Below, one piece after another: positions 1 through 64,000 of a stretch of DNA of 64,000 bases. Location of the stretch: assembly GCA_031275285.1 (NCBI GenBank), contig JAISOY010000095.1, positions 1 to 64,000 on the forward strand. The letters are read 5' to 3'. The stretch is from Bacteroidales bacterium (GTDB taxonomy: Bacteria > Bacteroidota > Bacteroidia > Bacteroidales > UBA4181). Position 1 is the first letter of the stretch, and each line of letters opens with the position of its first letter. The notes beneath the pieces are model-generated. The model searched no databases. It worked only from the letters and a program-made list of their open reading frames with translations, and was not told the DNA's origin. The translations under genes and the position numbers were made by a program.

Positions 1-2
1 TC

Positions 3-1244
3 GGCCTGGGGGCAGAGTGCAACCTGCTCCTGCGAGGTGATGCCTGCCCGTTCAAATACATACAATGCGAGTGCAAGATAATAATCATACCGGAAAATAT
101 GCGCCCTGACACTGTTGGGATGGTATTTTAATGCCGTAGTGTAACATTCCACTACAAATTTGTCGAACCCATGGTTACGGATATATTTGCTTGCCACATC
201 GAGCAGTACATCGGCAATGAGTTGTTGCTGGGTCATCGGTTCAAGGTATATCTTGTTCCTTAATGCCTCCGATTTGATAAATCCGGCCTGGATATGGTGG
301 TGGTCGGTCAGGATGGCCCCGCAGGTGAGTTCCAGGTTGTGCCATTTGCCTTTGTTGTCCTTTATTTTCACAAAATTGTGCATGGGGGCGGTCGAAAGGT
401 AGGCTTCTATTCCCATTGCCTCGGCCATGACCATGTAATATAGGGCCAGCGAATGGCATTGTCCCGAATTTTTGGCCATTACCTTGGTAACAAACATATT
501 GCTCAGGTCTTCCCTGCCTTCAAAATCATTATAGTCGTATGTGATGGGGAGGTGCGTCAACGTTTTTTCGCTGCCCGGAAGGCGCACCTGAAAGGTGTCG
601 GACATAAAGTGGAACAACATCATCTTACGTATCATGGGATCTTTTTCATCCAGTCCCTCCTGTTTGATTTTCAGATCGCACAGGGCGGCCACCTGGTTAA
701 TATGGTTATTATAGTCGGCATAACTCAACCGATTGCCGAAATATGCGTTTTCGGCAAGGAAAATGGCAACTTTCAGACTAACGGGAGCCTCCCCGGTAAG
801 CATCTGATGGATGCCGTCGAACGCATTGAAAAAGTATTCCGTACCTTGTTCCGAAGTAAAATCCGGCATGGGGATAACACTTCTGCAGACATCCATATTC
901 AAACCCTGCCGCGGTTCAAATTCTTCCAATGCTTCCTGTATCTGCCTTTGTTGCATTTGCCGTTGCCGCTCCACTTGTCGCATGTCTTCCTCAATCATAC
1001 GCGCATTTCGTTCCTGAATGGAAATACCGGGCGAATAGATAGGTTGAGGGATATTCGGCCGGGGTAGCGACGGAGTGGAAAAACTGCCGTATTGTTGCAT
1101 GGTTGCAGCTTTTGGAGTGGTGATAACCGGAACACCGGGAAATTGCCCTTTGGCTTCCTGACAAAAGAAAACGATTAAAAATAATAAAACAATATACAAA
1201 AAAGTTGTTTTCCCATATATATTTTTGACAAAATATTGTTTCAT
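3..1244 (-). CDS. Exported transglutaminase-like protein (3' end cut by window edge)
   Basis: An open frame runs leftward from an ATG at 1244 for 414 codons to the window edge without a stop, so the C-terminus is missing. The N-terminus has a hydrophobic signal-like segment (about residues 14-28) followed by a Gln/Arg-rich, probably helical stretch (about 80-110). Around residue 263 the motif GQCHSLALYYMVMAEAMG, followed by His289 (APMHNFVKI) and Asn303 (WHNLEL), has the spacing and order of a Cys-His-Asp/Asn transglutaminase/papain-like triad. The product is probably an exported peptidase or cross-linking-type enzyme of unknown substrate. The next gene to the right is also leftward but 132 bp away. 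The fold assignment is inference from motif spacing; the open frame itself is seen directly. Confidence 0.8.
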   Translation of the reverse strand, partial: MKQYFVKNIYGKTTFLYIVLLFLIVFFCQEAKGQFPGVPVITTPKAATMQQYGSFSTPSLPRPNIPQPIYSPGISIQERNARMIEEDMRQVERQRQMQQRQIQEALEEFEPRQGLNMDVCRSVIPMPDFTSEQGTEYFFNAFDGIHQMLTGEAPVSLKVAIFLAENAYFGNRLSYADYNNHINQVAALCDLKIKQEGLDEKDPMIRKMMLFHFMSDTFQVRLPGSEKTLTHLPITYDYNDFEGREDLSNMFVTKVMAKNSGQCHSLALYYMVMAEAMGIEAYLSTAPMHNFVKIKDNKGKWHNLELTCGAILTDHHHIQAGFIKSEALRNKIYLEPMTQQQLIADVLLDVASKYIRNHGFDKFVVECYTTALKYHPNSVRAHIFRYDYYLALALYVFERAGITSQEQVALCPQA

Positions 1245-1376
1245 CGCAAATAAATGTTTACGGTTGTTTCTCAAACATAAACATTTATTCAATAACTATT
1301 ACAATTCTATAAGTATTTTTTTTTAATATTTTGCATATATGGAAGCGGCAATAAGGGAGCAGGATTATAATAAAAA

Positions 1377-2291
1377 TCAGTTCCCATCAAACACCTGCTT
1401 CAACGGACGGCCAATCCAGACCTGGGGTGGTTCTAATCCGAAGATATAGGCAATAGTGGAAGCAACATCATATTGCATCATACTGTCCCCATCAAAATTG
1501 AATCCTTTCTTTACCCCTTTTCCTGAAATAATGAAAGGCGTTTCCATTTCCTGCATGGTTTTTCCGCCATGTCCTTTATCAATTCCGCCATGGTCGGAAG
1601 TAATGATAAATATGGTTTCATCATACATACCGGCATCTTTTACGGATTGTACAATTTCTCCGATATAACTATCCAGGCCTTTAAGAATATCATAATATTC
1701 CGGAGTATCATGGCCGGAACGATGTCCGACAGCATCAGGATCATCATAAATGACAGCGAAAAGATTGGGTTTGGATGATCGGATATAATTACAGGCAATG
1801 ATGGCAGTAGTGTCCTGGTTTTGTTTATAGTTGAGCACCTGCATACTGAAGTTCATGGCTTTCATTTCCGCTAGGTATTGCATTCCGCCCCATTCATATA
1901 CATATCCTATTTCCGCATCAGGATAGGCATCCCGAAATAATCCGAATACCGAAGGAAAAATACCATAATGGGATACTACACGTGAAGGAAGTTCGGGCTC
2001 TTTCGATCCCCATGTCGTATATCCGTGCAACTCTGGTCCGGCACCCATAAACATCGATGCCCAGTTGACCGCACTTGAAGAGGGAAGTACAGAACGCTTC
2101 TTTAAAGTATAGGATCCATCCTGCATTAGTTTTTTTAAATGTGGCATATCGGCCTTTTCCACACTATATGCTCCCCAACCGTCAAAGCCGATGAATATTA
2201 CATGCCGGGCCTTCCATTCCGGACGTTGATGATCTGTACAAGATGAAAGCAAGACAAAAAAGAAAACCTGAAAAATAATTACATATTTCAT
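1377..2291 (-). CDS. Alkaline phosphatase/nucleotide pyrophosphatase-family lipoprotein
   Basis: This 304-residue protein begins with a lipoprotein signal (hydrophobic core then LLSSC, Cys at about 18), so it is probably anchored to a membrane facing the periplasm. Metal-site motifs of the type I phosphodiesterase/nucleotide pyrophosphatase family are in order: FIGFDGWGAYS near residue 35, PSSSAVNW (nucleophile region, Ser rather than the commoner Thr), DDPDAVGH, and SDHGGIDKGHGG near the C-terminus. The reaction is probably hydrolysis of a phosphodiester, pyrophosphate or phosphomonoester; the substrate cannot be read from sequence. A dispersed repeat copy lies only 13 bp upstream of the start codon. 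Length is on the short side for the family but the core looks complete. Confidence 0.85.
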   Translation of the reverse strand: MKYVIIFQVFFFVLLSSCTDHQRPEWKARHVIFIGFDGWGAYSVEKADMPHLKKLMQDGSYTLKKRSVLPSSSAVNWASMFMGAGPELHGYTTWGSKEPELPSRVVSHYGIFPSVFGLFRDAYPDAEIGYVYEWGGMQYLAEMKAMNFSMQVLNYKQNQDTTAIIACNYIRSSKPNLFAVIYDDPDAVGHRSGHDTPEYYDILKGLDSYIGEIVQSVKDAGMYDETIFIITSDHGGIDKGHGGKTMQEMETPFIISGKGVKKGFNFDGDSMMQYDVASTIAYIFGLEPPQVWIGRPLKQVFDGN

Positions 2292-2304
2292 ACAGTTTCA
2301 ATAA

Positions 2305-2395
2305 TTAAATAATATCAAACATTTAATGTCATATTTAATAAACGCAATCAATTTGATCCATACGACTTAAGAAAAATAAATAGCACTGAGTGCTT
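2305..2395 (-). repeat. Dispersed 93-bp repeat, copy A (reverse orientation)
   Basis: Copy A of the seven-member repeat family in this window, with its palindrome end (AGCACTGAGTGCT, 2382-2394) on the right. The core reads as the reverse complement of GATCAAATTGATT and the distal end as TTAAATAATATC. It sits between two head-to-head genes, 13 bp from the phosphodiesterase start and 146 bp from the acyl carrier protein start. Compared with other copies it has lost a base or two in the T-rich segment next to the palindrome. Confidence 0.9.
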
Positions 2396-2541
2396 AAATT
2401 AGGATCTCAAAAATATAAATTTAAACCAATAAACCCAATGATAAAGGGACACATAAAGTGAGGTTGAATGGTTCTTTAAGCCGGGTATTTTTCTATATCC
2501 ATTTTTTTTGCAACTTTGCAGTTCAATTTAAAATCCTTAAA

Positions 2542-2784
2542 ATGACACGAGAAGAAATCGCAAATAGGATCAATACTGTGTTGGCTGAAGATTTTGAAGT
2601 AAAATTAGAAAGCATTAATCCGGAAGCTTCCATGAAAGAAGTACTTGATTTGGATAGTCTGGATTATGTTGATTTGGTGGTTTTACTCGAACAAAATTTC
2701 GGACTGAGAGTTAAAGGTTCCGATTTTGCAGAAATTTCCACATTTGAAGATTTTTATCAATACATTTTCAGACATATTAACTAA
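2542..2784 (+). CDS. Acyl carrier protein
   Basis: This 80-residue acidic protein matches the acyl carrier protein family over its whole length. Ser39 in LDLDSLDYVDLV is the expected phosphopantetheine attachment site. The ATG at 2542 is chosen because the protein then begins at the usual first helix; the frame is open further upstream to 2458 but that stretch would encode an atypical hydrophobic leader. A sequence resembling the Bacteroidota -7 box (AACTTTGC, about 2511-2518) lies just upstream. The stop overlaps the reading frame of the next gene, a lipid A-type acyltransferase, which suggests a specialised carrier handing an acyl group to that enzyme rather than the housekeeping fatty-acid ACP. 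That partnership is inference. Confidence 0.9.
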   Translation: MTREEIANRINTVLAEDFEVKLESINPEASMKEVLDLDSLDYVDLVVLLEQNFGLRVKGSDFAEISTFEDFYQYIFRHIN

Positions 2785-3697
2785 AAAACACAGATCCAAA
2801 AAAGACTGGGATGGTGTTACCAAAGGTAGTTTATGGGGACACCGTTTCTTCATCTGGCTGATTAAAAGATCCGGACTTTCTTTTGCTTATGGTTTTGCCG
2901 GAGTGGTGATCGGTTATTATATTATTTTCTCACCCCGGACCTCATCGATGATCTACCGTTATTTCCGGAAAAGACATTTGTTCAGCCGATGGAAATCTAT
3001 GCGGATGACATACCGTAATTATCATTGCTTTGCCAAAATATTGATTGACAAAACGGCAATTCCCACAGGAATGGGAAACAAATTTTCTTATCAGTTTGAA
3101 AATCACGACGAAGTCACACATTTGCTCGGACAGAAACAAGGATGTATCTTCATCAGTGCACATGTCGGGAACTGGGATGTCGCCGGACATCTTTTCGGGA
3201 AACATAATACCCATGTCAACATCGTAATGCTGGACGCTGAGCACCAGCGCATAAAAAAATACCTGGAATCGGTTACAGGAGAAAAAAGCTATAAAATTAT
3301 CGCACTAAAGGATGATATGAGCCATACCTTTGAAATAGGAAAAGCGTTGATCAACAAAGAATACATCTGTTTTCAGGGAGACCGCCACATGAAAGGAACG
3401 ACCACTTTAAACAGAACCTTTCTGGGTGCTCCTGCTTCATTTCCGGCCGGTCCTTTTCAGATTGCTGCACATGCCCAGGTACCGGTAGTTTTCTTTTTTG
3501 CTGTAAGAAAACCCGGGCGAACCTATCGCTTTTGCTTTTATATCGCACATGTTGACCAAAATATGACGAAAAGAGAAATTACTGAATCGCTGGCATCACA
3601 ATATGTTTGTTCCCTGGAACAGGTATTACGGCGTTATCCGGAACAGTGGTTCAACTATTATGAATTCTGGGATAAAGAACAGGAAAATTTATCTTAA
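2726..3697 (+). CDS. Lipid A biosynthesis-type lysophospholipid acyltransferase (LpxL/HtrB family)
   Basis: The product resembles the HtrB/LpxL acyltransferases that move an acyl chain from a thioester carrier to a lipid. The catalytic HX4D motif is AHVGNWDVAG (His at about 146 of the longest form), followed by the conserved FQGDRHMKG region and an N-terminal membrane segment (LSFAYGFAGVVIGYYIIF). The frame overlaps the end of the acyl carrier protein gene. No ATG is available before 2948, which would remove the membrane segment, so translation probably starts at a TTG (2726 or 2744) or another non-ATG codon inside or just after the ACP gene; homologous proteins usually begin near the KKDWDG stretch. 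Overlap points to translational coupling with ACP. Acceptor lipid unknown. Confidence 0.85.
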   Translation: MQKFPHLKIFINTFSDILTKKHRSKKDWDGVTKGSLWGHRFFIWLIKRSGLSFAYGFAGVVIGYYIIFSPRTSSMIYRYFRKRHLFSRWKSMRMTYRNYHCFAKILIDKTAIPTGMGNKFSYQFENHDEVTHLLGQKQGCIFISAHVGNWDVAGHLFGKHNTHVNIVMLDAEHQRIKKYLESVTGEKSYKIIALKDDMSHTFEIGKALINKEYICFQGDRHMKGTTTLNRTFLGAPASFPAGPFQIAAHAQVPVVFFFAVRKPGRTYRFCFYIAHVDQNMTKREITESLASQYVCSLEQVLRRYPEQWFNYYEFWDKEQENLS

Positions 3698-5131
3698 TAT
3701 ACAGCTCAGACTAATCCCAAAGCCCAGTTCGGTCACATCATTCTTGTGTGTATAAGTAGCCACGGATGGGATACTGCTGATCTTGAGTTCCTTTTTATCG
3801 GCATCCCTGTTAAGTACGTAAAAACTAGGAGCAATCGATATGGCCACACGATGATTGATATTATAGACAAATCCGGCCTTTATCCGGGAAACAAATGTGT
3901 ATACGTCCCATGGATTATAATTACTGCCGATCAGTTCCGGTTGAAAATCAATCTTTTTACTGATACTGATCCGGGATCCGACACCTATTGCATAATATAA
4001 CAACGCATCCTCAATAAAATTACCTCCGACCGTAAAAATAGTATAGAATTTTTTCATCCCCATCTTATAGCTTAATGCTACATTGGCATAATCTGAAAGT
4101 GAGAGTTCCCACTCATCATAAAATCCTTTCCTGACAATATTGATCAATCCGATAGCTACTCCCGACTCAACAGAGTCGATCACATTGACCAGCCCGATCT
4201 GGGTTCCGCGTAAAATACCGGTATGATTATATACTCCTGCTATACCGGTTCCCGTAAATTCCTGGTTGATGTTGGTAATTCCGGAAATCTGGACTCCTTT
4301 TCCTTTTTCAGTTAAATTAACTATCCCTGCGATCCGGGCACCTTCGGATTCTTCGGAAATATTCGCAATACCACTTATCTGTGCCCCATCTGATATTTGA
4401 TTAAGGTTTACGATCCCGGAGACCTGTAATCCTCTTGAATTTTCAGATAAATTAGCAATTCCGGAAAATTGTGCTCCCTGGAAACCTCTGTTGATATTAA
4501 TAATTCCGGAAATCTGAGTACCATAACCTGTCCCATTAATATTGTATATCCCGGAAAATTGCCCGCCCCGTACATAATCTGTTTTGTTTCCGATCCCAGC
4601 TACCTGAAGCCCGGTAACTCCATCGGCCGTATTCAGCAATGATCCGAATTCCACTCCTGAAACCCAACCGACTGATCCGGTGAGGACATTCATTGATAAA
4701 TTATACCGGTAATTCCCACTTTCATTTCCATGTGTTCCGATAGGATATACAAAACTCAACTGTGCGGGAAACGTCTTGTATGATTCTTTTGATTTTGTTT
4801 CCTGAGCAGGCAGGATAACCGAGTTATTCAGTAATAACACCATGGAAGTTAACCATTTCATTTCTTTTAATCTCATGACTGATCTGTTTTTTTTATTTAT
4901 GGATTCATGAGTAATGATGTCATTTTCTGAAATGGTGGCAGTTGTTGGAGTAAAAAAAATGGAATCGCCTTGGTTCAGATGTGCTTTTTTGATGCGTAAT
5001 GTATCACTGATACGAATAGTATCATACACAATAACCGTTTCATAAACATAAACGGTATCCCTCGGGATTTCCTGAGCGGTCGACGTAAACGCCATACTAA
5101 ACAAAACAAGGCCAAGAAAAAAATATTTCAT
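3689..5131 (-). CDS. Surface repeat protein (LA_2272-type repeats) with a second internal signal-like segment
   Basis: This 480-residue exported protein has a signal peptide ending TSTAQ (about residue 20), then a linker rich in D-T-V/I motifs (RDTVYVYETVIVYDTIRI). Residues about 174-333 hold about eight tandem units of about 21 residues built on G-x-Q-x-SGI-x-N, resembling the LA_2272 surface-repeat family. The C-terminal third alternates hydrophobic and polar residues and ends in LSCILR, consistent with outer-membrane beta strands. Residues about 91-110 (MKWLTSMVLLLNNSVILPAQ) look like a second signal peptide, so an internal start at 4861 or a fusion is possible. The start codon overlaps the stop of the upstream sigma factor by 4 bp, so the two are co-expressed. 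Function unknown. Confidence 0.8.
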   Translation of the reverse strand: MKYFFLGLVLFSMAFTSTAQEIPRDTVYVYETVIVYDTIRISDTLRIKKAHLNQGDSIFFTPTTATISENDIITHESINKKNRSVMRLKEMKWLTSMVLLLNNSVILPAQETKSKESYKTFPAQLSFVYPIGTHGNESGNYRYNLSMNVLTGSVGWVSGVEFGSLLNTADGVTGLQVAGIGNKTDYVRGGQFSGIYNINGTGYGTQISGIININRGFQGAQFSGIANLSENSRGLQVSGIVNLNQISDGAQISGIANISEESEGARIAGIVNLTEKGKGVQISGITNINQEFTGTGIAGVYNHTGILRGTQIGLVNVIDSVESGVAIGLINIVRKGFYDEWELSLSDYANVALSYKMGMKKFYTIFTVGGNFIEDALLYYAIGVGSRISISKKIDFQPELIGSNYNPWDVYTFVSRIKAGFVYNINHRVAISIAPSFYVLNRDADKKELKISSIPSVATYTHKNDVTELGFGISLSCILR

Positions 5132-6297
5132 TCTTCGATAATAATAGTGTCACGTATGACAACTGTTTGATGTTGTATGATTTGTTTTTTCACGACAAAG
5201 GGAGATGATTCTTCCTCCTGGAAGCTTTTTTCGTCAACAGGTGGGTCAGGAATATCGGATACTTCGGACCGTGACGATAAAACTTTACTTTCTTTTTCTT
5301 CCGGAGAATCTGAAACGACGATCTGGACATCCTGAACCGCATCCTGTAAGTTTAAGTTAATGTTTTCCGCTGATGTATCCTCTTGTTCGAGAAATAGGTT
5401 TAATGTAGTATCCTGATCCGTTTTTTGTACAATACTGTCTGCTAATAAAATCACATTTTGAGGGACTGATTCATTCTTTACAGGTTCGTCCCCAAGGGTA
5501 ACCAAACATACCGAAGTAGTGATAGCGGCCGTAACACCGCATGCGGCAACATATGATAAAACCGAACCCTGAAAGGATGAGGCTGTAGTTTGTACAACGG
5601 TTGAAAGTGTCGAAGCCACAGGTTGTTCCAATGCAACGGATAAAAATGAAAGATCGCCGCTTCCCGGAATGGTAAAACCGGACATATTTGATTGATAGAG
5701 TTTATCGATATAGTGCATTTTTCCGGATAATACCGGGATTGCGAGGAATGCAACAGCTCTTTTCTTATCTTTTTTCTTTTTCAAAGCCTCTTCATGTAAA
5801 TATTGTTGCAATTTCTTTCTGGCGCGCGCCAGATGTGATTTAGAGGTTCCGGATGATATGCCCAGTTCTTTGCCGATCTGCACATGTGTGAACCCATCCA
5901 TTACATACATATTGAACACCAGCCTGTGATGCTCGGGCAGGTGATCTACCGCTTCCAAAAGCTCATTATTAGAGAATTCGGCAGCTTCTATTTCATTTTT
6001 TGTATTTTCAATAGCTTCATCATTGGTTTCGGCGACTAATGACATAGAATCTATCGGCACCATAGCAGGTTTTCGGCTGCGTAGGTGCATTAATGCGGTA
6101 TTAACGGTGATACGATGCAACCATCCGTCAAAGCTTCCTTTCCCCGAATAAGTGTCCTGCTTATTGATTGCAGTGATGAATGCCTCCTGTATCAGATCTT
6201 GTATCAGCTCATTATCCGAAATATATCGCCTTATAACACCTCGTAAAGCAGGGGCATTCCTCCGATAAGCATCATCCCAGAATTCCTTTTTGTTCAT
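5128..6297 (-). CDS. ECF-type sigma-70 factor with transmembrane C-terminal extension
   Basis: Residues about 1-175 are an ECF sigma factor: region 2 (ELIQDLIQEAFITAINK, then SFDGWLHRITVNTALMHLR) and region 4 with a helix-turn-helix (FTHVQIGKELGISSGTSKSHLARARKKLQQYL). Unlike a normal ECF factor of under 200 residues, the protein continues to 389. A basic stretch (KKKKDKKR) is followed by a single hydrophobic segment (about 243-268, VLSYVAACGVTAAITTSVCLV), an acidic low-complexity region, and a tail ending VVIRDTIIIEE. This arrangement suggests a sigma factor tethered to the inner membrane with a periplasmic tail. No separate anti-sigma gene is present. The tail's DT-V/I motif recurs at the start of the 4-bp-overlapping downstream surface protein. 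Membrane tethering is inference. Confidence 0.85.
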   Translation of the reverse strand: MNKKEFWDDAYRRNAPALRGVIRRYISDNELIQDLIQEAFITAINKQDTYSGKGSFDGWLHRITVNTALMHLRSRKPAMVPIDSMSLVAETNDEAIENTKNEIEAAEFSNNELLEAVDHLPEHHRLVFNMYVMDGFTHVQIGKELGISSGTSKSHLARARKKLQQYLHEEALKKKKDKKRAVAFLAIPVLSGKMHYIDKLYQSNMSGFTIPGSGDLSFLSVALEQPVASTLSTVVQTTASSFQGSVLSYVAACGVTAAITTSVCLVTLGDEPVKNESVPQNVILLADSIVQKTDQDTTLNLFLEQEDTSAENINLNLQDAVQDVQIVVSDSPEEKESKVLSSRSEVSDIPDPPVDEKSFQEEESSPFVVKKQIIQHQTVVIRDTIIIEE

Positions 6298-6399
6298 TCA
6301 ATGATTACCATGGTTTTGTTGATATGATGCCAAAAAATAAAATGGTGGCAACTATCAATCATATTTTTTTACAAAATTATGGTAATTATTTTGGATATT

Positions 6400-6497
6400 A
6401 AGCACTCAGTGCTATTATTATTTTCTTAAGTCACATTGATTAAATTGATTACGCTTTTTTATAGTAAAGATGATATTAATTGTTAGGTATTACTTAT
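6400..6497 (+). repeat. Dispersed 93-bp repeat, copy B
   Basis: Copy B begins with the perfect palindrome AGCACTCAGTGCT (6401-6413), followed by TTTTCTTAAGTCACATTGAT and the core AAATTGATTACG, and ends near TATTACTTAT. The segment after the core is the most diverged part. It lies 102 bp upstream of the leftward sigma factor gene and in the same orientation as copy C, 300 bp further right. Confidence 0.9.
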
Positions 6498-6558
6498 AAG
6501 TATTGTAAATTGATTATTGTTCATTGAAAATTGGCCTGATTAACGAATAAACAAATAC

Positions 6559-6608
6559 ATGATATCTTGAAAATGCGACAATAATTTATTGTGACTGCTT
6601 GATATCAT
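6559..6608. repeat. Nested inverted repeat between repeat copies B and C
   Basis: Outer arms ATGATATC (6559-6566) and GATATCAT (6601-6608) enclose an inner palindrome ACAATAA-T-TTATTGT (6578-6592). The whole could fold as a stem with an internal bulge or mark a dimeric protein-binding site. It is not followed by a T-run. No gene is supported in the surrounding 6498-6798 interval. Confidence 0.5.
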
Positions 6609-6798
6609 TTTTAATTCCTGTTCATGTACAGCATGATTATCATTCATTTCTACCTGTTGAAGTAATTGCTGTGTTTATTCTCTTTATGTTTTTGAAAATC
6701 AGCATTTGTAATAAAACCGACTTTCCGGACATTTTTGAAGCGGAAATAATTATCATGTTCCTACCAGTTTCCATTTTATTTGCTAATAAAATCAAACC

Positions 6799-6890
6799 AA
6801 GCACCCAGTGTTATTTATTGTTTTCTTAAGTCACACTGATCAAATTGATTACGTTCAGCAAATAAGGCATTAATTGTTTTTTATTACTTA
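6799..6890 (+). repeat. Dispersed 93-bp repeat, copy C
   Basis: Copy C has a degenerate palindrome (AGCACCCAGTGTT from 6800) but a conserved body (TTGTTTTCTTAAGTCACACT, GATCAAATTGATTACG). It ends at TTATTACTTA, 16 bp before the ftsH start codon, so it occupies the ftsH promoter or leader. It is a direct repeat of copy B. Confidence 0.9.
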
Positions 6891-6906
6891 CTTAATATCT
6901 AAAGAC

Positions 6907-8733
6907 ATGGAAGAACAAAAAAAATCACCCGGCAATCCGTACTATACTTTTACAGTATTGTTGATTATTCTTATGCTTCTGAATACGATTGTATTTCCAC
7001 AATTGTTCAAGCAAAAAATTATTGATACGGATTATGGTACATTTATCAAAAAAATAGAAGATGGAGAAGTAAAGAAAGTCAATATAGACGAGCACAAAAT
7101 CTATTTTTCAACCATTGACGAAAGTGATGCTGAAGCGATGTACCAAACAGGGGCAGTCAACGACCCGGATCTTGTTGATCGTCTGTTGAACGCTACAAGC
7201 CCTAATGATAGTGGAAATATCGAGTTCACAAAGTCCATTCCCCGTGAAAACTCGCCTATATTAAATTTTATTTTGATGTGGGTATTACCAGGATTGATCT
7301 TTTACCTGATCTGGAGATCTATGAGTAAGATGCTGCAGGGAAAGATGGGAGGAAATGCCATGACTTTAGGACAAAATAATATTAAAATATATGCCGAATC
7401 GGAAATTAAAACCACATTTGCTGATGTCGCCGGTCAGGAAGAAGCCAAAGAAGCCCTTACAGAAATCGTGGATTTTCTCCATAACCCCTCTAAATATACC
7501 GGAATAGGGGCCAGTCTTCCAAAAGGAGCATTATTGGTGGGCCCTCCGGGTACCGGAAAAACATTGATCGCGAGAGCTGTTGCAGGGGAAGCCAAAGTGC
7601 CGTTTTTTGCTATTTCAGGTTCTGAATTTGTACAAATGTTTGTAGGGATGGGTGCCGCCAAGGTACGGGATCTCTTTAAACAAGCCAGTGAGAAAGCGCC
7701 TTGTATCATTTTTATTGATGAGATAGATACTATTGGTAAAAAGCGGGACAGCACCATAGGTAATGATGAGCGGGAACAAACACTGAACCAGCTTCTCACG
7801 GAAATGGATGGTTTCGATGGAAAAAAGGGTGTGGTGATACTTGCAGCGACCAATCGTCCGGAAACCCTGGATAAAGCTTTACTCCGCCCCGGAAGATTTG
7901 ACAGGAGGATAACAATGGAATTGCCTGATATTGAAGGAAGAAAGGAGATTTTAAAAGTACACCTGAAAAAGATCAAACATGATGAGATCGATATTGACTT
8001 TATAGCACGGGCAACGGCCGGCTCATCGGGTGCGGAAATTGCAAATATAGTAAATGAAGCAGCTTTAAGGGCAGTACGGATGAACCGGGCAACGGTAACA
8101 ACATCCGATCTGGAAGAAAGTGTGGAAGTGGTAATTGCTGGAGCACAAAAGAAGGGAAAAGTGTTATCCGGTCATGAAAAAAAGATAGTGGCTTATCACG
8201 AAATAGGACACGCCCTGGTAGCAGCCAAGCAAAATCATTCGGCACCGGTACATAAAATTACAATTATCCCAAGGACATCCGGGGCATTAGGGTATACCAT
8301 GCAGGTGGATTCCGGGGAACAGAATTTAATGACCAAGGATGAATTATTGAACAGAATTGTGACACTGACCGGCGGGCGGGCAGCGGAAGAGGTTATTTTT
8401 CAAATAGTTACCACAGGCGCCTCGAATGATATTGAACAGGCCACGAAAATCGCACGTTCGATGGTTACACGTTACGGGATGAGTGAGCAATATGATATGA
8501 TGGCTCTCGAAACAGTAAACAATCCCTATCTGGGATCTGATTCAAGTATCGCTTGTTCTCCTGAAACTTCCGCTTATGTCGACCAGGAAGTATTACGGAT
8601 TATCAAAAATGCTCATGAAAAAGCAAAGAACATGATCAATGAGCATATAGATAAAATGCATGAATTGTCCGCATTTCTTATGGAAAAGGAAACAATTACC
8701 GGAGATGAGTTCATGGAAATTTTGAATCGATAA
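6907..8733 (+). CDS. ftsH: ATP-dependent zinc metalloprotease FtsH
   Basis: This 608-residue membrane protease has two N-terminal transmembrane segments (about 10-30 and 115-140) flanking a periplasmic domain, then an AAA+ module with Walker A GPPGTGKT (about 212-219), Walker B IIFIDEID and the second region of homology (ATNRPETLDKALLRPGRFDR). The zinc protease motif is HEIGH (from about 431), slightly unlike the usual HEAGH but retaining both His and Glu. It degrades misassembled membrane proteins and regulatory substrates. The ATG at 6907 is preferred; an upstream TTG at 6874 falls inside repeat copy C. A small gene follows after 11 bp. The C-terminus is short, as in some secondary FtsH paralogues, so this may not be the only ftsH in the genome. 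Confidence 0.95.
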   Translation: MEEQKKSPGNPYYTFTVLLIILMLLNTIVFPQLFKQKIIDTDYGTFIKKIEDGEVKKVNIDEHKIYFSTIDESDAEAMYQTGAVNDPDLVDRLLNATSPNDSGNIEFTKSIPRENSPILNFILMWVLPGLIFYLIWRSMSKMLQGKMGGNAMTLGQNNIKIYAESEIKTTFADVAGQEEAKEALTEIVDFLHNPSKYTGIGASLPKGALLVGPPGTGKTLIARAVAGEAKVPFFAISGSEFVQMFVGMGAAKVRDLFKQASEKAPCIIFIDEIDTIGKKRDSTIGNDEREQTLNQLLTEMDGFDGKKGVVILAATNRPETLDKALLRPGRFDRRITMELPDIEGRKEILKVHLKKIKHDEIDIDFIARATAGSSGAEIANIVNEAALRAVRMNRATVTTSDLEESVEVVIAGAQKKGKVLSGHEKKIVAYHEIGHALVAAKQNHSAPVHKITIIPRTSGALGYTMQVDSGEQNLMTKDELLNRIVTLTGGRAAEEVIFQIVTTGASNDIEQATKIARSMVTRYGMSEQYDMMALETVNNPYLGSDSSIACSPETSAYVDQEVLRIIKNAHEKAKNMINEHIDKMHELSAFLMEKETITGDEFMEILNR

Positions 8734-8744
8734 ATCGTGTTGCC

Positions 8745-9038
8745 ATGAGGATAGCCATTTTTCTTGATAACATTCATTTTAAAACATTAGAAGATGAGGT
8801 CAAACAAATCTTTTTATTCGATGTGGAAGAAAATGTGGTAAAAAGTGTCGGAGAGGAATTATTATATATATATAATATTAACTATCTGTTGTTATGGCTT
8901 CTGGGAAAGAAGGTATCCATCATGTATATAGAGATCATCGAGGTTAGATTGAAAGATTTTATAGAAAAAGCAGGAATAACGGTAAAAGCTTTGGATGAGA
9001 TCAAAAATAATCCCCTGCTTGCTTCTTTTCTGTTATGA
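8745..9038 (+). CDS. Small protein, weakly NifX/NifB cofactor-domain-like
   Basis: A 97-residue protein starts 11 bp after ftsH and is probably co-transcribed with it. The opening MRIAIFLDN, the strand-like IFLFDVEENVV and the later LLGKKVSIMYIEII...IEKAGITVKALDEI pattern resemble the dinitrogenase iron-molybdenum cofactor (NifX/NifB C-terminal) fold in compact form. The similarity is weak and no cofactor ligand residues stand out. It ends 2 bp from the convergent AraC-family gene. The protein is real by position and by coding-like sequence; the fold is tentative and its link with FtsH is inferred only from spacing. Confidence 0.6.
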   Translation: MRIAIFLDNIHFKTLEDEVKQIFLFDVEENVVKSVGEELLYIYNINYLLLWLLGKKVSIMYIEIIEVRLKDFIEKAGITVKALDEIKNNPLLASFLL

Positions 9039-9040
9039 AG

Positions 9041-9925
9041 TTAGCTATTACGGTATTTAAGTGGAGTGGTTCCTGTGTATTGCTTGAAAAAGCGGATAAA
9101 AAAAGACGGATTGGGGAAATTCAGTTCTTCTGATAATTGCAGAATGGTTAAATCAGTTGTTTTAAGCATCGTTTTTGCTTCGATGATTACAGCTTCACTA
9201 ATCCATTCCAGGATAGAATGGCCGGTGATCTTTTTGATGGTCGAAGAAAGGTATTTCGAAGTGAGGCATAATTTATCGGCATAGAAGGAAACACTCCTTT
9301 CTTCTTTATAATGTTGCATTAATAATTTAAAAAACCGCTCTGTAAGTTCTTCTTTCCTCGATGATTTCTTAATTTTTTCACTGTTGGTTTTCAGATACTT
9401 GGATCCGATGATCATAATTAAAGCCTGTAACAATGATTTGATGATATCTTCCCGGAAAATGTTTTCTTTCTTGTGGTAATACTTTACAATTAAAGTATGG
9501 AATTCCAATAAGTTATACATCTCTTCCTTCGATATCGGTTGATAAGGATGTTTTCCCATCTTTAACAGGATATCATAATCTTTGGATAGAGACAGATCGG
9601 TAATAAAATCAAAAGAAAGAAAAAGTAACTGTATCAGACAATCTTCGGATTTTTCTATAGGTTTGATGATTTGCTTCGGAAGAATGGTAATGATCGATCC
9701 TTCTCTTAATTCATATTCTTTGAAGTTGATTTTTAATCTGGTAGACCCTTTGACACAAATGCCTAAAATAATCCCGTCAAATATAAAAGGATAATCCAAT
9801 GTATATCCGTCTGGTACTTTACTTGTATCGGACAAAATAAAGTTCCTGATAGCATGGGGATCCAGTTGTTCTTTCAACTGGTCCATCAGTAACTCATTGA
9901 GGTTATTTTCAGCTACAGGGCTCAT
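9041..9925 (-). CDS. AraC-family transcriptional regulator
   Basis: This 294-residue protein has an N-terminal cupin-like sensing half (about 45-130) and a C-terminal AraC/XylS DNA-binding domain with two helix-turn-helix units (YADKLCLTSKYLSSTIKKIT and LSEELNFPNPSFFIRFFKQY) ending in the family signature TGTTPLKYR. It is a monocistronic leftward gene with repeat copy D 55 bp upstream. The effector and target genes are not evident: the neighbours are ftsH's small partner (convergent) and a PorE-like protein that is separated from it by repeat copy D. AraC proteins of this layout in Bacteroidota often control transport or stress genes. Confidence 0.9.
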   Translation of the reverse strand: MSPVAENNLNELLMDQLKEQLDPHAIRNFILSDTSKVPDGYTLDYPFIFDGIILGICVKGSTRLKINFKEYELREGSIITILPKQIIKPIEKSEDCLIQLLFLSFDFITDLSLSKDYDILLKMGKHPYQPISKEEMYNLLEFHTLIVKYYHKKENIFREDIIKSLLQALIMIIGSKYLKTNSEKIKKSSRKEELTERFFKLLMQHYKEERSVSFYADKLCLTSKYLSSTIKKITGHSILEWISEAVIIEAKTMLKTTDLTILQLSEELNFPNPSFFIRFFKQYTGTTPLKYRNS

Positions 9926-9980
9926 ATCAAATGATATTTTAGATATTGACGCAAATATCTGAATAAATTATTTAGAAAGT

Positions 9981-10073
9981 AAGCACTCAGTGCTATTTAT
10001 TATTTTCTTAACTTGCATTGATCAAATTGATTACTTTCATAAAATACATCATTAAACTATTTGCATTACTTAA
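9981..10073 (+). repeat. Dispersed 93-bp repeat, copy D
   Basis: Copy D starts with the perfect palindrome AGCACTCAGTGCT (9982-9994) and keeps the core TTGATCAAATTGATTAC. The inverted GTCAC...GTGAC arms seen in copy G are lost here (ACTTGCATT versus TACATCATT). It ends at ATTACTTAATC. It lies 55 bp upstream of the AraC gene start and about 120 bp past the 3' end of the PorE-like gene. Confidence 0.9.
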
Positions 10074-10191
10074 TCGGTATCAGAAAGAAAAAATATACAA
10101 ATAAAACCTGTCTCACTAATTGATAAAAAGATGAGTGTATCAAGTTTATCAGTCAAAACTGATGATGTATTTCCGGAATATTATGGTAAAA

Positions 10192-12159
10192 TTATTTTAC
10201 AATAACCAGTTCAGTCCGGCGATTTTGCGCCCTTCCTTCTTCCGTACTATTGTCTGCAACAGGCTCTGATGCTCCCATACCTTTGTAAGTGACCCGGTTC
10301 ATTGCCACTCCTTCTCCTAACAGAAAATTAGCTACAGAACGTGCCCTGTTTTGTGATAATTCAAAATTATAGGCCACTTTTCCAATATTGTCCGTATGAC
10401 CTGTAATCCTGACTTTTACTTCCGGATTATCATTCATGAATTGTACCAATCCTTCCAATTCCGCTTTTGACTCATCCAATAACTTATGTGAATCAAAATC
10501 AAAGAAAATATTCTGTAAGATCACTTTCTCACCAACCTGTATCTTTCGTAAGGGAAATTCTTTATTATATGGCTCATTATAAGTCCCCGGAGCCATGGTA
10601 AAGTGCTCTGAGAAAAACAGGTATCCCTTACGTTTGATATTTAATGCATACCTTTCTCCTGAAGGGAGGCATACCAGAAATTCTCCGGTAGCGCTGTCCG
10701 AGTCTGCTTCGATTACTTTCTCGGATGATGACAGATCTATCAGTTCGAATTTTGCTTTCAGCGGCGTATAATATTTGGCATCATAAATTTTACCTTTCAT
10801 GTAGGATACCGGTTTCGGGCGAACTTCCGGATATAATTCGAAAGTAAATATGTTCCGGATATTATTCGTAGTCCTGTCGGATGAATAATAGGCCCTGTTG
10901 CCCTTTGCATTGACAATCAACCCTTCTTCATTGTGTTTTGTATTGATCGGATAACCTAAATTAACCGGTGTAGTCCATTTTCCGGTTGAATCCCTGCGGG
11001 CAACAAACAGGTCGAATTGCCCCATTCCCGGCCATCCGTTCGAAGCAAAGTACAAGGTCTGATCATCCGGATGAATAAATGGAGAAGATTCTTCGTAGGG
11101 CGTATTGATCTCTTCCAGGTTCACGGGAATACTCCATTCTCCTCCTTCATTGAGCTTCGACATCCAGATATCCTGCCCTCCTTTTCCTCCTTTCCTGTTG
11201 CTTGCAAAATACAATGTACGTCCGTCTGCCGATATGGATGGTTGTGTTTCTTTGGCAGATGTATTAACAGGTGGCCCGAGGTTTTGGGGACGTGTCCATA
11301 AATTATTCCGCTTTTCGCTGTAATAAATATCACAACTCCCCTTCCCTTCCTTTCTGTTACAAGCGGTAAAAAACATTTTAGAAGCGTCGGCCGAAATAGT
11401 TTGCGCCCCTTCATTGTCAGGCGTATTTGGGGGAGAACCTAAATTTTGAGGAACAGACCACTTCCCTGTTTCGAAATCCGAAACAAAAAAATCCTCCTGT
11501 CTGTTACCTACCACCGACGGATTCTCAGGATTTTTTGGTATTAACGCCGTAAACACCAGAGTATGTTCGTCTACCGAAAGGCTAGGCCAGTATTGATCAT
11601 ATTGGAATTGCAACCCGATATTCCCGGGCTGGAAAGGAACAGGGTTCTTTACAGCATTTGAAGCAAATTCGGTATCTTTAAGCAATTTTTGCGCCTTCAC
11701 ACGTAACGCCGGCTTTTGGTTGGTATATGTGAGATATTTTTCCAGATATTTGTTGGCGGCTTCATATTCTTCCAATTCAAAACAGATGTCTGCAACAGAG
11801 TAATATACCGGTGGGAAGAATTCTGGATTAATTTCAATACAACGGAGAAAAGCTTCTTTGGCACCTGGAAGATCATCCAGCTCCAGATGACATTCTCCGG
11901 AAAGCATATATGCTTCAATAAACTGACGGTCTTCTTTGACTGCCGTAGCTAAAATTTTTATGGCCTCCTGGTACTTTCGGTGCCTGTATAGATCCAGCCC
12001 TGCATCGTATGCCTTTAATGCTTTTTTAGACTTGGAAGATAATTGTTGTGCCGGCATTTCTGAAAATACAGATAACAACAGCAAACATAAAACGAGTTGT
12101 TTTAAAATACTTGATCGTATGAATGAAAAGTCTTGCATACCTGTGAGATGAGCTGACAA
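10192..12159 (-). CDS. PorE-like TPR/beta-propeller/OmpA protein
   Basis: A 655-residue exported protein with a signal peptide ending in MPAQQ, TPR repeats (about 45-165), a PD40/WD40-like beta-propeller (about 185-420, repeated P-S/T-I-S-A-D-G-x-x-L-Y-F-A-S-N units), a carboxypeptidase-regulatory-like domain (about 450-530) and a C-terminal OmpA peptidoglycan-binding domain (FFDFDSHKLL, then ITGHTDNIG and NRARSVANFL). This is the domain order of PorE, a T9SS component that binds peptidoglycan. PorE itself is a lipoprotein, while no lipobox is seen here. The first ATG (12159) is 2 bp after smpB; the Met at 12138 is an alternative. Co-transcription with smpB is likely. A second protein of this type is at 46214. 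Confidence 0.85.
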   Translation of the reverse strand: MSAHLTGMQDFSFIRSSILKQLVLCLLLLSVFSEMPAQQLSSKSKKALKAYDAGLDLYRHRKYQEAIKILATAVKEDRQFIEAYMLSGECHLELDDLPGAKEAFLRCIEINPEFFPPVYYSVADICFELEEYEAANKYLEKYLTYTNQKPALRVKAQKLLKDTEFASNAVKNPVPFQPGNIGLQFQYDQYWPSLSVDEHTLVFTALIPKNPENPSVVGNRQEDFFVSDFETGKWSVPQNLGSPPNTPDNEGAQTISADASKMFFTACNRKEGKGSCDIYYSEKRNNLWTRPQNLGPPVNTSAKETQPSISADGRTLYFASNRKGGKGGQDIWMSKLNEGGEWSIPVNLEEINTPYEESSPFIHPDDQTLYFASNGWPGMGQFDLFVARRDSTGKWTTPVNLGYPINTKHNEEGLIVNAKGNRAYYSSDRTTNNIRNIFTFELYPEVRPKPVSYMKGKIYDAKYYTPLKAKFELIDLSSSEKVIEADSDSATGEFLVCLPSGERYALNIKRKGYLFFSEHFTMAPGTYNEPYNKEFPLRKIQVGEKVILQNIFFDFDSHKLLDESKAELEGLVQFMNDNPEVKVRITGHTDNIGKVAYNFELSQNRARSVANFLLGEGVAMNRVTYKGMGASEPVADNSTEEGRAQNRRTELVIVK

Positions 12160-12161
12160 AT

Positions 12162-12614
12162 TTATCGTTTTCTTAATCTGTCCAATTCCCGTTTGGCATC
12201 TTTCTGCTTGATGTCTTCCCGTTTATCATAAGATTTTTTACCCTTTGCCAGAGCAATTTCCATTTTCGCAAATCCGCGTTCGTTGATGAACATACGAAGG
12301 GCGATAATGGTCAATCCTTTGTCCTGAGACTTACGTTCCAGTTTGTTTAACTCTTTTCGCGACAACAATAATTTACGTTCCCTTTTAGGATCATGATTGT
12401 TACATGTACCCCACCAATATTCCGCAATATGCATTCCCTGGATCCACAATTCATTATTCCGGAAGAGACAATAAGCATCCGTCAGGTTTGCTTTTCCCTG
12501 GCGAATTGATTTGATTTCCGTTCCGTACAATTGGATACCTGCCACATATTTCTCCAGAAACTCATATTCAAATGAGGCTTTCTTATTCTTGATATTGATA
12601 CGTTGTTCTGTCAT
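12162..12614 (-). CDS. smpB: SsrA-binding protein SmpB
   Basis: This 150-residue protein is a complete SmpB: the N-terminal [18 protein letters not shown] beta-barrel start, [19 protein letters not shown], and the basic C-terminal tail ([19 protein letters not shown]) that probes the empty mRNA channel. It binds tmRNA and delivers it to stalled ribosomes for trans-translation. No tmRNA gene is in the window. A -7 box (TATCTTTG on the minus strand, 12658-12665) lies about 45 bp upstream of the start, back to back with the ftsX promoter. A PorE-like gene follows after 2 bp. Confidence 0.97.
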
Positions 12615-12657
12615 AACGCGATCCAGATCTTAAAGATAGGAATTTCTTACTAAGATG

Positions 12658-12665
12658 CAAAGATA
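12658..12665 (-). promoter_or_regulatory. -7 promoter element for smpB
   Basis: The minus strand reads TATCTTTG, a match to the Bacteroidota -7 consensus TAnnTTTG, giving a start of transcription near 12651 and a leader of about 37 nt before the smpB ATG. No TTTG at the expected -33 spacing was found; the nearest lies 12 bp away, which is too close. Confidence 0.55.
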
Positions 12666-12727
12666 CAACAATAATGGCAAATATTCCGTTTTCCATCATA
12701 TCTGAGATAATTATGCCAATGATTTAG

Positions 12728-12759
12728 TTGCCCTTAACCAAAAAATATTCTTACTTTTG
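12728..12759 (+). promoter_or_regulatory. Promoter for ftsX operon
   Basis: TACTTTTG (12752-12759) matches the Bacteroidota -7 box, with TTG (12728-12730, part of GTTGCC) 21 bp upstream as a partial -33 element. Predicted transcription starts about 12766, which supports the ATG at 12781 and excludes the TTG at 12757. Confidence 0.6.
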
Positions 12760-12780
12760 CATTCTTCATTCATTCATAAA

Positions 12781-13659
12781 ATGAAAAACAAAGAATCGAA
12801 GATCATCCAAAGGCGGTTGCGTAGTTCATATGCTACGTCGATTATCAGTATATCTCTGGTATTGTGCATGTTGGGAACCATCGGGATTTTATTGCTGACT
12901 ACCCATCGCATCAGTAAATATGTCAAAGAGAATGTTGGTTTTTCTGTTTTTTTAAAAGATCAGGTGAAAGAAGCAGATATTTACCAGCTGCAAAAAACAC
13001 TGGATGCTGCACCTTATGTCCGTTCTACACAATATCTTACAAAAGAGGATGCAGCCAATGATTTTAAAGAAGAGTATGGAGAAGACTTTGTGGGCTTCTT
13101 AGGATATAATCCATTGTCGTCATCTATTGAATTAAAGTTGGATGCCCGCTATGCCAATAACGACAGTATTGAAAATATTGAAAAGCAGTTATCACAAATC
13201 AGCGAAGTAAAAGAGGTATCCTACCAACGTACCATGATCCATGCATTGAACGACAATATGGAAAGAATAAGTCTCTTTATTCTCGCATTCAGTGCATTAT
13301 TATTTGTCATCGCTGTTTCATTGATCAATAATACCATACGTCTATCTGTATATTCGCGGAGGTTGCTGATCCGTACCATGCAATTGGTCGGGGCAACCAA
13401 TACTTTTATCAGAAGACCTTTTCTCTGGCGGAGCGCATTACAAGGCATCTATAGCGCGCTTATAGCAATGGGCATTTTGATTTTTGCGCTTTACTGGGCT
13501 GAAAAGCAAATGGAAAACGTCATTAGTGTGAGTGATGTACGGCTCCTGGGGGGGTTGTTCCTGATCGTTTTTACTTTGGGGATCTCTCTCAGCTGGATAT
13601 CAACCTACTTTGCCGTGAACAAATATCTGAATATCAAAACAGAAAAATTATATTATTAG
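12781..13659 (+). CDS. ftsX: Cell division protein FtsX
   Basis: A 292-residue permease-like protein with FtsX topology: a cytoplasmic N-terminus, a first transmembrane helix (about 20-43), a periplasmic domain (FSVFLKDQVKEADIYQL...), and three further helices (about 165-190, 220-245, 255-280). FtsX works with the ATPase FtsE at the septum to activate peptidoglycan hydrolases; ftsE is not adjacent. The ATG at 12781 is selected because the promoter's start point falls between it and an upstream TTG. It is followed by the DUF3098 gene (91 bp) and lysS, a grouping familiar in Bacteroidota. Confidence 0.92.
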   Translation: MKNKESKIIQRRLRSSYATSIISISLVLCMLGTIGILLLTTHRISKYVKENVGFSVFLKDQVKEADIYQLQKTLDAAPYVRSTQYLTKEDAANDFKEEYGEDFVGFLGYNPLSSSIELKLDARYANNDSIENIEKQLSQISEVKEVSYQRTMIHALNDNMERISLFILAFSALLFVIAVSLINNTIRLSVYSRRLLIRTMQLVGATNTFIRRPFLWRSALQGIYSALIAMGILIFALYWAEKQMENVISVSDVRLLGGLFLIVFTLGISLSWISTYFAVNKYLNIKTEKLYY

Positions 13660-13750
13660 TTTTTAATAAGATCCATTTGAATAATGGTTATTTAGACTGT
13701 ATTGATACAGCTTTCAATTAAATTAGTAAATAATCGAAAATTGGTAAATA

Positions 13751-14020
13751 ATGGCAACAAAGAAAAAAACAGTCAAGTCGGGATCGGATGATACCGGTTT
13801 TGCAATTTTAAAGAGTAGTTATAAATATATCCTGATAGGTGTTGGCATATTGGTGATCGGATTTTTGCTGATGAGCGGCGGAAAATCGGATGACCCGAAT
13901 GTATTCAACCCGGAAATATTCAATTTCCGCAGGCTTACCATTGCTCCGATTATTGTAGTTGGAGGTTTTGTTTTTATCATTTGGGCCATCATGAGAAAAC
14001 CCAAAGATTCTGTAGAATAA
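13751..14020 (+). CDS. DUF3098 small membrane protein
   Basis: This 89-residue protein has two transmembrane helices (about 28-45 and 62-82) separated by a short loop containing DPNVFNPEIFNFRRLTIAPI, the signature of DUF3098. A basic N-terminus (KKKTVK) and C-terminus suggest both ends are cytoplasmic. Proteins of this family commonly sit beside ftsX in Bacteroidota, so a role in envelope or division is plausible but unproven. It is 9 bp upstream of lysS and probably co-transcribed with both neighbours. Confidence 0.88.
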   Translation: MATKKKTVKSGSDDTGFAILKSSYKYILIGVGILVIGFLLMSGGKSDDPNVFNPEIFNFRRLTIAPIIVVGGFVFIIWAIMRKPKDSVE

Positions 14021-14029
14021 ATAGAGAAA

Positions 14030-15757
14030 ATGACCATGCATGATTTAAGCGAACAAGAGATTGTTCGAAGGAATTCGCTCGCAGAGATGCGAAAATTAGG
14101 GATTGAGCCATATCCGGCAGCTGAATATATTGTCAATGCGACTGCCGAAGAAATTTTAAAAGATTACAGCCCGGAAAAGGGAAATTTCCAGGATATCACC
14201 ATCGCGGGACGCATCATGAGCCGCCGCATCATGGGTAGTGCTTCGTTTGCTGAACTACAGGATGCTACCGGCCGGATCCAGTTATATATCAAACGGGATG
14301 ATATCTGTCCCGGAGAAGATAAAACGCTCTACAATACCGTTTTCAAACGTTTACTGGACATAGGTGATATCATTGGTGTAAAAGGATTTGTGTTCGTGAC
14401 ACAGATGGGGGAAACTTCCGTTCATGTAAAAGAACTGACCATCCTGAGTAAATCCCTGCGGGTCCTTCCTATCGTAAAAGAAAAGGACGGACAGGTGTTT
14501 GATGCATTTACCGACCCGGAACAGCGTTACAGGATGCGTTATGTCGATCTGCTGGTCAATCCGCAGGTCAAAGATACATTTGTAAAACGCACCCTGGTCG
14601 TCAATACTATGCGGGACTTTTTCAATTCAAAGGGATATATTGAAGTCGATACCCCCGTATTGCAACCTATTCCCGGAGGGGCAGCTGCACGCCCATTCAT
14701 TACCCATCATAATGCACTGGATATTCCACTTTATCTCCGCATTGCCAATGAATTATACCTGAAACGGTTAATTGTAGGCGGATTTGATGGGGTATATGAA
14801 TTTTCAAGAAACTTCCGGAATGAAGGAATGGACCGTACCCACAACCCTGAATTTACCGTAATGGAAATCTATGTAGCCTATAAGGACTACAACTGGATGA
14901 TGGATTTTACAGAGGAAATGATGGAACGTGTAGCATTGGCTTTACATGGAACCACGAAAATACAGGTAGGTGAACAGGAAATTGAATTTAAGCGTCCATA
15001 CCGCCGCCTTCCCATGCTCCAGGCTATAAAAGAATATGCCGGAATAGACGTTTCCGGTATGGATGAAGGGCAACTCCGGGAGACCTGTAAAAAGATGAAT
15101 ATCCCGATTGATGAAACCATGGGAAAAGGGAAGCTTATAGATGCCATTTTTGGTGAAAAATGTGAGGAGCATCTGGTACAACCGACTTTTATCATCGATT
15201 ATCCGATCGAAATGTCCCCTTTATGTAAACGCCACCGGACCAACCCGGAACTTACGGAACGTTTTGAGTTATTTGTGAACGGGAAAGAACTTTGTAACGC
15301 TTATTCCGAACTAAACGATCCCATCGACCAGCTGGAGCGGTTTCAGGATCAATTGAAACTCAGCGAAAAAGGGGATGATGAAGCCATGTTCATTGATATG
15401 GATTTTGTCCGTGCACTGGAATACGGTATGCCCCCTACTTCAGGTATGGGTATGGGAGTCGACAGATTGGTAATGCTTATGACCAATCAATCTTCCATTC
15501 AGGATGTACTGTTCTTTCCGCAAATGAAGCCTGAAAAAAAAGCAAAACGGGATACTGCCGATATTTATGTGGCAGCCGGTATTGCTGAAGAATGGGTGGA
15601 TCCATTGCAAAAACTGGGGTTCCTAACTGTTGAAAGTCTTAAAACTGCAGCTGCCGGGAAACTTTTCAATGACCTGTGCGGATATAACAAAAAGAATAAA
15701 CTGGGATTAAAAAACCCAACTATGGAAGAAGTAAAAGCCTGGTTAGAAATATCCTGA
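14030..15757 (+). CDS. lysS: Lysyl-tRNA synthetase (class II)
   Basis: A 575-residue class II LysRS. The N-terminal OB-fold anticodon-binding domain (about 55-160, with ITIAGRIMSRRIMGSASFAEL) precedes the catalytic core with motif 2 (FEFSRNFRNEGMDRTHNPEF-type sequence at about 262-282) and motif 3 (GMGMGVDRLVML). The C-terminal about 70 residues (from RDTADIYVAAG) form an extension seen in Bacteroidota LysRS, with helix-rich sequence. It charges tRNA-Lys. An alternative ATG two codons later (14036) is possible. A strong hairpin terminator follows at 15794. Confidence 0.97.
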   Translation: MTMHDLSEQEIVRRNSLAEMRKLGIEPYPAAEYIVNATAEEILKDYSPEKGNFQDITIAGRIMSRRIMGSASFAELQDATGRIQLYIKRDDICPGEDKTLYNTVFKRLLDIGDIIGVKGFVFVTQMGETSVHVKELTILSKSLRVLPIVKEKDGQVFDAFTDPEQRYRMRYVDLLVNPQVKDTFVKRTLVVNTMRDFFNSKGYIEVDTPVLQPIPGGAAARPFITHHNALDIPLYLRIANELYLKRLIVGGFDGVYEFSRNFRNEGMDRTHNPEFTVMEIYVAYKDYNWMMDFTEEMMERVALALHGTTKIQVGEQEIEFKRPYRRLPMLQAIKEYAGIDVSGMDEGQLRETCKKMNIPIDETMGKGKLIDAIFGEKCEEHLVQPTFIIDYPIEMSPLCKRHRTNPELTERFELFVNGKELCNAYSELNDPIDQLERFQDQLKLSEKGDDEAMFIDMDFVRALEYGMPPTSGMGMGVDRLVMLMTNQSSIQDVLFFPQMKPEKKAKRDTADIYVAAGIAEEWVDPLQKLGFLTVESLKTAAAGKLFNDLCGYNKKNKLGLKNPTMEEVKAWLEIS

Positions 15758-15793
15758 TCTTTTGTCATTCAGTCATTATGGTACATAATTACA

Positions 15794-15822
15794 TTGGGCC
15801 GGAAATAGAATTTCCGGCCCAA
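15794..15822. terminator. Bidirectional hairpin terminator after lysS and pirin gene
   Basis: A perfect 12-bp stem (TTGGGCCGGAAA and its complement) with a 5-nt loop is followed by TAATTTTTG on the plus strand. It lies between the converging lysS and pirin genes and can serve both. Confidence 0.85.
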
Positions 15823-15894
15823 TAATTTTTGAATTCCGTGAGTATCGTTACACTATAATGTATAAGACCCTATCTTCTATGGTTAGATAAGTAT

Positions 15895-16605
15895 TTATAC
15901 AGGAACATCTATGATCAGAATACGTCCCGTATCGGAAGTAGGCGTTAACTTAACGGATTTGGTCCCTGTTACGGAGATTCCATCACGGTGATACAATTTT
16001 TCCTTCTCAAAAGAAAACTCACCTTCAATCACCATCATAAAAACACCGTTTTTGGGGCTTTTTATTTTGTAATCGATCTCAGTACCTTTATCAAAGGTTC
16101 CCATCGAAAACCATGCATCCTGATGTATCCAAAGTCCTTCGTCGTTAGGATTGGGTGAAACGATCTGGATCATTTTGTTTTTGATATTCTGAAAATCAAA
16201 TTTCATTTGTTGGTAACGTGGCTCCACATTATCCTTATTAGGAAAAACCCATATCTGGAAAAAATTAACAGGCCGGTCTTTATTGGCATTAAATTCACTA
16301 TGGGTAATTCCGGTTCCCGCACTCATTACCTGCACTTCCCCTGCATGAATTACACTTGTATTTCCCATGCTGTCCTTATGTTCTAAATCACCATATAACG
16401 GAATAGATACAATTTCCATGTTGTCATGCGGATGTGTTCCAAATCCTTCCCCTCCCTGCACGATATCATCGTTGATGACACGTAGCATTCCGAAATGAAC
16501 CCGGGAAGGGTTATGATAACCGGCAAAGCTGAATGTATGGTATGTATCCAACCATCCATGATCGACATGACCTCTGGTAGAAGCCCTGAATAATTCTGTT
16601 TTCAT
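15895..16605 (-). CDS. Pirin family protein
   Basis: A 236-residue bicupin of the pirin/YhaK type. The N-terminal cupin has the opening HVDHGWLDTYHTFSFAGY and the metal ligands HPHDNMEI with a later HSEFN; the C-terminal cupin is present but lacks metal ligands, as usual. Bacterial pirins of this class include quercetin 2,3-dioxygenase activity or a redox/iron role; the exact substrate cannot be inferred. It is monocistronic, separated from lysS by a shared terminator and from ispH by 200 bp of AT-rich sequence with no recognisable promoter box. Confidence 0.93.
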   Translation of the reverse strand: MKTELFRASTRGHVDHGWLDTYHTFSFAGYHNPSRVHFGMLRVINDDIVQGGEGFGTHPHDNMEIVSIPLYGDLEHKDSMGNTSVIHAGEVQVMSAGTGITHSEFNANKDRPVNFFQIWVFPNKDNVEPRYQQMKFDFQNIKNKMIQIVSPNPNDEGLWIHQDAWFSMGTFDKGTEIDYKIKSPKNGVFMMVIEGEFSFEKEKLYHRDGISVTGTKSVKLTPTSDTGRILIIDVPV

Positions 16606-16805
16606 GATAATATCTATTAATGTTAATATAATAACAATCCTATTAAAAAATGGTTAATCTGTAATAAAATAATTAGCTCATGTGTTACAAATTAGGCTGG
16701 CCATTTTGTTTATAAATAATCAAAAACCATTCCAAAATAATTGATGAAATGTTGCTCAAAAATTATGGCATGATTATGGATGTTTTTTCCCATAAAATCT
16801 AATTT

Positions 16806-17711
16806 ATGGCATTGTCCGGAGATAAAAAATTAATCATTGAAATAGATTCAGACTCGGGTTTTTGCTATGGTGTAGTCCGTGCCATTCGTATGGCTGAAGA
16901 CGAATTACAAAGAGGGAATGGTTTATTCAGCCTGGGTGACATTGTGCATAATGAATCGGAAGTCGCACGTTTGAATCAATGTGGTATGCAGACCATCAAT
17001 CATGAAGGACTGAAGAGTTTGCATGATATGAAAGTATTGATCAGAGCGCACGGAGAGCCACCTTTAACTTACCGGATCGCTTCCGGGAATAATATTTCTA
17101 TTGTGGACGCTACTTGTCCGGTTGTACTGAATTTACAGAAAAAGGTACACAAAGCATTCCTAAAATCCAAAACCAATAACGGACAAGTAGTCATATATGG
17201 GAAACCTGGTCATGCTGAAGTAAACGGGTTGGTCGGACAAACCATGGACACTGCTATTGTGATAGCCTCTGAAAATGAAATTGACCGGATCGATATTTCA
17301 AGGCCATTGTACCTTTTTTCCCAAACCACTATGACTATTTCAGGATTACAGCGTATCCGTAAAGCGATAGAAAAGGAACGCAACAGAAAACAAATAGGCA
17401 AAAATATTCCTTTTGAGGTCAATGATACCATCTGCCGGCAGGTGTCGAACAGGGAACCCAAATTGATCGGATTTTCAGCAAAACACGATGTGATCGTCTT
17501 TGTTAGCGGAAGTAAGAGTTCAAATGGAAGAGCCCTTTACGAAGTATGCAAACAGGCCAATCCTAATAGTTATCTGATAGCCAATCCGGACGATTTAGAC
17601 AAAAACTGGTTTTCAGGCGCATCTTCTGTAGGAGTCTGTGGGGCTACTTCCACTCCCCGATGGCTAATGGAAAAAATAGCAAATGAAATAGAAAAGATCA
17701 ACCTTTATTGA
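16806..17711 (+). CDS. ispH: 4-hydroxy-3-methylbut-2-enyl diphosphate reductase
   Basis: The last enzyme of the MEP isoprenoid pathway, forming IPP and DMAPP with a 4Fe-4S cluster. Three conserved cysteines are visible: Cys20 (DSGFCYGV), about Cys104 (DATCP) and about Cys210 (NDTICRQV). The catalytic Glu lies in GHAEVNGLVGQ, and the SGSKSSNGRALYE segment binds diphosphate. At 301 residues it has normal length for the Bacteroidota form. Its 3' end overlaps the converging larB gene by 14 bp. Confidence 0.96.
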   Translation: MALSGDKKLIIEIDSDSGFCYGVVRAIRMAEDELQRGNGLFSLGDIVHNESEVARLNQCGMQTINHEGLKSLHDMKVLIRAHGEPPLTYRIASGNNISIVDATCPVVLNLQKKVHKAFLKSKTNNGQVVIYGKPGHAEVNGLVGQTMDTAIVIASENEIDRIDISRPLYLFSQTTMTISGLQRIRKAIEKERNRKQIGKNIPFEVNDTICRQVSNREPKLIGFSAKHDVIVFVSGSKSSNGRALYEVCKQANPNSYLIANPDDLDKNWFSGASSVGVCGATSTPRWLMEKIANEIEKINLY

Positions 17712-18444
17712 TCAGGCTTGCCAGATACCCTGCTCCGAAACCGTTATCAATATTCACTACAGAGATCCCTGCAGCACAGGAATTCAACATGGTAAGCAAT
17801 GCTGATAACCCGTTGAAATTAGCTCCGTAACCGACACTGGTGGGAACAGCAATTACCGGTTTATCCACCAGTCCTCCGATGACGCTCGGCAATGCTCCTT
17901 CCATTCCGGCAACTGCAATAATTACCCGCCCTCCACGAATCAGGTCCAGACGACTGTAAAGCCTGTGAATACCAGCTACACCAACGTCAAAGATACGCTC
18001 CACCTTATTCCCGAATAGCTCTGCCGTTATGGCTGCTTCTTCGGCAACAGGAATATCAGCCGTTCCGGCAGTGACAATGGATATATAGGTTTTTGTTACC
18101 GGTATCTCATCCCGCCTGATAACAATGGTACGTGCCAGGGGATTGTATTCCGTTTCCGGATAAATACCTTTTATCCGGTGAAATAATTCTTCAGATACCC
18201 TTGTGGCCAAAATATTATTATTCCTTTGATACATCAACCGTATAATTTCTTCAGACTGATCGATGGTCTTACCGGAACAAAAAATCACCTCAGGATAACC
18301 TGTCCGCAACTGCCTGTGATTGTCTATCTTGGCAAATCCCAATTCAGTAAAGGGAAGATCTTTTAATTGTTCCAGGGCACCATCTATGTTCTGTTTTCCT
18401 TGCTGAACAGACTCAAGAATACTACGAATTTGTTCGGGGGTCAT
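17698..18444 (-). CDS. larB: Nickel pincer cofactor biosynthesis protein LarB
   Basis: A 248-residue member of the LarB (AIR carboxylase-like) family, which carboxylates and hydrolyses nicotinic acid adenine dinucleotide in the first step of the nickel-pincer nucleotide pathway. Family sequences are seen: LGFAKIDNHRQLRTGYPEVIFC, IVTAGTADIPVAEEA and GMEGALPSVIGGLVDKPVIAVPTSVGYG. The partners larC, larE and larA are absent from this window. It follows bcp after 18 bp and is probably co-transcribed with it. The 3' end overlaps ispH on the other strand. Confidence 0.93.
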   Translation of the reverse strand: MTPEQIRSILESVQQGKQNIDGALEQLKDLPFTELGFAKIDNHRQLRTGYPEVIFCSGKTIDQSEEIIRLMYQRNNNILATRVSEELFHRIKGIYPETEYNPLARTIVIRRDEIPVTKTYISIVTAGTADIPVAEEAAITAELFGNKVERIFDVGVAGIHRLYSRLDLIRGGRVIIAVAGMEGALPSVIGGLVDKPVIAVPTSVGYGANFNGLSALLTMLNSCAAGISVVNIDNGFGAGYLASLINKG

Positions 18445-18462
18445 TTGTAAATGATGTTAAAA

Positions 18463-18915
18463 TTATTTCAATAACTGATCGGCATGGTTTTTCGTATCCA
18501 CTTTTTCAATGACTTTTTCAATGAATCCATTCTCATCAATGATAAAAGTGGTTCGTAAAATTCCCATATAAGTACGCCCGTACATCTTTTTTTCTCCCCA
18601 TACACCATAAGAAGACGCGATTTCTTTATCGGTGTCTGCAATGAGTGGAAATGGCAGATTATTTTTCGAGATAAAGTTCACATGGGATTTTTCGCTATCC
18701 GGGCTGACACCAACTATTTCATAACCCTTATCTAAAAAATCATCATAAGCATTTCGTAAACTGCAGGCCTCGGCTGTACATCCGCTGGTATTGTCTTTGG
18801 GGTAAAAATACAACACCAATTTTTTCCCTTTGTAGTCATTCAGGGAGATTTCCTGTCCATCCTGATTTCTTCCTTTAAAATCAGGGGCTTTATCGCCAGT
18901 TTTCAATGTGATCAT
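18463..18915 (-). CDS. bcp: Thioredoxin-dependent thiol peroxidase (BCP/PrxQ)
   Basis: A 150-residue peroxiredoxin of the BCP/PrxQ class that reduces hydrogen peroxide and organic hydroperoxides in the cytoplasm. The peroxidatic and resolving cysteines are five residues apart in SGCTAEACSLRN, as in the atypical two-Cys form. ATG at 18915 is chosen so that the protein opens MITLKTGDKAPDF; an upstream in-frame ATG at 18951 would add an unusual 12-residue leader. larB follows after 18 bp. Confidence 0.95.
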   Translation of the reverse strand: MITLKTGDKAPDFKGRNQDGQEISLNDYKGKKLVLYFYPKDNTSGCTAEACSLRNAYDDFLDKGYEIVGVSPDSEKSHVNFISKNNLPFPLIADTDKEIASSYGVWGEKKMYGRTYMGILRTTFIIDENGFIEKVIEKVDTKNHADQLLK

Positions 18916-19342
18916 ATTGTTATGTATATTTCCGTTTTTACAAATATACACATTCCTGTTATATAATTGATTATTGATTATTGCACATTGAATATTTTTA
19001 AATTATTCATATCATGAAGTATGTGTAAAAATTTATTGGAATTTATATAAAATACTTTATGTAGCATTGATCTTTCATTCAAAGTTAAGTCCGATACACA
19101 AAAGATTCAGTCTGGGAACAAGCTGCCTAAAAAGTCATAGATCACCGCTGAACTTGTAATTCAGCCAAACATTACAATTCGGACCATAGGCTAGTAGCGT
19201 TGAACAGAAGCGAGTCTGCAGGTTCAATAAAAGTAATGGTATTTATATGTCAGTTACACTACCGCTTTAGCCATCAACGGTAGTGAAAAGGTGGATAAAT
19301 TGAGAGGCAGAACACAGTCAAATGAAAAGATGTATCAATATA
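18916..19342. other. Gene-free interval before the nitroreductase operon
   Basis: No supported gene is visible. The first 110 bp are very AT-rich, then about 19080-19320 is noticeably less so and includes a short hairpin (ACTACCG at 19258-19264 with CGGTAGT at 19278-19284) lacking a T-run. The change in composition beside a nitroreductase/MarR pair could reflect an old insertion, but no recognisable mobile-element end was found. Confidence 0.5.
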
Positions 19343-19374
19343 TTTGATTATTGTTTGTATTCTTACTATCTTTG
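19343..19374 (+). promoter_or_regulatory. Consensus Bacteroidota promoter for nitroreductase operon
   Basis: TTTG (19343-19346) and TATCTTTG (19367-19374) are separated by exactly 20 bp, a full match to the TTTG/TAnnTTTG promoter. Predicted transcription starts near 19381, 17 nt before the nitroreductase ATG, leaving a very short leader. Confidence 0.85.
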
Positions 19375-19397
19375 CACGAACAATAATAAATCAAATA

Positions 19398-20036
19398 ATG
19401 GAAAAATCAGAAGTTTTACGACAGATCATCCGTGAAAGGAAATCAACACGGAGCTTTTCATCGGAAATTCCTCCACCTGAAATGTTGGATAGAATTATAG
19501 AATCATGCATATATGCTCCATACGGCGGAGCAACAGGAATACATTTGGAAGAGATTCGCAAAATCTTTGTTTTTACCCAGGGCACGGAGAGTATGACAGA
19601 AGCGAAGGAGCTGATGCTCGCCCAGATTCGCAGGAATGCCCGTAAACTCGGTAGATTAGTCAAATTATTACCATTCACCAAAAAGAAATTCGGAGCGTTC
19701 GTAAACCGACTGAACGGAATGTCTAAGAACGGTATTCCCTCGCTGAATGAGTCACCACATTTTATTGTTGTGGCTGAGAAGAAAGGATTTCCTCCCGTTG
19801 AAAAACAGTCCGTTGCTCATGCTATGGAGAATATGTGGCTTACTGCGACTGCTGAGGGTTTGGGTTTTCAGTTGATCTCGGCAACCGGTAATATGTCGGA
19901 TAATCTGAATTTTCTGAAATTACTTGGGTTGGAAGAAGATAAATATCACTTAGAAGGCTGTGTCATCGGTTATCCGAAGAAAGTTACGGAAAAAAACCGA
20001 AGTCTCGACTCCAATAAATTCACTAAATGGATGTAA
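19398..20036 (+). CDS. Nitroreductase family protein
   Basis: A 212-residue flavoprotein of the nitroreductase fold: the FMN-binding opening RERKSTRSFSSEIPPPE with SCIYAPYGG, the middle helix region, and C-terminal AVSHAME-like NMWLTATAEGLGFQLIS followed by LGLEEDKYHLEGCVIGYP. Such enzymes use NAD(P)H to reduce nitro compounds, quinones or enones. The ATG at 19398 is used because the promoter start lies at about 19381, ruling out the upstream TTG. A MarR-type regulator follows after 3 bp, a typical arrangement in which the regulator represses its own operon and is released by a reactive small molecule. Substrate unknown. Confidence 0.88.
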   Translation: MEKSEVLRQIIRERKSTRSFSSEIPPPEMLDRIIESCIYAPYGGATGIHLEEIRKIFVFTQGTESMTEAKELMLAQIRRNARKLGRLVKLLPFTKKKFGAFVNRLNGMSKNGIPSLNESPHFIVVAEKKGFPPVEKQSVAHAMENMWLTATAEGLGFQLISATGNMSDNLNFLKLLGLEEDKYHLEGCVIGYPKKVTEKNRSLDSNKFTKWM

Positions 20037-20039
20037 GCG

Positions 20040-20480
20040 ATGATAGAGAATATTTGGGGCATGGAATCTCCCGACAACAGTACTGCATACCTGATAGTCC
20101 GCTTATCGAACGCCCACCAGCGGAGAATAAACAATGATTTGTCTGCCGTAGGTTTAACATTCAGCCAGTTCGTCCTACTTTCCGGTATTCACTGGCTGGA
20201 ATATATGAAACAAGAAACAACCCAGGTAGCGCTTGGAGAAGTGGTTAAATTTGATAAGTCTACCGTTTCGAGCGTATTGAAAACCTTGGTCGGGAAAGAA
20301 CTCGTCACAAGAAAGGAACATCCTGTCGATACACGGGCAAAAATTCTGGGTCTTACGCCTGACGGTCTGACCCTTCTGAAGCAGGCTATACCAATCGTAA
20401 ATAATGCCGACCGGGAATTATATGAGAATAAAGGAATTGATTTGACTTTATTGAACGATATGCTTACAAAGCTATTATAG
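20040..20480 (+). CDS. MarR-family transcriptional regulator
   Basis: A 146-residue winged-helix regulator with the MarR layout: an N-terminal dimerisation helix, a recognition helix around FDKSTVSSVLKTLVGKELVTRKE, and the wing with the DTRAKILGLTPDGLTLL signature. It begins 3 bp after the nitroreductase gene and is almost certainly in the same transcript. It probably represses the operon; its operator is not obvious, though the promoter region at 19343-19381 is the natural place. An alternative ATG at 20061 would shorten it by seven residues. Confidence 0.9.
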   Translation: MIENIWGMESPDNSTAYLIVRLSNAHQRRINNDLSAVGLTFSQFVLLSGIHWLEYMKQETTQVALGEVVKFDKSTVSSVLKTLVGKELVTRKEHPVDTRAKILGLTPDGLTLLKQAIPIVNNADRELYENKGIDLTLLNDMLTKLL

Positions 20481-20514
20481 TATACTCTCTACACAAAATC
20501 AGTTCCTAATTCCG

Positions 20515-20643
20515 ATGGAAATCCGTGTCGTATTGTCAAAAGAACATAGTACATTAATTTGCAATGACTTACGTGATGGTTTAGTCGTTCCGCTTAAAAA
20601 CGGGCTTTTGGAACAGTTATTTCGCTATTATTCAGGAGAATAA
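20515..20643 (+). CDS. Possible 42-residue small protein downstream of marR
   Basis: An ATG at 20515 opens a 42-codon frame ending at TAA 20641-20643. The translation begins MEIRVVLSKEHSTLICNDL and continues with a plausible mix of residues rather than the biased composition of chance frames. It lies 34 bp after the MarR gene on the same strand and could be the third gene of that operon or the remnant of a longer gene. No family is recognised. It converges with leuS, which ends 100 bp to the right. Confidence 0.35.
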   Translation: MEIRVVLSKEHSTLICNDLRDGLVVPLKNGLLEQLFRYYSGE

Positions 20644-20743
20644 AATGATCAAATATTTTCCCCGTAATATGCTTTATTCGACCTTGAGTATTGAACTCCT
20701 TAAAAGAATTAAGTATATCCTTTGTACATCAAAGAGATTTATA

Positions 20744-23548
20744 TCAAATCACAATATTGACGATTTTCCTGGGAACAACAATTACCTTTTTAGGTGTTTT
20801 TCCTTCTATCCATTTCTGGGCATTTTCATTTGCCAACACTGTTTCTTCAATTGTCTTCACATCCATATCGACGGGTAATTCAAGCGTAAAGCGTGTTTTC
20901 CCATTGAAGGAGACAGGATAAGTAAATGTATTCTCCTGAAGGTATTGCTCATTGGCCACCGGATAAACTTCTCCGGTAATACTTTGCTTATGTCCTGTCG
21001 CTTCCCACAACTCCTCTGCAAGGTGCGGTGCAAAAGGAGACAGGAGGATCAGAAAGGGTTCCAGTATTTTACGTTTATTGCATTTCAGGTCCTGTAATTC
21101 ATTGGCACAAATCATAAATGCGCTGACAGCTGTATTGAACGAAAATCCTTCGATATCGGCCGTTATTTTTTTGATACCCTTATGTAAGGCTTTATATTCC
21201 TGAATTACCGGCTCTTCATCAGAAACATTCAATGTTCCTTCACGGGATATGAACAGGTTCCATACCTTGCGTAAAAACCGATGAACACCCTCTATTCCGG
21301 CAGTATCCCATGGTTTGGATTGTTCCAGTGGTCCAAGGAACATTTCATACATCCGCAAGGTATCTGCCCCATATTGTTCCACCACCATATCCGGGTTAAC
21401 CACATTATGGTATGATTTGGACATTTTCTCAACAGCCCATCCGCAAATATACTTTCCATCTTCAAGAATAAACGTAGCTGAAGCGAATTCCGGCCTCCAT
21501 GATTTGAAAGCTTCAATATCCAGTATATCATTGGATACGATATTGACATCTACATGGAGAGGTTGAACCTCATACTGGTCTTTTAAATGATAAGAAACAA
21601 ACTGATTGGTTCCTGTAATCCGGTACACATAATTACTTCGTCCCTGGATCATTCCCTGGTTGATCAGTTTTTTAAACGGCTCATCTTCGCATGAAACGCC
21701 GATATCGTACAGGAATTTATTCCAGAAACGGCTGTAAATAAGGTGTCCGGTTGCATGCTCAGTCCCCCCGATATACAAATCAACATTTCTCCAGTACTCA
21801 TCAATTTCTTTTGACACTAGAGCCTTGGTATTATCAGGATCCATATAACGAAGATAATAGGCTGAAGATCCGGCAAATCCGGGCATGGTATTCAATTCCA
21901 ACGGAAAAATAGTTTGAAGGTCGATCTCCGAAGTGTCTACTACTTTTTCGTTTGCAGTATCCCAGGCCCATTTTTCTGCACGTTTCAACGGAGGCTCCCC
22001 TGTTTCGGTAGGCAGGTATTTATCTACCTCAGGTAATTCCAGCGGAAGTTTATCTAAAGGGATCATATACGGAAGTCCGTCTTTATAATATACCGGGAAT
22101 GGTTCTCCCCAGTACCTCTGACGTGAGAAAATGGCATCCCGCAAACGGTAATTCACCTTGATCCGTCCGAGTTGATGTTCCTCCACATATTTTCTGGCTT
22201 TTTCAATGGCTTCTTTTACCGTTAATCCATCCAGGAAGCCCGAATTCATCATGATCCCTTCTTTGGCATCGAAGCTTTCCTCTGATATATCGCAACCTTC
22301 AATCAATGGAATGATAGGCAGGTCAAAATGTCTGGCAAAAGCATAGTCACGACTGTCATGCGCAGGTACGGCCATGATCGCACCGGTACCGTATCCTGCC
22401 AGTACATAATCTGAGATCCATATAGGAATTTCTTTTCCGTTAAAGGGATGAACAGCATAAGCTCCGGTAAATACCCCGGTAATTTTCTTGTCAACAAGAC
22501 GATCACGCTCCGTACGACGCTTGGTGGCTTCCAGATATGCGTCCACTTCCGCCTTCCGGTCATCAGTGGTGATTTGATTGACATAATCGCTTTCCGGCGC
22601 CAATACCATAAAAGTAACACCAAATATGGTGTCTGCCCGGGTAGTAAAGATCTCAATACCTATGTCCGAACCTGATACCTTAAATGTCATTTCCGCACCT
22701 TCCGAGCGACCGATCCAGTTTCTTTGGGATTCTTTCAAAGAGTCAGTCCAATTGATCGTTTCTAATCCATCCAACAGGCGCTGGGCATAAGCAGATACCC
22801 GAAGGCTCCATTGCCGCATTAATCTTTGCTCCACCGGATAACCGCCACGTTCGGATAAGCCATTGATCACTTCATCATTCGCCAATACCGTGCCTAACTG
22901 GGAACACCAGTTTACGGTAGTATCACTCAGATAAGCGATACGATAATTCAACAATATCTCTTGTTGTTCCCGTTCCGATTTTGCATTCCATTCATCAGAT
23001 GTAAAATGCAGTTCCTCGCTGCAGGCAACGTTCAGGCCTTGTGTACCCACCTGCCCAAAAGCATCGATCAACTCACTGATCGGACGGGCCTGTTTTTCAT
23101 CATTGCAGTAATAGCTGTTGAACATCTGGATAAAAGCCCATTGTGTCCAATGGTAATACTTCGGATCACAGGTTTGTACTTCCCTGTCCCAATCAAAGGA
23201 AAATCCGATCTTGTCCAATTGTTCCCGATAGCGTTTGATATTTTGTTCAGTGGTAATCGCAGGATGTTGCCCTGTTTGTATGGCATATTGTTCTGCAGGC
23301 AATCCGAATGCATCATAACCCATCGGATGCAATACATTGAAGCCTTTGTGCCTTTTAAAACGACAGTAAATATCGGATGCGATATATCCCAGCGGATGCC
23401 CGACATGCAAACCTGCACCTGAAGGATACGGAAACATATCCAGTACATAATATTTAGGTTGACCGGCATCTTCGGTAACCTTGTATGTTTTATTCCCGAT
23501 CCAGTATTTCTGCCATTTGGCATCTATCGCTTTAAAATTATATTCCAT
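20744..23548 (-). CDS. leuS: Leucyl-tRNA synthetase
   Basis: A complete 934-residue class I LeuRS. The HIGH motif appears as HVGH in [16 protein letters not shown], the editing domain (CP1) carries [16 protein letters not shown] and the [15 protein letters not shown] segment, and the KMSKS loop is present in [11 protein letters not shown]. The C-terminal anticodon-binding region ends in PRKIVNIVI. It charges tRNA-Leu and hydrolyses mischarged products. It is alone on its strand; a near-consensus -7 box (GAACTTTG on the minus strand, about 23573) lies just upstream, and repeat copy E lies beyond that in the divergent region shared with the DUF6569 gene. Confidence 0.97.
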
Positions 23549-23611
23549 TTTTCCTTTCTTTTTTGAATTTGCAAAGTTCGTAATTTCCTTGTAAAAAGAA
23601 AAATAATCCTT

Positions 23612-23704
23612 TTAAGTAATACCAAACAATTAATGTCACTTTTATTTAACGTAAACAATTTGATCGATGTGACTTTAGAAAACAATAAATAGCACTGAGT
23701 GCTT
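23612..23704 (-). repeat. Dispersed 93-bp repeat, copy E (reverse orientation)
   Basis: Copy E has the intact palindrome (AGCACTGAGTGCT, 23691-23703) on the right and TTAAGTAATACC on the left. The arms GTCAC (23634-23638) and GTGAC (23669-23673) are preserved and can pair only in part through the internal core. It lies in the divergent region between leuS and the DUF6569 gene, 63 bp from the leuS start and 103 bp from the other. Confidence 0.9.
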
Positions 23705-23807
23705 AAATAGATGTTTCACCAACCGAAATACAGCATTTACCCATTCTCACAAAAAAAGACAATAACCCGATATACATTTGTTGTAAACATTAAAATATCA
23801 GAACACA

Positions 23808-24905
23808 ATGAATACACTAAGATTATCCGGGGAATATCCGAAAAGGATATATGGAAGTATTGCATTATTGCTCGCTTTACTGGCAGTAGAATCCTGTGCG
23901 CAACCTTATACAAAACAGGAAGCATATACCTACAGGAACCTGACTATTTTTCTGATACAGGGTGAAGACCAGATAAAACGTAACTATGTAACACTGGAAG
24001 AGGCCATGGACAGGAAGATCATTACCCTGCGGGAAACAGGGAATGTCGGACAACTCTCCGTAGATAACCTGTCGGATGATCATGTCTTTATTATGGCGGG
24101 GGATATCGTTAAAGGAGGCAAACAGGACCGGACCATCGGGGAAGATATTGTCCTGGATCCGAAAAGTAAAAATATCCCGTTAAAATCATTCTGTGTGGAA
24201 CAAAGCCGATGGCAAAGGCGCGGAAATGAAAGCACAGCTGCATTTTCAGTATCGAAAAATACCCTTAGCAGCCGTAACCAGAAAGTAGCGGCAAGAGCGT
24301 ACAAGAATCAGCAGCAGGTATGGAGTGAAGTATCGAAATATCAGGAACAGGCAGGTAACAATGTCAAAGCAGATGTAAAAAGCAAAGAATCGGCAACCAG
24401 CCTTCAATTAACCCTTGAAAATGACCAGTTGAAAGAAAAGGTGGCTGAATATGTGAAAGCGCTACAACCTGCCTTCCATCATCAAAAGAACATTTTGGGA
24501 TTCGCCTTTTGTATTAACGGAAAGGTATCGACCGTAGAAATATTCGGGAATGCATCCCTTTTCTCCAGATTACAGGAAAAATTATTGGAAGCTGCTGCTT
24601 ATGAAGCATTTTCACAATTCGATGAAAAACTGGTTTTTGCTGTCCCGGATATGAAAAATGTAGATGATTTTATCGCCCGTGCAGAAACCGGAGAAGAAAC
24701 CATTACAAAAACAGCAAAAAATATGACCGAACATAAAAAACAAACCGGTCAGGAAATAACGTTCCGGGTATTCAACACGGATGCAGGACCTCAACCATTG
24801 CATGTCAGTATTTATAATACAGATGATATGGCTGGAAACCAGCTGAAACAACAGTCATTTGAATATGGCGGATTCCGGAATGTTCTTCAAAGGCCACAAC
24901 GTTAA
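23808..24905 (+). CDS. DUF6569 (ARPP-1) exported protein
   Basis: A 365-residue protein with a hydrophobic leader and ESCAQ around residue 29-33, consistent with either signal peptidase I cleavage or an imperfect lipobox. The sequence LSVDNLSDDHVFIMAGDIVKGGKQDRTIGEDIVL and the SFCVEQSRWQRRG that follows are the signature of the ARPP-1/DUF6569 domain (about 50-310). These proteins are widespread in Bacteroidota and have no assigned activity. The C-terminal about 70 residues are lower in complexity and probably form an extra module. It is monocistronic, with repeat copy E upstream and a hairpin terminator downstream. Confidence 0.82.
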   Translation: MNTLRLSGEYPKRIYGSIALLLALLAVESCAQPYTKQEAYTYRNLTIFLIQGEDQIKRNYVTLEEAMDRKIITLRETGNVGQLSVDNLSDDHVFIMAGDIVKGGKQDRTIGEDIVLDPKSKNIPLKSFCVEQSRWQRRGNESTAAFSVSKNTLSSRNQKVAARAYKNQQQVWSEVSKYQEQAGNNVKADVKSKESATSLQLTLENDQLKEKVAEYVKALQPAFHHQKNILGFAFCINGKVSTVEIFGNASLFSRLQEKLLEAAAYEAFSQFDEKLVFAVPDMKNVDDFIARAETGEETITKTAKNMTEHKKQTGQEITFRVFNTDAGPQPLHVSIYNTDDMAGNQLKQQSFEYGGFRNVLQRPQR

Positions 24906-24944
24906 GTATACGAACATGTGTTTCTCCCGTATCTGAAAAAGAAA

Positions 24945-24970
24945 AGCCATCCGGAAAATATCGGATGGCT
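24945..24970. terminator. Hairpin terminator between DUF6569 gene and biotin carrier gene
   Basis: A 9-bp perfect stem (AGCCATCCG and its complement) with an 8-nt loop is followed by TTTATTC on the plus strand. It lies between converging genes and could act on both. Confidence 0.8.
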
Positions 24971-24993
24971 TTATTCTGAAAATCATGTTTGCC

Positions 24994-25317
24994 CTATTCG
25001 AGTTCTACCAGGACAAAACCTTTAGGAAATTTATCGCCCGGACTGACATACACCTTTTTTACCGTGCCGTCAACTGAAGACTGTACATTATTGATCATCT
25101 TCATGGCCTCAAATTTCACCACTGTCTGTTCTGCCTTCACATAATCACCTTTTTTCACCATCACTTCTTTGATAGTGCCCGGAAGAAATCCAGTGATCTT
25201 GCGATTATCAGGAGCTACCCATTTCTTACGATTCTTGTATTTCTCCGTTAACTCCGTATTATAGATGGAATCATCCACTATAATAGATCCTAATTGAGTC
25301 TTATCTATTTTGGTCAT
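24994..25317 (-). CDS. Biotin carrier protein of a carboxylase/decarboxylase
   Basis: A 107-residue protein with a single biotinyl/lipoyl domain; Lys73 in FEAMKMINN is the biotinylation site. The N-terminal 35 residues (up to NRKKWVAPD) form a basic linker. It follows the carboxyltransferase gene after 73 bp and is its natural partner. Carriers of this kind shuttle carboxybiotin in propionyl-CoA carboxylase or in sodium-pumping methylmalonyl-CoA decarboxylase. No separate biotin carboxylase or membrane beta subunit is in the window, so which complex it serves is unresolved. Confidence 0.92.
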   Translation of the reverse strand: MTKIDKTQLGSIIVDDSIYNTELTEKYKNRKKWVAPDNRKITGFLPGTIKEVMVKKGDYVKAEQTVVKFEAMKMINNVQSSVDGTVKKVYVSPGDKFPKGFVLVELE

Positions 25318-25390
25318 ATGTTTTTACAAATGAATACATTTGCTTGCCGTCAGTGTATAACGGCAAGCATGTTAAAGAGAATTAGCTTAA

Positions 25391-26935
25391 TTAAAATGGA
25401 GGTATCCCGTGTTTCTTACGCGGTATCTGTTGAGATTTCGACTCGGAAACAGAAAGCGCATGTTTTAATAACTTACGGGTCTCCGATGGTTCAATCACAG
25501 AATCGACATAACCTCTGGATGCCGCAACATAAGGATTGGCAAATTTATCTTTATATTCCTGCACTTTTTGAGCACGTACCTTATCCGGATCTGAAGCCGA
25601 TTGTATTTCCTTACGGAAAATAATATTGGCTGCTCCTTCAGGTCCCATTACAGCAATTTCGGCAGTAGGCCATGCAAATACATAGTCGGCACGTAAGTGA
25701 CGGGAATTCATGGCAATATATCCTCCTCCGTATGCTTTACGAAGAATTACGGAAATCTTGGGAACCGTTGCTTCACTGTATGCATACAATATTTTCGCCC
25801 CGTGACGGATCACTCCGGCGTGCTCCTGATCAATGCCGGGAAGATAGCCCGGTAAATCAACCAATGTAACCAGGGGAATATTAAACGCATCGCAATAACG
25901 GATAAAACGGGCGATCTTATCGGATGAATCCACATCCAATACGCCTGCCAGTACTAATGGCTGGTTTGCTACAAATCCGACGGTTTCCCCATCGATCCGG
26001 CCAAAACCGATCACTGCATTTGCAGCCCATAACTCCTGCACTTCAAAAAAGTCGGAATCATCCACCACAGCCTTGATGATATCACGGACATCATATGGCA
26101 TCTTCGGATCGGAAGGCATGATCTTATCGATCTTATATTTTGCCTTAGGTTCTTTAGGTTCCTGCCGCGGTGCTTTTTCCGAATTGTTCCACGGGATGAA
26201 ACTAAGCAGTTTTTTGATCTGCTCGAAACATTCGGCTTCACTATGAGCGAAGAAATGGGCATTTCCGGTAATTTCACTGTGCACGCGCGCGCCTCCGAGA
26301 TCTTCCATCGATATTTCCTCGCCGATCACTGTTTTGATCACTTCAGGTCCTGTGATGAACATTTTGGATATCTTATCCACTACAAACACGAAATCGGTAA
26401 GTGCCGGAGAATATACAGCACCTCCCGCACAAGGACCAAGGATCACTGAGATCTGTGGAATCACGCCGGAACTGATGGTATTACGAAAGAAAATATCACC
26501 ATATCCAGCCAGGGAATTAACTCCCTCCTGAATACGTGCACCTCCCGAATCGTTGATCCCAATTAAAGGCATGCGCATCTTCAATGCATGATCCATGATT
26601 TTAGTAATCTTGCGGGCATGCATCGATCCTAAAGAACCGCCTGCTACTGTAAAATCCTGTGCAAAAATACTGATCGGTTTACCATCTACTGAGCCTGTAC
26701 CGGTAATGACACCATCACCATGTAAGGTTACTTTATCCATGTCAAAATCACGGGCATCATGTTGGACAAACATGTCGTATTCCTGAAATGATCCATCATC
26801 TACGATGGAACGGACACGGTCACGGGCTGTCATTTTGCCCATAGCAAGTTGTTTTTCTATGGCCTTGTCGCCGCCACCTTTTTCTATTTGCTCCCTTCTT
26901 TTCTTGAGCTCCTCGATTTTTTTATTTAACGCCAT
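25391..26935 (-). CDS. Acyl-CoA carboxyltransferase (propionyl-CoA carboxylase beta / methylmalonyl-CoA decarboxylase alpha type)
   Basis: A 514-residue biotin-dependent carboxyltransferase with two crotonase-like halves. The N-terminal half has the acyl-CoA site (GGSLGSMHARKI, SGGARIQEGV, GPCAGGAVYSPALTDF) and the C-terminal half the carboxybiotin site (DLPGYLPGIDQEHAGVIRHG, RKAYGGGYIAMNSR). In Bacteroidota this family forms part of propionate metabolism through methylmalonyl-CoA. The biotin carrier gene follows on the same strand after 73 bp. Without a neighbouring biotin carboxylase (biosynthetic direction) or membrane decarboxylase beta subunit (energy-conserving direction), the physiological direction stays open. 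Confidence 0.92.
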   Translation of the reverse strand: MALNKKIEELKKRREQIEKGGGDKAIEKQLAMGKMTARDRVRSIVDDGSFQEYDMFVQHDARDFDMDKVTLHGDGVITGTGSVDGKPISIFAQDFTVAGGSLGSMHARKITKIMDHALKMRMPLIGINDSGGARIQEGVNSLAGYGDIFFRNTISSGVIPQISVILGPCAGGAVYSPALTDFVFVVDKISKMFITGPEVIKTVIGEEISMEDLGGARVHSEITGNAHFFAHSEAECFEQIKKLLSFIPWNNSEKAPRQEPKEPKAKYKIDKIMPSDPKMPYDVRDIIKAVVDDSDFFEVQELWAANAVIGFGRIDGETVGFVANQPLVLAGVLDVDSSDKIARFIRYCDAFNIPLVTLVDLPGYLPGIDQEHAGVIRHGAKILYAYSEATVPKISVILRKAYGGGYIAMNSRHLRADYVFAWPTAEIAVMGPEGAANIIFRKEIQSASDPDKVRAQKVQEYKDKFANPYVAASRGYVDSVIEPSETRKLLKHALSVSESKSQQIPRKKHGIPPF

Positions 26936-27239
26936 TGCGTATTAGGTTTGGTTAAAATTAATAAAAGAGGCTGCAACGTTACAAAATCTATCCGATTTGG
27001 GGAAACATTCATTCAATTTGAACAAGATACTAATTTGCAAAATTTTAACAAGCCTCATATGAAGATTTGATTTAATTAAAGATTATGATTATTCATAGAA
27101 AGGATCATTAAAATAGATCATTTCATCAAAAAATGAAGTGTCGGATACATTCAATTTTCTATATTTATTCGTAATGTTGCGAATGAATATTAGTAATTAT
27201 AATAAAGTGTCTATTATTTATGGTGAATGAAATTCAAAT
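26936..27239. other. Gene-free AT-rich interval
   Basis: I see no supported gene, RNA or repeat copy here. It holds the upstream region of the carboxyltransferase operon; no full TTTG/TAnnTTTG promoter was recognised on the minus strand. Confidence 0.5.
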
Positions 27240-27273
27240 GGCCTCGTACTTTTACAAATAAAAATACAAGGCC
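27240..27273 (-). terminator. Probable terminator of the GH35 gene
   Basis: On the minus strand GGCCTTGTA and TACGAGGCC (one mismatch) flank a 16-nt T-rich loop, 36 bp after the stop codon of the GH35 gene. The downstream sequence is A/T-rich but lacks a clean T-run, so this is a weaker call than the other hairpins. Confidence 0.55.
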
Positions 27274-27309
27274 CTTATTCACTGGAAGATAATCCGGACC
27301 TTATTCCAT

Positions 27310-29652
27310 TCATTCAAATTTAAACGGATCTTCTTTCAGATATATCCTGTAATCTTTGATCATTCCCGGAAAATTCTTTTCAGGACGGGGAAGATAAGCA
27401 TAACCTGTTATGTCATATACCGCTCCTAAATCTATAACGATCTGATGAGGATGGCCACCTGGCGAAGAGGAATAATTGGTATGCCAAAAAGTAGATTCCT
27501 GCAAATCATAGATCTTATCTGCAGAATTATTGGCTTTTTCCGTTTCTTCACTGTCAGCATATATAATTTTCCAATTTTGCCGGTCAATAGGCTTGCCATC
27601 GGCGCCCATCACCTCCAGCTCGGCAATAGACGCATAATCATCGTTGCCAAATGAATTCAGTGATTCCAAACAGAAATAGCGGGCTTTAACGGTTTTCCCG
27701 AATGAAATATCCTGCCAACCGTTTCCAGACTTAAAAGTTCCTTTGTAAAAAGGTTTTTCGGATTTCAGGTTCAGATCCTGTCCCGGAGCACGATGGGTGA
27801 TGGCCTCTTTTACACGAAGCATATCCAGTATCGGTTTGCGTAATCCGGCGATCTTATTTTCAGAAGGTCCGGCAATATCCAATATTATGATCTCATTTTT
27901 GCCTTTCTTTAGCCAACATCCCGGAAGATAAAGGGTTTGCTGTGGTCCTATTTCCCAGAAACGCCCTATGGCATATCCGTTGACCCAAACCATCCCTTTT
28001 CCCCATGTACGCATATCAAGAAAAGTATCCCCTGTTTTTTCAATGGTGAATGTTCCACGATAATAAGCCGGCATGGTTTCTTTTCCAGATGATTTCTTAT
28101 ATTCTTTATTCTTTACAAAGTCGTAGTCTACCGGGAAACTGAATATTTCCCAGTTTTTCAATTCCGTGATATAATCTCTTGTTTTCAGTTCCACTTTTTC
28201 GGTAATACCCTTGAAATCATGAATTGCTTTTCCGAAATTCACACGTCCCATGGCCTCAACATAAATATCCAGTATGGCCCCTTCCCCAACAGGAGGAAGC
28301 AGCAAGGTCGATTCTCCTTTACGGCGGTCAAGTGTCCCGACTTTTTCCCCGTTAACAAATACCTGCGCCCAATCATGAACATGGGTAATCTGCAGGGATT
28401 GTTGTTTTTCAGATGGCTGCAACCGGGTACGGTATAAGATAGTTCCCCACCCCTGGTTCACCTCTTCCATGGACAAAGCATTTTCAGAATGTACAGGTTC
28501 TGGCAAATTCTCATATACTCCTGCCGTTTCTGTCAACTCGAAAACAGGAAGAGCGATGGTTGGTATTGAGTCGGGAACAGGAGGCAGTGATTCACCCTCA
28601 GGAAGATAGTTTTTAAGTAATTTCTGTACTTCAAAATATTTAGGAGTCGTCCTTCCCGATTCACTGATGGGCGCATCATAATCATAGGAGCTGCACATCG
28701 CAGAATAAGCGGGAGAATTAGCTCCTCCCCAATGCCCGAAAGTCGTTCCTCCATGTGTCATATAAAGGCTAAAGGAGATATTACGGTCGAGCATTTGTTT
28801 CAATCCATCTACTAACGCAGCAGCGCTACGTGTCTCATGCTTACGACCCCAGTGATCGAACCATCCGCTCCAAAATTCACTACACATCAATGGTGTATTG
28901 GGCCGTAGTTCCGATAGTTTTTCAAACTGTTTCTCAATATTAGCGCCTGTCCCGAAATTAATGGTCCAGAGCAGGTCATCCAATGCATTGTTCAGGAAAT
29001 TCGAACTCCAATCGCATTGAAAAAGAGGGACATCTGTAAATCCGGCTTCTTTGACAATATCACGTATATCCGAGACATAGGGTTTATCAGTACCATAAGC
29101 GCCATATTCATTTTCTACCTGTACCATTATAATGTTGCCACCACGTGTGATCTGCAGGTCTGCCAGTTGTTTGCCCACTTCTTTCATGAATATACGTGTA
29201 CGTTCCATGAAATAAGGATCTTGAGTCCTCAGCGCGATCTCTTTCTTTTTAAGCAGCCACCAGGGTAATCCACCCATTTCCCATTCGGCACATACGTATG
29301 GACCGGGACGTACAATTACCCACATTCCATGTTTCTGCGCCAACCGACAGAATGCAGCAATATCATTCTGACCTTTAAAATCAAACTTACCTTCTTCTTG
29401 TTCATGTATATTCCAAAAAACATACAAACAAATAGTATTCATTCCTAAGGATTTACACATCTCAATCCGGTGTTCCCAATAATCCCTGGGAATACGGGGA
29501 TAATGAATTTCGGCTGCTTTCACCAGCATCGGTTGACCATTCAAAAGAAATGTCTTTTCTCCGGATTCAAACGTACCGGGTTGATTCTTTGAAGTGCATG
29601 CCGGTAACAGGAAAATGCAAAAAAGTAACAGGCAGGTAATTTTTGTATTCAT
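27310..29652 (-). CDS. GH35 beta-galactosidase lipoprotein with discoidin-like domain
   Basis: A 780-residue protein with a lipoprotein signal (FLLPAC, Cys about 19), so probably outer-membrane or periplasm anchored. The GH35 TIM barrel spans about 28-345, with acid/base Glu182 in QVENEYGAYG and nucleophile Glu259 in CSEFWSGWFD. Beta-sandwich domains follow (about 400-610, including GTFTIEKTGDTFLDMRTWGK), and the last about 145 residues resemble an F5/8-type (discoidin) sugar-binding domain, with ITGYAYLPRPEKN. It probably removes terminal beta-galactose from plant or host glycans. It is divergent from the isomerase/rhamnosidase genes, with repeat copy F between them. Confidence 0.93.
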   Translation of the reverse strand: MNTKITCLLLFCIFLLPACTSKNQPGTFESGEKTFLLNGQPMLVKAAEIHYPRIPRDYWEHRIEMCKSLGMNTICLYVFWNIHEQEEGKFDFKGQNDIAAFCRLAQKHGMWVIVRPGPYVCAEWEMGGLPWWLLKKKEIALRTQDPYFMERTRIFMKEVGKQLADLQITRGGNIIMVQVENEYGAYGTDKPYVSDIRDIVKEAGFTDVPLFQCDWSSNFLNNALDDLLWTINFGTGANIEKQFEKLSELRPNTPLMCSEFWSGWFDHWGRKHETRSAAALVDGLKQMLDRNISFSLYMTHGGTTFGHWGGANSPAYSAMCSSYDYDAPISESGRTTPKYFEVQKLLKNYLPEGESLPPVPDSIPTIALPVFELTETAGVYENLPEPVHSENALSMEEVNQGWGTILYRTRLQPSEKQQSLQITHVHDWAQVFVNGEKVGTLDRRKGESTLLLPPVGEGAILDIYVEAMGRVNFGKAIHDFKGITEKVELKTRDYITELKNWEIFSFPVDYDFVKNKEYKKSSGKETMPAYYRGTFTIEKTGDTFLDMRTWGKGMVWVNGYAIGRFWEIGPQQTLYLPGCWLKKGKNEIIILDIAGPSENKIAGLRKPILDMLRVKEAITHRAPGQDLNLKSEKPFYKGTFKSGNGWQDISFGKTVKARYFCLESLNSFGNDDYASIAELEVMGADGKPIDRQNWKIIYADSEETEKANNSADKIYDLQESTFWHTNYSSSPGGHPHQIVIDLGAVYDITGYAYLPRPEKNFPGMIKDYRIYLKEDPFKFE

Positions 29653-29730
29653 CTACATATTTTTTAGTGTATTTATGCACAAAGATGTAAAATAATATAC
29701 AATGAAAAAATGATATCCAATATGTTTATC

Positions 29731-29820
29731 AAGCACTCAGTACGATTTATTGCTTTCTTAAATCACATAAATCAAATTGATTACGTCCATTAAATTTGAC
29801 ATTAATTGTTTGAAATTATT
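29731..29820 (+). repeat. Dispersed 93-bp repeat, copy F
   Basis: Copy F has a damaged palindrome (AGCACTCAGTACG, 29732-29744) but keeps ATCAAATTGATTACG and TTTGACATTAATTGTTTG. It lies 78 bp upstream of the GH35 start in the 436-bp divergent region before the isomerase gene. The rest of that region (29821-30088) shows no gene. Confidence 0.88.
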
Positions 29821-30088
29821 GATATGTACGGCAAATAATTAATGCAAAGGCAAACAATATTTTCAGTTCTTCATATCATTTCATAAAAAACAAATTCCCT
29901 CAAAAATATTCCTGTTAAAACGATTTTCGCAACCGATTGCGTAAATTTTATGATCGAACATACAAATACATCATTACATTTGATTTTTCTAAAAAAATCT
30001 ATCATGAAACCCTCATGAACGAACGCTCGCCAAAGAGTATAAAAATTGAAATGAGGGTTCCATATGGCCATAAATAAATTATAATCAT

Positions 30089-31513
30089 ATGAAAGATGTT
30101 TGCAAAATAGGCCTTTTCGGTACGGGATTGGAGACATACTGGGGGCAATTCGAGGGATTAAAGGATTCGCTGACTTTATACCAGAATGAAATAAAAAAAG
30201 AGATAGAAAAAAGATGTCATGTTCCGGTAGCCGATGCAGGCATGATCGATCGACCCGAAAAAGCTATAGAAGCCGCATCTTTCTTTGCTAAAGAAGAAGT
30301 TGACCTGGTTTTTTTATATGTAGCCACTTACTGTCTTTCCTCAACTATTCTGCCGATCGCCCAAAGATTAAATTGTCCGGTCATCGTACTCAATCTTCAG
30401 CCTGTTCCTGCCATTGACTACGAGTACATTAACAGTATGGAAGACCGGGGAAAGATGACAGGTTACTGGCTGGCTCATTGTCAGGCCTGTTCTGTTCCGG
30501 AAATAGCCAATGTTTTCAATCGGAGCGGATTGCGCTACGACTTTGTCACAGGGTATTTGAAAGAAGAACAAGTATGGCAGGAAATAGAAGCATGGGTCGA
30601 TGCTGCACGCGTTCAGTTTACCATGAAAAATAACCGGTTGGGCATTCTAGGCCATTACTATTGCGGCATGTTGGATGTTTACACGGATATCACCTTACAG
30701 TCCGCCACCTTTGGTACCCACATGGAGCTTCTGGAAATGTGCGAATTAAAGAAATACAGGGATGAGGCAACAGAAAAAGATATCCGGGATAAGATCAACG
30801 AATTCTACCAGGCTTTTGAAGTAGACCCCACCTGTGAAGAAGCGGAAATACGCCGTGCCGCACAAACCTCCGTTGCTATGGATAAATTGATACAACTACA
30901 TCGATTAGGTTCATTGGCCTATTATTATGAAGGTATAAACGGTAATGATTATGAAAACATAGTTACTTCCGTTATTGCCGGTAATACATTGTTAACAGGA
31001 AAAGGGATCCCCATAGCCGGAGAATGTGAAGTAAAAAATGCCCAGGCCATGAAAATTCTCTCGGAATTTGGTATAGGCGGTTCTTTTTCAGAATTCTATG
31101 CCATGGATTTTAATGATGATATTGTGATGTTGGGTCATGACGGACCGGCTCATTTCGCCATTGCCGAAGGAAAGGTAAAACTTGTCCCGCTCTCCGTCTA
31201 TCATGGAAAACCGGGTAAAGGATTATCCATCCAGATGAATGTAAGATACGGCGATGTTACTATATTGTCGGTTTGTGAAGGAAAGGACGGAATATTTCTG
31301 TTGACTGCCGAAGGAGAATCTGTAGCAGGGCCTACACTAAAAATCGGGAATACAAACAGCCGGTACCGTTTTCCTATCGGAGCACGTGAATTTATCAACC
31401 AATGGAGCAAGGCCGGCCCATCCCATCACTGTGCCGTCGGTGTCGGCCATATATCAGATAAAATCAAAAAATTAGGCTTTTTATTAAATATTCCGGTAAT
31501 CAGTATCTGTTAA
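30089..31513 (+). CDS. L-arabinose/L-fucose isomerase-family protein
   Basis: A 474-residue cytoplasmic protein with the fucose/arabinose isomerase fold: an N-terminal Rossmann-like domain (KIGLFGTGLETYWGQFEG), a middle domain with GHYYCGMLDVYTDIT, and a C-terminal barrel with GHDGPAHFAIAEGKVKLVPLSVYHG. Family members interconvert aldoses and ketoses using Mn2+; probable ligands include Glu in AGECEVKNA and the His residues in LGHDGPAH and PSHHCAVGVGH. It precedes the rhamnosidase by 19 bp, so the substrate may be a sugar released from a rhamnose- or arabinose-containing glycan. The exact sugar cannot be read from sequence. Confidence 0.82.
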   Translation: MKDVCKIGLFGTGLETYWGQFEGLKDSLTLYQNEIKKEIEKRCHVPVADAGMIDRPEKAIEAASFFAKEEVDLVFLYVATYCLSSTILPIAQRLNCPVIVLNLQPVPAIDYEYINSMEDRGKMTGYWLAHCQACSVPEIANVFNRSGLRYDFVTGYLKEEQVWQEIEAWVDAARVQFTMKNNRLGILGHYYCGMLDVYTDITLQSATFGTHMELLEMCELKKYRDEATEKDIRDKINEFYQAFEVDPTCEEAEIRRAAQTSVAMDKLIQLHRLGSLAYYYEGINGNDYENIVTSVIAGNTLLTGKGIPIAGECEVKNAQAMKILSEFGIGGSFSEFYAMDFNDDIVMLGHDGPAHFAIAEGKVKLVPLSVYHGKPGKGLSIQMNVRYGDVTILSVCEGKDGIFLLTAEGESVAGPTLKIGNTNSRYRFPIGAREFINQWSKAGPSHHCAVGVGHISDKIKKLGFLLNIPVISIC

Positions 31514-31532
31514 TTTTTTATTTACATTTATT

Positions 31533-34214
31533 ATGAATATAAGATCTTTTTTACTCACGTTGTGTCTATTTGTTATTTCAGGCAATTTATTGGCCCAAAA
31601 TGTCGTCAACCTTAAATGTGAATACCTGGCCGATCCTTTGGGTATTGATGTGCCGTTTCCACGATTATCCTGGATGTTGGATGATCCACGGCACAATGTG
31701 GTGCAAAATGCCTATCAGGTTATTGTAGGTACAGATTCCCTTGAAGTTCAGGGAAACAGAGGAGATATGTGGGATTCCGGAAAAACCGGTTCAGATAAAA
31801 TACCGGTTACTTATGCCGGGAATGAACTAAACCCTTTTACAAAGTATTACTGGAAAGTACGGGTGTGGGGTAAGGATGATCAAATAGTACAATCGATGGT
31901 CCATTCATTTGAAACCGGTATGATGCAACAAAGCAACTGGCGGGGAGCATGGATCAGCGATCACCATGGGATTGATTTTAAACCGGCTCCTTATTTCAGA
32001 AAGAAGTTCGATCTGAATAAAAAGGTCAAATCCGCCAGGGCATATATTGCAGTAGGAGGATTGTATGAATTATACATCAACGGGGGAAAAATAGGGAATC
32101 ACCGCCTTGACCCGACCTATACGCGCTTTGACAGGCGGACCTTGTATGTGACTTATGATGTGACCAGACAACTACAGCAGGGTGAAAATGCCATAGGTGT
32201 GCTGTTAGGTAACGGATGGTACAATCATCAATCTATAGCCGTATGGGATTTTGACCGTGCTCCATGGAGAAACCGGCCGGCTTTTTGCCTGGATCTGCGT
32301 ATCACCTATGAAGACGGAACCGTGGAAACCATTATGTCGGAAAGGGACTGGAAATCTTCTTCGGGAGCAGTTATTTTCAACAGCATCTATACTGCCGAGC
32401 ATTATGACGCCCGTAAAGAACAACATGGCTGGAATAAGCCCGGATTTGACGACTCCAAATGGGGAGGCGTCAGGTACAGGGCCGCACCGTCTCAGAATAT
32501 TGTTGCCCAACAGTTACATCCCATACGTAATGTAGAAGAAATCAGCCCAAAAAGCATTACTAAAATTAACGATACCACTTATTTATTTGATTTGGGAAGA
32601 AATATATCAGGTGTAAGCAAGTTCAGGATATCGGGGGATGAAGGAACAGTAATCAAACTCAAACATACAGAAAGATTATATCCTAACGGAAGAGCAGATA
32701 TGTCGAACATAGATGTCTATTACAGGGGAGACCGCAATGCTGATCCGTTCCAGACGGATATTCTCATCCTTAGCGGCAAGGGTGAAGATGAATTTATGCC
32801 TAAATTCAATTATAAAGGATTCCAATATGTTGAAGTCACCTGTAGTAAACCGATGGAGTTGAAAACAGAGAACCTGACCGGTTATTTTATGCACAGTGAC
32901 GTTCCTGCAGTTGGACATGTCGAAGCATCCAACACTTTAATCAACCGGTTGTGGTGGGCTACCAATAATTCTTATTTGTCCAATTTATTTGGTTATCCGA
33001 CGGATTGCCCGCAACGTGAAAAAAACGGATGGACGGGTGATGGTCATCTTGCCGTAGAAACAGGATTGTACAATTTTGATGGGATCACTGTATATGAAAA
33101 ATGGCTGGCCGATCATCGTGACGAACAACAACCCAATGGTGTCCTTCCGGATATCATTCCGACAGGCGGTTGGGGATACGGAACTGATAACGGTGTAGAC
33201 TGGACAAGTACCATTGCCATCATTCCCTGGAATATATATGTCTTTTATGGGGATAGCAAACTGCTGGCTGACTGTTATGAAAACATTAAGCGCTATATCA
33301 ATTATATTGATACGCGCAGCCCGGATGGATTGACATCCTGGGGAAGAGGTGACTGGGTCCCGGTAAAGTCCCACTCAACAAAAGAACTGATGTCTTCCAT
33401 CTACTATTATGTCGACACAAAAATCCTTGCCGATGCAGCAAAATTATTCGGGAAACAGGATGATCATAAGCATTATTCAGTATTAGCAGAAAAAATAAAA
33501 AATGCCATCAATCGTAAATTCCTGGATAAAGAAACAGGCATCTATGCCAAAGGAACCCAAACGGAACAAAGCATGCCGCTCATGTGGGGAGTTGTACCCG
33601 ATGATATGAGACAGGTAGTAGCTGATAATCTGGCAAAAAAAGTGGAAACCAATGGATTCCATCTGGATGTTGGCGTACATGGAGCAAAAGCACTTCTTTA
33701 TGCCCTAAGTGAAAACGGACATGCAGAAACCGCTTATAAAGTGGCTGTACAGGATAAGTATCCCTCGTGGGGTTGGTGGATTGTAAACGGTACAACAACA
33801 CTTTTAGAGAACTGGGATCTCAAAGCGGAGAGAGATATTTCCGATAACCATATGATGTTTGGAGCTATTGGGGGATGGTTCTTCAGGGGTCTGGGAGGAA
33901 TCTATCCTGATGAGTCCAAACCAGGGTTTAAACACATTATTTTATGTCCGAATTTTGTTTCCGGACTTCAGCGTTTTTCTTCCGATTATCAGTCTCCATA
34001 CGGATTGATTGAATCAAAATGGGAAAGGAAAAAAAGAAATATTGTCTATAAAGTAACTATTCCGGCCAATTCATCAGCTGAACTTTTTCTTCCCTCAGGA
34101 GTCCAGTTGAAGAAAACGAGTCTGCCGGTAGATGATAACAAAATGGTATTTTCCGGTAATAAGCAAAGCTATCATTTGTTATCGGGAAGTTATGAATTCG
34201 AACTGAAACAATAA
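31533..34214 (+). CDS. GH78 alpha-L-rhamnosidase
   Basis: An 893-residue exported enzyme with signal peptide ending NLLAQ. An N-terminal Fn3-like domain (NLKCEYLADPLGIDVPFPRLSW region), the Bac_rhamnosid N-terminal domain (ARAYIAVGGLYELYINGGKIG) and the (alpha/alpha)6 catalytic barrel are in the family order. The catalytic-site signature is YPTDCPQREKNGWTGDGHL at about 485-503, and the C-terminal beta domain holds the LIESKWERKKRNIVYKVTIP segment. It hydrolyses terminal alpha-L-rhamnose from pectin-type or other glycans. It lies between an isomerase gene (19 bp) and a frameshifted gene (7 bp), forming one transcription unit. Confidence 0.94.
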   Translation: MNIRSFLLTLCLFVISGNLLAQNVVNLKCEYLADPLGIDVPFPRLSWMLDDPRHNVVQNAYQVIVGTDSLEVQGNRGDMWDSGKTGSDKIPVTYAGNELNPFTKYYWKVRVWGKDDQIVQSMVHSFETGMMQQSNWRGAWISDHHGIDFKPAPYFRKKFDLNKKVKSARAYIAVGGLYELYINGGKIGNHRLDPTYTRFDRRTLYVTYDVTRQLQQGENAIGVLLGNGWYNHQSIAVWDFDRAPWRNRPAFCLDLRITYEDGTVETIMSERDWKSSSGAVIFNSIYTAEHYDARKEQHGWNKPGFDDSKWGGVRYRAAPSQNIVAQQLHPIRNVEEISPKSITKINDTTYLFDLGRNISGVSKFRISGDEGTVIKLKHTERLYPNGRADMSNIDVYYRGDRNADPFQTDILILSGKGEDEFMPKFNYKGFQYVEVTCSKPMELKTENLTGYFMHSDVPAVGHVEASNTLINRLWWATNNSYLSNLFGYPTDCPQREKNGWTGDGHLAVETGLYNFDGITVYEKWLADHRDEQQPNGVLPDIIPTGGWGYGTDNGVDWTSTIAIIPWNIYVFYGDSKLLADCYENIKRYINYIDTRSPDGLTSWGRGDWVPVKSHSTKELMSSIYYYVDTKILADAAKLFGKQDDHKHYSVLAEKIKNAINRKFLDKETGIYAKGTQTEQSMPLMWGVVPDDMRQVVADNLAKKVETNGFHLDVGVHGAKALLYALSENGHAETAYKVAVQDKYPSWGWWIVNGTTTLLENWDLKAERDISDNHMMFGAIGGWFFRGLGGIYPDESKPGFKHIILCPNFVSGLQRFSSDYQSPYGLIESKWERKKRNIVYKVTIPANSSAELFLPSGVQLKKTSLPVDDNKMVFSGNKQSYHLLSGSYEFELKQ

Positions 34215-34221
34215 CGGACAA

Positions 34222-35545
34222 ATGATTCGACTCCTCTCCCACCAGATCAATAATAACAAACACCGGATATTCGCATGGATGCTTGTTTATATTTTCTTTT
34301 CAACGGGTATACATGGAAAGAACATGGTACATAAAACGGATGATGTAAAATACATTATCCTTGTAAGGGCTCCCGGACAAGGTATGAGTCAGGAAAATCC
34401 GGCATCGATCAATCAAAAAAATTTCCAGGAAGTTGCCCAATCATTTACCGGATCGGAAAATTCGAAAGTAAAAATAGGCATTGGGTTTATTTTTTCGCCT
34501 TTTCGTACAACACCGGAGAAAACGGTTCAGGCATTAAAGAATTTCTTACAGACTGCAGAAGAACTTTCTGTTCCCATTATGATCCATCTCGATCTGGAGC
34601 ATTGGTGGGGTGCCAGACCGGACCTCTGGAACTGGTGGGATCCATCCCGTCCGGGTTATAATCCGGCCAACCGTGAAAATGTTGAATGGACACACTGGTC
34701 TCCGGATAATGCGATTAAAATCGCGTGGCGTAACTGGGGGCGGCAAATCCGGGTTTTACCGCCGCCAAACCTGGCAAGTACCAAATACCTTGAAGCATGT
34801 AAGGAACAGTTGGATCTTCTGATCCCTATTGTCGTAAAATGGTCAAAAAATCTGCCTGAGGACAAACAACATCTATTTGTCGCCATAAAAGTCGGGCATG
34901 AGTCATCTATAGGCGTAAATGCTTATTATTATCCCAATGGGAATGAACTTCTGGACAAACCGGCATCAGAGGATCCTGTATCCGGAATTGTAGGACAAGA
35001 TGTACTTTCCAGAGGAGTGCAGCAAACCGGATACGCTACTCTCAAAACTTCGGGGATACGAACCAAAGGAGATATTACCGAAAGGGATTTATATGAAGCA
35101 ATACGCCGGTATTTGGAATTCTTATCCCGGGAAGTTGCACAGCAGGGGATCAGTCGTGAAAAACTATTTACGCACGCTGCCGGATGGGTCGGACGGAGAA
35201 CTCCTGTATGATGCTGCTGTTAATGAATATTCCTGTCCGGGATGGAGTTTTTATGCACATGCCCGGGATCCGATGAAAGAACCCGCGGTTTTACGTAATC
35301 TGGCACGTTCCGACGCTCCTTACTGGGGTGCTGTTGAATGGTTAATGATGGACACTACAGATCCGGATGCACAGACACAATATAGTTCCGCCTCCGGGAA
35401 AAAAGCAATATGGAAATTGGCCCTGGAAAATACACTGGCAGATCAGCGTGCCCGGTTAATGTGTATTTTTAACTGGGAAGGCATCCGGGACAATGAAGCT
35501 GCAAAATCTGCTATTCAAGATTATATGATGGAAAATACTCCATAA
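34222..35545 (+). pseudogene. Frameshifted TIM-barrel-like (glycosidase-like) exported protein
   Basis: Two overlapping frames form one protein. The first (34222-35211) begins with a hydrophobic leader and carries aromatic-rich barrel-like sequence (MIHLDLEHWWGARPDLWNWW), ending soon after KLFTHAAGW. The second frame resumes at about 35185 with DGELLYDAAVNEYSCPGWSF and continues to the stop at 35543-35545. The switch is from frame 1 to frame 2 (one extra base) in the G-rich stretch about 35180-35195. The reconstructed product is about 440 residues. It is the last gene of the isomerase/rhamnosidase unit, so a role in glycan degradation is plausible, but I do not recognise the family. It may be a pseudogene or a sequencing/assembly error. 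Confidence 0.75.
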
Positions 35546-35600
35546 GTTATACCTTGATATTTCTTAAGAAATACCTTTCAAATTACTTTGTTATATAAAA

Positions 35601-35639
35601 CAAGATGGGCTGTTCGAATATTACGAACAGCCCATCTTG
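35601..35639. terminator. Strong bidirectional hairpin terminator
   Basis: A 16-bp perfect stem (CAAGATGGGCTGTTCG and its complement) with a 7-nt loop is followed on the plus strand by AATATGTTAAACTTTTTTATT. It lies between the frameshifted gene and the converging Ig-like lipoprotein gene. Confidence 0.9.
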
Positions 35640-35655
35640 AATATGTTAAACTTTT

Positions 35656-36360
35656 TTATTTTTTTGATCCTGAAAATGTTAATGGATAAATCCCTCCACA
35701 GGTCATGGAAAGGGTAATATCATCAACTGTCAGACTGGCATTTAAACCTGTAATGATATATCGAGGAAATTCTCCTCCCATAGCCATGGGTATCAGTTGA
35801 TCACCTGTCAATGAAATACCATTTTCTGAAGACTCGGATGTGATGCCATTTACTGTCATATCCAAAGATATAGGCATTTCATTGGAAAATTTAACTCCCA
35901 GCATGATCATCTGCATCAGATTTTCACCGGTCTTTGTCATGGTTACCGTAACATTCTCCTGGGTAAATGTACTGTTATCCTGTTGGGTCACAGAGAGTGT
36001 TCCAATATAGGACTGAGGGAATTGAAAGGATTGAGCAACTGTCACTTTACAGGATGCTGTTTTTTTTCCGTCTTCCGTAGTCGCTGTAATGGTGGCATCA
36101 CCCACAGCGATACCTGTTATTTTACCGTTTTTGTCTACAGATGCTATTTCTGCCTGATCACTGGTCCATGTCACATTTTTATTGGTCGCATTATCTGGCT
36201 GAAAATTGACTGATAAAGATTTATTCTCTCCAACATTCAACACAATGCTTTCTTCATTAAGTGTTATTCCTGTCACGGCTGTCACAGCTTCATCATCATC
36301 TTTATCACAAGCAACAAAAAAGAAAGTAATAGCCAACATGCAAAATACAATACGATTCAT
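35656..36360 (-). CDS. Lipoprotein with Big_2 Ig-like and calycin-like domain
   Basis: A 234-residue lipoprotein (FFFVAC lipobox, Cys about 18, followed by DKDDDE, a pattern typical of surface-exposed Bacteroidota lipoproteins). Residues about 28-110 are one bacterial Ig-like (Big_2) domain: VTGITLNEESIVLNVGE, then TSDQAEIASVDKNGKITGIA and GDATITATT. The C-terminal half (about 112-234, from SYIGTLSVTQQDNSTF) resembles the calycin-like beta-barrel domain of Bacteroides lipoproteins. It starts 15 bp after the TonB-dependent receptor gene and is co-transcribed with it, so it may be an accessory binding or surface partner. The ligand is unknown. Confidence 0.85.
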   Translation of the reverse strand: MNRIVFCMLAITFFFVACDKDDDEAVTAVTGITLNEESIVLNVGENKSLSVNFQPDNATNKNVTWTSDQAEIASVDKNGKITGIAVGDATITATTEDGKKTASCKVTVAQSFQFPQSYIGTLSVTQQDNSTFTQENVTVTMTKTGENLMQMIMLGVKFSNEMPISLDMTVNGITSESSENGISLTGDQLIPMAMGGEFPRYIITGLNASLTVDDITLSMTCGGIYPLTFSGSKK

Positions 36361-36375
36361 TTTTAATTATTTAAG

Positions 36376-38610
36376 TTATATATTTACATTTAAAGATATT
36401 CCTGCCTGAAGTGGTTTACCCCTTTGTACAAATGAATTTCCTACCGATCTGAAATAAAAGGTATAATAATCCTGATCGGTCAGATTTTTTCCCCAAATAC
36501 TGAATGTAAAGGCACTCTTTTTCCATGATATGGAAGCCCCTAACTGGCTATAAAAGGGTTGTGATAAGGTATTATCTTCATTCCAATAGATTTTACCGAC
36601 TCCCCGCCAATCAACCTGTAAAAGCAGGCGGTCTAACCATCTATGATCAAAATCAAAGTGGTATTGGGCACCCAAAGAAACCGTATTTTGCGGCGCATGC
36701 GGAACATAATTGTCTGCAAAATCGGTATTTCCATCATTGTAAGAAACAAACCGTGCGTTTGTATATCCGTAATTACCTGTCAGATGTAGGTTTTCATAGA
36801 AATAATTCAGAGACAATTCCACACCAAAGCTATGTGTCCTTCCTGCATTAGACATCAACCGTCCGGTACTTTTTCCCGGAGGAAAAACAGTCAATTGTTG
36901 GTTCCGGCAATCAATAAAAAATAATGCCAGATTGCCTTTCAAAGAATGTCTGATCAACTCGAAATGACTTCCAACTTCGTAGTTCCATGTGTATTCAGGT
37001 TTATAGGAAATCGCCGAAGATGTGTCATAGGTATCTTCCTCATAGTAAATGCCCAGGTCAGACATCAGATTGTCCATCATCTTATTTTGCAAAACATCGG
37101 AAAATATTTGTGTATTATATCCACCGGCTTTGTACCCCCGGGCTATGGTGAAATAAATATTATTCTCCGTATTTATCTCATATAAAAGAGAGAAACGTGG
37201 CATTAACTCGAAAAAAGTCATGTGGTCATGATCTGACATCGTAGTTGATAATGGCTTAAACTGTGGCATGGTTAGTGAAAACCGATAGTGGATATCCGCA
37301 TAATTATTATAACGTATAGAGGAATGCTCATAATCGAATCGAATACCTGCAGTTGCCTTAATACGATTCCATTGGAAAGTAGACTGATGATAAGCAGATA
37401 AACTATATACAGGCATTTTAAAATGACTTGCAATTAAAAATTCATCCTCTTCAATCAATAACTCCGCATTGGGAAAGACAGACTGAATGCCCTTATTTGC
37501 ATTTTCGAGGATCAGCTCGTCAATTCCATCGCGTTTAAAATTGACCGGCGCATCCATGGATATCTGTTTATAGAATCCATACACCCCGGATAACCATTGC
37601 CATTTTTTATCTTCATTATTAGATTTTAATACAAATTCCTGTGTAACAGCATTCTCTTTCTGGGATTGTGTAATGGTAAACATGGATTTGGGCTGGAAGT
37701 CCTGGTCAAGTACCATTTTATCATCCGTATATTGATAACTGGTGGTACTGGAAAAATGGAATAATTGATTCTTATACAGGAATCCTATTCCGTTGATCAG
37801 CCCAAGACGGTCGTAGCTACAAGGATCATTATGATTGACCGGGTCTGCTTCGCCGGTTGCTTCATCATAACGTGAGTATGCAAAACCCTTTTGTTTTACT
37901 TTATTGATAGAAAAGGTATGATCTGCCATCCATGCTCCTGAAAGTTTCCATTGCAACCGTAATCGAAGTCCATCACTCTGTATACGGTCAGCTTTAGAAT
38001 CATTATAACGATTGGTAAAAAAGCCGTCACTCTGGTGATGATTAACTGCAGCAGAATAACCAAATTTTTCATTTGGACGTTGATAAGTAGCCAGACGAAC
38101 ATCAAAAGTATTTCCATTGGCATATCCGGCCGAAAGGCGTGTGCCCTGATAATAAAACGGTGATAATGTGTATACATTGATCACACCCCCGATGGTGTTC
38201 CGTCCGTATAGAGTTCCCTGAGGGCCTCTTAGAATATCGATACGCCGTACATCAAAAAAATCGAAATCATAATTGTTTTTGTTCAGGATCGGCAGGTTAT
38301 CCACATACAAACCCATAGCCGGTTGATCAATACGTGTTCCGATTCCCCTGATATATATCGAACTGGTCATCTTAGAGCCATAATCAGGTAAATAGAGATT
38401 AGGTGTGATCAGGGATAAATCTTTGGGTTCAATAATTCGTTTGTTTTCGATGTTGTGTAAAGTGAGTGAAGTCGCAGCAACCGGTTGCTCCATCAGCCCC
38501 CCGTGTTGTTTTAAAGGAGCGATGATATCTACCTGAGATAATACCGTTACAGTATCATCCGGGAATTCGGGCTGTGCGAACATAAATAAAGCCAGGGCTA
38601 AAAACTTCAT
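36376..38610 (-). CDS. TonB-dependent outer-membrane receptor
   Basis: A 744-residue receptor with a short signal peptide, a plug domain (about 30-150: GTRIDQPAMGLYVDNLPILN, then DILRGPQGTLYGRNTIGGVINV) and a beta-barrel ending in the expected aromatic/hydrophobic C-terminus (QAGISLNVNI). It has no SusC-type N-terminal carboxypeptidase-like extension, and the barrel resembles siderophore, haem or small-ligand receptors rather than SusC proteins. An AraC regulator gene ends upstream with a 62-bp gap and the Ig-like lipoprotein gene follows. The ligand is not inferable from sequence. Confidence 0.92.
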   Translation of the reverse strand: MKFLALALFMFAQPEFPDDTVTVLSQVDIIAPLKQHGGLMEQPVAATSLTLHNIENKRIIEPKDLSLITPNLYLPDYGSKMTSSIYIRGIGTRIDQPAMGLYVDNLPILNKNNYDFDFFDVRRIDILRGPQGTLYGRNTIGGVINVYTLSPFYYQGTRLSAGYANGNTFDVRLATYQRPNEKFGYSAAVNHHQSDGFFTNRYNDSKADRIQSDGLRLRLQWKLSGAWMADHTFSINKVKQKGFAYSRYDEATGEADPVNHNDPCSYDRLGLINGIGFLYKNQLFHFSSTTSYQYTDDKMVLDQDFQPKSMFTITQSQKENAVTQEFVLKSNNEDKKWQWLSGVYGFYKQISMDAPVNFKRDGIDELILENANKGIQSVFPNAELLIEEDEFLIASHFKMPVYSLSAYHQSTFQWNRIKATAGIRFDYEHSSIRYNNYADIHYRFSLTMPQFKPLSTTMSDHDHMTFFELMPRFSLLYEINTENNIYFTIARGYKAGGYNTQIFSDVLQNKMMDNLMSDLGIYYEEDTYDTSSAISYKPEYTWNYEVGSHFELIRHSLKGNLALFFIDCRNQQLTVFPPGKSTGRLMSNAGRTHSFGVELSLNYFYENLHLTGNYGYTNARFVSYNDGNTDFADNYVPHAPQNTVSLGAQYHFDFDHRWLDRLLLQVDWRGVGKIYWNEDNTLSQPFYSQLGASISWKKSAFTFSIWGKNLTDQDYYTFYFRSVGNSFVQRGKPLQAGISLNVNI

Positions 38611-38672
38611 TGCATATATTCAAAAACGAATGCAAATGTATTACCTATTTTCGAAGCAATAATAGGACGATA

Positions 38673-39566
38673 TTAGCCTTTTTTCGGATATTTTACTTCA
38701 TTACGAAAAGCAATAGGAGTCATCCCTACCTGTTTCTTGAACAAACGGGAAAAATATGAAGCATCTTGCAAACCAACTTTTCCGGCAATATCATTCACTG
38801 ACATATCAGTATGACACAACATCACTTTAGCCTCAAGCAGAACCGCCTCATTGATCCAGGATAAAGGAGTTTTACCGGTAAATCGCTTTACAATTTTATG
38901 CAGGTGAGCAGGAGTTATATTCAATTTTTCAGCATAGTAAGCAATAGAAAGACTTTGATCCGCTTGTTCAAATACCATTTCAACAAAATCATTACACAAT
39001 CTGTTGTCTACTTCAATATCTTCTAGATCCGTTGATTTCCGGTACACTTCATCTATTTCTACCAATAAAGCAGTGAGGTATGCTTTAATAACATGTTTAC
39101 TTTTTTTGCCTTCATTTTCAACACAAAGTCGTTCAAAAATATATCTGACATAATTCCCGTGTGCCTGGTCAAAAAATACCTTATGATCGCTCCATCTGCG
39201 AAGGAAGCCGAATGTACGTAACAGATTGTTATTTTCACTATCAACATTAAGAAAATCTGTATGAAAACCGCCCATATAACCAATGCAGTCATTATAATAA
39301 CGTACTGAAAACATTTGACCAGCAGGAACAATAGCGCATTCGTTCTCTTTGAACAGATATGATTTATCCCCTACTAAAATAAGTGCCTCTCCCTTGATGA
39401 TAAAGAAAAAACAATGAATGGCAGAACGGATCAAGGGAGAAGGAAATTCTTTTTTGGAACCCAAAACATTAAGTTTCCGGATCACAAATAATTCCCGATT
39501 ATCTAATGGCATTCTGGTAAACAGATCTGCCATTACAGAAGGACCTTTAATATGTTGCATCCTCAT
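38673..39566 (-). CDS. AraC-family regulator of the TonB receptor operon
   Basis: A 297-residue AraC/XylS protein. The N-terminal part (about 35-120, FIIKGEALILVGDKSYLFKENECAIV) is a cupin-like sensor; the C-terminal part has two helix-turn-helix units (YYAEKLNITPAHLHKIVKRF, VNDIAGKVGLQDASYFSRLF) and the signature KKQVGMTPIAFRNE. It lies immediately upstream of the receptor gene on the same strand, so it probably activates that operon when its ligand is present. No operator was identified in the 62-bp gap. Confidence 0.9.
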   Translation of the reverse strand: MRMQHIKGPSVMADLFTRMPLDNRELFVIRKLNVLGSKKEFPSPLIRSAIHCFFFIIKGEALILVGDKSYLFKENECAIVPAGQMFSVRYYNDCIGYMGGFHTDFLNVDSENNNLLRTFGFLRRWSDHKVFFDQAHGNYVRYIFERLCVENEGKKSKHVIKAYLTALLVEIDEVYRKSTDLEDIEVDNRLCNDFVEMVFEQADQSLSIAYYAEKLNITPAHLHKIVKRFTGKTPLSWINEAVLLEAKVMLCHTDMSVNDIAGKVGLQDASYFSRLFKKQVGMTPIAFRNEVKYPKKG

Positions 39567-39684
39567 TTTTATATTATGCTGATTACAAAAATAATATTCT
39601 GGATCAATTTATGGCTCATCACAAAATAAATTATTACAATATCCATTCTAAAACACACTGATGGAGCTTATTAAATATCATTTA

Positions 39685-41115
39685 TTAAAGTAATGGTGAA
39701 AATAATCGCATAATTGATTCAATAATTTTTTTCCACCATGGACGTTTTAGCCATTCTTCAAGAATTACTTCCCGACAATTTTCCATATCGTCACAAAAGA
39801 CAGTATAATTATAGGCAGCAATTTTTGGATCATACAAATAAGTATTTATTTCAAAACTAAGCTCCAAGCTTCGGAAATCAAGATTTGCCGACCCAATAAC
39901 AGAAATATAGTCATCTACCACCATTGTCTTGGCATGGACAAAGGTATCCAAATATTCGTAAATCCGGATCCCTGCCTTGAGAGACTCCTCATAATATGAA
40001 TGAGTGGCCGGATCCATAAAAAATATATCTGCCTTCTTAGATACCATCACCCGGACATCGACACCACTTAATGCAGCAGATTTTAAAGCGTCTAACAATG
40101 AATCTGAAGGCATATAATAAGGAGTCTGGATATAAATATAACGATCGGCATTATTCACAATATGTGTAGATGCAAGTAATAAGTAAGGCCATTGAGAATC
40201 CGGCGCTTCAGGTACTACTTGCATAAGGTTTTCCGAATATTTTCGACATGCAGGAAAATATGGATTAATCATTTCCGGAAGCTCTCCTCCGGAATCATAC
40301 CAGGCATTGAGAAAATTCATCTGTAACCCATGTACTCCCTGTCCTAGTATTCTTAAATGAGTATCTCTCCATTCGGTTGCATATTCATCTCCTATATTCA
40401 TTCCTCCGGTATATCCTATTTCACCATCGATCACTACAATTTTTCTATGATCCCGGGAATTCAAATTTCTTCTGATCCAGGGAAGTGAAACTTTACTGAA
40501 TGGAAGAACCTCTACCCCAGCCTTCCGCATTTTATAATAAAATCTGGGGTTGATATCGATATTAGCAATATTTTCATAAATAAAACGGACGCATACTCCT
40601 TCAGCTGCCTTTTTCATAAGGATATCGCGGATCTTCATTCCGATATGGTCGCGTCTGAAATAAAAATATTCCAAATGGATATGATGTTTTGCTTTTCCTA
40701 GATCTTCAATCAATGCTTCAAATTTTCTTTTCCCGGTAATCATTACTTCGACATCACTTCCATAGAGCACATACGAATCATTATTACGAGTAAGCAAATT
40801 AACCAGCGTAGCATATTTTGGAAGGACTTTATCCTCAAAATTATATTGAGCGAGATAATCCGAAATATTAGGAATTTTCGAAAACAATTCTTTTTTAAAA
40901 TTCTCATAACTGGTAGATCTATGTCTTCTTCGTGGATTATAGCCAAAAACATAATAAAGAACAAGACCAATTGCCGGAACAAATAATAACACAAGCAACC
41001 AAGCCATTGTTTTCGACGGTCTGGTTGGTTCGGTCAAAACAATTATGACTGTACTTATAATTAAAATAAGATAAGCCAAAGACATAAAAGTGGTAAAAAC
41101 CGAAGCAGACTCCAT
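39685..41115 (-). CDS. cls: Cardiolipin synthase (phospholipase D family)
   Basis: A 476-residue inner-membrane enzyme with two N-terminal transmembrane helices (about 9-30 and 38-60), a tandem phospholipase D core and two HKD motifs: SRDHRKIVVIDGEIGYTGG (about 220-238) and HAKTMVVDDYISVIGSANLD (about 395-414). It condenses phosphatidylglycerol to cardiolipin. It follows mnmG on the same strand with 178 bp between, which contain two parS-like palindromes, so it may have its own promoter rather than forming an operon with mnmG. Confidence 0.93.
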   Translation of the reverse strand: MESASVFTTFMSLAYLILIISTVIIVLTEPTRPSKTMAWLLVLLFVPAIGLVLYYVFGYNPRRRHRSTSYENFKKELFSKIPNISDYLAQYNFEDKVLPKYATLVNLLTRNNDSYVLYGSDVEVMITGKRKFEALIEDLGKAKHHIHLEYFYFRRDHIGMKIRDILMKKAAEGVCVRFIYENIANIDINPRFYYKMRKAGVEVLPFSKVSLPWIRRNLNSRDHRKIVVIDGEIGYTGGMNIGDEYATEWRDTHLRILGQGVHGLQMNFLNAWYDSGGELPEMINPYFPACRKYSENLMQVVPEAPDSQWPYLLLASTHIVNNADRYIYIQTPYYMPSDSLLDALKSAALSGVDVRVMVSKKADIFFMDPATHSYYEESLKAGIRIYEYLDTFVHAKTMVVDDYISVIGSANLDFRSLELSFEINTYLYDPKIAAYNYTVFCDDMENCREVILEEWLKRPWWKKIIESIMRLFSPLL

Positions 41116-41179
41116 TACTTCTTTTCTTATATTTACCTTTTATTAAGCAACCGACATAAAATCTCAACCACAACAAAAA

Positions 41180-41195
41180 TGTTCCACGTGGAACA
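41180..41195. promoter_or_regulatory. parS-like ParB-binding site 1
   Basis: TGTTCCACGTGGAACA is a perfect 16-bp palindrome that matches the conserved parS consensus used by chromosomal ParB (TGTTtCACGTGaAACA with the variable positions C/G here). It lies in the gap between mnmG and cls. Confidence 0.85.
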
Positions 41196-41219
41196 AAAAA
41201 AACATTTTGTATAATTTCA

Positions 41220-41247
41220 TTTTGAGGTTCCACGTGGAACCTCAAAA
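41220..41247. promoter_or_regulatory. parS-like ParB-binding site 2 (extended palindrome)
   Basis: The core GTTCCACGTGGAAC (41227-41240) is flanked symmetrically by TTTTGAG and CTCAAAA, giving a 28-bp perfect palindrome centred 46 bp from site 1. The core is the same as in site 1. The extended palindrome might also act as a transcription terminator for mnmG on the minus strand. Confidence 0.82.
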
Positions 41248-41293
41248 TCGAACATCATTTAGCATCATGAATTACATTTGCAAAACAAGACAG

Positions 41294-43168
41294 CTATCTA
41301 CCAAAGTACACCAATAGAACATTGATGTCAGCTGGGGAGACACCTGGAATCCTGGCAGCTTGCCCAATGGTCAGTGGTTTAATTTTAGATAGCTTCATCC
41401 GTGCTTCAGTAGAAAGCGAATTCATTTTTCTAAAATCAAATCCATTAGGTATCTGTATATTTTCTAATCGGCTCAACTTCAGGGCATTTTCCTTTTCCCT
41501 TTCAATATATCCTGAATATTTAACTAAAATCTCAGCAGATTCAAAAATTTCATCTTTCCTATCTGGGATCAATCTATACAATTCGTCCAACTCTACCATC
41601 TGATCCTTCAAAGAAAACAATGAAACCTGAGGTCTTACCAACAAGTCAATCAATTTCATTTTTTGTTGAATAGGAGATGTATTATTTTCCTGTAGAAAAA
41701 GATTGATTGATTCCGGAGTAATAGAACATGTTTTAATAAAAGAAATAATTCGATCCCGTTGAGTTGCTTTTTTGTTCAATAATTTCATTCGCTCTTCCGA
41801 GGCCAAACCCAACTCATGAGATAAAGGAGTTAAACGAACATCAGCATCATCCTGTCGAAGCAATATGCGATATTCTGCTCTTGAAGTAAACATCCTATAA
41901 GGTTCATCCACTCCTTTTGTTACCAGATCATCTATCAAGACGCCAATATATGCCTGATCTCTATTCAAAATAAAAGGTGTCTGATTCCGGATTTTTAAAA
42001 CAGCATTAATTCCTGCCATCAGTCCTTGAGCCGCTGCTTCCTCATATCCGGTGGTACCATTAATCTGTCCGGCAAAATATAAATTCTTAAGTCGTTTGGT
42101 TTCTAACGTATGAGATAATTGTGTAGGTGGAAAAAAATCATATTCAATAGCATATCCCGGACGAAATATCTTTACTTGTTCTAAGCCTTCAATTTGTCGT
42201 AAAGCTTCCCACTGAATATCCCAGGGTAACGATGAAGAAAATCCGTTAATATAAAATTCATTAGTGGTTTCACCTTCAGGCTCTAAAAAAAGATGGTGGG
42301 AATCTTTAGAAGCAAAAGTGACAATTTTATCTTCAATACTGGGACAATAACGAGGTCCAATACTTTGAATCGTTCCGTTATACAACGGAGAATCTTTAAA
42401 GCCACGTTCAAGAAGCCGATGAGCTTTTGGATTTGTATAGGCAATATAGCAAGGTCGTTTTGATAAATGGTTCTCAACGTTTGGAAGAAAAGAGAATTGA
42501 CCAACAGGATCGCCAAATTGAGGCTGCAACTTTTCAAAATTAATAGATCGGGCATCTATCCTTGCAGGTGTTCCTGTTTTCATTCGACCAACTTCAAATC
42601 CGATCTCAAGTAATTGGTCAGACAATCCTTTTGAAGATTGCTCGGCAACACGCCCTCCTTCGTTTTGTACACGCCCAACATGCATCAATCCATTCAAAAA
42701 AGTTCCATTAGTCAATATGATTGATTTTGCATAAAAGCGGATTCCAAGCCGGGTAATTACTCCTTTGACCACATTATCATCAATAATGAGTGTATCTACA
42801 CCATCCTGGAAAATATCAAGATTAGGTGTATTTTCCAAAATACTTCTCCATACTGAAGAAAATTTCATCCGGTCACTTTGCGCACGCGGACTCCACATAG
42901 CCGGACCTTTCGACCGGTTGAGCATACGAAATTGAATAGAAGTCTTATCAGTAACAATGGCCGATTGTCCGCCCAATGCATCAATCTCACGTACAATCTG
43001 CCCTTTTGCAATACCACCCATTGCAGGATTACACGACATTTGAGCGATTTTTTCCATATCAAAAGTGATCAGTAAAACAGAGGCACCCATATTAGCTGCC
43101 GCCGCCGCTGCTTCACATCCGGCATGTCCGGCACCTACAACGATAATATCATATTGCGAAAAATTCAT
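41294..43168 (-). CDS. mnmG: tRNA uridine-5-carboxymethylaminomethyl modification enzyme MnmG
   Basis: A 624-residue FAD-dependent enzyme that, with the GTPase MnmE, modifies wobble uridine 34 of several tRNAs. The FAD-binding opening VVGAGHAGCEAA, the GPRYCPSIEDKIVTF active-site region and the C-terminal helical domain (YSGYIEREKENALKLSRLEN) are complete. The ATG at 43168 is preferred because the -7 box at 43190-43197 gives a start near 43183; an upstream in-frame start at 43201 would lie inside the promoter. Its position beside parS sites agrees with the frequent origin-proximal location of gidA/mnmG. Confidence 0.97.
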   Translation of the reverse strand: MNFSQYDIIVVGAGHAGCEAAAAAANMGASVLLITFDMEKIAQMSCNPAMGGIAKGQIVREIDALGGQSAIVTDKTSIQFRMLNRSKGPAMWSPRAQSDRMKFSSVWRSILENTPNLDIFQDGVDTLIIDDNVVKGVITRLGIRFYAKSIILTNGTFLNGLMHVGRVQNEGGRVAEQSSKGLSDQLLEIGFEVGRMKTGTPARIDARSINFEKLQPQFGDPVGQFSFLPNVENHLSKRPCYIAYTNPKAHRLLERGFKDSPLYNGTIQSIGPRYCPSIEDKIVTFASKDSHHLFLEPEGETTNEFYINGFSSSLPWDIQWEALRQIEGLEQVKIFRPGYAIEYDFFPPTQLSHTLETKRLKNLYFAGQINGTTGYEEAAAQGLMAGINAVLKIRNQTPFILNRDQAYIGVLIDDLVTKGVDEPYRMFTSRAEYRILLRQDDADVRLTPLSHELGLASEERMKLLNKKATQRDRIISFIKTCSITPESINLFLQENNTSPIQQKMKLIDLLVRPQVSLFSLKDQMVELDELYRLIPDRKDEIFESAEILVKYSGYIEREKENALKLSRLENIQIPNGFDFRKMNSLSTEARMKLSKIKPLTIGQAARIPGVSPADINVLLVYFGR

Positions 43169-43189
43169 TCCCTTTCTGAATAATAAATA

Positions 43190-43197
43190 CAAAGATA
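43190..43197 (-). promoter_or_regulatory. -7 promoter element for mnmG
   Basis: The minus strand reads TATCTTTG, a match to TAnnTTTG, followed about 7 bp later by the presumed transcription start and a 15-nt leader. A TTTG lies 17 bp upstream, somewhat closer than the usual 19-21 bp. Confidence 0.6.
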
Positions 43198-43386
43198 CCA
43201 AAGTTTATTTGAGACAAAAAAGAACAAGAATAAAGATCCAATTGTTCAAAAAACATAAAAAAATAAGCACGATTTAGACAAACATATTGAATTCATTGAT
43301 AAAAATGTAAAAATTATGAAAATTAACATATATATTTGTCTTAATTTTCGATAGTTAGATAGTTAATTTAAGTAAATATAAAATAT

Positions 43387-46191
43387 ATGGCCCATAGTAT
43401 ACTGATTCGAAAGTCCCTTATGTTATTTATAACAAATGGATTAAGAAAAAAAATCACTAGAAGCTTTTTTTCCTTGACATTGCTATTAATTTCTTTTACT
43501 GTCGTAGCTCAAGTTGTACCCAGTGGCATAGTATTATCTGCCACAAAAATCCAACCTGGAACTACAGAATTTACTATCACAGTAAGTTATCCCACTCCAA
43601 TGAACATGACAGATCCAAATCAGCCTGTCATCAACTTTTTTGATCAAATCAGCCAGAATATTAACACACAAATAGCTAAAACACTTACATTAAGTAGTGC
43701 AATCTGGACAGACTCATTCGAACTTATTTTTACCTATTCGGTCATTCAAACCAGCAAAGAAAATGATTTTGACGTTAGGGCCACTGTAACAGGAGGAATT
43801 TCTCAAGGAGGACAAACCGGATCTCAAAAAACAAGTACTGAATTCACTATCCAAATGAATCAGATCGCCATTGATCAGGTAAGTTTTTCAACGAACAATA
43901 GCAGCAATAGTCTTATTATAGGCTCCACTGATTTAACAATTATAGTCACTTACGAAACAGCTATGGATCCCGATCCTGCCAAATATCCTCAAATATCTTT
44001 TCCTGTTGAATACAATACGGTTATCATTCCTGTAACAAAAAATTGGGAAAGCGGCAATACGGTGCTAAAATGTACTTATACGATTACAGAAAACACAAGT
44101 ATGGATGGTATTTCAGGAAATTACACTATCTCAGGAGGAGCTGACCCATCTGATGTAACCGGATCAACACGAACAGAAAGCTTTACAGCAGATTTTGTGT
44201 CACCAACCATTGCTAATATTACATCCGGCAACATTTCTTCAACTACCACCAGCCATACTATCACTGTACAATATTCCGAAGATATGGCAGCTGTGGATCC
44301 TGTAATCACTATAGAACCGGTAGATGCAAACGGGATATTTACATTCCAAAGCGGAAACTGGAGCAACGCTAAAACCTATGTAGCCACATATACTGTCAGC
44401 CGGACGGATCCAGGTGTATACACTACAGCCACAGTAAAAGTAAACAGTGGAAAGGATGTTGCAGGAAATCCCCAGGTAACTGAAGGCACTACCAGCATTA
44501 ATATCGACCAACGTACAATGGGTGTAACAGCCAGCATGTCGCCATCAATTATCCAGAGTACCGGCGGAAATACAGCAACGTTGACACTCCTTTTTAATGT
44601 TGAAATGGACATAGCTTTTATCCCAAGTATCACTTTTACACCAAATACACAAAACGTACTCACAGTCAATTCTCAATCCTGGACGGACAATAAAACATAT
44701 ACGGTTACATACAATATAGATAAATCAGACAGGGTGGCGATAAATAATATTGCAGTAGGAGTAGACGGTACCAAAAGTATCAATGGAGAAAGCATGCCAT
44801 TACAAACTATTCCGAATGTGTTCAGCATCGATTTTAACAGCCCTGCATGTGTTGTTACTTTTTCACCTGAAGTAGTTGTAAAAGGAACACCCACCATTAC
44901 TTTTACCGTTACCTATAACATGGAAATGGACCCCAACTCCAAACCTGAAATTACTTTTGGAAATGCTCTTGATCCTGAGACCTATTTCCCTTCCCCACCC
45001 CAATACAACTGGTCGGCTGATAATAAAACATGTACCATCACCTATAATGTTGTCCACCAACAGGTCCAATATCCATCTGTGATCATCATTGTTTCAAAAG
45101 GAGAAAGTGCAGCAGGCAATGCGCAATTCGAAGGAAGAGCAGAAAAAAACCTGGTGATCGATATGCTTGATATCCTTGTTACACCTTCTTTGAATAACCA
45201 TGTTACCTGTAATGACAACACCCAGGTCGTTACATTAAGTTTCAATCAACCAATGACAGAAACTTCAGATAATATCATCAGTTTTCCAGGGTATGACTCA
45301 AATGGTTTTCTTGAATTTTCAAGCATTGAATGGTCCTCTGATAAGAAAGATGCAATTGTTACTTACAATGTTCATAGCAATATAGCATCTAATCAAAGTA
45401 ATATCCCCATTGAAATCGGCCCGGTAGCTAATTTCTTGGGCCGGGTATATCCTGGAGAAACTATTGCTAATCTTTTCTCTGTAACATCCGATCCTCCTGT
45501 CATTGATGATGCCCTAACAGCATCACCGAAATGTTATGATCATGAAAATGGTGAAATCCATTTAAGTATATCCGGAGGAAACCAACCATATACCTATCAA
45601 TGGATAAAAAATGATGAAAACTATCCATCAGCATCCGGACCGGAAAACACTTCGCTAGGAGCAGGTCAATACCAAATAAAAGTTTTCGGGACTGACAATT
45701 GCTTTGCTCTTTATGAAACGGAACTACTTAATCCAGAACCCATATCACTCATCGCTGAAATAAAACAACATGTTGAAAAAATTGCGGATGGCGAAGTATT
45801 ATTAAAGACAGAAGGTGGAACCGAACCATATAGTTATTTTATCAATGGAGTATCTGAAGGTGGAAAAACCGAATATGCAGGACTCGATATAGGAAACTAT
45901 ACATTTGAAGTGAGTGATTACAATAATTGCACGGCACAAACGATCGTTGAAATAAAAGATTACCGTACTCCTACCATCTTCTCCCCTAACGGAGATGGCA
46001 TCAATGATATCTTCATGGAGGGGTATACAATTGAAATTTTTGATCGGAGTGGAACATTAGTTTATAAAGGAAATAATGGATGGGATGGGTACTATAAAGG
46101 TAAACTGGCACGACCGGCTATTTACTTCTACATAGTCACCTTCCCGGATGGAATGAAGAAAAAGGGATCAATTCAATTATATAAAAAATAG
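43387..46191 (+). CDS. T9SS type-B-sorted adhesin with Ig-like and SprB repeats
   Basis: A 934-residue cell-surface protein. A signal peptide near residues 14-43 ends VVAQ. About six tandem Ig-like units of roughly 105 residues follow (each with the pattern T-x-T-I-T-V-x-Y-x-x-x-M-D and a W-x-x-x-x-x-T-x-T-Y-x-V strand, about 46-700). Two SprB-type repeats come next (about 709-781, with GEIHLSISGGNQPYTYQW; about 786-858). The C-terminal about 75 residues (IFSPNGDGINDIF, IEIFDRSGTLVYKG, WDGYYKGK) are the T9SS type-B sorting domain, cleaved or retained during export. It is the first gene of a 17-kb rightward cluster. The ligand or surface role is unknown; adhesion or gliding is inferred from family. 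Confidence 0.88.
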   Translation: MAHSILIRKSLMLFITNGLRKKITRSFFSLTLLLISFTVVAQVVPSGIVLSATKIQPGTTEFTITVSYPTPMNMTDPNQPVINFFDQISQNINTQIAKTLTLSSAIWTDSFELIFTYSVIQTSKENDFDVRATVTGGISQGGQTGSQKTSTEFTIQMNQIAIDQVSFSTNNSSNSLIIGSTDLTIIVTYETAMDPDPAKYPQISFPVEYNTVIIPVTKNWESGNTVLKCTYTITENTSMDGISGNYTISGGADPSDVTGSTRTESFTADFVSPTIANITSGNISSTTTSHTITVQYSEDMAAVDPVITIEPVDANGIFTFQSGNWSNAKTYVATYTVSRTDPGVYTTATVKVNSGKDVAGNPQVTEGTTSINIDQRTMGVTASMSPSIIQSTGGNTATLTLLFNVEMDIAFIPSITFTPNTQNVLTVNSQSWTDNKTYTVTYNIDKSDRVAINNIAVGVDGTKSINGESMPLQTIPNVFSIDFNSPACVVTFSPEVVVKGTPTITFTVTYNMEMDPNSKPEITFGNALDPETYFPSPPQYNWSADNKTCTITYNVVHQQVQYPSVIIIVSKGESAAGNAQFEGRAEKNLVIDMLDILVTPSLNNHVTCNDNTQVVTLSFNQPMTETSDNIISFPGYDSNGFLEFSSIEWSSDKKDAIVTYNVHSNIASNQSNIPIEIGPVANFLGRVYPGETIANLFSVTSDPPVIDDALTASPKCYDHENGEIHLSISGGNQPYTYQWIKNDENYPSASGPENTSLGAGQYQIKVFGTDNCFALYETELLNPEPISLIAEIKQHVEKIADGEVLLKTEGGTEPYSYFINGVSEGGKTEYAGLDIGNYTFEVSDYNNCTAQTIVEIKDYRTPTIFSPNGDGINDIFMEGYTIEIFDRSGTLVYKGNNGWDGYYKGKLARPAIYFYIVTFPDGMKKKGSIQLYKK

Positions 46192-46213
46192 TCTGACATA
46201 CATATCATTATCC

Positions 46214-47938
46214 ATGAAAAGAATCATCACCGTCAGTATCGTTACTCTCGTATGTTTGATCGGGTCATTTGAAGTTAATGCTCAATCGCAGTCCTTCAAG
46301 TCAAAGTTAAACGGAACACCCTATTTTGAAAAGAATGAATATGCCATAGCTATTCCTGCATACGAATCCGATCTAAAAAGGAAAAAAATCACCAGAAATG
46401 AAAGCGCCTATATAGAGACTCAAATAGGTATCAGTTACTACTATTTAAACAATCCAAAAGAAGCAGTCAACTGGTTAAAAAAAGGAATGAATAAGAATTA
46501 CCAAACGGCTGAAACGTTCTGTATCTATGGATTATCACTCCAAAAATTAGAAAAATACGAAGATGCATTGGTTGCATTTAAAGAATGTTTACAAAGAGAT
46601 AAAAATTACCCAAATATTGATCTCTATATCCAGTCATGTGAATACGCCTTATCGCATCCTGACCCGAATACGGAAACCAAAATGCGCTCTTCAAAGATCA
46701 ATACGGACGGAAGTGAATATGGGATTTCACCTGCAGACGGAGAGCTTTTCTTTTCCAGAGCATCCACCAAAGGACGTGATATTGACCCACGTACAGGTTT
46801 AGGATTTACGGAAATATTTTCCACAAAACTGGATGGCAATGACCTCACATCACCAAAGAAAGAAAAAGCATTCATGAAGACCTATTACAATACCGGTATA
46901 TTTGCATACGACTCTGCAACCAATCATATGTATATGACTACCTGTGATCCTAAAAGCGGAAAATGCGGTATCTACCGGAGCACTTACAATCGTAGAAAAT
47001 GGGAAAAGCCTGAACCCTTTTTTATAAATGATTCTCATGATATGGCACACCCGGCTTTGTCAAAAAATGGAACACGATTGTATTTTTCATCCAATGCCGC
47101 CGATGGAAAAGGAAAAACAGACCTCTGGTATGTCGATCGTAAAAGCGAAGATCAATGGGGAGAGCCGGTAAATTTAGGAGAAAAAATCAATACATCCGGA
47201 AGAGAAGAGTTTCCATTTATTGAAGGTGATAGTATCCTATATTTTGCCTCAGACGGACATCCCGGTTACGGCGGACTGGATATTTTTGCTGTCAGTATTG
47301 ATGGTGATGAATTCGGAGAAGTAATCAATCTTGGTCGCCCGTTTAACAGCGGCGCAGATGATTTTAACCTAATCAGTTTTTCCAATAAAGGATTACTTAT
47401 TTCTTCCCGGAATACGTCAAAAAGCGATGATATTTATATATTTGACAAAAAAGATCTACCTTCTCCTCCAAGAAAACAAAAACCAAAACCGGAATTAGAG
47501 CCGGAACCAGAACCTGAAATTATTCCGGAAGTCATCCCGGAAATTATTCCTGAAAAAACAACACCAAAGCCCACTCCTGTAAAACCGGCAACAAATGTTG
47601 TGGCCGTGATCTATTTTGATTTTGACAGATTTGTCCCTCAAAGGGAATACAGGAATAAATACAAAGAAATTGTGGCATTAATGAAAGCTTATCCTAATGC
47701 TGAATTTGAGATCTCAGGTTATGCGGATAGCAGGGGAGGACCTGAATTCAACCAGGAATTATCCGAGAAACGCGCTGACTATGTTGCAAAACGATTGGTT
47801 GACAGGGGTATCAAACAAAATAGCCTTGTTATCAAGGGCTATGGAAATACCAGACCTGCAATACGCAATGCGATAACCGAAGAAGAATTCCAAAAGAACA
47901 GGCGTGTTGAAATACGCGTTATTCAAACATCAAAATAA
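46214..47938 (+). CDS. TPR/propeller/OmpA protein, PorE-like
   Basis: A 574-residue exported protein with signal peptide ending VNAQ. TPR-like repeats (about 30-140) precede a PD40 beta-propeller (about 150-410: HPALSKNGTRLYFSSNAADG, FPFIEGDSILYFASDGHPG), a Pro/Glu-rich linker (about 415-460), and an OmpA peptidoglycan-binding domain (YFDFDRFVPQ, ISGYADSRGGPEFN, KGYGNTRPA). Unlike the protein at 10192 it lacks the carboxypeptidase-regulatory-like module. It starts 22 bp after adhesin 1 and ends 2 bp before a PorP/SprF gene. It probably links the surface export apparatus to peptidoglycan. Confidence 0.87.
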   Translation: MKRIITVSIVTLVCLIGSFEVNAQSQSFKSKLNGTPYFEKNEYAIAIPAYESDLKRKKITRNESAYIETQIGISYYYLNNPKEAVNWLKKGMNKNYQTAETFCIYGLSLQKLEKYEDALVAFKECLQRDKNYPNIDLYIQSCEYALSHPDPNTETKMRSSKINTDGSEYGISPADGELFFSRASTKGRDIDPRTGLGFTEIFSTKLDGNDLTSPKKEKAFMKTYYNTGIFAYDSATNHMYMTTCDPKSGKCGIYRSTYNRRKWEKPEPFFINDSHDMAHPALSKNGTRLYFSSNAADGKGKTDLWYVDRKSEDQWGEPVNLGEKINTSGREEFPFIEGDSILYFASDGHPGYGGLDIFAVSIDGDEFGEVINLGRPFNSGADDFNLISFSNKGLLISSRNTSKSDDIYIFDKKDLPSPPRKQKPKPELEPEPEPEIIPEVIPEIIPEKTTPKPTPVKPATNVVAVIYFDFDRFVPQREYRNKYKEIVALMKAYPNAEFEISGYADSRGGPEFNQELSEKRADYVAKRLVDRGIKQNSLVIKGYGNTRPAIRNAITEEEFQKNRRVEIRVIQTSK

Positions 47939-47940
47939 CC

Positions 47941-48897
47941 ATGAAGAATATCATATATCAAAAATCATATATGAAAGGAAAATACATCTTCTTCGTTTTA
48001 TTTCTCCTTTTCTTATATGGCCCACATCTGGTAAAAGGGCAAAACGATATTTTGCTCACTCAACAATGGTTGTCGAGAATCAATCAGAATCCTGCAGCTA
48101 CAGGTAATTCTAATAATATTGATGTTTATGTATTACTGAGACAACAATGGAAAGGCTTTGATAATGCACCGGAGACACAAGTGGTCAACATTCATAATTA
48201 TTTTGACCGGATCCGTTCCGGATTAGGTCTAACGGCTACGCATGATAAGCTCGGCGTAGGTTATAATATGACCAATGTAAAGTTAGCATACGCCTTTCAT
48301 GTAAACCTGGGCAGTAAATGGTTATTATCACTGGGATTATCAGGAGGCATCATACAACAATCCTATGACCCGAGCAAACACTTCTACATACAGGATTCAG
48401 ACCCGGAACTATCCCAAATGGAAAAAGAATCACAACTGAGTCCTGATGTTGATTTCGGATTTGAATTAAGTTCACAAAGAATATTATTAGGTGCTTCAGT
48501 TACACATTTATACCGTTTGCCGGAAGATCAAACAACACTAAAAGTAGCACAACAGTACCATGCATATGCCCGTTATACGCAACCACTCGGATCATCGTTC
48601 GACCTGATTGCCGGAGTGCGTGGCAGCAATTTCGACAATGCCATATTTTATGATATCAGCCTTACAGGTTTATTATTGAAAAAATACTGGATAGGAGCAG
48701 CATTCAGGCCGGATAATGCTGTCGCAGGAATGGTTGGTCTCCAGCTTGGATTTATACGTTTAGGATATTCCTACGATTATTCGATTGGAAAAGTAAATTC
48801 CATTGCCCAGAATACCCATGAAATAATGGTATCATTAAAAATAGGAAAACCAAAGAAAGCAATCAATACCAAATCACCACGTTTCATTGAAGAATAA
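47941..48897 (+). CDS. PorP/SprF family type IX secretion membrane protein (1)
   Basis: A 318-residue outer-membrane beta-barrel protein of the PorP/SprF family. The mature N-terminus after the leader has the family signature DILLTQQWLSRINQNPAATG, followed by RQQWKGFDNAPETQVVNIH. Barrel strands alternate through LGLSGGIIQQ and LGASVTHLYRLP. These proteins are needed for export or attachment of adjacent type-B-sorted proteins such as SprB. It is the third gene of the unit led by adhesin 1, 2 bp after the PorE-like gene. The Met at 47971 is a likely alternative start that gives a more typical signal peptide. Confidence 0.92.
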   Translation: MKNIIYQKSYMKGKYIFFVLFLLFLYGPHLVKGQNDILLTQQWLSRINQNPAATGNSNNIDVYVLLRQQWKGFDNAPETQVVNIHNYFDRIRSGLGLTATHDKLGVGYNMTNVKLAYAFHVNLGSKWLLSLGLSGGIIQQSYDPSKHFYIQDSDPELSQMEKESQLSPDVDFGFELSSQRILLGASVTHLYRLPEDQTTLKVAQQYHAYARYTQPLGSSFDLIAGVRGSNFDNAIFYDISLTGLLLKKYWIGAAFRPDNAVAGMVGLQLGFIRLGYSYDYSIGKVNSIAQNTHEIMVSLKIGKPKKAINTKSPRFIEE

Positions 48898-48924
48898 TAT
48901 TTATCACCCTTAAAAATATTTATT

Positions 48925-49476
48925 ATGTCCCCCGTTAGATACAGACAAAGACCCGTTACACCAAAAAATACGGAAAAACCTGAGAAATCAACATCAAAAA
49001 AAAATACAGGCACCATTATCATAGTCCTCCTCCTCGGTATAGGAATAGGGATAACTATCGGTATCCTATTTGATCCTATAAAAAAAATATTCGTAAAACC
49101 AGCTGTAGAAGAAACAATCATCATAACACCAGCACCGCTACCAGAATCAGAGCCTGAAGAAATCAACGAAGAAGTCCAACCGGAACCAGAGCCTGTTGCT
49201 CAACCGGTGGCCGTAACACATAAACAAGAATCTTCTTCATCGGTTCCCACAGGGTTTTATATTATCATAGGCAGTTATCACCAAAGATACAGTGCTGAAC
49301 AACTGGTATCGGCAGTAGAAAAAGACATTGAAGCCAATGTTCTACATTTTAAAGAATTAGGACTATATCGAGTATCAGTAGGTAAATATGACAGGCTCAA
49401 CAAAGCTTACAATGATTTAAGCAGTATCAAGGATCTGGACGGCTGTGAAGAAGCATGGGTGCTGGAAAACAGATAA
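48925..49476 (+). CDS. Membrane-anchored SPOR-domain protein
   Basis: A 183-residue protein with a basic cytoplasmic N-terminus, one transmembrane helix (about 32-50, TIIIVLLLGIGIGITIGIL), a Glu/Pro-rich periplasmic linker (about 65-100) and a C-terminal SPOR domain (about 105-180, GFYIIIGSYHQRYSAEQLV ... LGLYRVSVGKYDRLNKA). SPOR domains bind denuded peptidoglycan at the division septum. The gene lies inside the T9SS adhesin cluster, 27 bp after the first PorP/SprF gene, suggesting it places or anchors the export machinery at the cell wall. That link is inferred from gene order only. Confidence 0.85.
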   Translation: MSPVRYRQRPVTPKNTEKPEKSTSKKNTGTIIIVLLLGIGIGITIGILFDPIKKIFVKPAVEETIIITPAPLPESEPEEINEEVQPEPEPVAQPVAVTHKQESSSSVPTGFYIIIGSYHQRYSAEQLVSAVEKDIEANVLHFKELGLYRVSVGKYDRLNKAYNDLSSIKDLDGCEEAWVLENR

Positions 49477-49608
49477 AGACACGACGGCTGAAAAAACTGT
49501 GTAACTATTTATACTAAAAAGCGTATATATATAGTATCTAGGGGATATTTCAATCAACGAATAAATCTATTCGTCTGTTATTGATTTTAATATTTTATAT
49601 TAATAGGA

Positions 49609-52600
49609 ATGAAATCATTGAGCGCAGTCATAAAAAACATTTTCATCTTCGTTATATCATTTTCATTTTGTTTACCAGGATTGGCACAAAGCGGCATAAA
49701 ACTGGCAAAAGAAGCACAGATAGTCAGTTCAGATATTAATGGGAATATTAATATCAGATTGATTTACAGAGTGGAAAATTCCGGAGCAGATACACTATAC
49801 ACTGTTCATTTAGAAGATGATATAAAATTTGCATACCGGAATGTTGCTACGATCTCCTTTGTTTCACGTACGCTTAGCAGCACGCTCGGAGCAAGCACAA
49901 AACTCACCCTAAATACAAGTCACACCGGAGGGTCGGAAAATATCTTTGCTACTGGCACCGGCATTTATATACAACCAGGTGAGACAGCAACAATTACTAT
50001 CATCTATAACATAAAACTTAACACCAACTACCCACAAAATGGGATCCAGGGATTTACCGCCTATGTATCTGCTAAAAATAGAAATAATATTTTTGTAGAT
50101 GCAGAGTCGATTAACGGAAGTACACCTGGCGGAGGTAATGGTGCACCTGGCGTGGTAACGCCCATTAATATAGCTATGATCACCATTACAGGGCTTCCTC
50201 AGCGTACTGAAGCTGAAAGTGATGCCAAATTAATGGAATTTATCATAGAGAGAAGAGGATACAAAGCAGAGACTACTAATCTAGTAGCAACATTCGCGGG
50301 AACCACTTACGGATCAAATACATTACCGGCAACTTTAGGAACTGCCGCAGGCTCGGGAATAGATGCCTATTCTTCATTTTTGACTTATAATCTGACATTC
50401 AATAATGGAGAAGATATTAAAACACTGGAAATGCAGATCGTAGATGATGATGTTTATGAACTGAAAGAGGTATTTTCACTGACTTTAACCGGACAAGCAT
50501 CTAACATCTCGTTAAATCAGCGCATAGTATACACCACCATCAATAGTGAAGAACCCAAACCGACCATCACGCTTTCTGACTTAACCGGGCAAAATAAATA
50601 TACGGAAGGAACAAGCAATCCTCCAGCCGGAACGCCTGTAACAGTAAAAGCAACATTATCATATCCGCATTATAAAAATCTAACCGTCCCTGTAGCACTA
50701 GTGTTCGGAAGCGGAACAACCATGGCTGATGCCGCAGATTTCAATGGCGCTACTTCCGGTAGTTTTACTTTTAACAGCCAAGCCACGGAAAGTACTTTTA
50801 CTTTTAATATCAAACAGGACGATATTGAAGAAGAGCAGGAACAATTTAGCGTAAAAGCTACAGTCAACAGCACTGATTTAAGTGATATAGGAAAATCATC
50901 ATTGACTTATTATATCCGCGATGATGACAAACGTTTAATCCAATGGATAGGAAAAGCTCCGGAATCAAAATTTAAGGAGTTACATAAAGGAACCGGTATA
51001 AAAGATACCGTAGAAATTGATTTCTTTATCGCCGAAGGGAATTTCAGGATACCAAGGCTTGAGATCACCATGCCTGCTGGTGTGCAGTACGAAGGAGATT
51101 TTCAAAATCTTGCCGCAGATAACCGTATAGATTTCAAGTATGACTCTAAAAGCGGTAACACTTATTATTTTGTTCCGGTCTCTGCCACAGAATTGATAGC
51201 CAACCAAAGAGTGCGTTTTAAGTTTACAAAAACAGCACTGTGTTCTGCTACACAGGGAACGAAGGAAGATATAGTCAAACTAAGACACACCCTCCTAAGT
51301 GGAACAAATCTATATGCAAAAGACCTGATCACCTCTAAAACAGAACAAAGGTATTCTTACATGGTCAAAGAGGGAAATCTGGTTATGCAATTAACTAAAG
51401 GAGAAACCCTTATTTTCCCCAGCGAAACAGATAATTCCAAACCACAGGAAATCAAAGTACAAAACACTGGTTTAGGCGTAATTACAAGTCAGGATCTGGC
51501 CATCGAGATAGAATTCGACCAAAAAATCATAGAAAAACTGGATAACCTAACCATTAATGGTATCCCAGCCACTTATGCCACATCTACTCCTTACCAAAAA
51601 TTCACCGTCACCATTACAGATGCTATCCTTCAAACCATAGGAAACAAAGATAAATTATTCGATCCCAATGAAAATATTATCATTAGTTATGATGTAATCA
51701 CACGTTCAAAAGCTGATCTGAAAGGTACCAACCTTAATTGTGGATTGAAAAAAGAAACCATCCGGTCCTATTGGGCATGTAAAAAACCAGCACAAACACT
51801 TACCGTAGGTGTAGAAATATACCGTCCCGCAGGAAAGCCTGTTCTGGATCTTCAAATAATAAAACCAACAACATTTACCGAAGATGGTTCACCAAATAAT
51901 TTTATTATAAAACTGACTAATACCGGAACCAGTGATGCTTTCAATGTGGCTGTTCCAATGACAATACGTACAGCCGATACCAGCCTGGAATGGATCATTC
52001 CCAATGAGGTAACTGTCCAGATTGACGGAGGACCGGTTTATACTGTCTCTGCCAGTGGAAGTAGAGCCTCAAGTGTTAGCTTCAATTTCTCCAACATCAG
52101 TACCGGCTTATATATCCCGGTAGGAAAAACCGCTGAAATCATCTATCCGATTCGCCGGGATGTTGTTAACAGATATAGTTCATTAACCAATGACACCGAA
52201 CCGGATGTCTTGACCAACAAATATTTTTCCTACCTGTATCTAGGCAACATCACATATACTGACGAATGTCAGGAAGCAGGAAAAGCTGGAAGATTAGGGG
52301 ATTACTTTATCAATGGAAGTGGTAATGTTGCTGCATTTGCTCCTTTATCGGTCAGAAATACCAATTTAATCGACATGAGTGATGATCCGGGAGTCAATTT
52401 ACCCGGTTCATATACCATGGAATTTGGTGATTATTTCCATGTTTTTCCCATGCATGAGACCAATAACTGGTTCGATGGAGAATTGGAGATCAATTTGTAT
52501 ATGGAATCCAATGTCCCGCTTACTGCACCCGACATGCAGTTTGACGGGATCGTCCTGACAGGTAATGATGGCAGCCAGTTGAAATGGGTATTGGGAGACC

Positions 52601-55600
52601 TGAATTCTTCTATTACTGTATTTCGCGTAGATGCATCAGATATAGAAACTCCTCAACCAAATGTTCCGGGTATAGGCGATCCTCGCCAAAATCGTTGGCG
52701 CATCAAGATACAAAACCTTGATAAAAAATACCTCAGTAAAAATGCAAAAATCGAACTGAAGGTAATGGGGGTCTGTACCGATAATAAGACAAAAATCAAC
52801 AAAGTACATTATACTGTTAATTATAAAACCAAAAACGGTGTCTTACATAAAGTCTATAAGGCAAGGACATCCACTACAGTTAAATGTACCAACGAGCCCG
52901 GAGTCAATCTAAAGAGATATTTCAGTCAAAGGATCAATGTGACCAAAGGCGATCAAAATGATAACGGTATTGATAACGGAGGTAAGATAGGAAGCGGCGG
53001 GGATACCGATACCACAGGGTTAAGCAAAAAAATAAGATTTGATCGTTTATATGATCTGGATACCATAATCTTCAAAACATCATCCAGGTTAATGGAGTAT
53101 CCTGCCGATCCTACAAAATGGAAACATCTCCATATTGTACTGAGTGATAAAAACCGCAAGATGGATGCTACTAATTTTATCCATCAGGAAACCAAAATAA
53201 AACTTTACCAAAAAATTACCGGTACATATTTTGAATACCTTAACCATACCATCACAGGAGCAGGAAGTGTTCAATATCAACCTAATTATAATGGTTCCAA
53301 TCATCTCGGATTACACTGGGATCCGGGTACGCCAGCTTATTTGTTCGGAGCCTATGACTCAATCGCCATAGAATCGGTATGGACCACCCGGGTAGAAACA
53401 GGAGTGACCGGTAGTGCAAGAACACAGGAAACCAGTAATTATAAATTCTGGACCTATGTACATGATGTGGAAAGAACCAATTGGTATGATGATTTCCCAG
53501 TGGGAACAGACCCAAATATGCCTATAGCTCAAATGGATGCCTATTTTGTTGGAGAAATGGACCGCTATACCATTGGTTATACAACCAACAGCGTTCCGAT
53601 TCATCAGATGTTAAGCCCTCAATATACCACTGCACAGAATGCTTCTTACAGCCATTTGTTAACTATTGGTACGTACGGATGGAACAACACTACATTCACC
53701 AATGAGCTACGCCAGCCTTATTATGTGAATGATGTAAAATTCACCCTTCCTTATGGTTATGTATTGGAAGGTGATATGAAATTTTTAAATATCGGATCCA
53801 CTAAGGAGAACGGCATCTACAAACACAACTTTGTAAAAGAATTCCTGAATGGAAATAAGCAAACAGCAGTAACGCTCACGAATTACTGGGATACTGATAT
53901 TAAAGAAATACACAATACTTCAAAGGATCAGATTGCTGACGAAGGATGGAGCTCTAATGCCTATATACCCATAAAAGTAACTCCAAGAGCCCCGATAGGA
54001 CTGTCGTCTGTGTCAGTTGATCTGTCTTATGCATCTCCTCCTGATGCCGGACTGGATCCATTTAATCAATCCGTTTCATTTTACCTGAATAATAATGCCG
54101 CCAACTTCCTGGTAGAATATTTTGACAAAGAAGCTTACGCATATAATGATACGGTCAGATGGACTGTTCGTGTAACCAATCCGTCTTCGGTTGAAGATGT
54201 CATGAACTGTTGGCTGTATCTTGAAGGAGACGGATCACTTAAGCCGTTATACGTTGTGGATCATAATAATAATATTGTCACCACACCTAATAAAGGGTAT
54301 CAGGGAAGATGGATCAAAGTAGCGGACAAATTATTGAAATCTTCAGCACAATATTATACCATTGTCGCCCGGTATGATCCGTATGTATGCGACAGGGACA
54401 GTCTGGTAGTAACGCCCTGGTTCAACCAGACAACCGATCCGATGAATTATACATTGAACGGCACGGCCAATTATTACCAAAGTAATCCATTGGATACCAC
54501 CACCAATATCAATTCACCGACTTACGACCTGTGGGTGGGAATTACGCAATCCATCTATATCAACCAGTTTGAATCTGCCATCAATGGGATGGTCACGCAA
54601 CTGATGGATACACCTAAAAAACCCGAAGCACCTGTTACAGGAGGAAAATATGATAAGGATGAAATTTCGTTAGGTAATGATTTCCCTGTTGAGATCATAC
54701 TCAACACTACAGATATGATAGGAGTGAAGGATGTGAATATCGATATAAGCATCCCAAAAGGACTGAAATATGTAGAAAATAGCGGTTATTACCAATGGAA
54801 AGGGGATACGCTCAAGTTCGAAACAACAGCAGAAACAAAAATGCTCGGATTCGACGGAGATGTTAATACTCCTGGAGATGTTGAACGTACCATCAACATA
54901 ACATTGAAAGATTTCATCAACAGGGATACCATACCCGGTATATACAATACCGAATTTGATGATAGGACTGTATTTTTAAGATTCTTACTGAATCCTCAAT
55001 GCCAGGGATTTGATGCCGATAGTGCGAGTATTAATGTACAAATGCATGCGAACAGACTCTGCGGAACACCTGCTTATGGTGATCAGGATACCATTACCGG
55101 AGGACAGATATATCTTGAAGGATTCCGGTATTATAAACTTGACCAGGATCTATATCCACCAGCCGGACCGGACTTTGCATTGTGCAATAACCAGGACAAA
55201 GGAACCCTTACTGCAAGGTTATACCGTATCGGAGCCGGAGCACTGCAAAATGACTCCATTGTCCTCAAACTTCCGAAACAATTTACCCTTGATTTAACCG
55301 CCAATCCGGGCAATTCTATCCGGTACGACAAATTGAACACCGATCCGACGGATGCCGGGACACCATGGGATATGGATGGAGAGCCGATCAAATACAATTT
55401 AATTACTGATGACCCGGATTCCACTATTATCAAATGGGCAGTTCCAAGAAAATATTCTGAAAACTACAAGAAAAATATACGTATCGAATATGAGATCGAT
55501 ATTAAGGTAGATCAGAATAATTTCCAACCATCCGACTATAAGTATGATCAAGTAGCCACGATATATGTAGTCAGCGGGGATAACCCCACCTGTACGGGAA

Positions 55601-58554
55601 GTAACTCCGTAGCCGGTGAAGTGTTATCGAAAGAAAAGTTGCATCTTTATATCCATACCAATTTAATTGGTCTGGCAAAAGAAAATACCTGGGTCATTGA
55701 TCCGGCCAAACCTTCTGATTTTATTGTCACTACCACATATACGATCCATAATTACAGTAGTTCTTATCTGAACAGTATTATGCTCCGTGATGAACTGTAC
55801 CAGATGTACAATGGACAGGTGGATCTTGATAGCTTTAAAATCAAAATAAACACTCCGTTAACACTTCCTTCGGAAATAGAAATAGACAGTTTGTATATAG
55901 GAGGAGGTAATCTGGTTCAATCAGGTATGTTGGCCGGCGGAGAAACAGCAGTAATAGAAATGACTTACCGGGCAACACCCAATTTAAGTTATACTGGTGT
56001 TAAATTCAAAAATAACGCCTCTATCAGTGCCTACAATCATTTGGTTTGCCAGACTACAGATATTTCCACATGGCCTTTGGCTACCGTTCCGGATGCAGAA
56101 AAACCGGACAATTCAAGAGAACCGGATAATTTACACACAATAGTTACCAATGAACCGTCCGACACTTCTCCAACGGATTATAATGATGACGGGGATCCCA
56201 ACAATAACGATGTCCAGACACCTGTTCAATTCAGCAGTATCAGGTTCAAGGATTATGTAACCCAGCCACCAACCTATCCTAAGATCAGTGAAGATGTAGG
56301 TACACTGAGCATTATTGTCGAACGTGTAGGTGATCTTTCAGGAAGCGTGGATGTTGGATTCGGAACTGATAAAAGCTATTTGTCAAAAATACTTCCAAGA
56401 GATTCCCTGGCCACTTTAGGTACTTCTCCTGACTGTGGCGTGGACGCCTGGAAAGCAAATCTGATCGAAACCATCCCACAGTCAAGCTGGACCCCTGTCA
56501 GCGGTTCGCAAACCATGGCAGAAGCTGTAGTCAGCATCAATATCGTAGATGACAATATTTTTGAATGGGATGAAGCATTTTATGCTTACCTGTTCAATGC
56601 ACCACCCCTGGTTTCACTGATCAATGATACTGTAACAGTGGAAATAGCAGTTAGCGACAGGATGCCCACCATTAATATGGTTGCCGTACAGGATTCCATA
56701 AAAGAAGGGACCATCATACAGGGTCCGGGCCATAATTACGGTTGTACTCCATTACTGTTTAAGGTCAGTTTGACCAATCCTTCTTATCAGGAAATCAAAG
56801 CAGATTGGCAGTCAATCGGAGGAGGAAACGGTACTGATCCTTTAGCAGGATACAATTATAAAACCGGTTCGCTTTCATTCCAAAACAGCTGTCTGGCAAC
56901 CGATACCGTACAATTTATAGAAATTTGTGTAATCGCCGACAGCATTCCGGAACCTTCGAAATTGGCACAGGCAGAATTAATTTCCAGTAGCATCACCACT
57001 GCTTTATGGGGTAAAATGAAAGCTTCCACCATGATCGTAGATGACGATATTAAAATAGATACACTTGCCTTACGGAGCCTGCAATGTAAAAACGACGCTT
57101 CCGGAAAGATCGTTATTGTGGCAAGAGGTGGAGAAACCGGAGCTTCCGCAGGAAAATACCATTATAGGTGGACGGGTCCGAACGGCTTCACATCCAGTAA
57201 TTTCACATCAGGAAATGATAGCATCCAAAACCTTCAGGCAGGTATTTATACGGTCACGATCACTGATGTTTGGAGTAATCCTACATCTGTAAGTTACTCG
57301 ATTGAAGTAATTGAACCCACCTTATCATTGTCTATAGCTATTGATAATATTAAAAACGTTACCTGTAATAACGGAAGTGACGGTGCCATCAGCACCACTA
57401 TATCCGGTGGTTGGGACAGTCCTAATTATGTGATCAATTGGAGCAAGGAAGGGGATAGCTATACGGCCAACACGGACGACATTACCGGCCTGTTCCCTGG
57501 TGTTTATATCATTGTAGCCAATGATAGTGCTCTATGTACAGCCACTGACACAGTTACTATTACCCAGCCTTTACCGTTGGCTATTTCCGGTTCTGCGATC
57601 GGCCATGTTATCTGTAAAGGCAATTCCAACGGAAAAATAGGCATTACCGTTAATAACGGTAATCCGTTCCCTACGCCCAATGACCCGTACTTAATCCATT
57701 GGACAGGACCCAACGGATATACGAACAGCAGTAACCGTTCTGATATCTCAGGCCTGTTTACCGGGGAATATGTTGTTACCATCCAGGATAACGGATGTGA
57801 AACACTCAAAGATACTTTCCTGGTAAAAGAACCGCTACTTGGTTTAGCAGTGTCGATAGACTCAATCCTTAATGTTGCCTGTAAAGAAGATGCAACAGGA
57901 GCCATTTACCTGAAAACCGAAGGAGGCTGGGGTGAAAACACCTATACATGGGATGACGGAATGGTCTTTGATATTCCAGAACGTGAAGGATTGATAGCCA
58001 AAACATACAGCGTAATTGTAGCAGATAGTGCAGGTTGCACGCTCATTGTCTCACCTATTATCGTTTCTGAACCGAATGAAAAAATGGTTGTTACGATTGC
58101 AGCTACGGACGAAACCTATCAAAACGGCAATGACGGTACCATTACGGTGATGGTAGCAGGAGGTATTCCTAACTATAATTATTTGTGGAACGATGATCCA
58201 ACATTAAATACAAATTATCGCAACCATTTGCATGCCAATACGTATACTATCACAGTAACCGACCAATGGAATTGTTCAATAGTGAATACGGTTGTTATAG
58301 ATGAACCTTTGGTTGTGGATGATCTACCAAACGTATTCACACCTGATAATGACGGATTTAACGACAGGTTATTGGAGAACTTCCATATTAAGGTATTTGA
58401 TCGCTGGGGTTTGCTTTTATATGATGGTACCGATGGTTGGGATGGCAGATACAAGGGTAAAATGATGCCGGCCGGGACTTATTTTTATGTCTTGATTGAC
58501 GATACCACAGGTAAAGAATATAAGAGCTCGGTACTGTTACAGATCGTAAAGTAA
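49609..58554 (+). CDS. Giant T9SS type-B-sorted adhesin (2981 residues)
   Basis: A very large secreted protein with signal peptide ending GLAQ (about 27). Calx-beta domains occur near the N-terminus (about 190-305 and 318-440; QIVDDDVYELKEVFSL, IKQDDIEEEQEQFSV) and again near 2213-2348 and 2354-2484. A DUF11-like repeat is seen at about 745-850. The 850-2210 region is beta-rich without a recognised family. Five SprB-type repeats span about 2485-2895 (each C-x-N/G-x-A/S-D-G-x-I...GG...Y-W ... Y-x-V-x-V-x-D). The final about 75 residues (VFTPDNDGFNDRL, KVFDRWGLLLYDG, WDGRYKGKMMPAGTYFY) are the type-B sorting domain. Calcium binding by Calx-beta is probable. A PorP/SprF partner follows. Confidence 0.9.
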   Translation: MKSLSAVIKNIFIFVISFSFCLPGLAQSGIKLAKEAQIVSSDINGNINIRLIYRVENSGADTLYTVHLEDDIKFAYRNVATISFVSRTLSSTLGASTKLTLNTSHTGGSENIFATGTGIYIQPGETATITIIYNIKLNTNYPQNGIQGFTAYVSAKNRNNIFVDAESINGSTPGGGNGAPGVVTPINIAMITITGLPQRTEAESDAKLMEFIIERRGYKAETTNLVATFAGTTYGSNTLPATLGTAAGSGIDAYSSFLTYNLTFNNGEDIKTLEMQIVDDDVYELKEVFSLTLTGQASNISLNQRIVYTTINSEEPKPTITLSDLTGQNKYTEGTSNPPAGTPVTVKATLSYPHYKNLTVPVALVFGSGTTMADAADFNGATSGSFTFNSQATESTFTFNIKQDDIEEEQEQFSVKATVNSTDLSDIGKSSLTYYIRDDDKRLIQWIGKAPESKFKELHKGTGIKDTVEIDFFIAEGNFRIPRLEITMPAGVQYEGDFQNLAADNRIDFKYDSKSGNTYYFVPVSATELIANQRVRFKFTKTALCSATQGTKEDIVKLRHTLLSGTNLYAKDLITSKTEQRYSYMVKEGNLVMQLTKGETLIFPSETDNSKPQEIKVQNTGLGVITSQDLAIEIEFDQKIIEKLDNLTINGIPATYATSTPYQKFTVTITDAILQTIGNKDKLFDPNENIIISYDVITRSKADLKGTNLNCGLKKETIRSYWACKKPAQTLTVGVEIYRPAGKPVLDLQIIKPTTFTEDGSPNNFIIKLTNTGTSDAFNVAVPMTIRTADTSLEWIIPNEVTVQIDGGPVYTVSASGSRASSVSFNFSNISTGLYIPVGKTAEIIYPIRRDVVNRYSSLTNDTEPDVLTNKYFSYLYLGNITYTDECQEAGKAGRLGDYFINGSGNVAAFAPLSVRNTNLIDMSDDPGVNLPGSYTMEFGDYFHVFPMHETNNWFDGELEINLYMESNVPLTAPDMQFDGIVLTGNDGSQLKWVLGDLNSSITVFRVDASDIETPQPNVPGIGDPRQNRWRIKIQNLDKKYLSKNAKIELKVMGVCTDNKTKINKVHYTVNYKTKNGVLHKVYKARTSTTVKCTNEPGVNLKRYFSQRINVTKGDQNDNGIDNGGKIGSGGDTDTTGLSKKIRFDRLYDLDTIIFKTSSRLMEYPADPTKWKHLHIVLSDKNRKMDATNFIHQETKIKLYQKITGTYFEYLNHTITGAGSVQYQPNYNGSNHLGLHWDPGTPAYLFGAYDSIAIESVWTTRVETGVTGSARTQETSNYKFWTYVHDVERTNWYDDFPVGTDPNMPIAQMDAYFVGEMDRYTIGYTTNSVPIHQMLSPQYTTAQNASYSHLLTIGTYGWNNTTFTNELRQPYYVNDVKFTLPYGYVLEGDMKFLNIGSTKENGIYKHNFVKEFLNGNKQTAVTLTNYWDTDIKEIHNTSKDQIADEGWSSNAYIPIKVTPRAPIGLSSVSVDLSYASPPDAGLDPFNQSVSFYLNNNAANFLVEYFDKEAYAYNDTVRWTVRVTNPSSVEDVMNCWLYLEGDGSLKPLYVVDHNNNIVTTPNKGYQGRWIKVADKLLKSSAQYYTIVARYDPYVCDRDSLVVTPWFNQTTDPMNYTLNGTANYYQSNPLDTTTNINSPTYDLWVGITQSIYINQFESAINGMVTQLMDTPKKPEAPVTGGKYDKDEISLGNDFPVEIILNTTDMIGVKDVNIDISIPKGLKYVENSGYYQWKGDTLKFETTAETKMLGFDGDVNTPGDVERTINITLKDFINRDTIPGIYNTEFDDRTVFLRFLLNPQCQGFDADSASINVQMHANRLCGTPAYGDQDTITGGQIYLEGFRYYKLDQDLYPPAGPDFALCNNQDKGTLTARLYRIGAGALQNDSIVLKLPKQFTLDLTANPGNSIRYDKLNTDPTDAGTPWDMDGEPIKYNLITDDPDSTIIKWAVPRKYSENYKKNIRIEYEIDIKVDQNNFQPSDYKYDQVATIYVVSGDNPTCTGSNSVAGEVLSKEKLHLYIHTNLIGLAKENTWVIDPAKPSDFIVTTTYTIHNYSSSYLNSIMLRDELYQMYNGQVDLDSFKIKINTPLTLPSEIEIDSLYIGGGNLVQSGMLAGGETAVIEMTYRATPNLSYTGVKFKNNASISAYNHLVCQTTDISTWPLATVPDAEKPDNSREPDNLHTIVTNEPSDTSPTDYNDDGDPNNNDVQTPVQFSSIRFKDYVTQPPTYPKISEDVGTLSIIVERVGDLSGSVDVGFGTDKSYLSKILPRDSLATLGTSPDCGVDAWKANLIETIPQSSWTPVSGSQTMAEAVVSINIVDDNIFEWDEAFYAYLFNAPPLVSLINDTVTVEIAVSDRMPTINMVAVQDSIKEGTIIQGPGHNYGCTPLLFKVSLTNPSYQEIKADWQSIGGGNGTDPLAGYNYKTGSLSFQNSCLATDTVQFIEICVIADSIPEPSKLAQAELISSSITTALWGKMKASTMIVDDDIKIDTLALRSLQCKNDASGKIVIVARGGETGASAGKYHYRWTGPNGFTSSNFTSGNDSIQNLQAGIYTVTITDVWSNPTSVSYSIEVIEPTLSLSIAIDNIKNVTCNNGSDGAISTTISGGWDSPNYVINWSKEGDSYTANTDDITGLFPGVYIIVANDSALCTATDTVTITQPLPLAISGSAIGHVICKGNSNGKIGITVNNGNPFPTPNDPYLIHWTGPNGYTNSSNRSDISGLFTGEYVVTIQDNGCETLKDTFLVKEPLLGLAVSIDSILNVACKEDATGAIYLKTEGGWGENTYTWDDGMVFDIPEREGLIAKTYSVIVADSAGCTLIVSPIIVSEPNEKMVVTIAATDETYQNGNDGTITVMVAGGIPNYNYLWNDDPTLNTNYRNHLHANTYTITVTDQWNCSIVNTVVIDEPLVVDDLPNVFTPDNDGFNDRLLENFHIKVFDRWGLLLYDGTDGWDGRYKGKMMPAGTYFYVLIDDTTGKEYKSSVLLQIVK

Positions 58555-58574
58555 AGCATAAGGGGAATTGAGCA

Positions 58575-59543
58575 ATGTCCATTAAATTAAATTTTAGTCA
58601 TATCATATCAACAAGGAAGATTTTATTTATTATTTCCCTTTGTTTGATGTTACTGGGTGCAGATCAGATTTTCGCACAAAACGATATCCAATTAAGTCAG
58701 CAAATGTTCAGCCGGATCAATTATAATCCGGCAGCAACAGGTATCACAGAGGACATACACCTGTATATGCTTGCACGACAACAGTGGGTTGGATTTAAGG
58801 ATGCTCCTCAAACAATCGTTATCAATGGACATACATTTGTTCCGTGGACTCGTTCCGGATGGGGTTTTTCCCTGATCGGTGATATGCTGGGTTATGAAAA
58901 AAGCTTCAATCCAAAGATCAGGTATGCTTTCCATATACCATTTTCCAAAAGCAAATCCTCATTATCCCTGGGTATCGGTGCCGGTGTCATGTATAAAACT
59001 ATTGATGCGAATAATCTGGTTTATGAAAATCCGGCTGATCCTAACAGATTATTCGGAACCCAGGATAAAGTGAAGCCTGATTTTGATTTCGGATTTGAAT
59101 ACAATTCCAAGTTTTTGAATACAGGCGCTTCCATCACTCACTTAGGAAATAATTTCAACGATTCCGAAAGTACAGAAAATTCGCCCCATCTTTATGTGTA
59201 TGCAAGAGGACTATTTGACCTTAACAAAAACTGGCAGATCACTCCGGGACTTTCGTTACACAACAGTAAAAGTATTAATCAGATAGAGGTCAATACTTTG
59301 TTTTTCTATAAAAGAGTATTCTGGGTAGGTGCATCGTACCGCATCAAGGAATCTCTTGTTTTTTTAGCAGGTGCTTACCTTAGTCCCAATATTATGCTTG
59401 GTTATTCCTATGATTTTAACGCACATGAACTGAGTCCTTATTCGAACGGTTCACATGAGATCATGCTTTCCTGGAAAATACCCCAGCCGCAAAAAGCACG
59501 TAAAGCAAGACGTATGCGTGAATGTTATCATGCATGGTGGTAA
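58575..59543 (+). CDS. PorP/SprF family type IX secretion membrane protein (2)
   Basis: A 322-residue paralogue of the protein at 47941, with the same mature start (DIQLSQQMFSRINYNPAATG) and the RQQWVGFKDAPQTIVINGH segment. The barrel strands continue to a C-terminus that is different: a basic stretch (KARKARRMREC) after the last predicted strand instead of the acidic IEE end. It starts 20 bp after the giant adhesin and is its probable dedicated secretion partner, as sprF is for sprB. A signal peptide ends in IFAQ. Confidence 0.92.
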   Translation: MSIKLNFSHIISTRKILFIISLCLMLLGADQIFAQNDIQLSQQMFSRINYNPAATGITEDIHLYMLARQQWVGFKDAPQTIVINGHTFVPWTRSGWGFSLIGDMLGYEKSFNPKIRYAFHIPFSKSKSSLSLGIGAGVMYKTIDANNLVYENPADPNRLFGTQDKVKPDFDFGFEYNSKFLNTGASITHLGNNFNDSESTENSPHLYVYARGLFDLNKNWQITPGLSLHNSKSINQIEVNTLFFYKRVFWVGASYRIKESLVFLAGAYLSPNIMLGYSYDFNAHELSPYSNGSHEIMLSWKIPQPQKARKARRMRECYHAWW

Positions 59544-59604
59544 TTTGAATTTTAATGAATATCTTGCAAGTTATATAGTAAGTCTATTTTAATATCGATC
59601 ATCC

Positions 59605-60192
59605 ATGAAAAAATATTGTTTATTCCTTAGTTTAATTATCTTAAGTACTATTGTATCCGCTCAGCAAGACAGTAAAAAATCCATGGCAGTAGCTGCAGAT
59701 CCGGTAGTTTGGTGCGGTATCGACTTCACATCTGCAAAATTTGTCAATGTTCAGGAAACGGCAGAACAGGTAAAAGGAGTATTAAATCCTATCAACACAC
59801 TGATCATTACGGAATCAAAAAAATACGATGTTCCTAAATTTTTCAAGAAAAAACAAGTATTTTTTGAACTATCCCTGGTACAGGAACGCAATGGCAAAAT
59901 AGAACCGGACCATCTGATATCATACAACCCTAATCATCTTTCATACGAAGATCTGCAAAAGGTGACCACTGCCTATAAAGGAGTATCAGACAAAGCAGAA
60001 ACCGGACTGATCTTCATCGTCGAAAATTGTGATAAAGCAAGCATGTCTGCATCTGTTTATGTCTGCTTTTTTGATATAAAAACCGGTGATATCATTTATT
60101 ATACCCGTAAGGAAGGAAAACCCAAAGGGTTTGGATTAAGAAATTTCTGGGCGTATAGCTTCTATTCCATCATGAAAAGTTGGAAATACTGA
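59605..60192 (+). CDS. Exported protein of unknown function at end of T9SS cluster
   Basis: A 195-residue protein with a clean signal peptide (ILSTIVSAQ, about 20). The mature part starts with VVWCGIDFTSAKFVNVQETAEQ and has mixed alpha/beta composition with two later Cys residues (ENCDKAS and VCFFDIKTG). It begins 61 bp after the second PorP/SprF gene and is the last rightward gene of the cluster before a converging methyltransferase gene. I do not recognise a named family. Its position makes a role with the adhesins possible, but the 61-bp gap also allows an independent gene. Confidence 0.75.
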   Translation: MKKYCLFLSLIILSTIVSAQQDSKKSMAVAADPVVWCGIDFTSAKFVNVQETAEQVKGVLNPINTLIITESKKYDVPKFFKKKQVFFELSLVQERNGKIEPDHLISYNPNHLSYEDLQKVTTAYKGVSDKAETGLIFIVENCDKASMSASVYVCFFDIKTGDIIYYTRKEGKPKGFGLRNFWAYSFYSIMKSWKY

Positions 60193-60223
60193 TCAGATTC
60201 ATCTTTTCCCGTTTAAATACTAA

Positions 60224-60922
60224 CTACGCCTGTATCAAAAAAACCGCAGGCCGCTTGTGCAAATCAGGCAAGGAACTTTTCCATTGCTGAATGGTTCTGG
60301 TAACGATATACTCATCAGGTGAGGTAATATCGGCAGCAATACAGAGGGAAGTGTGTGCTTTACAGGTATGCAACAGATCTTCCAGCAATTTCATATTACG
60401 GTAAGGGGTTTCTATAAATATCTGTGTTTGCTGCTCTGTTTCGGAACGCCTCTCTAAAAAGCGTATGCGTGCTATACGTTCATCCTGCTTCACCGGAAGG
60501 TAGCCGTTGAAGGCAAATGATTGTCCGTTCAATCCGGAAGCCATCAGTGCCATTAAAATGGATGAAGGGCCGACCAAAGGAATTACCTTCACTCCGTTTT
60601 GGTGTGCCAGCCTTACGAGTATAGCTCCGGGATCGGCAACCCCGGGAACGCCTGCATCGGAAATGATACCAGCATTATTGGCTTTGATAACGGGTAAAAA
60701 ATAAGGAATATCTTTCTCAAGTGTGTGTTCATTCAACGCATAAAAATACAACTGGTCGATTGGAATAGGGTGTTTCAGCTTTGATAGGAACCGTCTGGTT
60801 GTCCGGATATCTTCAACGAAAAAATGATGAATACCCCGTATCACAGATAAAATACGCAACGGCAACACATCATCAACAGTATTGTCGGATAATAAATTGG
60901 GTATCAAATATAATACGGACAT
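60224..60922 (-). CDS. SAM-dependent methyltransferase of the tetrapyrrole methylase (RsmI-like) family
   Basis: A 232-residue member of the tetrapyrrole methylase fold, relatives of which methylate 16S rRNA (RsmI). The family features ISDAGVPGVADPGAILVRLA, VIPLVGPSSILMALMASGL and IFIETPYRNMKLLEDL are present. The N-terminal segment VLYLIPNLLSDN replaces the usual LYVVATPIGNL, so the substrate may differ from canonical RsmI. ATG at 60922 is chosen; longer forms with a 37-residue extension have atypical sequence. It converges with the exported-protein gene (31 bp) and is divergent from the plug-like gene. Confidence 0.85.
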   Translation of the reverse strand: MSVLYLIPNLLSDNTVDDVLPLRILSVIRGIHHFFVEDIRTTRRFLSKLKHPIPIDQLYFYALNEHTLEKDIPYFLPVIKANNAGIISDAGVPGVADPGAILVRLAHQNGVKVIPLVGPSSILMALMASGLNGQSFAFNGYLPVKQDERIARIRFLERRSETEQQTQIFIETPYRNMKLLEDLLHTCKAHTSLCIAADITSPDEYIVTRTIQQWKSSLPDLHKRPAVFLIQA

Positions 60923-61026
60923 AATTAAAAACCAGGTATTATAACGGTTATTATCGAATATCCCGCAATGCAAATATACATCAAAAAGATGCTCAACCAT
61001 GGACAAGCAGTATTTAACCCCTAAAA

Positions 61027-61058
61027 ATTGCATGGTCCGAAATTTATTTGTACGTTTG
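61027..61058 (+). promoter_or_regulatory. Promoter for plug-like gene
   Basis: TACGTTTG (61051-61058) fits the TAnnTTTG -7 box and ATTG (61027-61030) lies 20 bp upstream as a near-match to the -33 TTTG. Transcription is predicted from about 61065, giving a leader of about 26 nt before the ATG at 61091. Confidence 0.6.
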
Positions 61059-61090
61059 AATCATGTAATAATCAATTAATCCGATGAGAT

Positions 61091-61582
61091 ATGATCCATA
61101 AAAGAAAGTTCCGCTTTTCAACAGGAAAATATTTATTGCTTTCCGCACTTGTATTTTCATTTACTTTCCATGTATCGGCCATTAACGATAAAGATCCCGG
61201 TAAGGAATGTAAAGAAGAAGGAGTTATCCCAGATTACCGTATCAGACAAGGAAGTTCACTTCCTAAAGAAGTAGCAGTTTCTACCGGTTCATTAAATAAA
61301 ATACCTGAAAAAAAAGTTCCCGGAATAATTTCATATAATAATGATCTATATACTAATGATCTTAAAAGTAACGGCTTTTTTATTAACAACAGGTTCCGCG
61401 AAAAAAGCGACCGTAATCAGCTCATATTACTTGATGGGAAAGAAATATCTCAACAACAATTTGCAGAGATTAAGCCGGAAGTAATCAAAAGTTTCTCTAT
61501 CTCCAAGGAAGAACGGTTGGTGGAAGAGTATGGAGAAAAAGCAAAAAATGGCGTGATCTCTGTCATCACAAAATCCGAATAA
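61091..61582 (+). CDS. Small exported TonB-plug-like protein
   Basis: A 163-residue protein with an N-terminal signal (LLLSALVFSFTFHVSA). The C-terminal half (from about residue 108) has the pattern of a TonB receptor plug fragment: LILLDGKEISQQQFAEIKPEVIKSFSI, then EYGEKAKNGVISVITK. There is no barrel. Similar isolated plug-like segments are found in some Bacteroidota secreted proteins and BlaR1-type proteins. It could interact with a receptor or energising complex, but no function can be stated. It is followed by the C_GCAxxG_C_C gene after 21 bp. Confidence 0.75.
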   Translation: MIHKRKFRFSTGKYLLLSALVFSFTFHVSAINDKDPGKECKEEGVIPDYRIRQGSSLPKEVAVSTGSLNKIPEKKVPGIISYNNDLYTNDLKSNGFFINNRFREKSDRNQLILLDGKEISQQQFAEIKPEVIKSFSISKEERLVEEYGEKAKNGVISVITKSE

Positions 61583-61603
61583 ACGACATACGTATCCTTT
61601 ACC

Positions 61604-62020
61604 ATGTCAAAGTCACACATCGAAATAGCCACGGATCTACGTAAAGAAGGATTTAACTGTGCGCAGTCAGTTTTTTTGACTTTTTGTGATCGATATGGGT
61701 TGGATAAGGATACAGCGGCCAGATTAACCGCTTCGTTGGGCAGCGGCATTGCAGGAAGGAGAGAAGTATGCGGATCCTTACTGGCAGCAGCATTATTGGC
61801 TGGCCTGGAACAAGGATCAGCCGATCCCAAAGAAAAAGGAAAAAGTTTTCCCGTAGTCAATCAGATATATGATGAATTCAAAAAAGAAAACGGTGATATC
61901 ATTTGCCGGAGATTAAAAGGGATTGAAAAAACAGACATTCCTATTACGCCAAAACCATGTATGGAGTATATCCATTCCAGCGTGGCACTGATTGAAAAGT
62001 ATTTATATCAAAATAAATAA
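61604..62020 (+). CDS. C_GCAxxG_C_C family protein
   Basis: A 138-residue protein with the family's cysteine pattern: FNCAQSVFLTF (the first Cys pair reduced to one here because GC is replaced by NC), REVCGSLLAAALLAG and GDIICRRLKG, plus a late Cys in PKPCMEYI. The family is thought to bind a metal or redox cofactor, but no activity is established. The GCA portion of the name motif is NCA in this protein. It follows the plug-like gene by 21 bp and precedes a monooxygenase-like gene by 18 bp, so all three probably form one transcript. Confidence 0.85.
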   Translation: MSKSHIEIATDLRKEGFNCAQSVFLTFCDRYGLDKDTAARLTASLGSGIAGRREVCGSLLAAALLAGLEQGSADPKEKGKSFPVVNQIYDEFKKENGDIICRRLKGIEKTDIPITPKPCMEYIHSSVALIEKYLYQNK

Positions 62021-62038
62021 AACCAAAACCCGGAAAAA

Positions 62039-62329
62039 ATGTCAGAATTAAAAATTGTAGCCGTTATCAAGGTAAAAAAAGCATATAAAAATGAACTGAT
62101 GCAGGTTTTTAAAACCGTTGTCAATGAAACACGGAAAGAAGAAGGAAACATTTCATACGATCTCTATGAAGATATCAGAAACCCTCTATCTTATACCATC
62201 CTTGAAACCTGGAAATCACAGGAAGCCATTGATTTTCACAATGGAAGCGCTCACTTCAAAACATTTGTAAAAGATATTGAAGGAAAGGTGGACAGCCTGA
62301 CAGTAGACGTCCTCAAAAAGGTATATTAG
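62039..62329 (+). CDS. Antibiotic biosynthesis monooxygenase (ABM/YgiN-like) domain protein
   Basis: A 96-residue single-domain ABM protein with the dimeric ferredoxin-like fold: VVAVIKVKKAYKNELMQVFKTVVNETRKEEGNISYDLY and the conserved LETWKSQEAIDFHNGSAHFKTF. Members include quinol monooxygenases such as YgiN. It lies 18 bp after the C_GCAxxG_C_C gene and converges on ffh with 8 bp between. Redox or quinone protection is plausible for the three-gene unit, but that is inference. Confidence 0.92.
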   Translation: MSELKIVAVIKVKKAYKNELMQVFKTVVNETRKEEGNISYDLYEDIRNPLSYTILETWKSQEAIDFHNGSAHFKTFVKDIEGKVDSLTVDVLKKVY

Positions 62330-62337
62330 TTAGGCTC

Positions 62338-63666
62338 CTATCTTTTTGGTGCATTGCGCATCATTTTTGACATCTTGTTTTTATCTGTCATCATGCGCAT
62401 CATTTTCCGGGTTTCATCAAACTGCTTGATCAACCGGTTTACTTCCTGAATATTGGTCCCACTTCCGTCAGCGATACGTTGCCGGCGGCTTCCGTTCAAA
62501 ATAGCAGGATTGGAGCGTTCTATGGGGGTCATGGAATGAATGATGGCTTCAATTCCTTTAAAAGCGTCATCGTCAATATCAAGATCCCGTATCGCTTTGC
62601 CAACTCCTGGAATCATCGAAGCCAGATCTTTCAGGTTACCCATCTTTTTTATCTGGTGTATCTGACTCAGGAAATCATCGAAATCAAATTTATTTTTGGC
62701 AATCTTTTTCTGCAATTTACGGGCTTCTTCCTCATCGTATTGTTCCTGTGCTTTTTCTACCAAAGAAATAATATCGCCCATGCCTAAAATACGATCAGCC
62801 ATACGTTCGGGATGGAAAACATCCAATGCTTCCATCTTCTCGCCCGAACTGATAAATTTGATAGGCTTATGTACCACCGACATGATAGAAATAGCCGCAC
62901 CACCACGGGTATCACCATCTAATTTGGTCAATACCACACCATTGAAATCCAAACGATCATTAAATTCCTTGGCTGTATTGACAGCATCCTGCCCGGTCAT
63001 CGAATCGACCACAAATAATATTTCTTCCGGATTGACGGCTTTCTTTATAGCAGCTATTTCATCCATCATCTCCTGATCTACTGCCAAACGACCAGCCGTA
63101 TCTATAATAACGGTATTGAATCCCTGTTGTTTGGCATGCTTGATCGCATTTTCCGCAATTTTAACCGGATTTTTATTGTCATCTTCCGAATATACGGGTA
63201 CACTTACCTGTTCACCCAATACCTTTAACTGCTCAATAGCCGCAGGCCTGTATACGTCACCAGCTACCAACAATACGGAGCGATTTTTCTTAGATTTCAG
63301 ATGATTGGCCAGTTTACCGCTAAAAGTGGTCTTACCGGAACCCTGTAGACCGGCGATCAATATAACAGAAGGATTACCTTTAAGGCTGATATCCACCGAT
63401 TGGCCACCCATGAGCAACGCTAATTCGTCACGGGTAATTTTTACCATCATTTCACTGGGTTTCACAGCGGTAAGCACATTCAGGCCCAACGCTTTCTCTT
63501 TTACCCTATCCGTAAAATCCTTTGCAATCTTGTAGTTAACGTCAGCATCCAATAAAGCCTTCCGCACCTCTTTCAGTGTCTCGGCGACATTAATATCCGT
63601 AATCCTTCCTTGCCCCTTCAGGGTTTTAAACGCGCGATCCAGCTTATCCGATAAATTCTCAAACAT
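62338..63666 (-). CDS. ffh: Signal recognition particle protein Ffh
   Basis: A 442-residue SRP54 GTPase. The N domain (about 1-90) is followed by the G domain with P-loop AGLQGSGKTTFSGKLA, DTAGRL and TKLDGDTRGGAA, and the C-terminal M domain has the methionine-rich tail (RKMMRMMTDKNKMSKMM) that binds signal peptides and 4.5S RNA. The SRP RNA gene is not in the window. A -7-like box (TAATTTTG on the minus strand, 63804-63811) would place copy G of the repeat in the mRNA leader. Confidence 0.97.
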   Translation of the reverse strand: MFENLSDKLDRAFKTLKGQGRITDINVAETLKEVRKALLDADVNYKIAKDFTDRVKEKALGLNVLTAVKPSEMMVKITRDELALLMGGQSVDISLKGNPSVILIAGLQGSGKTTFSGKLANHLKSKKNRSVLLVAGDVYRPAAIEQLKVLGEQVSVPVYSEDDNKNPVKIAENAIKHAKQQGFNTVIIDTAGRLAVDQEMMDEIAAIKKAVNPEEILFVVDSMTGQDAVNTAKEFNDRLDFNGVVLTKLDGDTRGGAAISIMSVVHKPIKFISSGEKMEALDVFHPERMADRILGMGDIISLVEKAQEQYDEEEARKLQKKIAKNKFDFDDFLSQIHQIKKMGNLKDLASMIPGVGKAIRDLDIDDDAFKGIEAIIHSMTPIERSNPAILNGSRRQRIADGSGTNIQEVNRLIKQFDETRKMMRMMTDKNKMSKMMRNAPKR

Positions 63667-63688
63667 ATTGATAGAATATTTTATTACT

Positions 63689-63781
63689 AAGCACTCAGTG
63701 CTATTTATTGTTTTCTTAAGTCACATTGATCAAATTGATTACATTCAGCAAATGTGACATTAATTGTTTTATATTACTTAA
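63689..63781 (+). repeat. Dispersed 93-bp repeat, copy G (closest to consensus)
   Basis: Copy G holds the intact palindrome AGCACTCAGTGCT (63690-63702), TTGTTTTCTTAAG, and the arms GTCACATT and AATGTGAC as a perfect 8-bp inverted repeat enclosing the core GATCAAATTGATTAC. It ends at TATTACTTAA. It lies 22 bp upstream of the ffh start and may fold in the ffh leader. Confidence 0.92.
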
Positions 63782-63803
63782 TATACATTCTGAAAAGAAG
63801 ATG

Positions 63804-63811
63804 CAAAATTA
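63804..63811 (-). promoter_or_regulatory. Candidate -7 element upstream of ffh
   Basis: The minus strand reads TAATTTTG, matching TAnnTTTG. No TTTG was found at the -33 spacing. If used, transcription would start near 63797 and pass through repeat copy G before the ffh ATG. Confidence 0.4.
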
Positions 63812-64000
63812 GTAAAAAATAACCTACCATATACTCATTCAATTATTAAGCCCATAAATCAAAAATCCTTTAAACGGTTATCCTTTCATGAAAAACATCC
63901 ATACAATAAAATATATCAATGTTTTATGGATATATCTCCACGGGTATATGAATGATCATCCAATCAACAGATGATTTCAATTTCAATTTTCACAAATCGT
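63812..64000. other. AT-rich interval to window end with no supported gene
   Basis: The last 190 bp are AT-rich and show no coding frame, hairpin or further repeat copy that I can support. A gene may begin just beyond the window. Confidence 0.4.

Follow-up and report, generated by a model that had tools for sequence, protein, structure and literature searches.

Gene organization of the locus

In the window, the whole stretch of 64,000 nucleotides that was analysed, an ORF for a sigma factor overlaps by 4 bp (ATGA) with an ORF for an exported protein, as an earlier sequence-only reading of this DNA had noted. The two ORFs are flanked by a convergent acyltransferase-like gene (2726-3697) and a divergent ftsH-like gene (6874-8733). 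Their features, on the reverse strand (-), are listed below.

5128..6297 (-) ECF sigma factor fused to an anti-sigma-like segment, a transmembrane helix and a periplasmic tail, 389 aa
6070..6267 (-) sigma region 2, residues 11-76, Pfam match
5809..5967 (-) sigma region 4, residues 111-163, Pfam match
5758..5781 (-) basic patch KKKKDKKR, residues 173-180, from the translation
5620..5718 (-) anti-sigma-like segment, beginning MHYIDKLYQSNMSGFTIP, residues 194-226, by homology and AF2
5500..5559 (-) transmembrane helix, residues 247-266, by AF2 helix and hydropathy
5233..5496 (-) acidic linker, disordered, residues 268-355, pLDDT mostly < 50
5131..5202 (-) C-terminal strand VVKKQIIQHQTVVIRDTIIIEE, conserved, residues ~366-389
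3689..5131 (-) exported partner, 480 aa, sharing the ATGA overlap
5075..5131 (-) partner signal peptide, residues 1-19, ending in TSTA before Q, predicted from sequence
4985..5059 (-) DT module DTVYVYETVIVYDTIRISDTLRIKK, partner residues 25-49
4163..4612 (-) 15-residue tandem repeats, from partner residue 174 onward
3692..4084 (-) C-terminal beta strands, partner residues ~350-480, AF2

The sigma ORF encodes an ECF (group IV) sigma-70 factor, with regions 2 and 4 only and without regions 1 and 3. Sigma70_r2 (residues 11-76, E = 6e-17), Sigma70_r4_2 (residues 111-163, E = 9e-15) and TIGR02937 all scored above cut-off. The tail of about 219 residues contains, in order, the basic patch, a conserved segment of about 30 residues, the transmembrane helix, the linker and the C-terminal strand, and the earlier description of extra residues with a basic patch, one membrane-spanning helix and an acidic linker was thereby confirmed. 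AF2 placed helices at residues 196-205 and 217-224 of the anti-sigma-like segment, and the best KD window of the tail (1.95, residues 250-268) indicated a single helix of transmembrane character. Between this helix and the C-terminal strand the net charge is about -16, and in the AF2 model pLDDT was below 50 across nearly all of residues 269-362. The AF2 models are single-chain predictions, and the packing of the segment on the sigma domain and the pairing of strands are proposals.

The exported partner had been described as a surface protein with about eight LA_2272-type repeats of 21 residues; neither the repeat period nor the family held. Autocorrelation gave a repeat identity of 41% at lag 15 vs 11% at lag 21, which rules out the longer period, and nine exact repeat starts were located from residue 174 to 294. 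The partner also fell below the cut-offs for LA_2272 (NF047436; 19.3 vs 25 bits) and for another rejected candidate, VC2662_fam (29.9 vs 140). Each repeat was modelled by AF2 as one 13-residue strand plus a 2-residue turn within a model made up of strands (mean pLDDT 61.8). In a Foldseek search with this model most hits were barrels and these ranked high, but none at E <= 0.001, and OMP_b-brl was matched weakly by some relatives. The partner is probably an outer-membrane beta-barrel and not a free surface protein.

An anti-sigma-like segment within the sigma protein

No separate anti-sigma gene was found among the neighbours of the sigma ORF, in agreement with the sequence-only reading, but an anti-sigma-like segment, which that reading had not recognized, lies inside the tail. 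A profile of 44 fused tails matched the small separate membrane proteins of the three-gene loci L107, L110, L118, L119 and L125 (E = 2e-12 to 3e-5) and Dma-like N-termini encoded beside unfused sigma factors (L037 at 2e-5; L015, L023 and L025 at 1e-4 and weaker). Several Dma-like N-termini scored weakly (E = 1e-3 to 0.05), and the best reversed decoy in the search scored 0.34. In the separate proteins, the aligned part starts at residues 3-10. Since this part of the tail shares homology with the N-termini of proteins encoded separately beside unfused sigma factors, the 'missing' anti-sigma has probably been fused into the sigma protein. No zinc-finger anti-sigma domain was matched in the sigma ORF, of which residues 171-246 contain no cysteine. 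Foldseek with the sigma model retrieved complexes of sigma with anti-sigma (e.g. AlgU-MucA, SigW-RsiW); this confirms the sigma fold only.

According to PMC13088901, Dma is a Bacteroidota-only control of ECF sigma factors, in which an N-terminal anti-sigma segment is followed by a transmembrane helix, a disordered tether and a C-terminal barrel. The same order of parts is seen in the present system, including a single transmembrane helix and a long disordered region behind it in the sigma ORF, and the fused segment is weakly but significantly similar to the Dma-like N-termini of our data set. In classical Dma, as described there, anti-sigma and barrel form one chain and the adjoining ECF21 sigma factor is separate, whereas here sigma and anti-sigma form one chain, which ends at the DT strand, and the barrel-type strands lie in a separate partner with a matching strand. 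A sigma domain at the N-terminus is reported only for Dma3, whose locus (bt_2778-2779) may be close to the present arrangement. In the passages of PMC13088901 consulted, neither an embedded promoter nor a nested barrel is mentioned for Dma.

Other known systems resemble the locus in part. IutY of Pseudomonas putida (ECF243), in which sigma and anti-sigma are fused for cell-surface signalling (PMC5411451, PMC8999054), likewise joins an ECF sigma factor to a transmembrane and periplasmic anti-sigma part and acts together with a receptor in the outer membrane. Unlike IutY, the present system lacks a FecR/STN domain, and its partner is not a TonB-dependent receptor by Pfam; FecR, DUF4974, STN and TonB-receptor domains had no match in the sigma factor or the partner, nor in the eight proteins that were tested from relatives. 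In FoxR/FoxA, a periplasmic contact between the anti-sigma C-terminus and the receptor N-terminus protects from proteolysis before the signal (PMC11637429); the geometry that we propose is likewise end to end, with short strands in place of folded signalling domains. The ECF48/52/53 factors of Actinobacteria, e.g. SCO4117, also carry a C-terminal transmembrane extension that is presumed to represent a fused anti-sigma (PMC8999054), but with a zinc-finger anti-sigma and a carbohydrate-binding domain and without a barrel partner. A literature search found no published description of the present arrangement. By analogy, we infer that the fused sigma factor and its DT partner work like IutY and Dma, as a variant of such systems.

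IutY, the characterised transmembrane sigma/anti-sigma fusion, is activated by Prc/RseP cleavage (PMC5411451), and cleavage is by this analogy a plausible activation step here. The same parts could also act without cleavage, the anti-sigma segment releasing sigma by a conformational switch, as in ECF41-type extensions, with the protein still in the membrane; ECF41/ECF238 extensions act without proteolysis (PMC8999054), and the anti-sigma-like segment is a distinct conserved block before the transmembrane helix. Such a switch appears rather unlikely in view of the IutY precedent, and a membrane-bound sigma factor would presumably reach chromosomal promoters poorly.

Pairing of DT-tailed sigma factors with DT partners in Bacteroidota

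The DT-V/I pattern that the sequence-only reading had noticed in both tail and partner proved to be real. In an alignment of eight largely unrelated partners, the DT(V/I) residues were the sole invariant ones besides Met1. Partner bodies differ among relatives, the DT module alone being common to them. In a comparison of 80 named loci, a DT partner adjoined every DT-tailed fused sigma factor with an intact neighbour (41/41), downstream in 39 cases and upstream in two (L088, L099). Three-gene loci keep the same pairing, and plug-type sigma factors have neither DT tail nor DT partner. The DT module by itself, searched against 9 genomes of the genus and 296 of the phylum, gave six matches at E < 1e-9. 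Each of these lay next to a fused sigma factor, and three came from outside the order; weaker matches (E > 7e-6) were unrelated proteins. A second DT-like match in the organism's own genome lies within an unrelated AsmA-like protein and was rejected. An early tail profile made from four sequences found the tail in 8 of 393 genomes order-wide, and most relatives came from a sigma-anchored scan. As judged by sequence comparison, the family is spread across the phylum Bacteroidota.

The mean strand charge is +2.4 in the sigma tails vs -3.1 in the partner modules. This opposition is a trend and not a rule, because the module in the window, with a net charge of about +1, is near neutral (it is acidic in most relatives), and tail and module have similar charges in subgroup L111-L117.

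Within the tail, the C-terminal strand is the most conserved part (1.90 bits), followed by the anti-sigma-like segment (1.60 bits), and the acidic linker (0.71 bits, 61% occupancy) varies both in its sequence and in its length. Such a linker would suit a variable membrane anchor with no signalling role, but the two conserved islands, the finding that the fusion arose at least two independent times, and the conserved neighbour make this reading of the tail highly improbable. Tail and neighbour are conserved together in Bacteroidota, and the tail is therefore not a variable extension with unrelated neighbours. The comparison strongly supports the earlier suggestion of membrane tethering coupled to the neighbouring protein; the one-component sensor proposed with it is replaced by two proteins.

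The partner might instead be a regulated outer-membrane product outside the sensing path, with the DT sequences serving as independent tethers to other envelope parts. DT-like stretches do occur in the unrelated proteins L161, L165 and L166, and the second promoter candidate described below points to a DT-less barrel as a target product. This explanation is considered unlikely, given that DT tail and DT partner strictly co-occur with unrelated bodies and in both gene orders, are both missing from the plug-type group and stay paired in the three-gene version.

A bipartite motif, a putative nested gene and the proposed mechanism

Two copies of a bipartite motif were found in the operon, the second followed by an in-frame start codon.

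6324..6350 (-) P1, candidate autoregulatory ECF promoter TGCCACC-ATTTTATTTTTTG-GCATCAT, 27-53 bp upstream of the sigma start codon
4914..4940 (-) P2, second motif copy TGCCACCATTTCAGAAAATGACATCAT inside the partner coding sequence, motif match
3689..4876 (-) putative nested gene, in-frame ATG at M86, 39 nt after P2; alternative M91 at 4861

The putative nested product has a signal-peptide-like start, MRLKEMKWLTSMVLLLNNSVILPAQ, followed by the barrel. The exact motif (consensus TGC(C/A)ACC-N12-13-(G/A)CATC) matched twice in the window vs not at all in 100 shuffles, and the motif occurred upstream of 28/43 and 21/24 fused sigma factors vs about 5% of random windows. All 52 strict matches in 0.54 Mb were on the sense strand. 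Internal copies always lie in phase 2 and precede an in-frame ATG, usually with a second signal peptide (in L053, L054 and L066 the nested ATG has none), and in a sister group the internal motif sits within the sigma factor, not the partner. The motif was absent in the Flavobacteriales-like loci L162-L164 and in about one third of DT-type sigma factors. As to a wider regulon, a looser motif gave seven matches in 5.5 Mb, of which two lie in the organism's own operon and two others were judged unconvincing.

The internal copy could reflect a protein motif, A-T-x5-6-I-I, and not a promoter: A, T and I are conserved at the site, and the related partners L051 and L055 keep a similar peptide without the DNA motif. 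At the DNA level, however, the third-position T before GCC ACC and the third-position C before ATC are each fixed in 14/14 copies while the encoded residues vary (S/T/P/A and D/S/N/R/G, respectively); the synonymous-site bias had a log10 P of about -26, uncorrected for kinship. The same motif with the same spacing also occurs in non-coding DNA upstream of sigma and between genes in L055/L057, and antisense matches are zero. A protein motif is thus quite improbable, and the motif copies and the nested ATG likely represent an autoregulated promoter plus a nested gene.

We favour, with a probability of roughly 0.6, a trans-envelope pair of a sigma/anti-sigma fusion and an exported barrel, in which the sigma factor is freed by release, probably through proteolysis. 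In the resting state, the anti-sigma segment, together with the membrane tether, would keep the sigma domain inactive. The basic C-terminal strand of the first protein would pair with the DT strand at the mature N-terminus of the second, joining inner and outer membrane; the two proteins would resemble a Dma protein in two pieces, and the pairing would probably shield the tail from proteases. A change of state in the outer-membrane partner would break the pairing, after which the tail would be trimmed and then cut in the membrane by an RseP-type site-2 protease. The freed sigma domain would transcribe its own operon from P1 and also read P2, giving a nested, exported barrel that lacks the DT module. 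The genome encodes two M50 site-2 proteases; as such proteases are near-universal, this is not specific evidence. More tentatively, at somewhat less than an even chance, the scheme may hold throughout Bacteroidota: fusions latched by DT strands to interchangeable barrels, the sigma factor firing a buried promoter for a latch-less nested barrel as feedback.

A class I anti-sigma domain is encoded near just some 6% of the ECF sigma factors in Bacteroidetes (PMC7406223). The family suggests one general answer to how these factors are controlled, with interchangeable sigma, anti-sigma and barrel parts that occur separate, fused or split. The short strand pair, the removable fused inhibitor and the two matching candidate promoters are testable handles. 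The promoter inside a reading frame, if true, would be a compact means of feedback that is conserved across orders, and the family as a whole suggests an undescribed route by which signals at the cell surface are relayed to the genes.

The anti-sigma-like tail of the sigma factor

The sigma factor gene and its exported neighbour were both found as described in the sequence-only reading, overlapping by ATGA:

5128-6297, minus strand, ECF sigma factor ORF
3689-5131, minus strand, exported partner ORF

Residues 11-163 of the sigma factor correspond to ECF regions 2 and 4 (Pfam and TIGR02937), and the remaining 219 residues gave no convincing match to Pfam or TIGR02937-type family models. The tail anatomy of the earlier reading (a basic patch, one hydrophobic segment and an acidic tail) was borne out. 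In the AF2 model (53 sequences) the core is confident, tail helices 196-205 and 217-224 are fairly confident (block pLDDT 70-88), helix 247-266 in the transmembrane (TM) segment is of low confidence, and the acidic linker is disordered.

The window belongs to a Bacteroidales-type genome. In the sigma-domain tree, the closest named relatives were an Odoribacter and a Culturomica MAG. A search for the same tail and neighbour found relatives across Bacteroidota, with sigma factors ending in a DT strand beside a DT partner; relatives of the window sigma factor were seen within the genus (genomes G002 and G005) and in other families of the order. A single scan of named genomes yielded 80 loci across Bacteroidota, plus one Chlorobiota MAG, most encoding a sigma factor with a long fused tail. 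In five loci (L107, L110, L118, L119 and L125) the sigma factor is unfused and is followed by a separate single-TM protein of 144-166 aa that carries a YID or FID motif close to the N-terminus; four of these five three-gene-type loci have a third gene, for a DT protein with a hydrophobic N-terminus. The fused-tail profile picked up the small single-TM proteins with E values from 2e-12 to 3e-5. It also gave weaker matches to N-termini of Dma-like proteins encoded directly 3' of unfused sigma factors (best E 2e-5, against 0.34 for the best reversed decoy). Within the separate proteins the alignments begin between residues 3 and 10, indicating a sharp fusion boundary. In the tree, 63 fused members group in a single clade; one or more other fusions branch elsewhere, amid unfused three-gene and Dma-type sigma factors.

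Judged from sequence, the tail very probably (roughly 0.85) holds an anti-sigma factor fused to the sigma factor. Homology to the separate anti-sigma-like proteins, together with Dma genetics (PMC13088901), suggests that the segment would inhibit the sigma factor.

A Met in the fused linker of L005, L033 and L034 (PMSDELNYID, GMNENFNYID) aligns with the start of the separate protein (MMKDDLKYID in the one used for comparison, L107 4556-5047), and is possibly a fossil start codon. Loci L110, L118, L119 and L125 encode two more conserved exported-looking proteins downstream (about 345-414 and about 390 aa). L097 (3989-6298) encodes a 769-aa fused sigma factor whose C-terminal half differs; it may be a similar fusion that carries another sensory domain.

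The DT module and the exported partner

The partner repeats have a period of 15 residues, not the 21 first claimed, and an LA_2272 identity was rejected because the match falls below the cut-off. For the partner, AF2 (6 sequences) modelled 13-residue strands joined by 2-residue turns in a regular meander, with longer C-terminal strands after it; in Foldseek, barrels ranked high and none was significant. Eight partners align confidently only at the mature N-terminus (D-T-x-Y...D-T), and their bodies vary: some are 15-mer repeat meanders (the window, L046-L049, L065), others different barrel-like proteins.

A DT partner adjoins all 41 DT-tailed fused sigma factors with an uncut neighbour (43 DT-tailed in all), upstream in two cases; several of the 41 loci are near copies, so independent cases are fewer. 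In a reverse test independent of the sigma factor, a DT-module-only profile gave six matches below 1e-9 in 9 genus and 296 phylum genomes, each adjoining a fused sigma factor and three lying outside the order; weaker matches were unrelated proteins. The sister (plug-type) group, from Cytophagales and some Chitinophagaceae, had no DT partner at its loci, and its sigma factors carry a C-terminal domain ending KYGxxGxxGxxEI in place of the DT tail.

Conservation in the tail is concentrated in two islands on either side of the variable acidic linker: the anti-sigma-like segment and the C-terminal strand. The sigma strand is mostly basic and the partner strand mostly acidic, which fits pairing of the two; in the window itself the module is close to neutral (+1), and the trend does not hold in the L111-L117 subgroup. 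That the strands form a latch is moderately likely.

At 61091-61582 (plus strand) the window encodes a small exported protein ending EEYGEKAKNGVISVITKSE, like the C-terminal end of plug-type fused sigma factors. On reading, 43387-59543 appeared to encode several large exported proteins in a row, their C-terminal ends of gliding/T9SS type, beside PorP/SprF-like proteins.

A probable promoter motif before and within the genes

The window has exactly two copies of the motif TGCCACCATTT-N8-12-CATCAT, and 100 shuffles gave none:

6324-6350, minus strand, copy P1, just before the sigma factor gene
4914-4940, minus strand, copy P2, within the partner coding sequence

A looser form has only seven sites in the window's own genome, including P1 and P2. 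A relaxed form lies upstream of 28/43 DT-type and 21/24 plug-type fused sigma factors and of 3/22 unfused ECFs; roughly 5% of random windows contain it. The 0.54 Mb of loci hold 52 copies of the strict motif, none of them antisense. Of these, 27 precede sigma factors, 13 fall within partners and 2 follow partners; 6 more sit in plug-type sigma genes, and the other 4 elsewhere. P2-like copies are embedded in partners of L046-L049, L052-L054, L058, L059, L061, L065, L066 and L085. All internal copies share one codon phase and are followed by an in-frame ATG, mostly 24-54 nt on, which mostly opens a signal-peptide-like sequence. Third positions flanking both boxes are fixed despite differing amino acids (log10 P about -26, uncorrected for kinship), implying that the constraint acts on DNA. 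P1 is a real promoter with high probability, and P2 is likely one too.

In plug-type L062, L063, L064, L072, L075, L089 and others, it is the sigma gene that contains the embedded motif, which is followed by an in-frame ATG, a signal-peptide-like start and the C-terminal domain ending KYGxxGxxGxxEI. In L055 (6191) and L057 (6174) the partner lacks the embedded motif, which stands between partner and next exported gene.

Proposed mechanism and known systems

In the mechanism considered most likely, the fused anti-sigma segment would inhibit the sigma domain in cis, and the two DT strands would pair in the periplasm, joining inner and outer membrane. The latch would shield against proteolysis, as the contact was shown experimentally to do in FoxA/FoxR (PMC11637429); its loss would permit trimming and then intramembrane cleavage, as in IutY of Pseudomonas putida, activated by Prc and RseP cleavage (PMC5411451). 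By this analogy, proteolytic release is marginally favoured.

Sigma/anti-sigma fusions are already known (IutY, ECF52/53, Dma3), as are anti-sigma proteins spanning inner to outer membrane (Dma). Dma3, a two-gene locus (PMC13088901), may be the same arrangement. As far as was found in the literature, the split arrangement, in which a conserved pair of strands goes with interchangeable barrels, is new. The motif pair may be read as autoregulation plus a putative nested exported product, and a promoter embedded in a sensor reading frame is likewise new as far as the literature search went.
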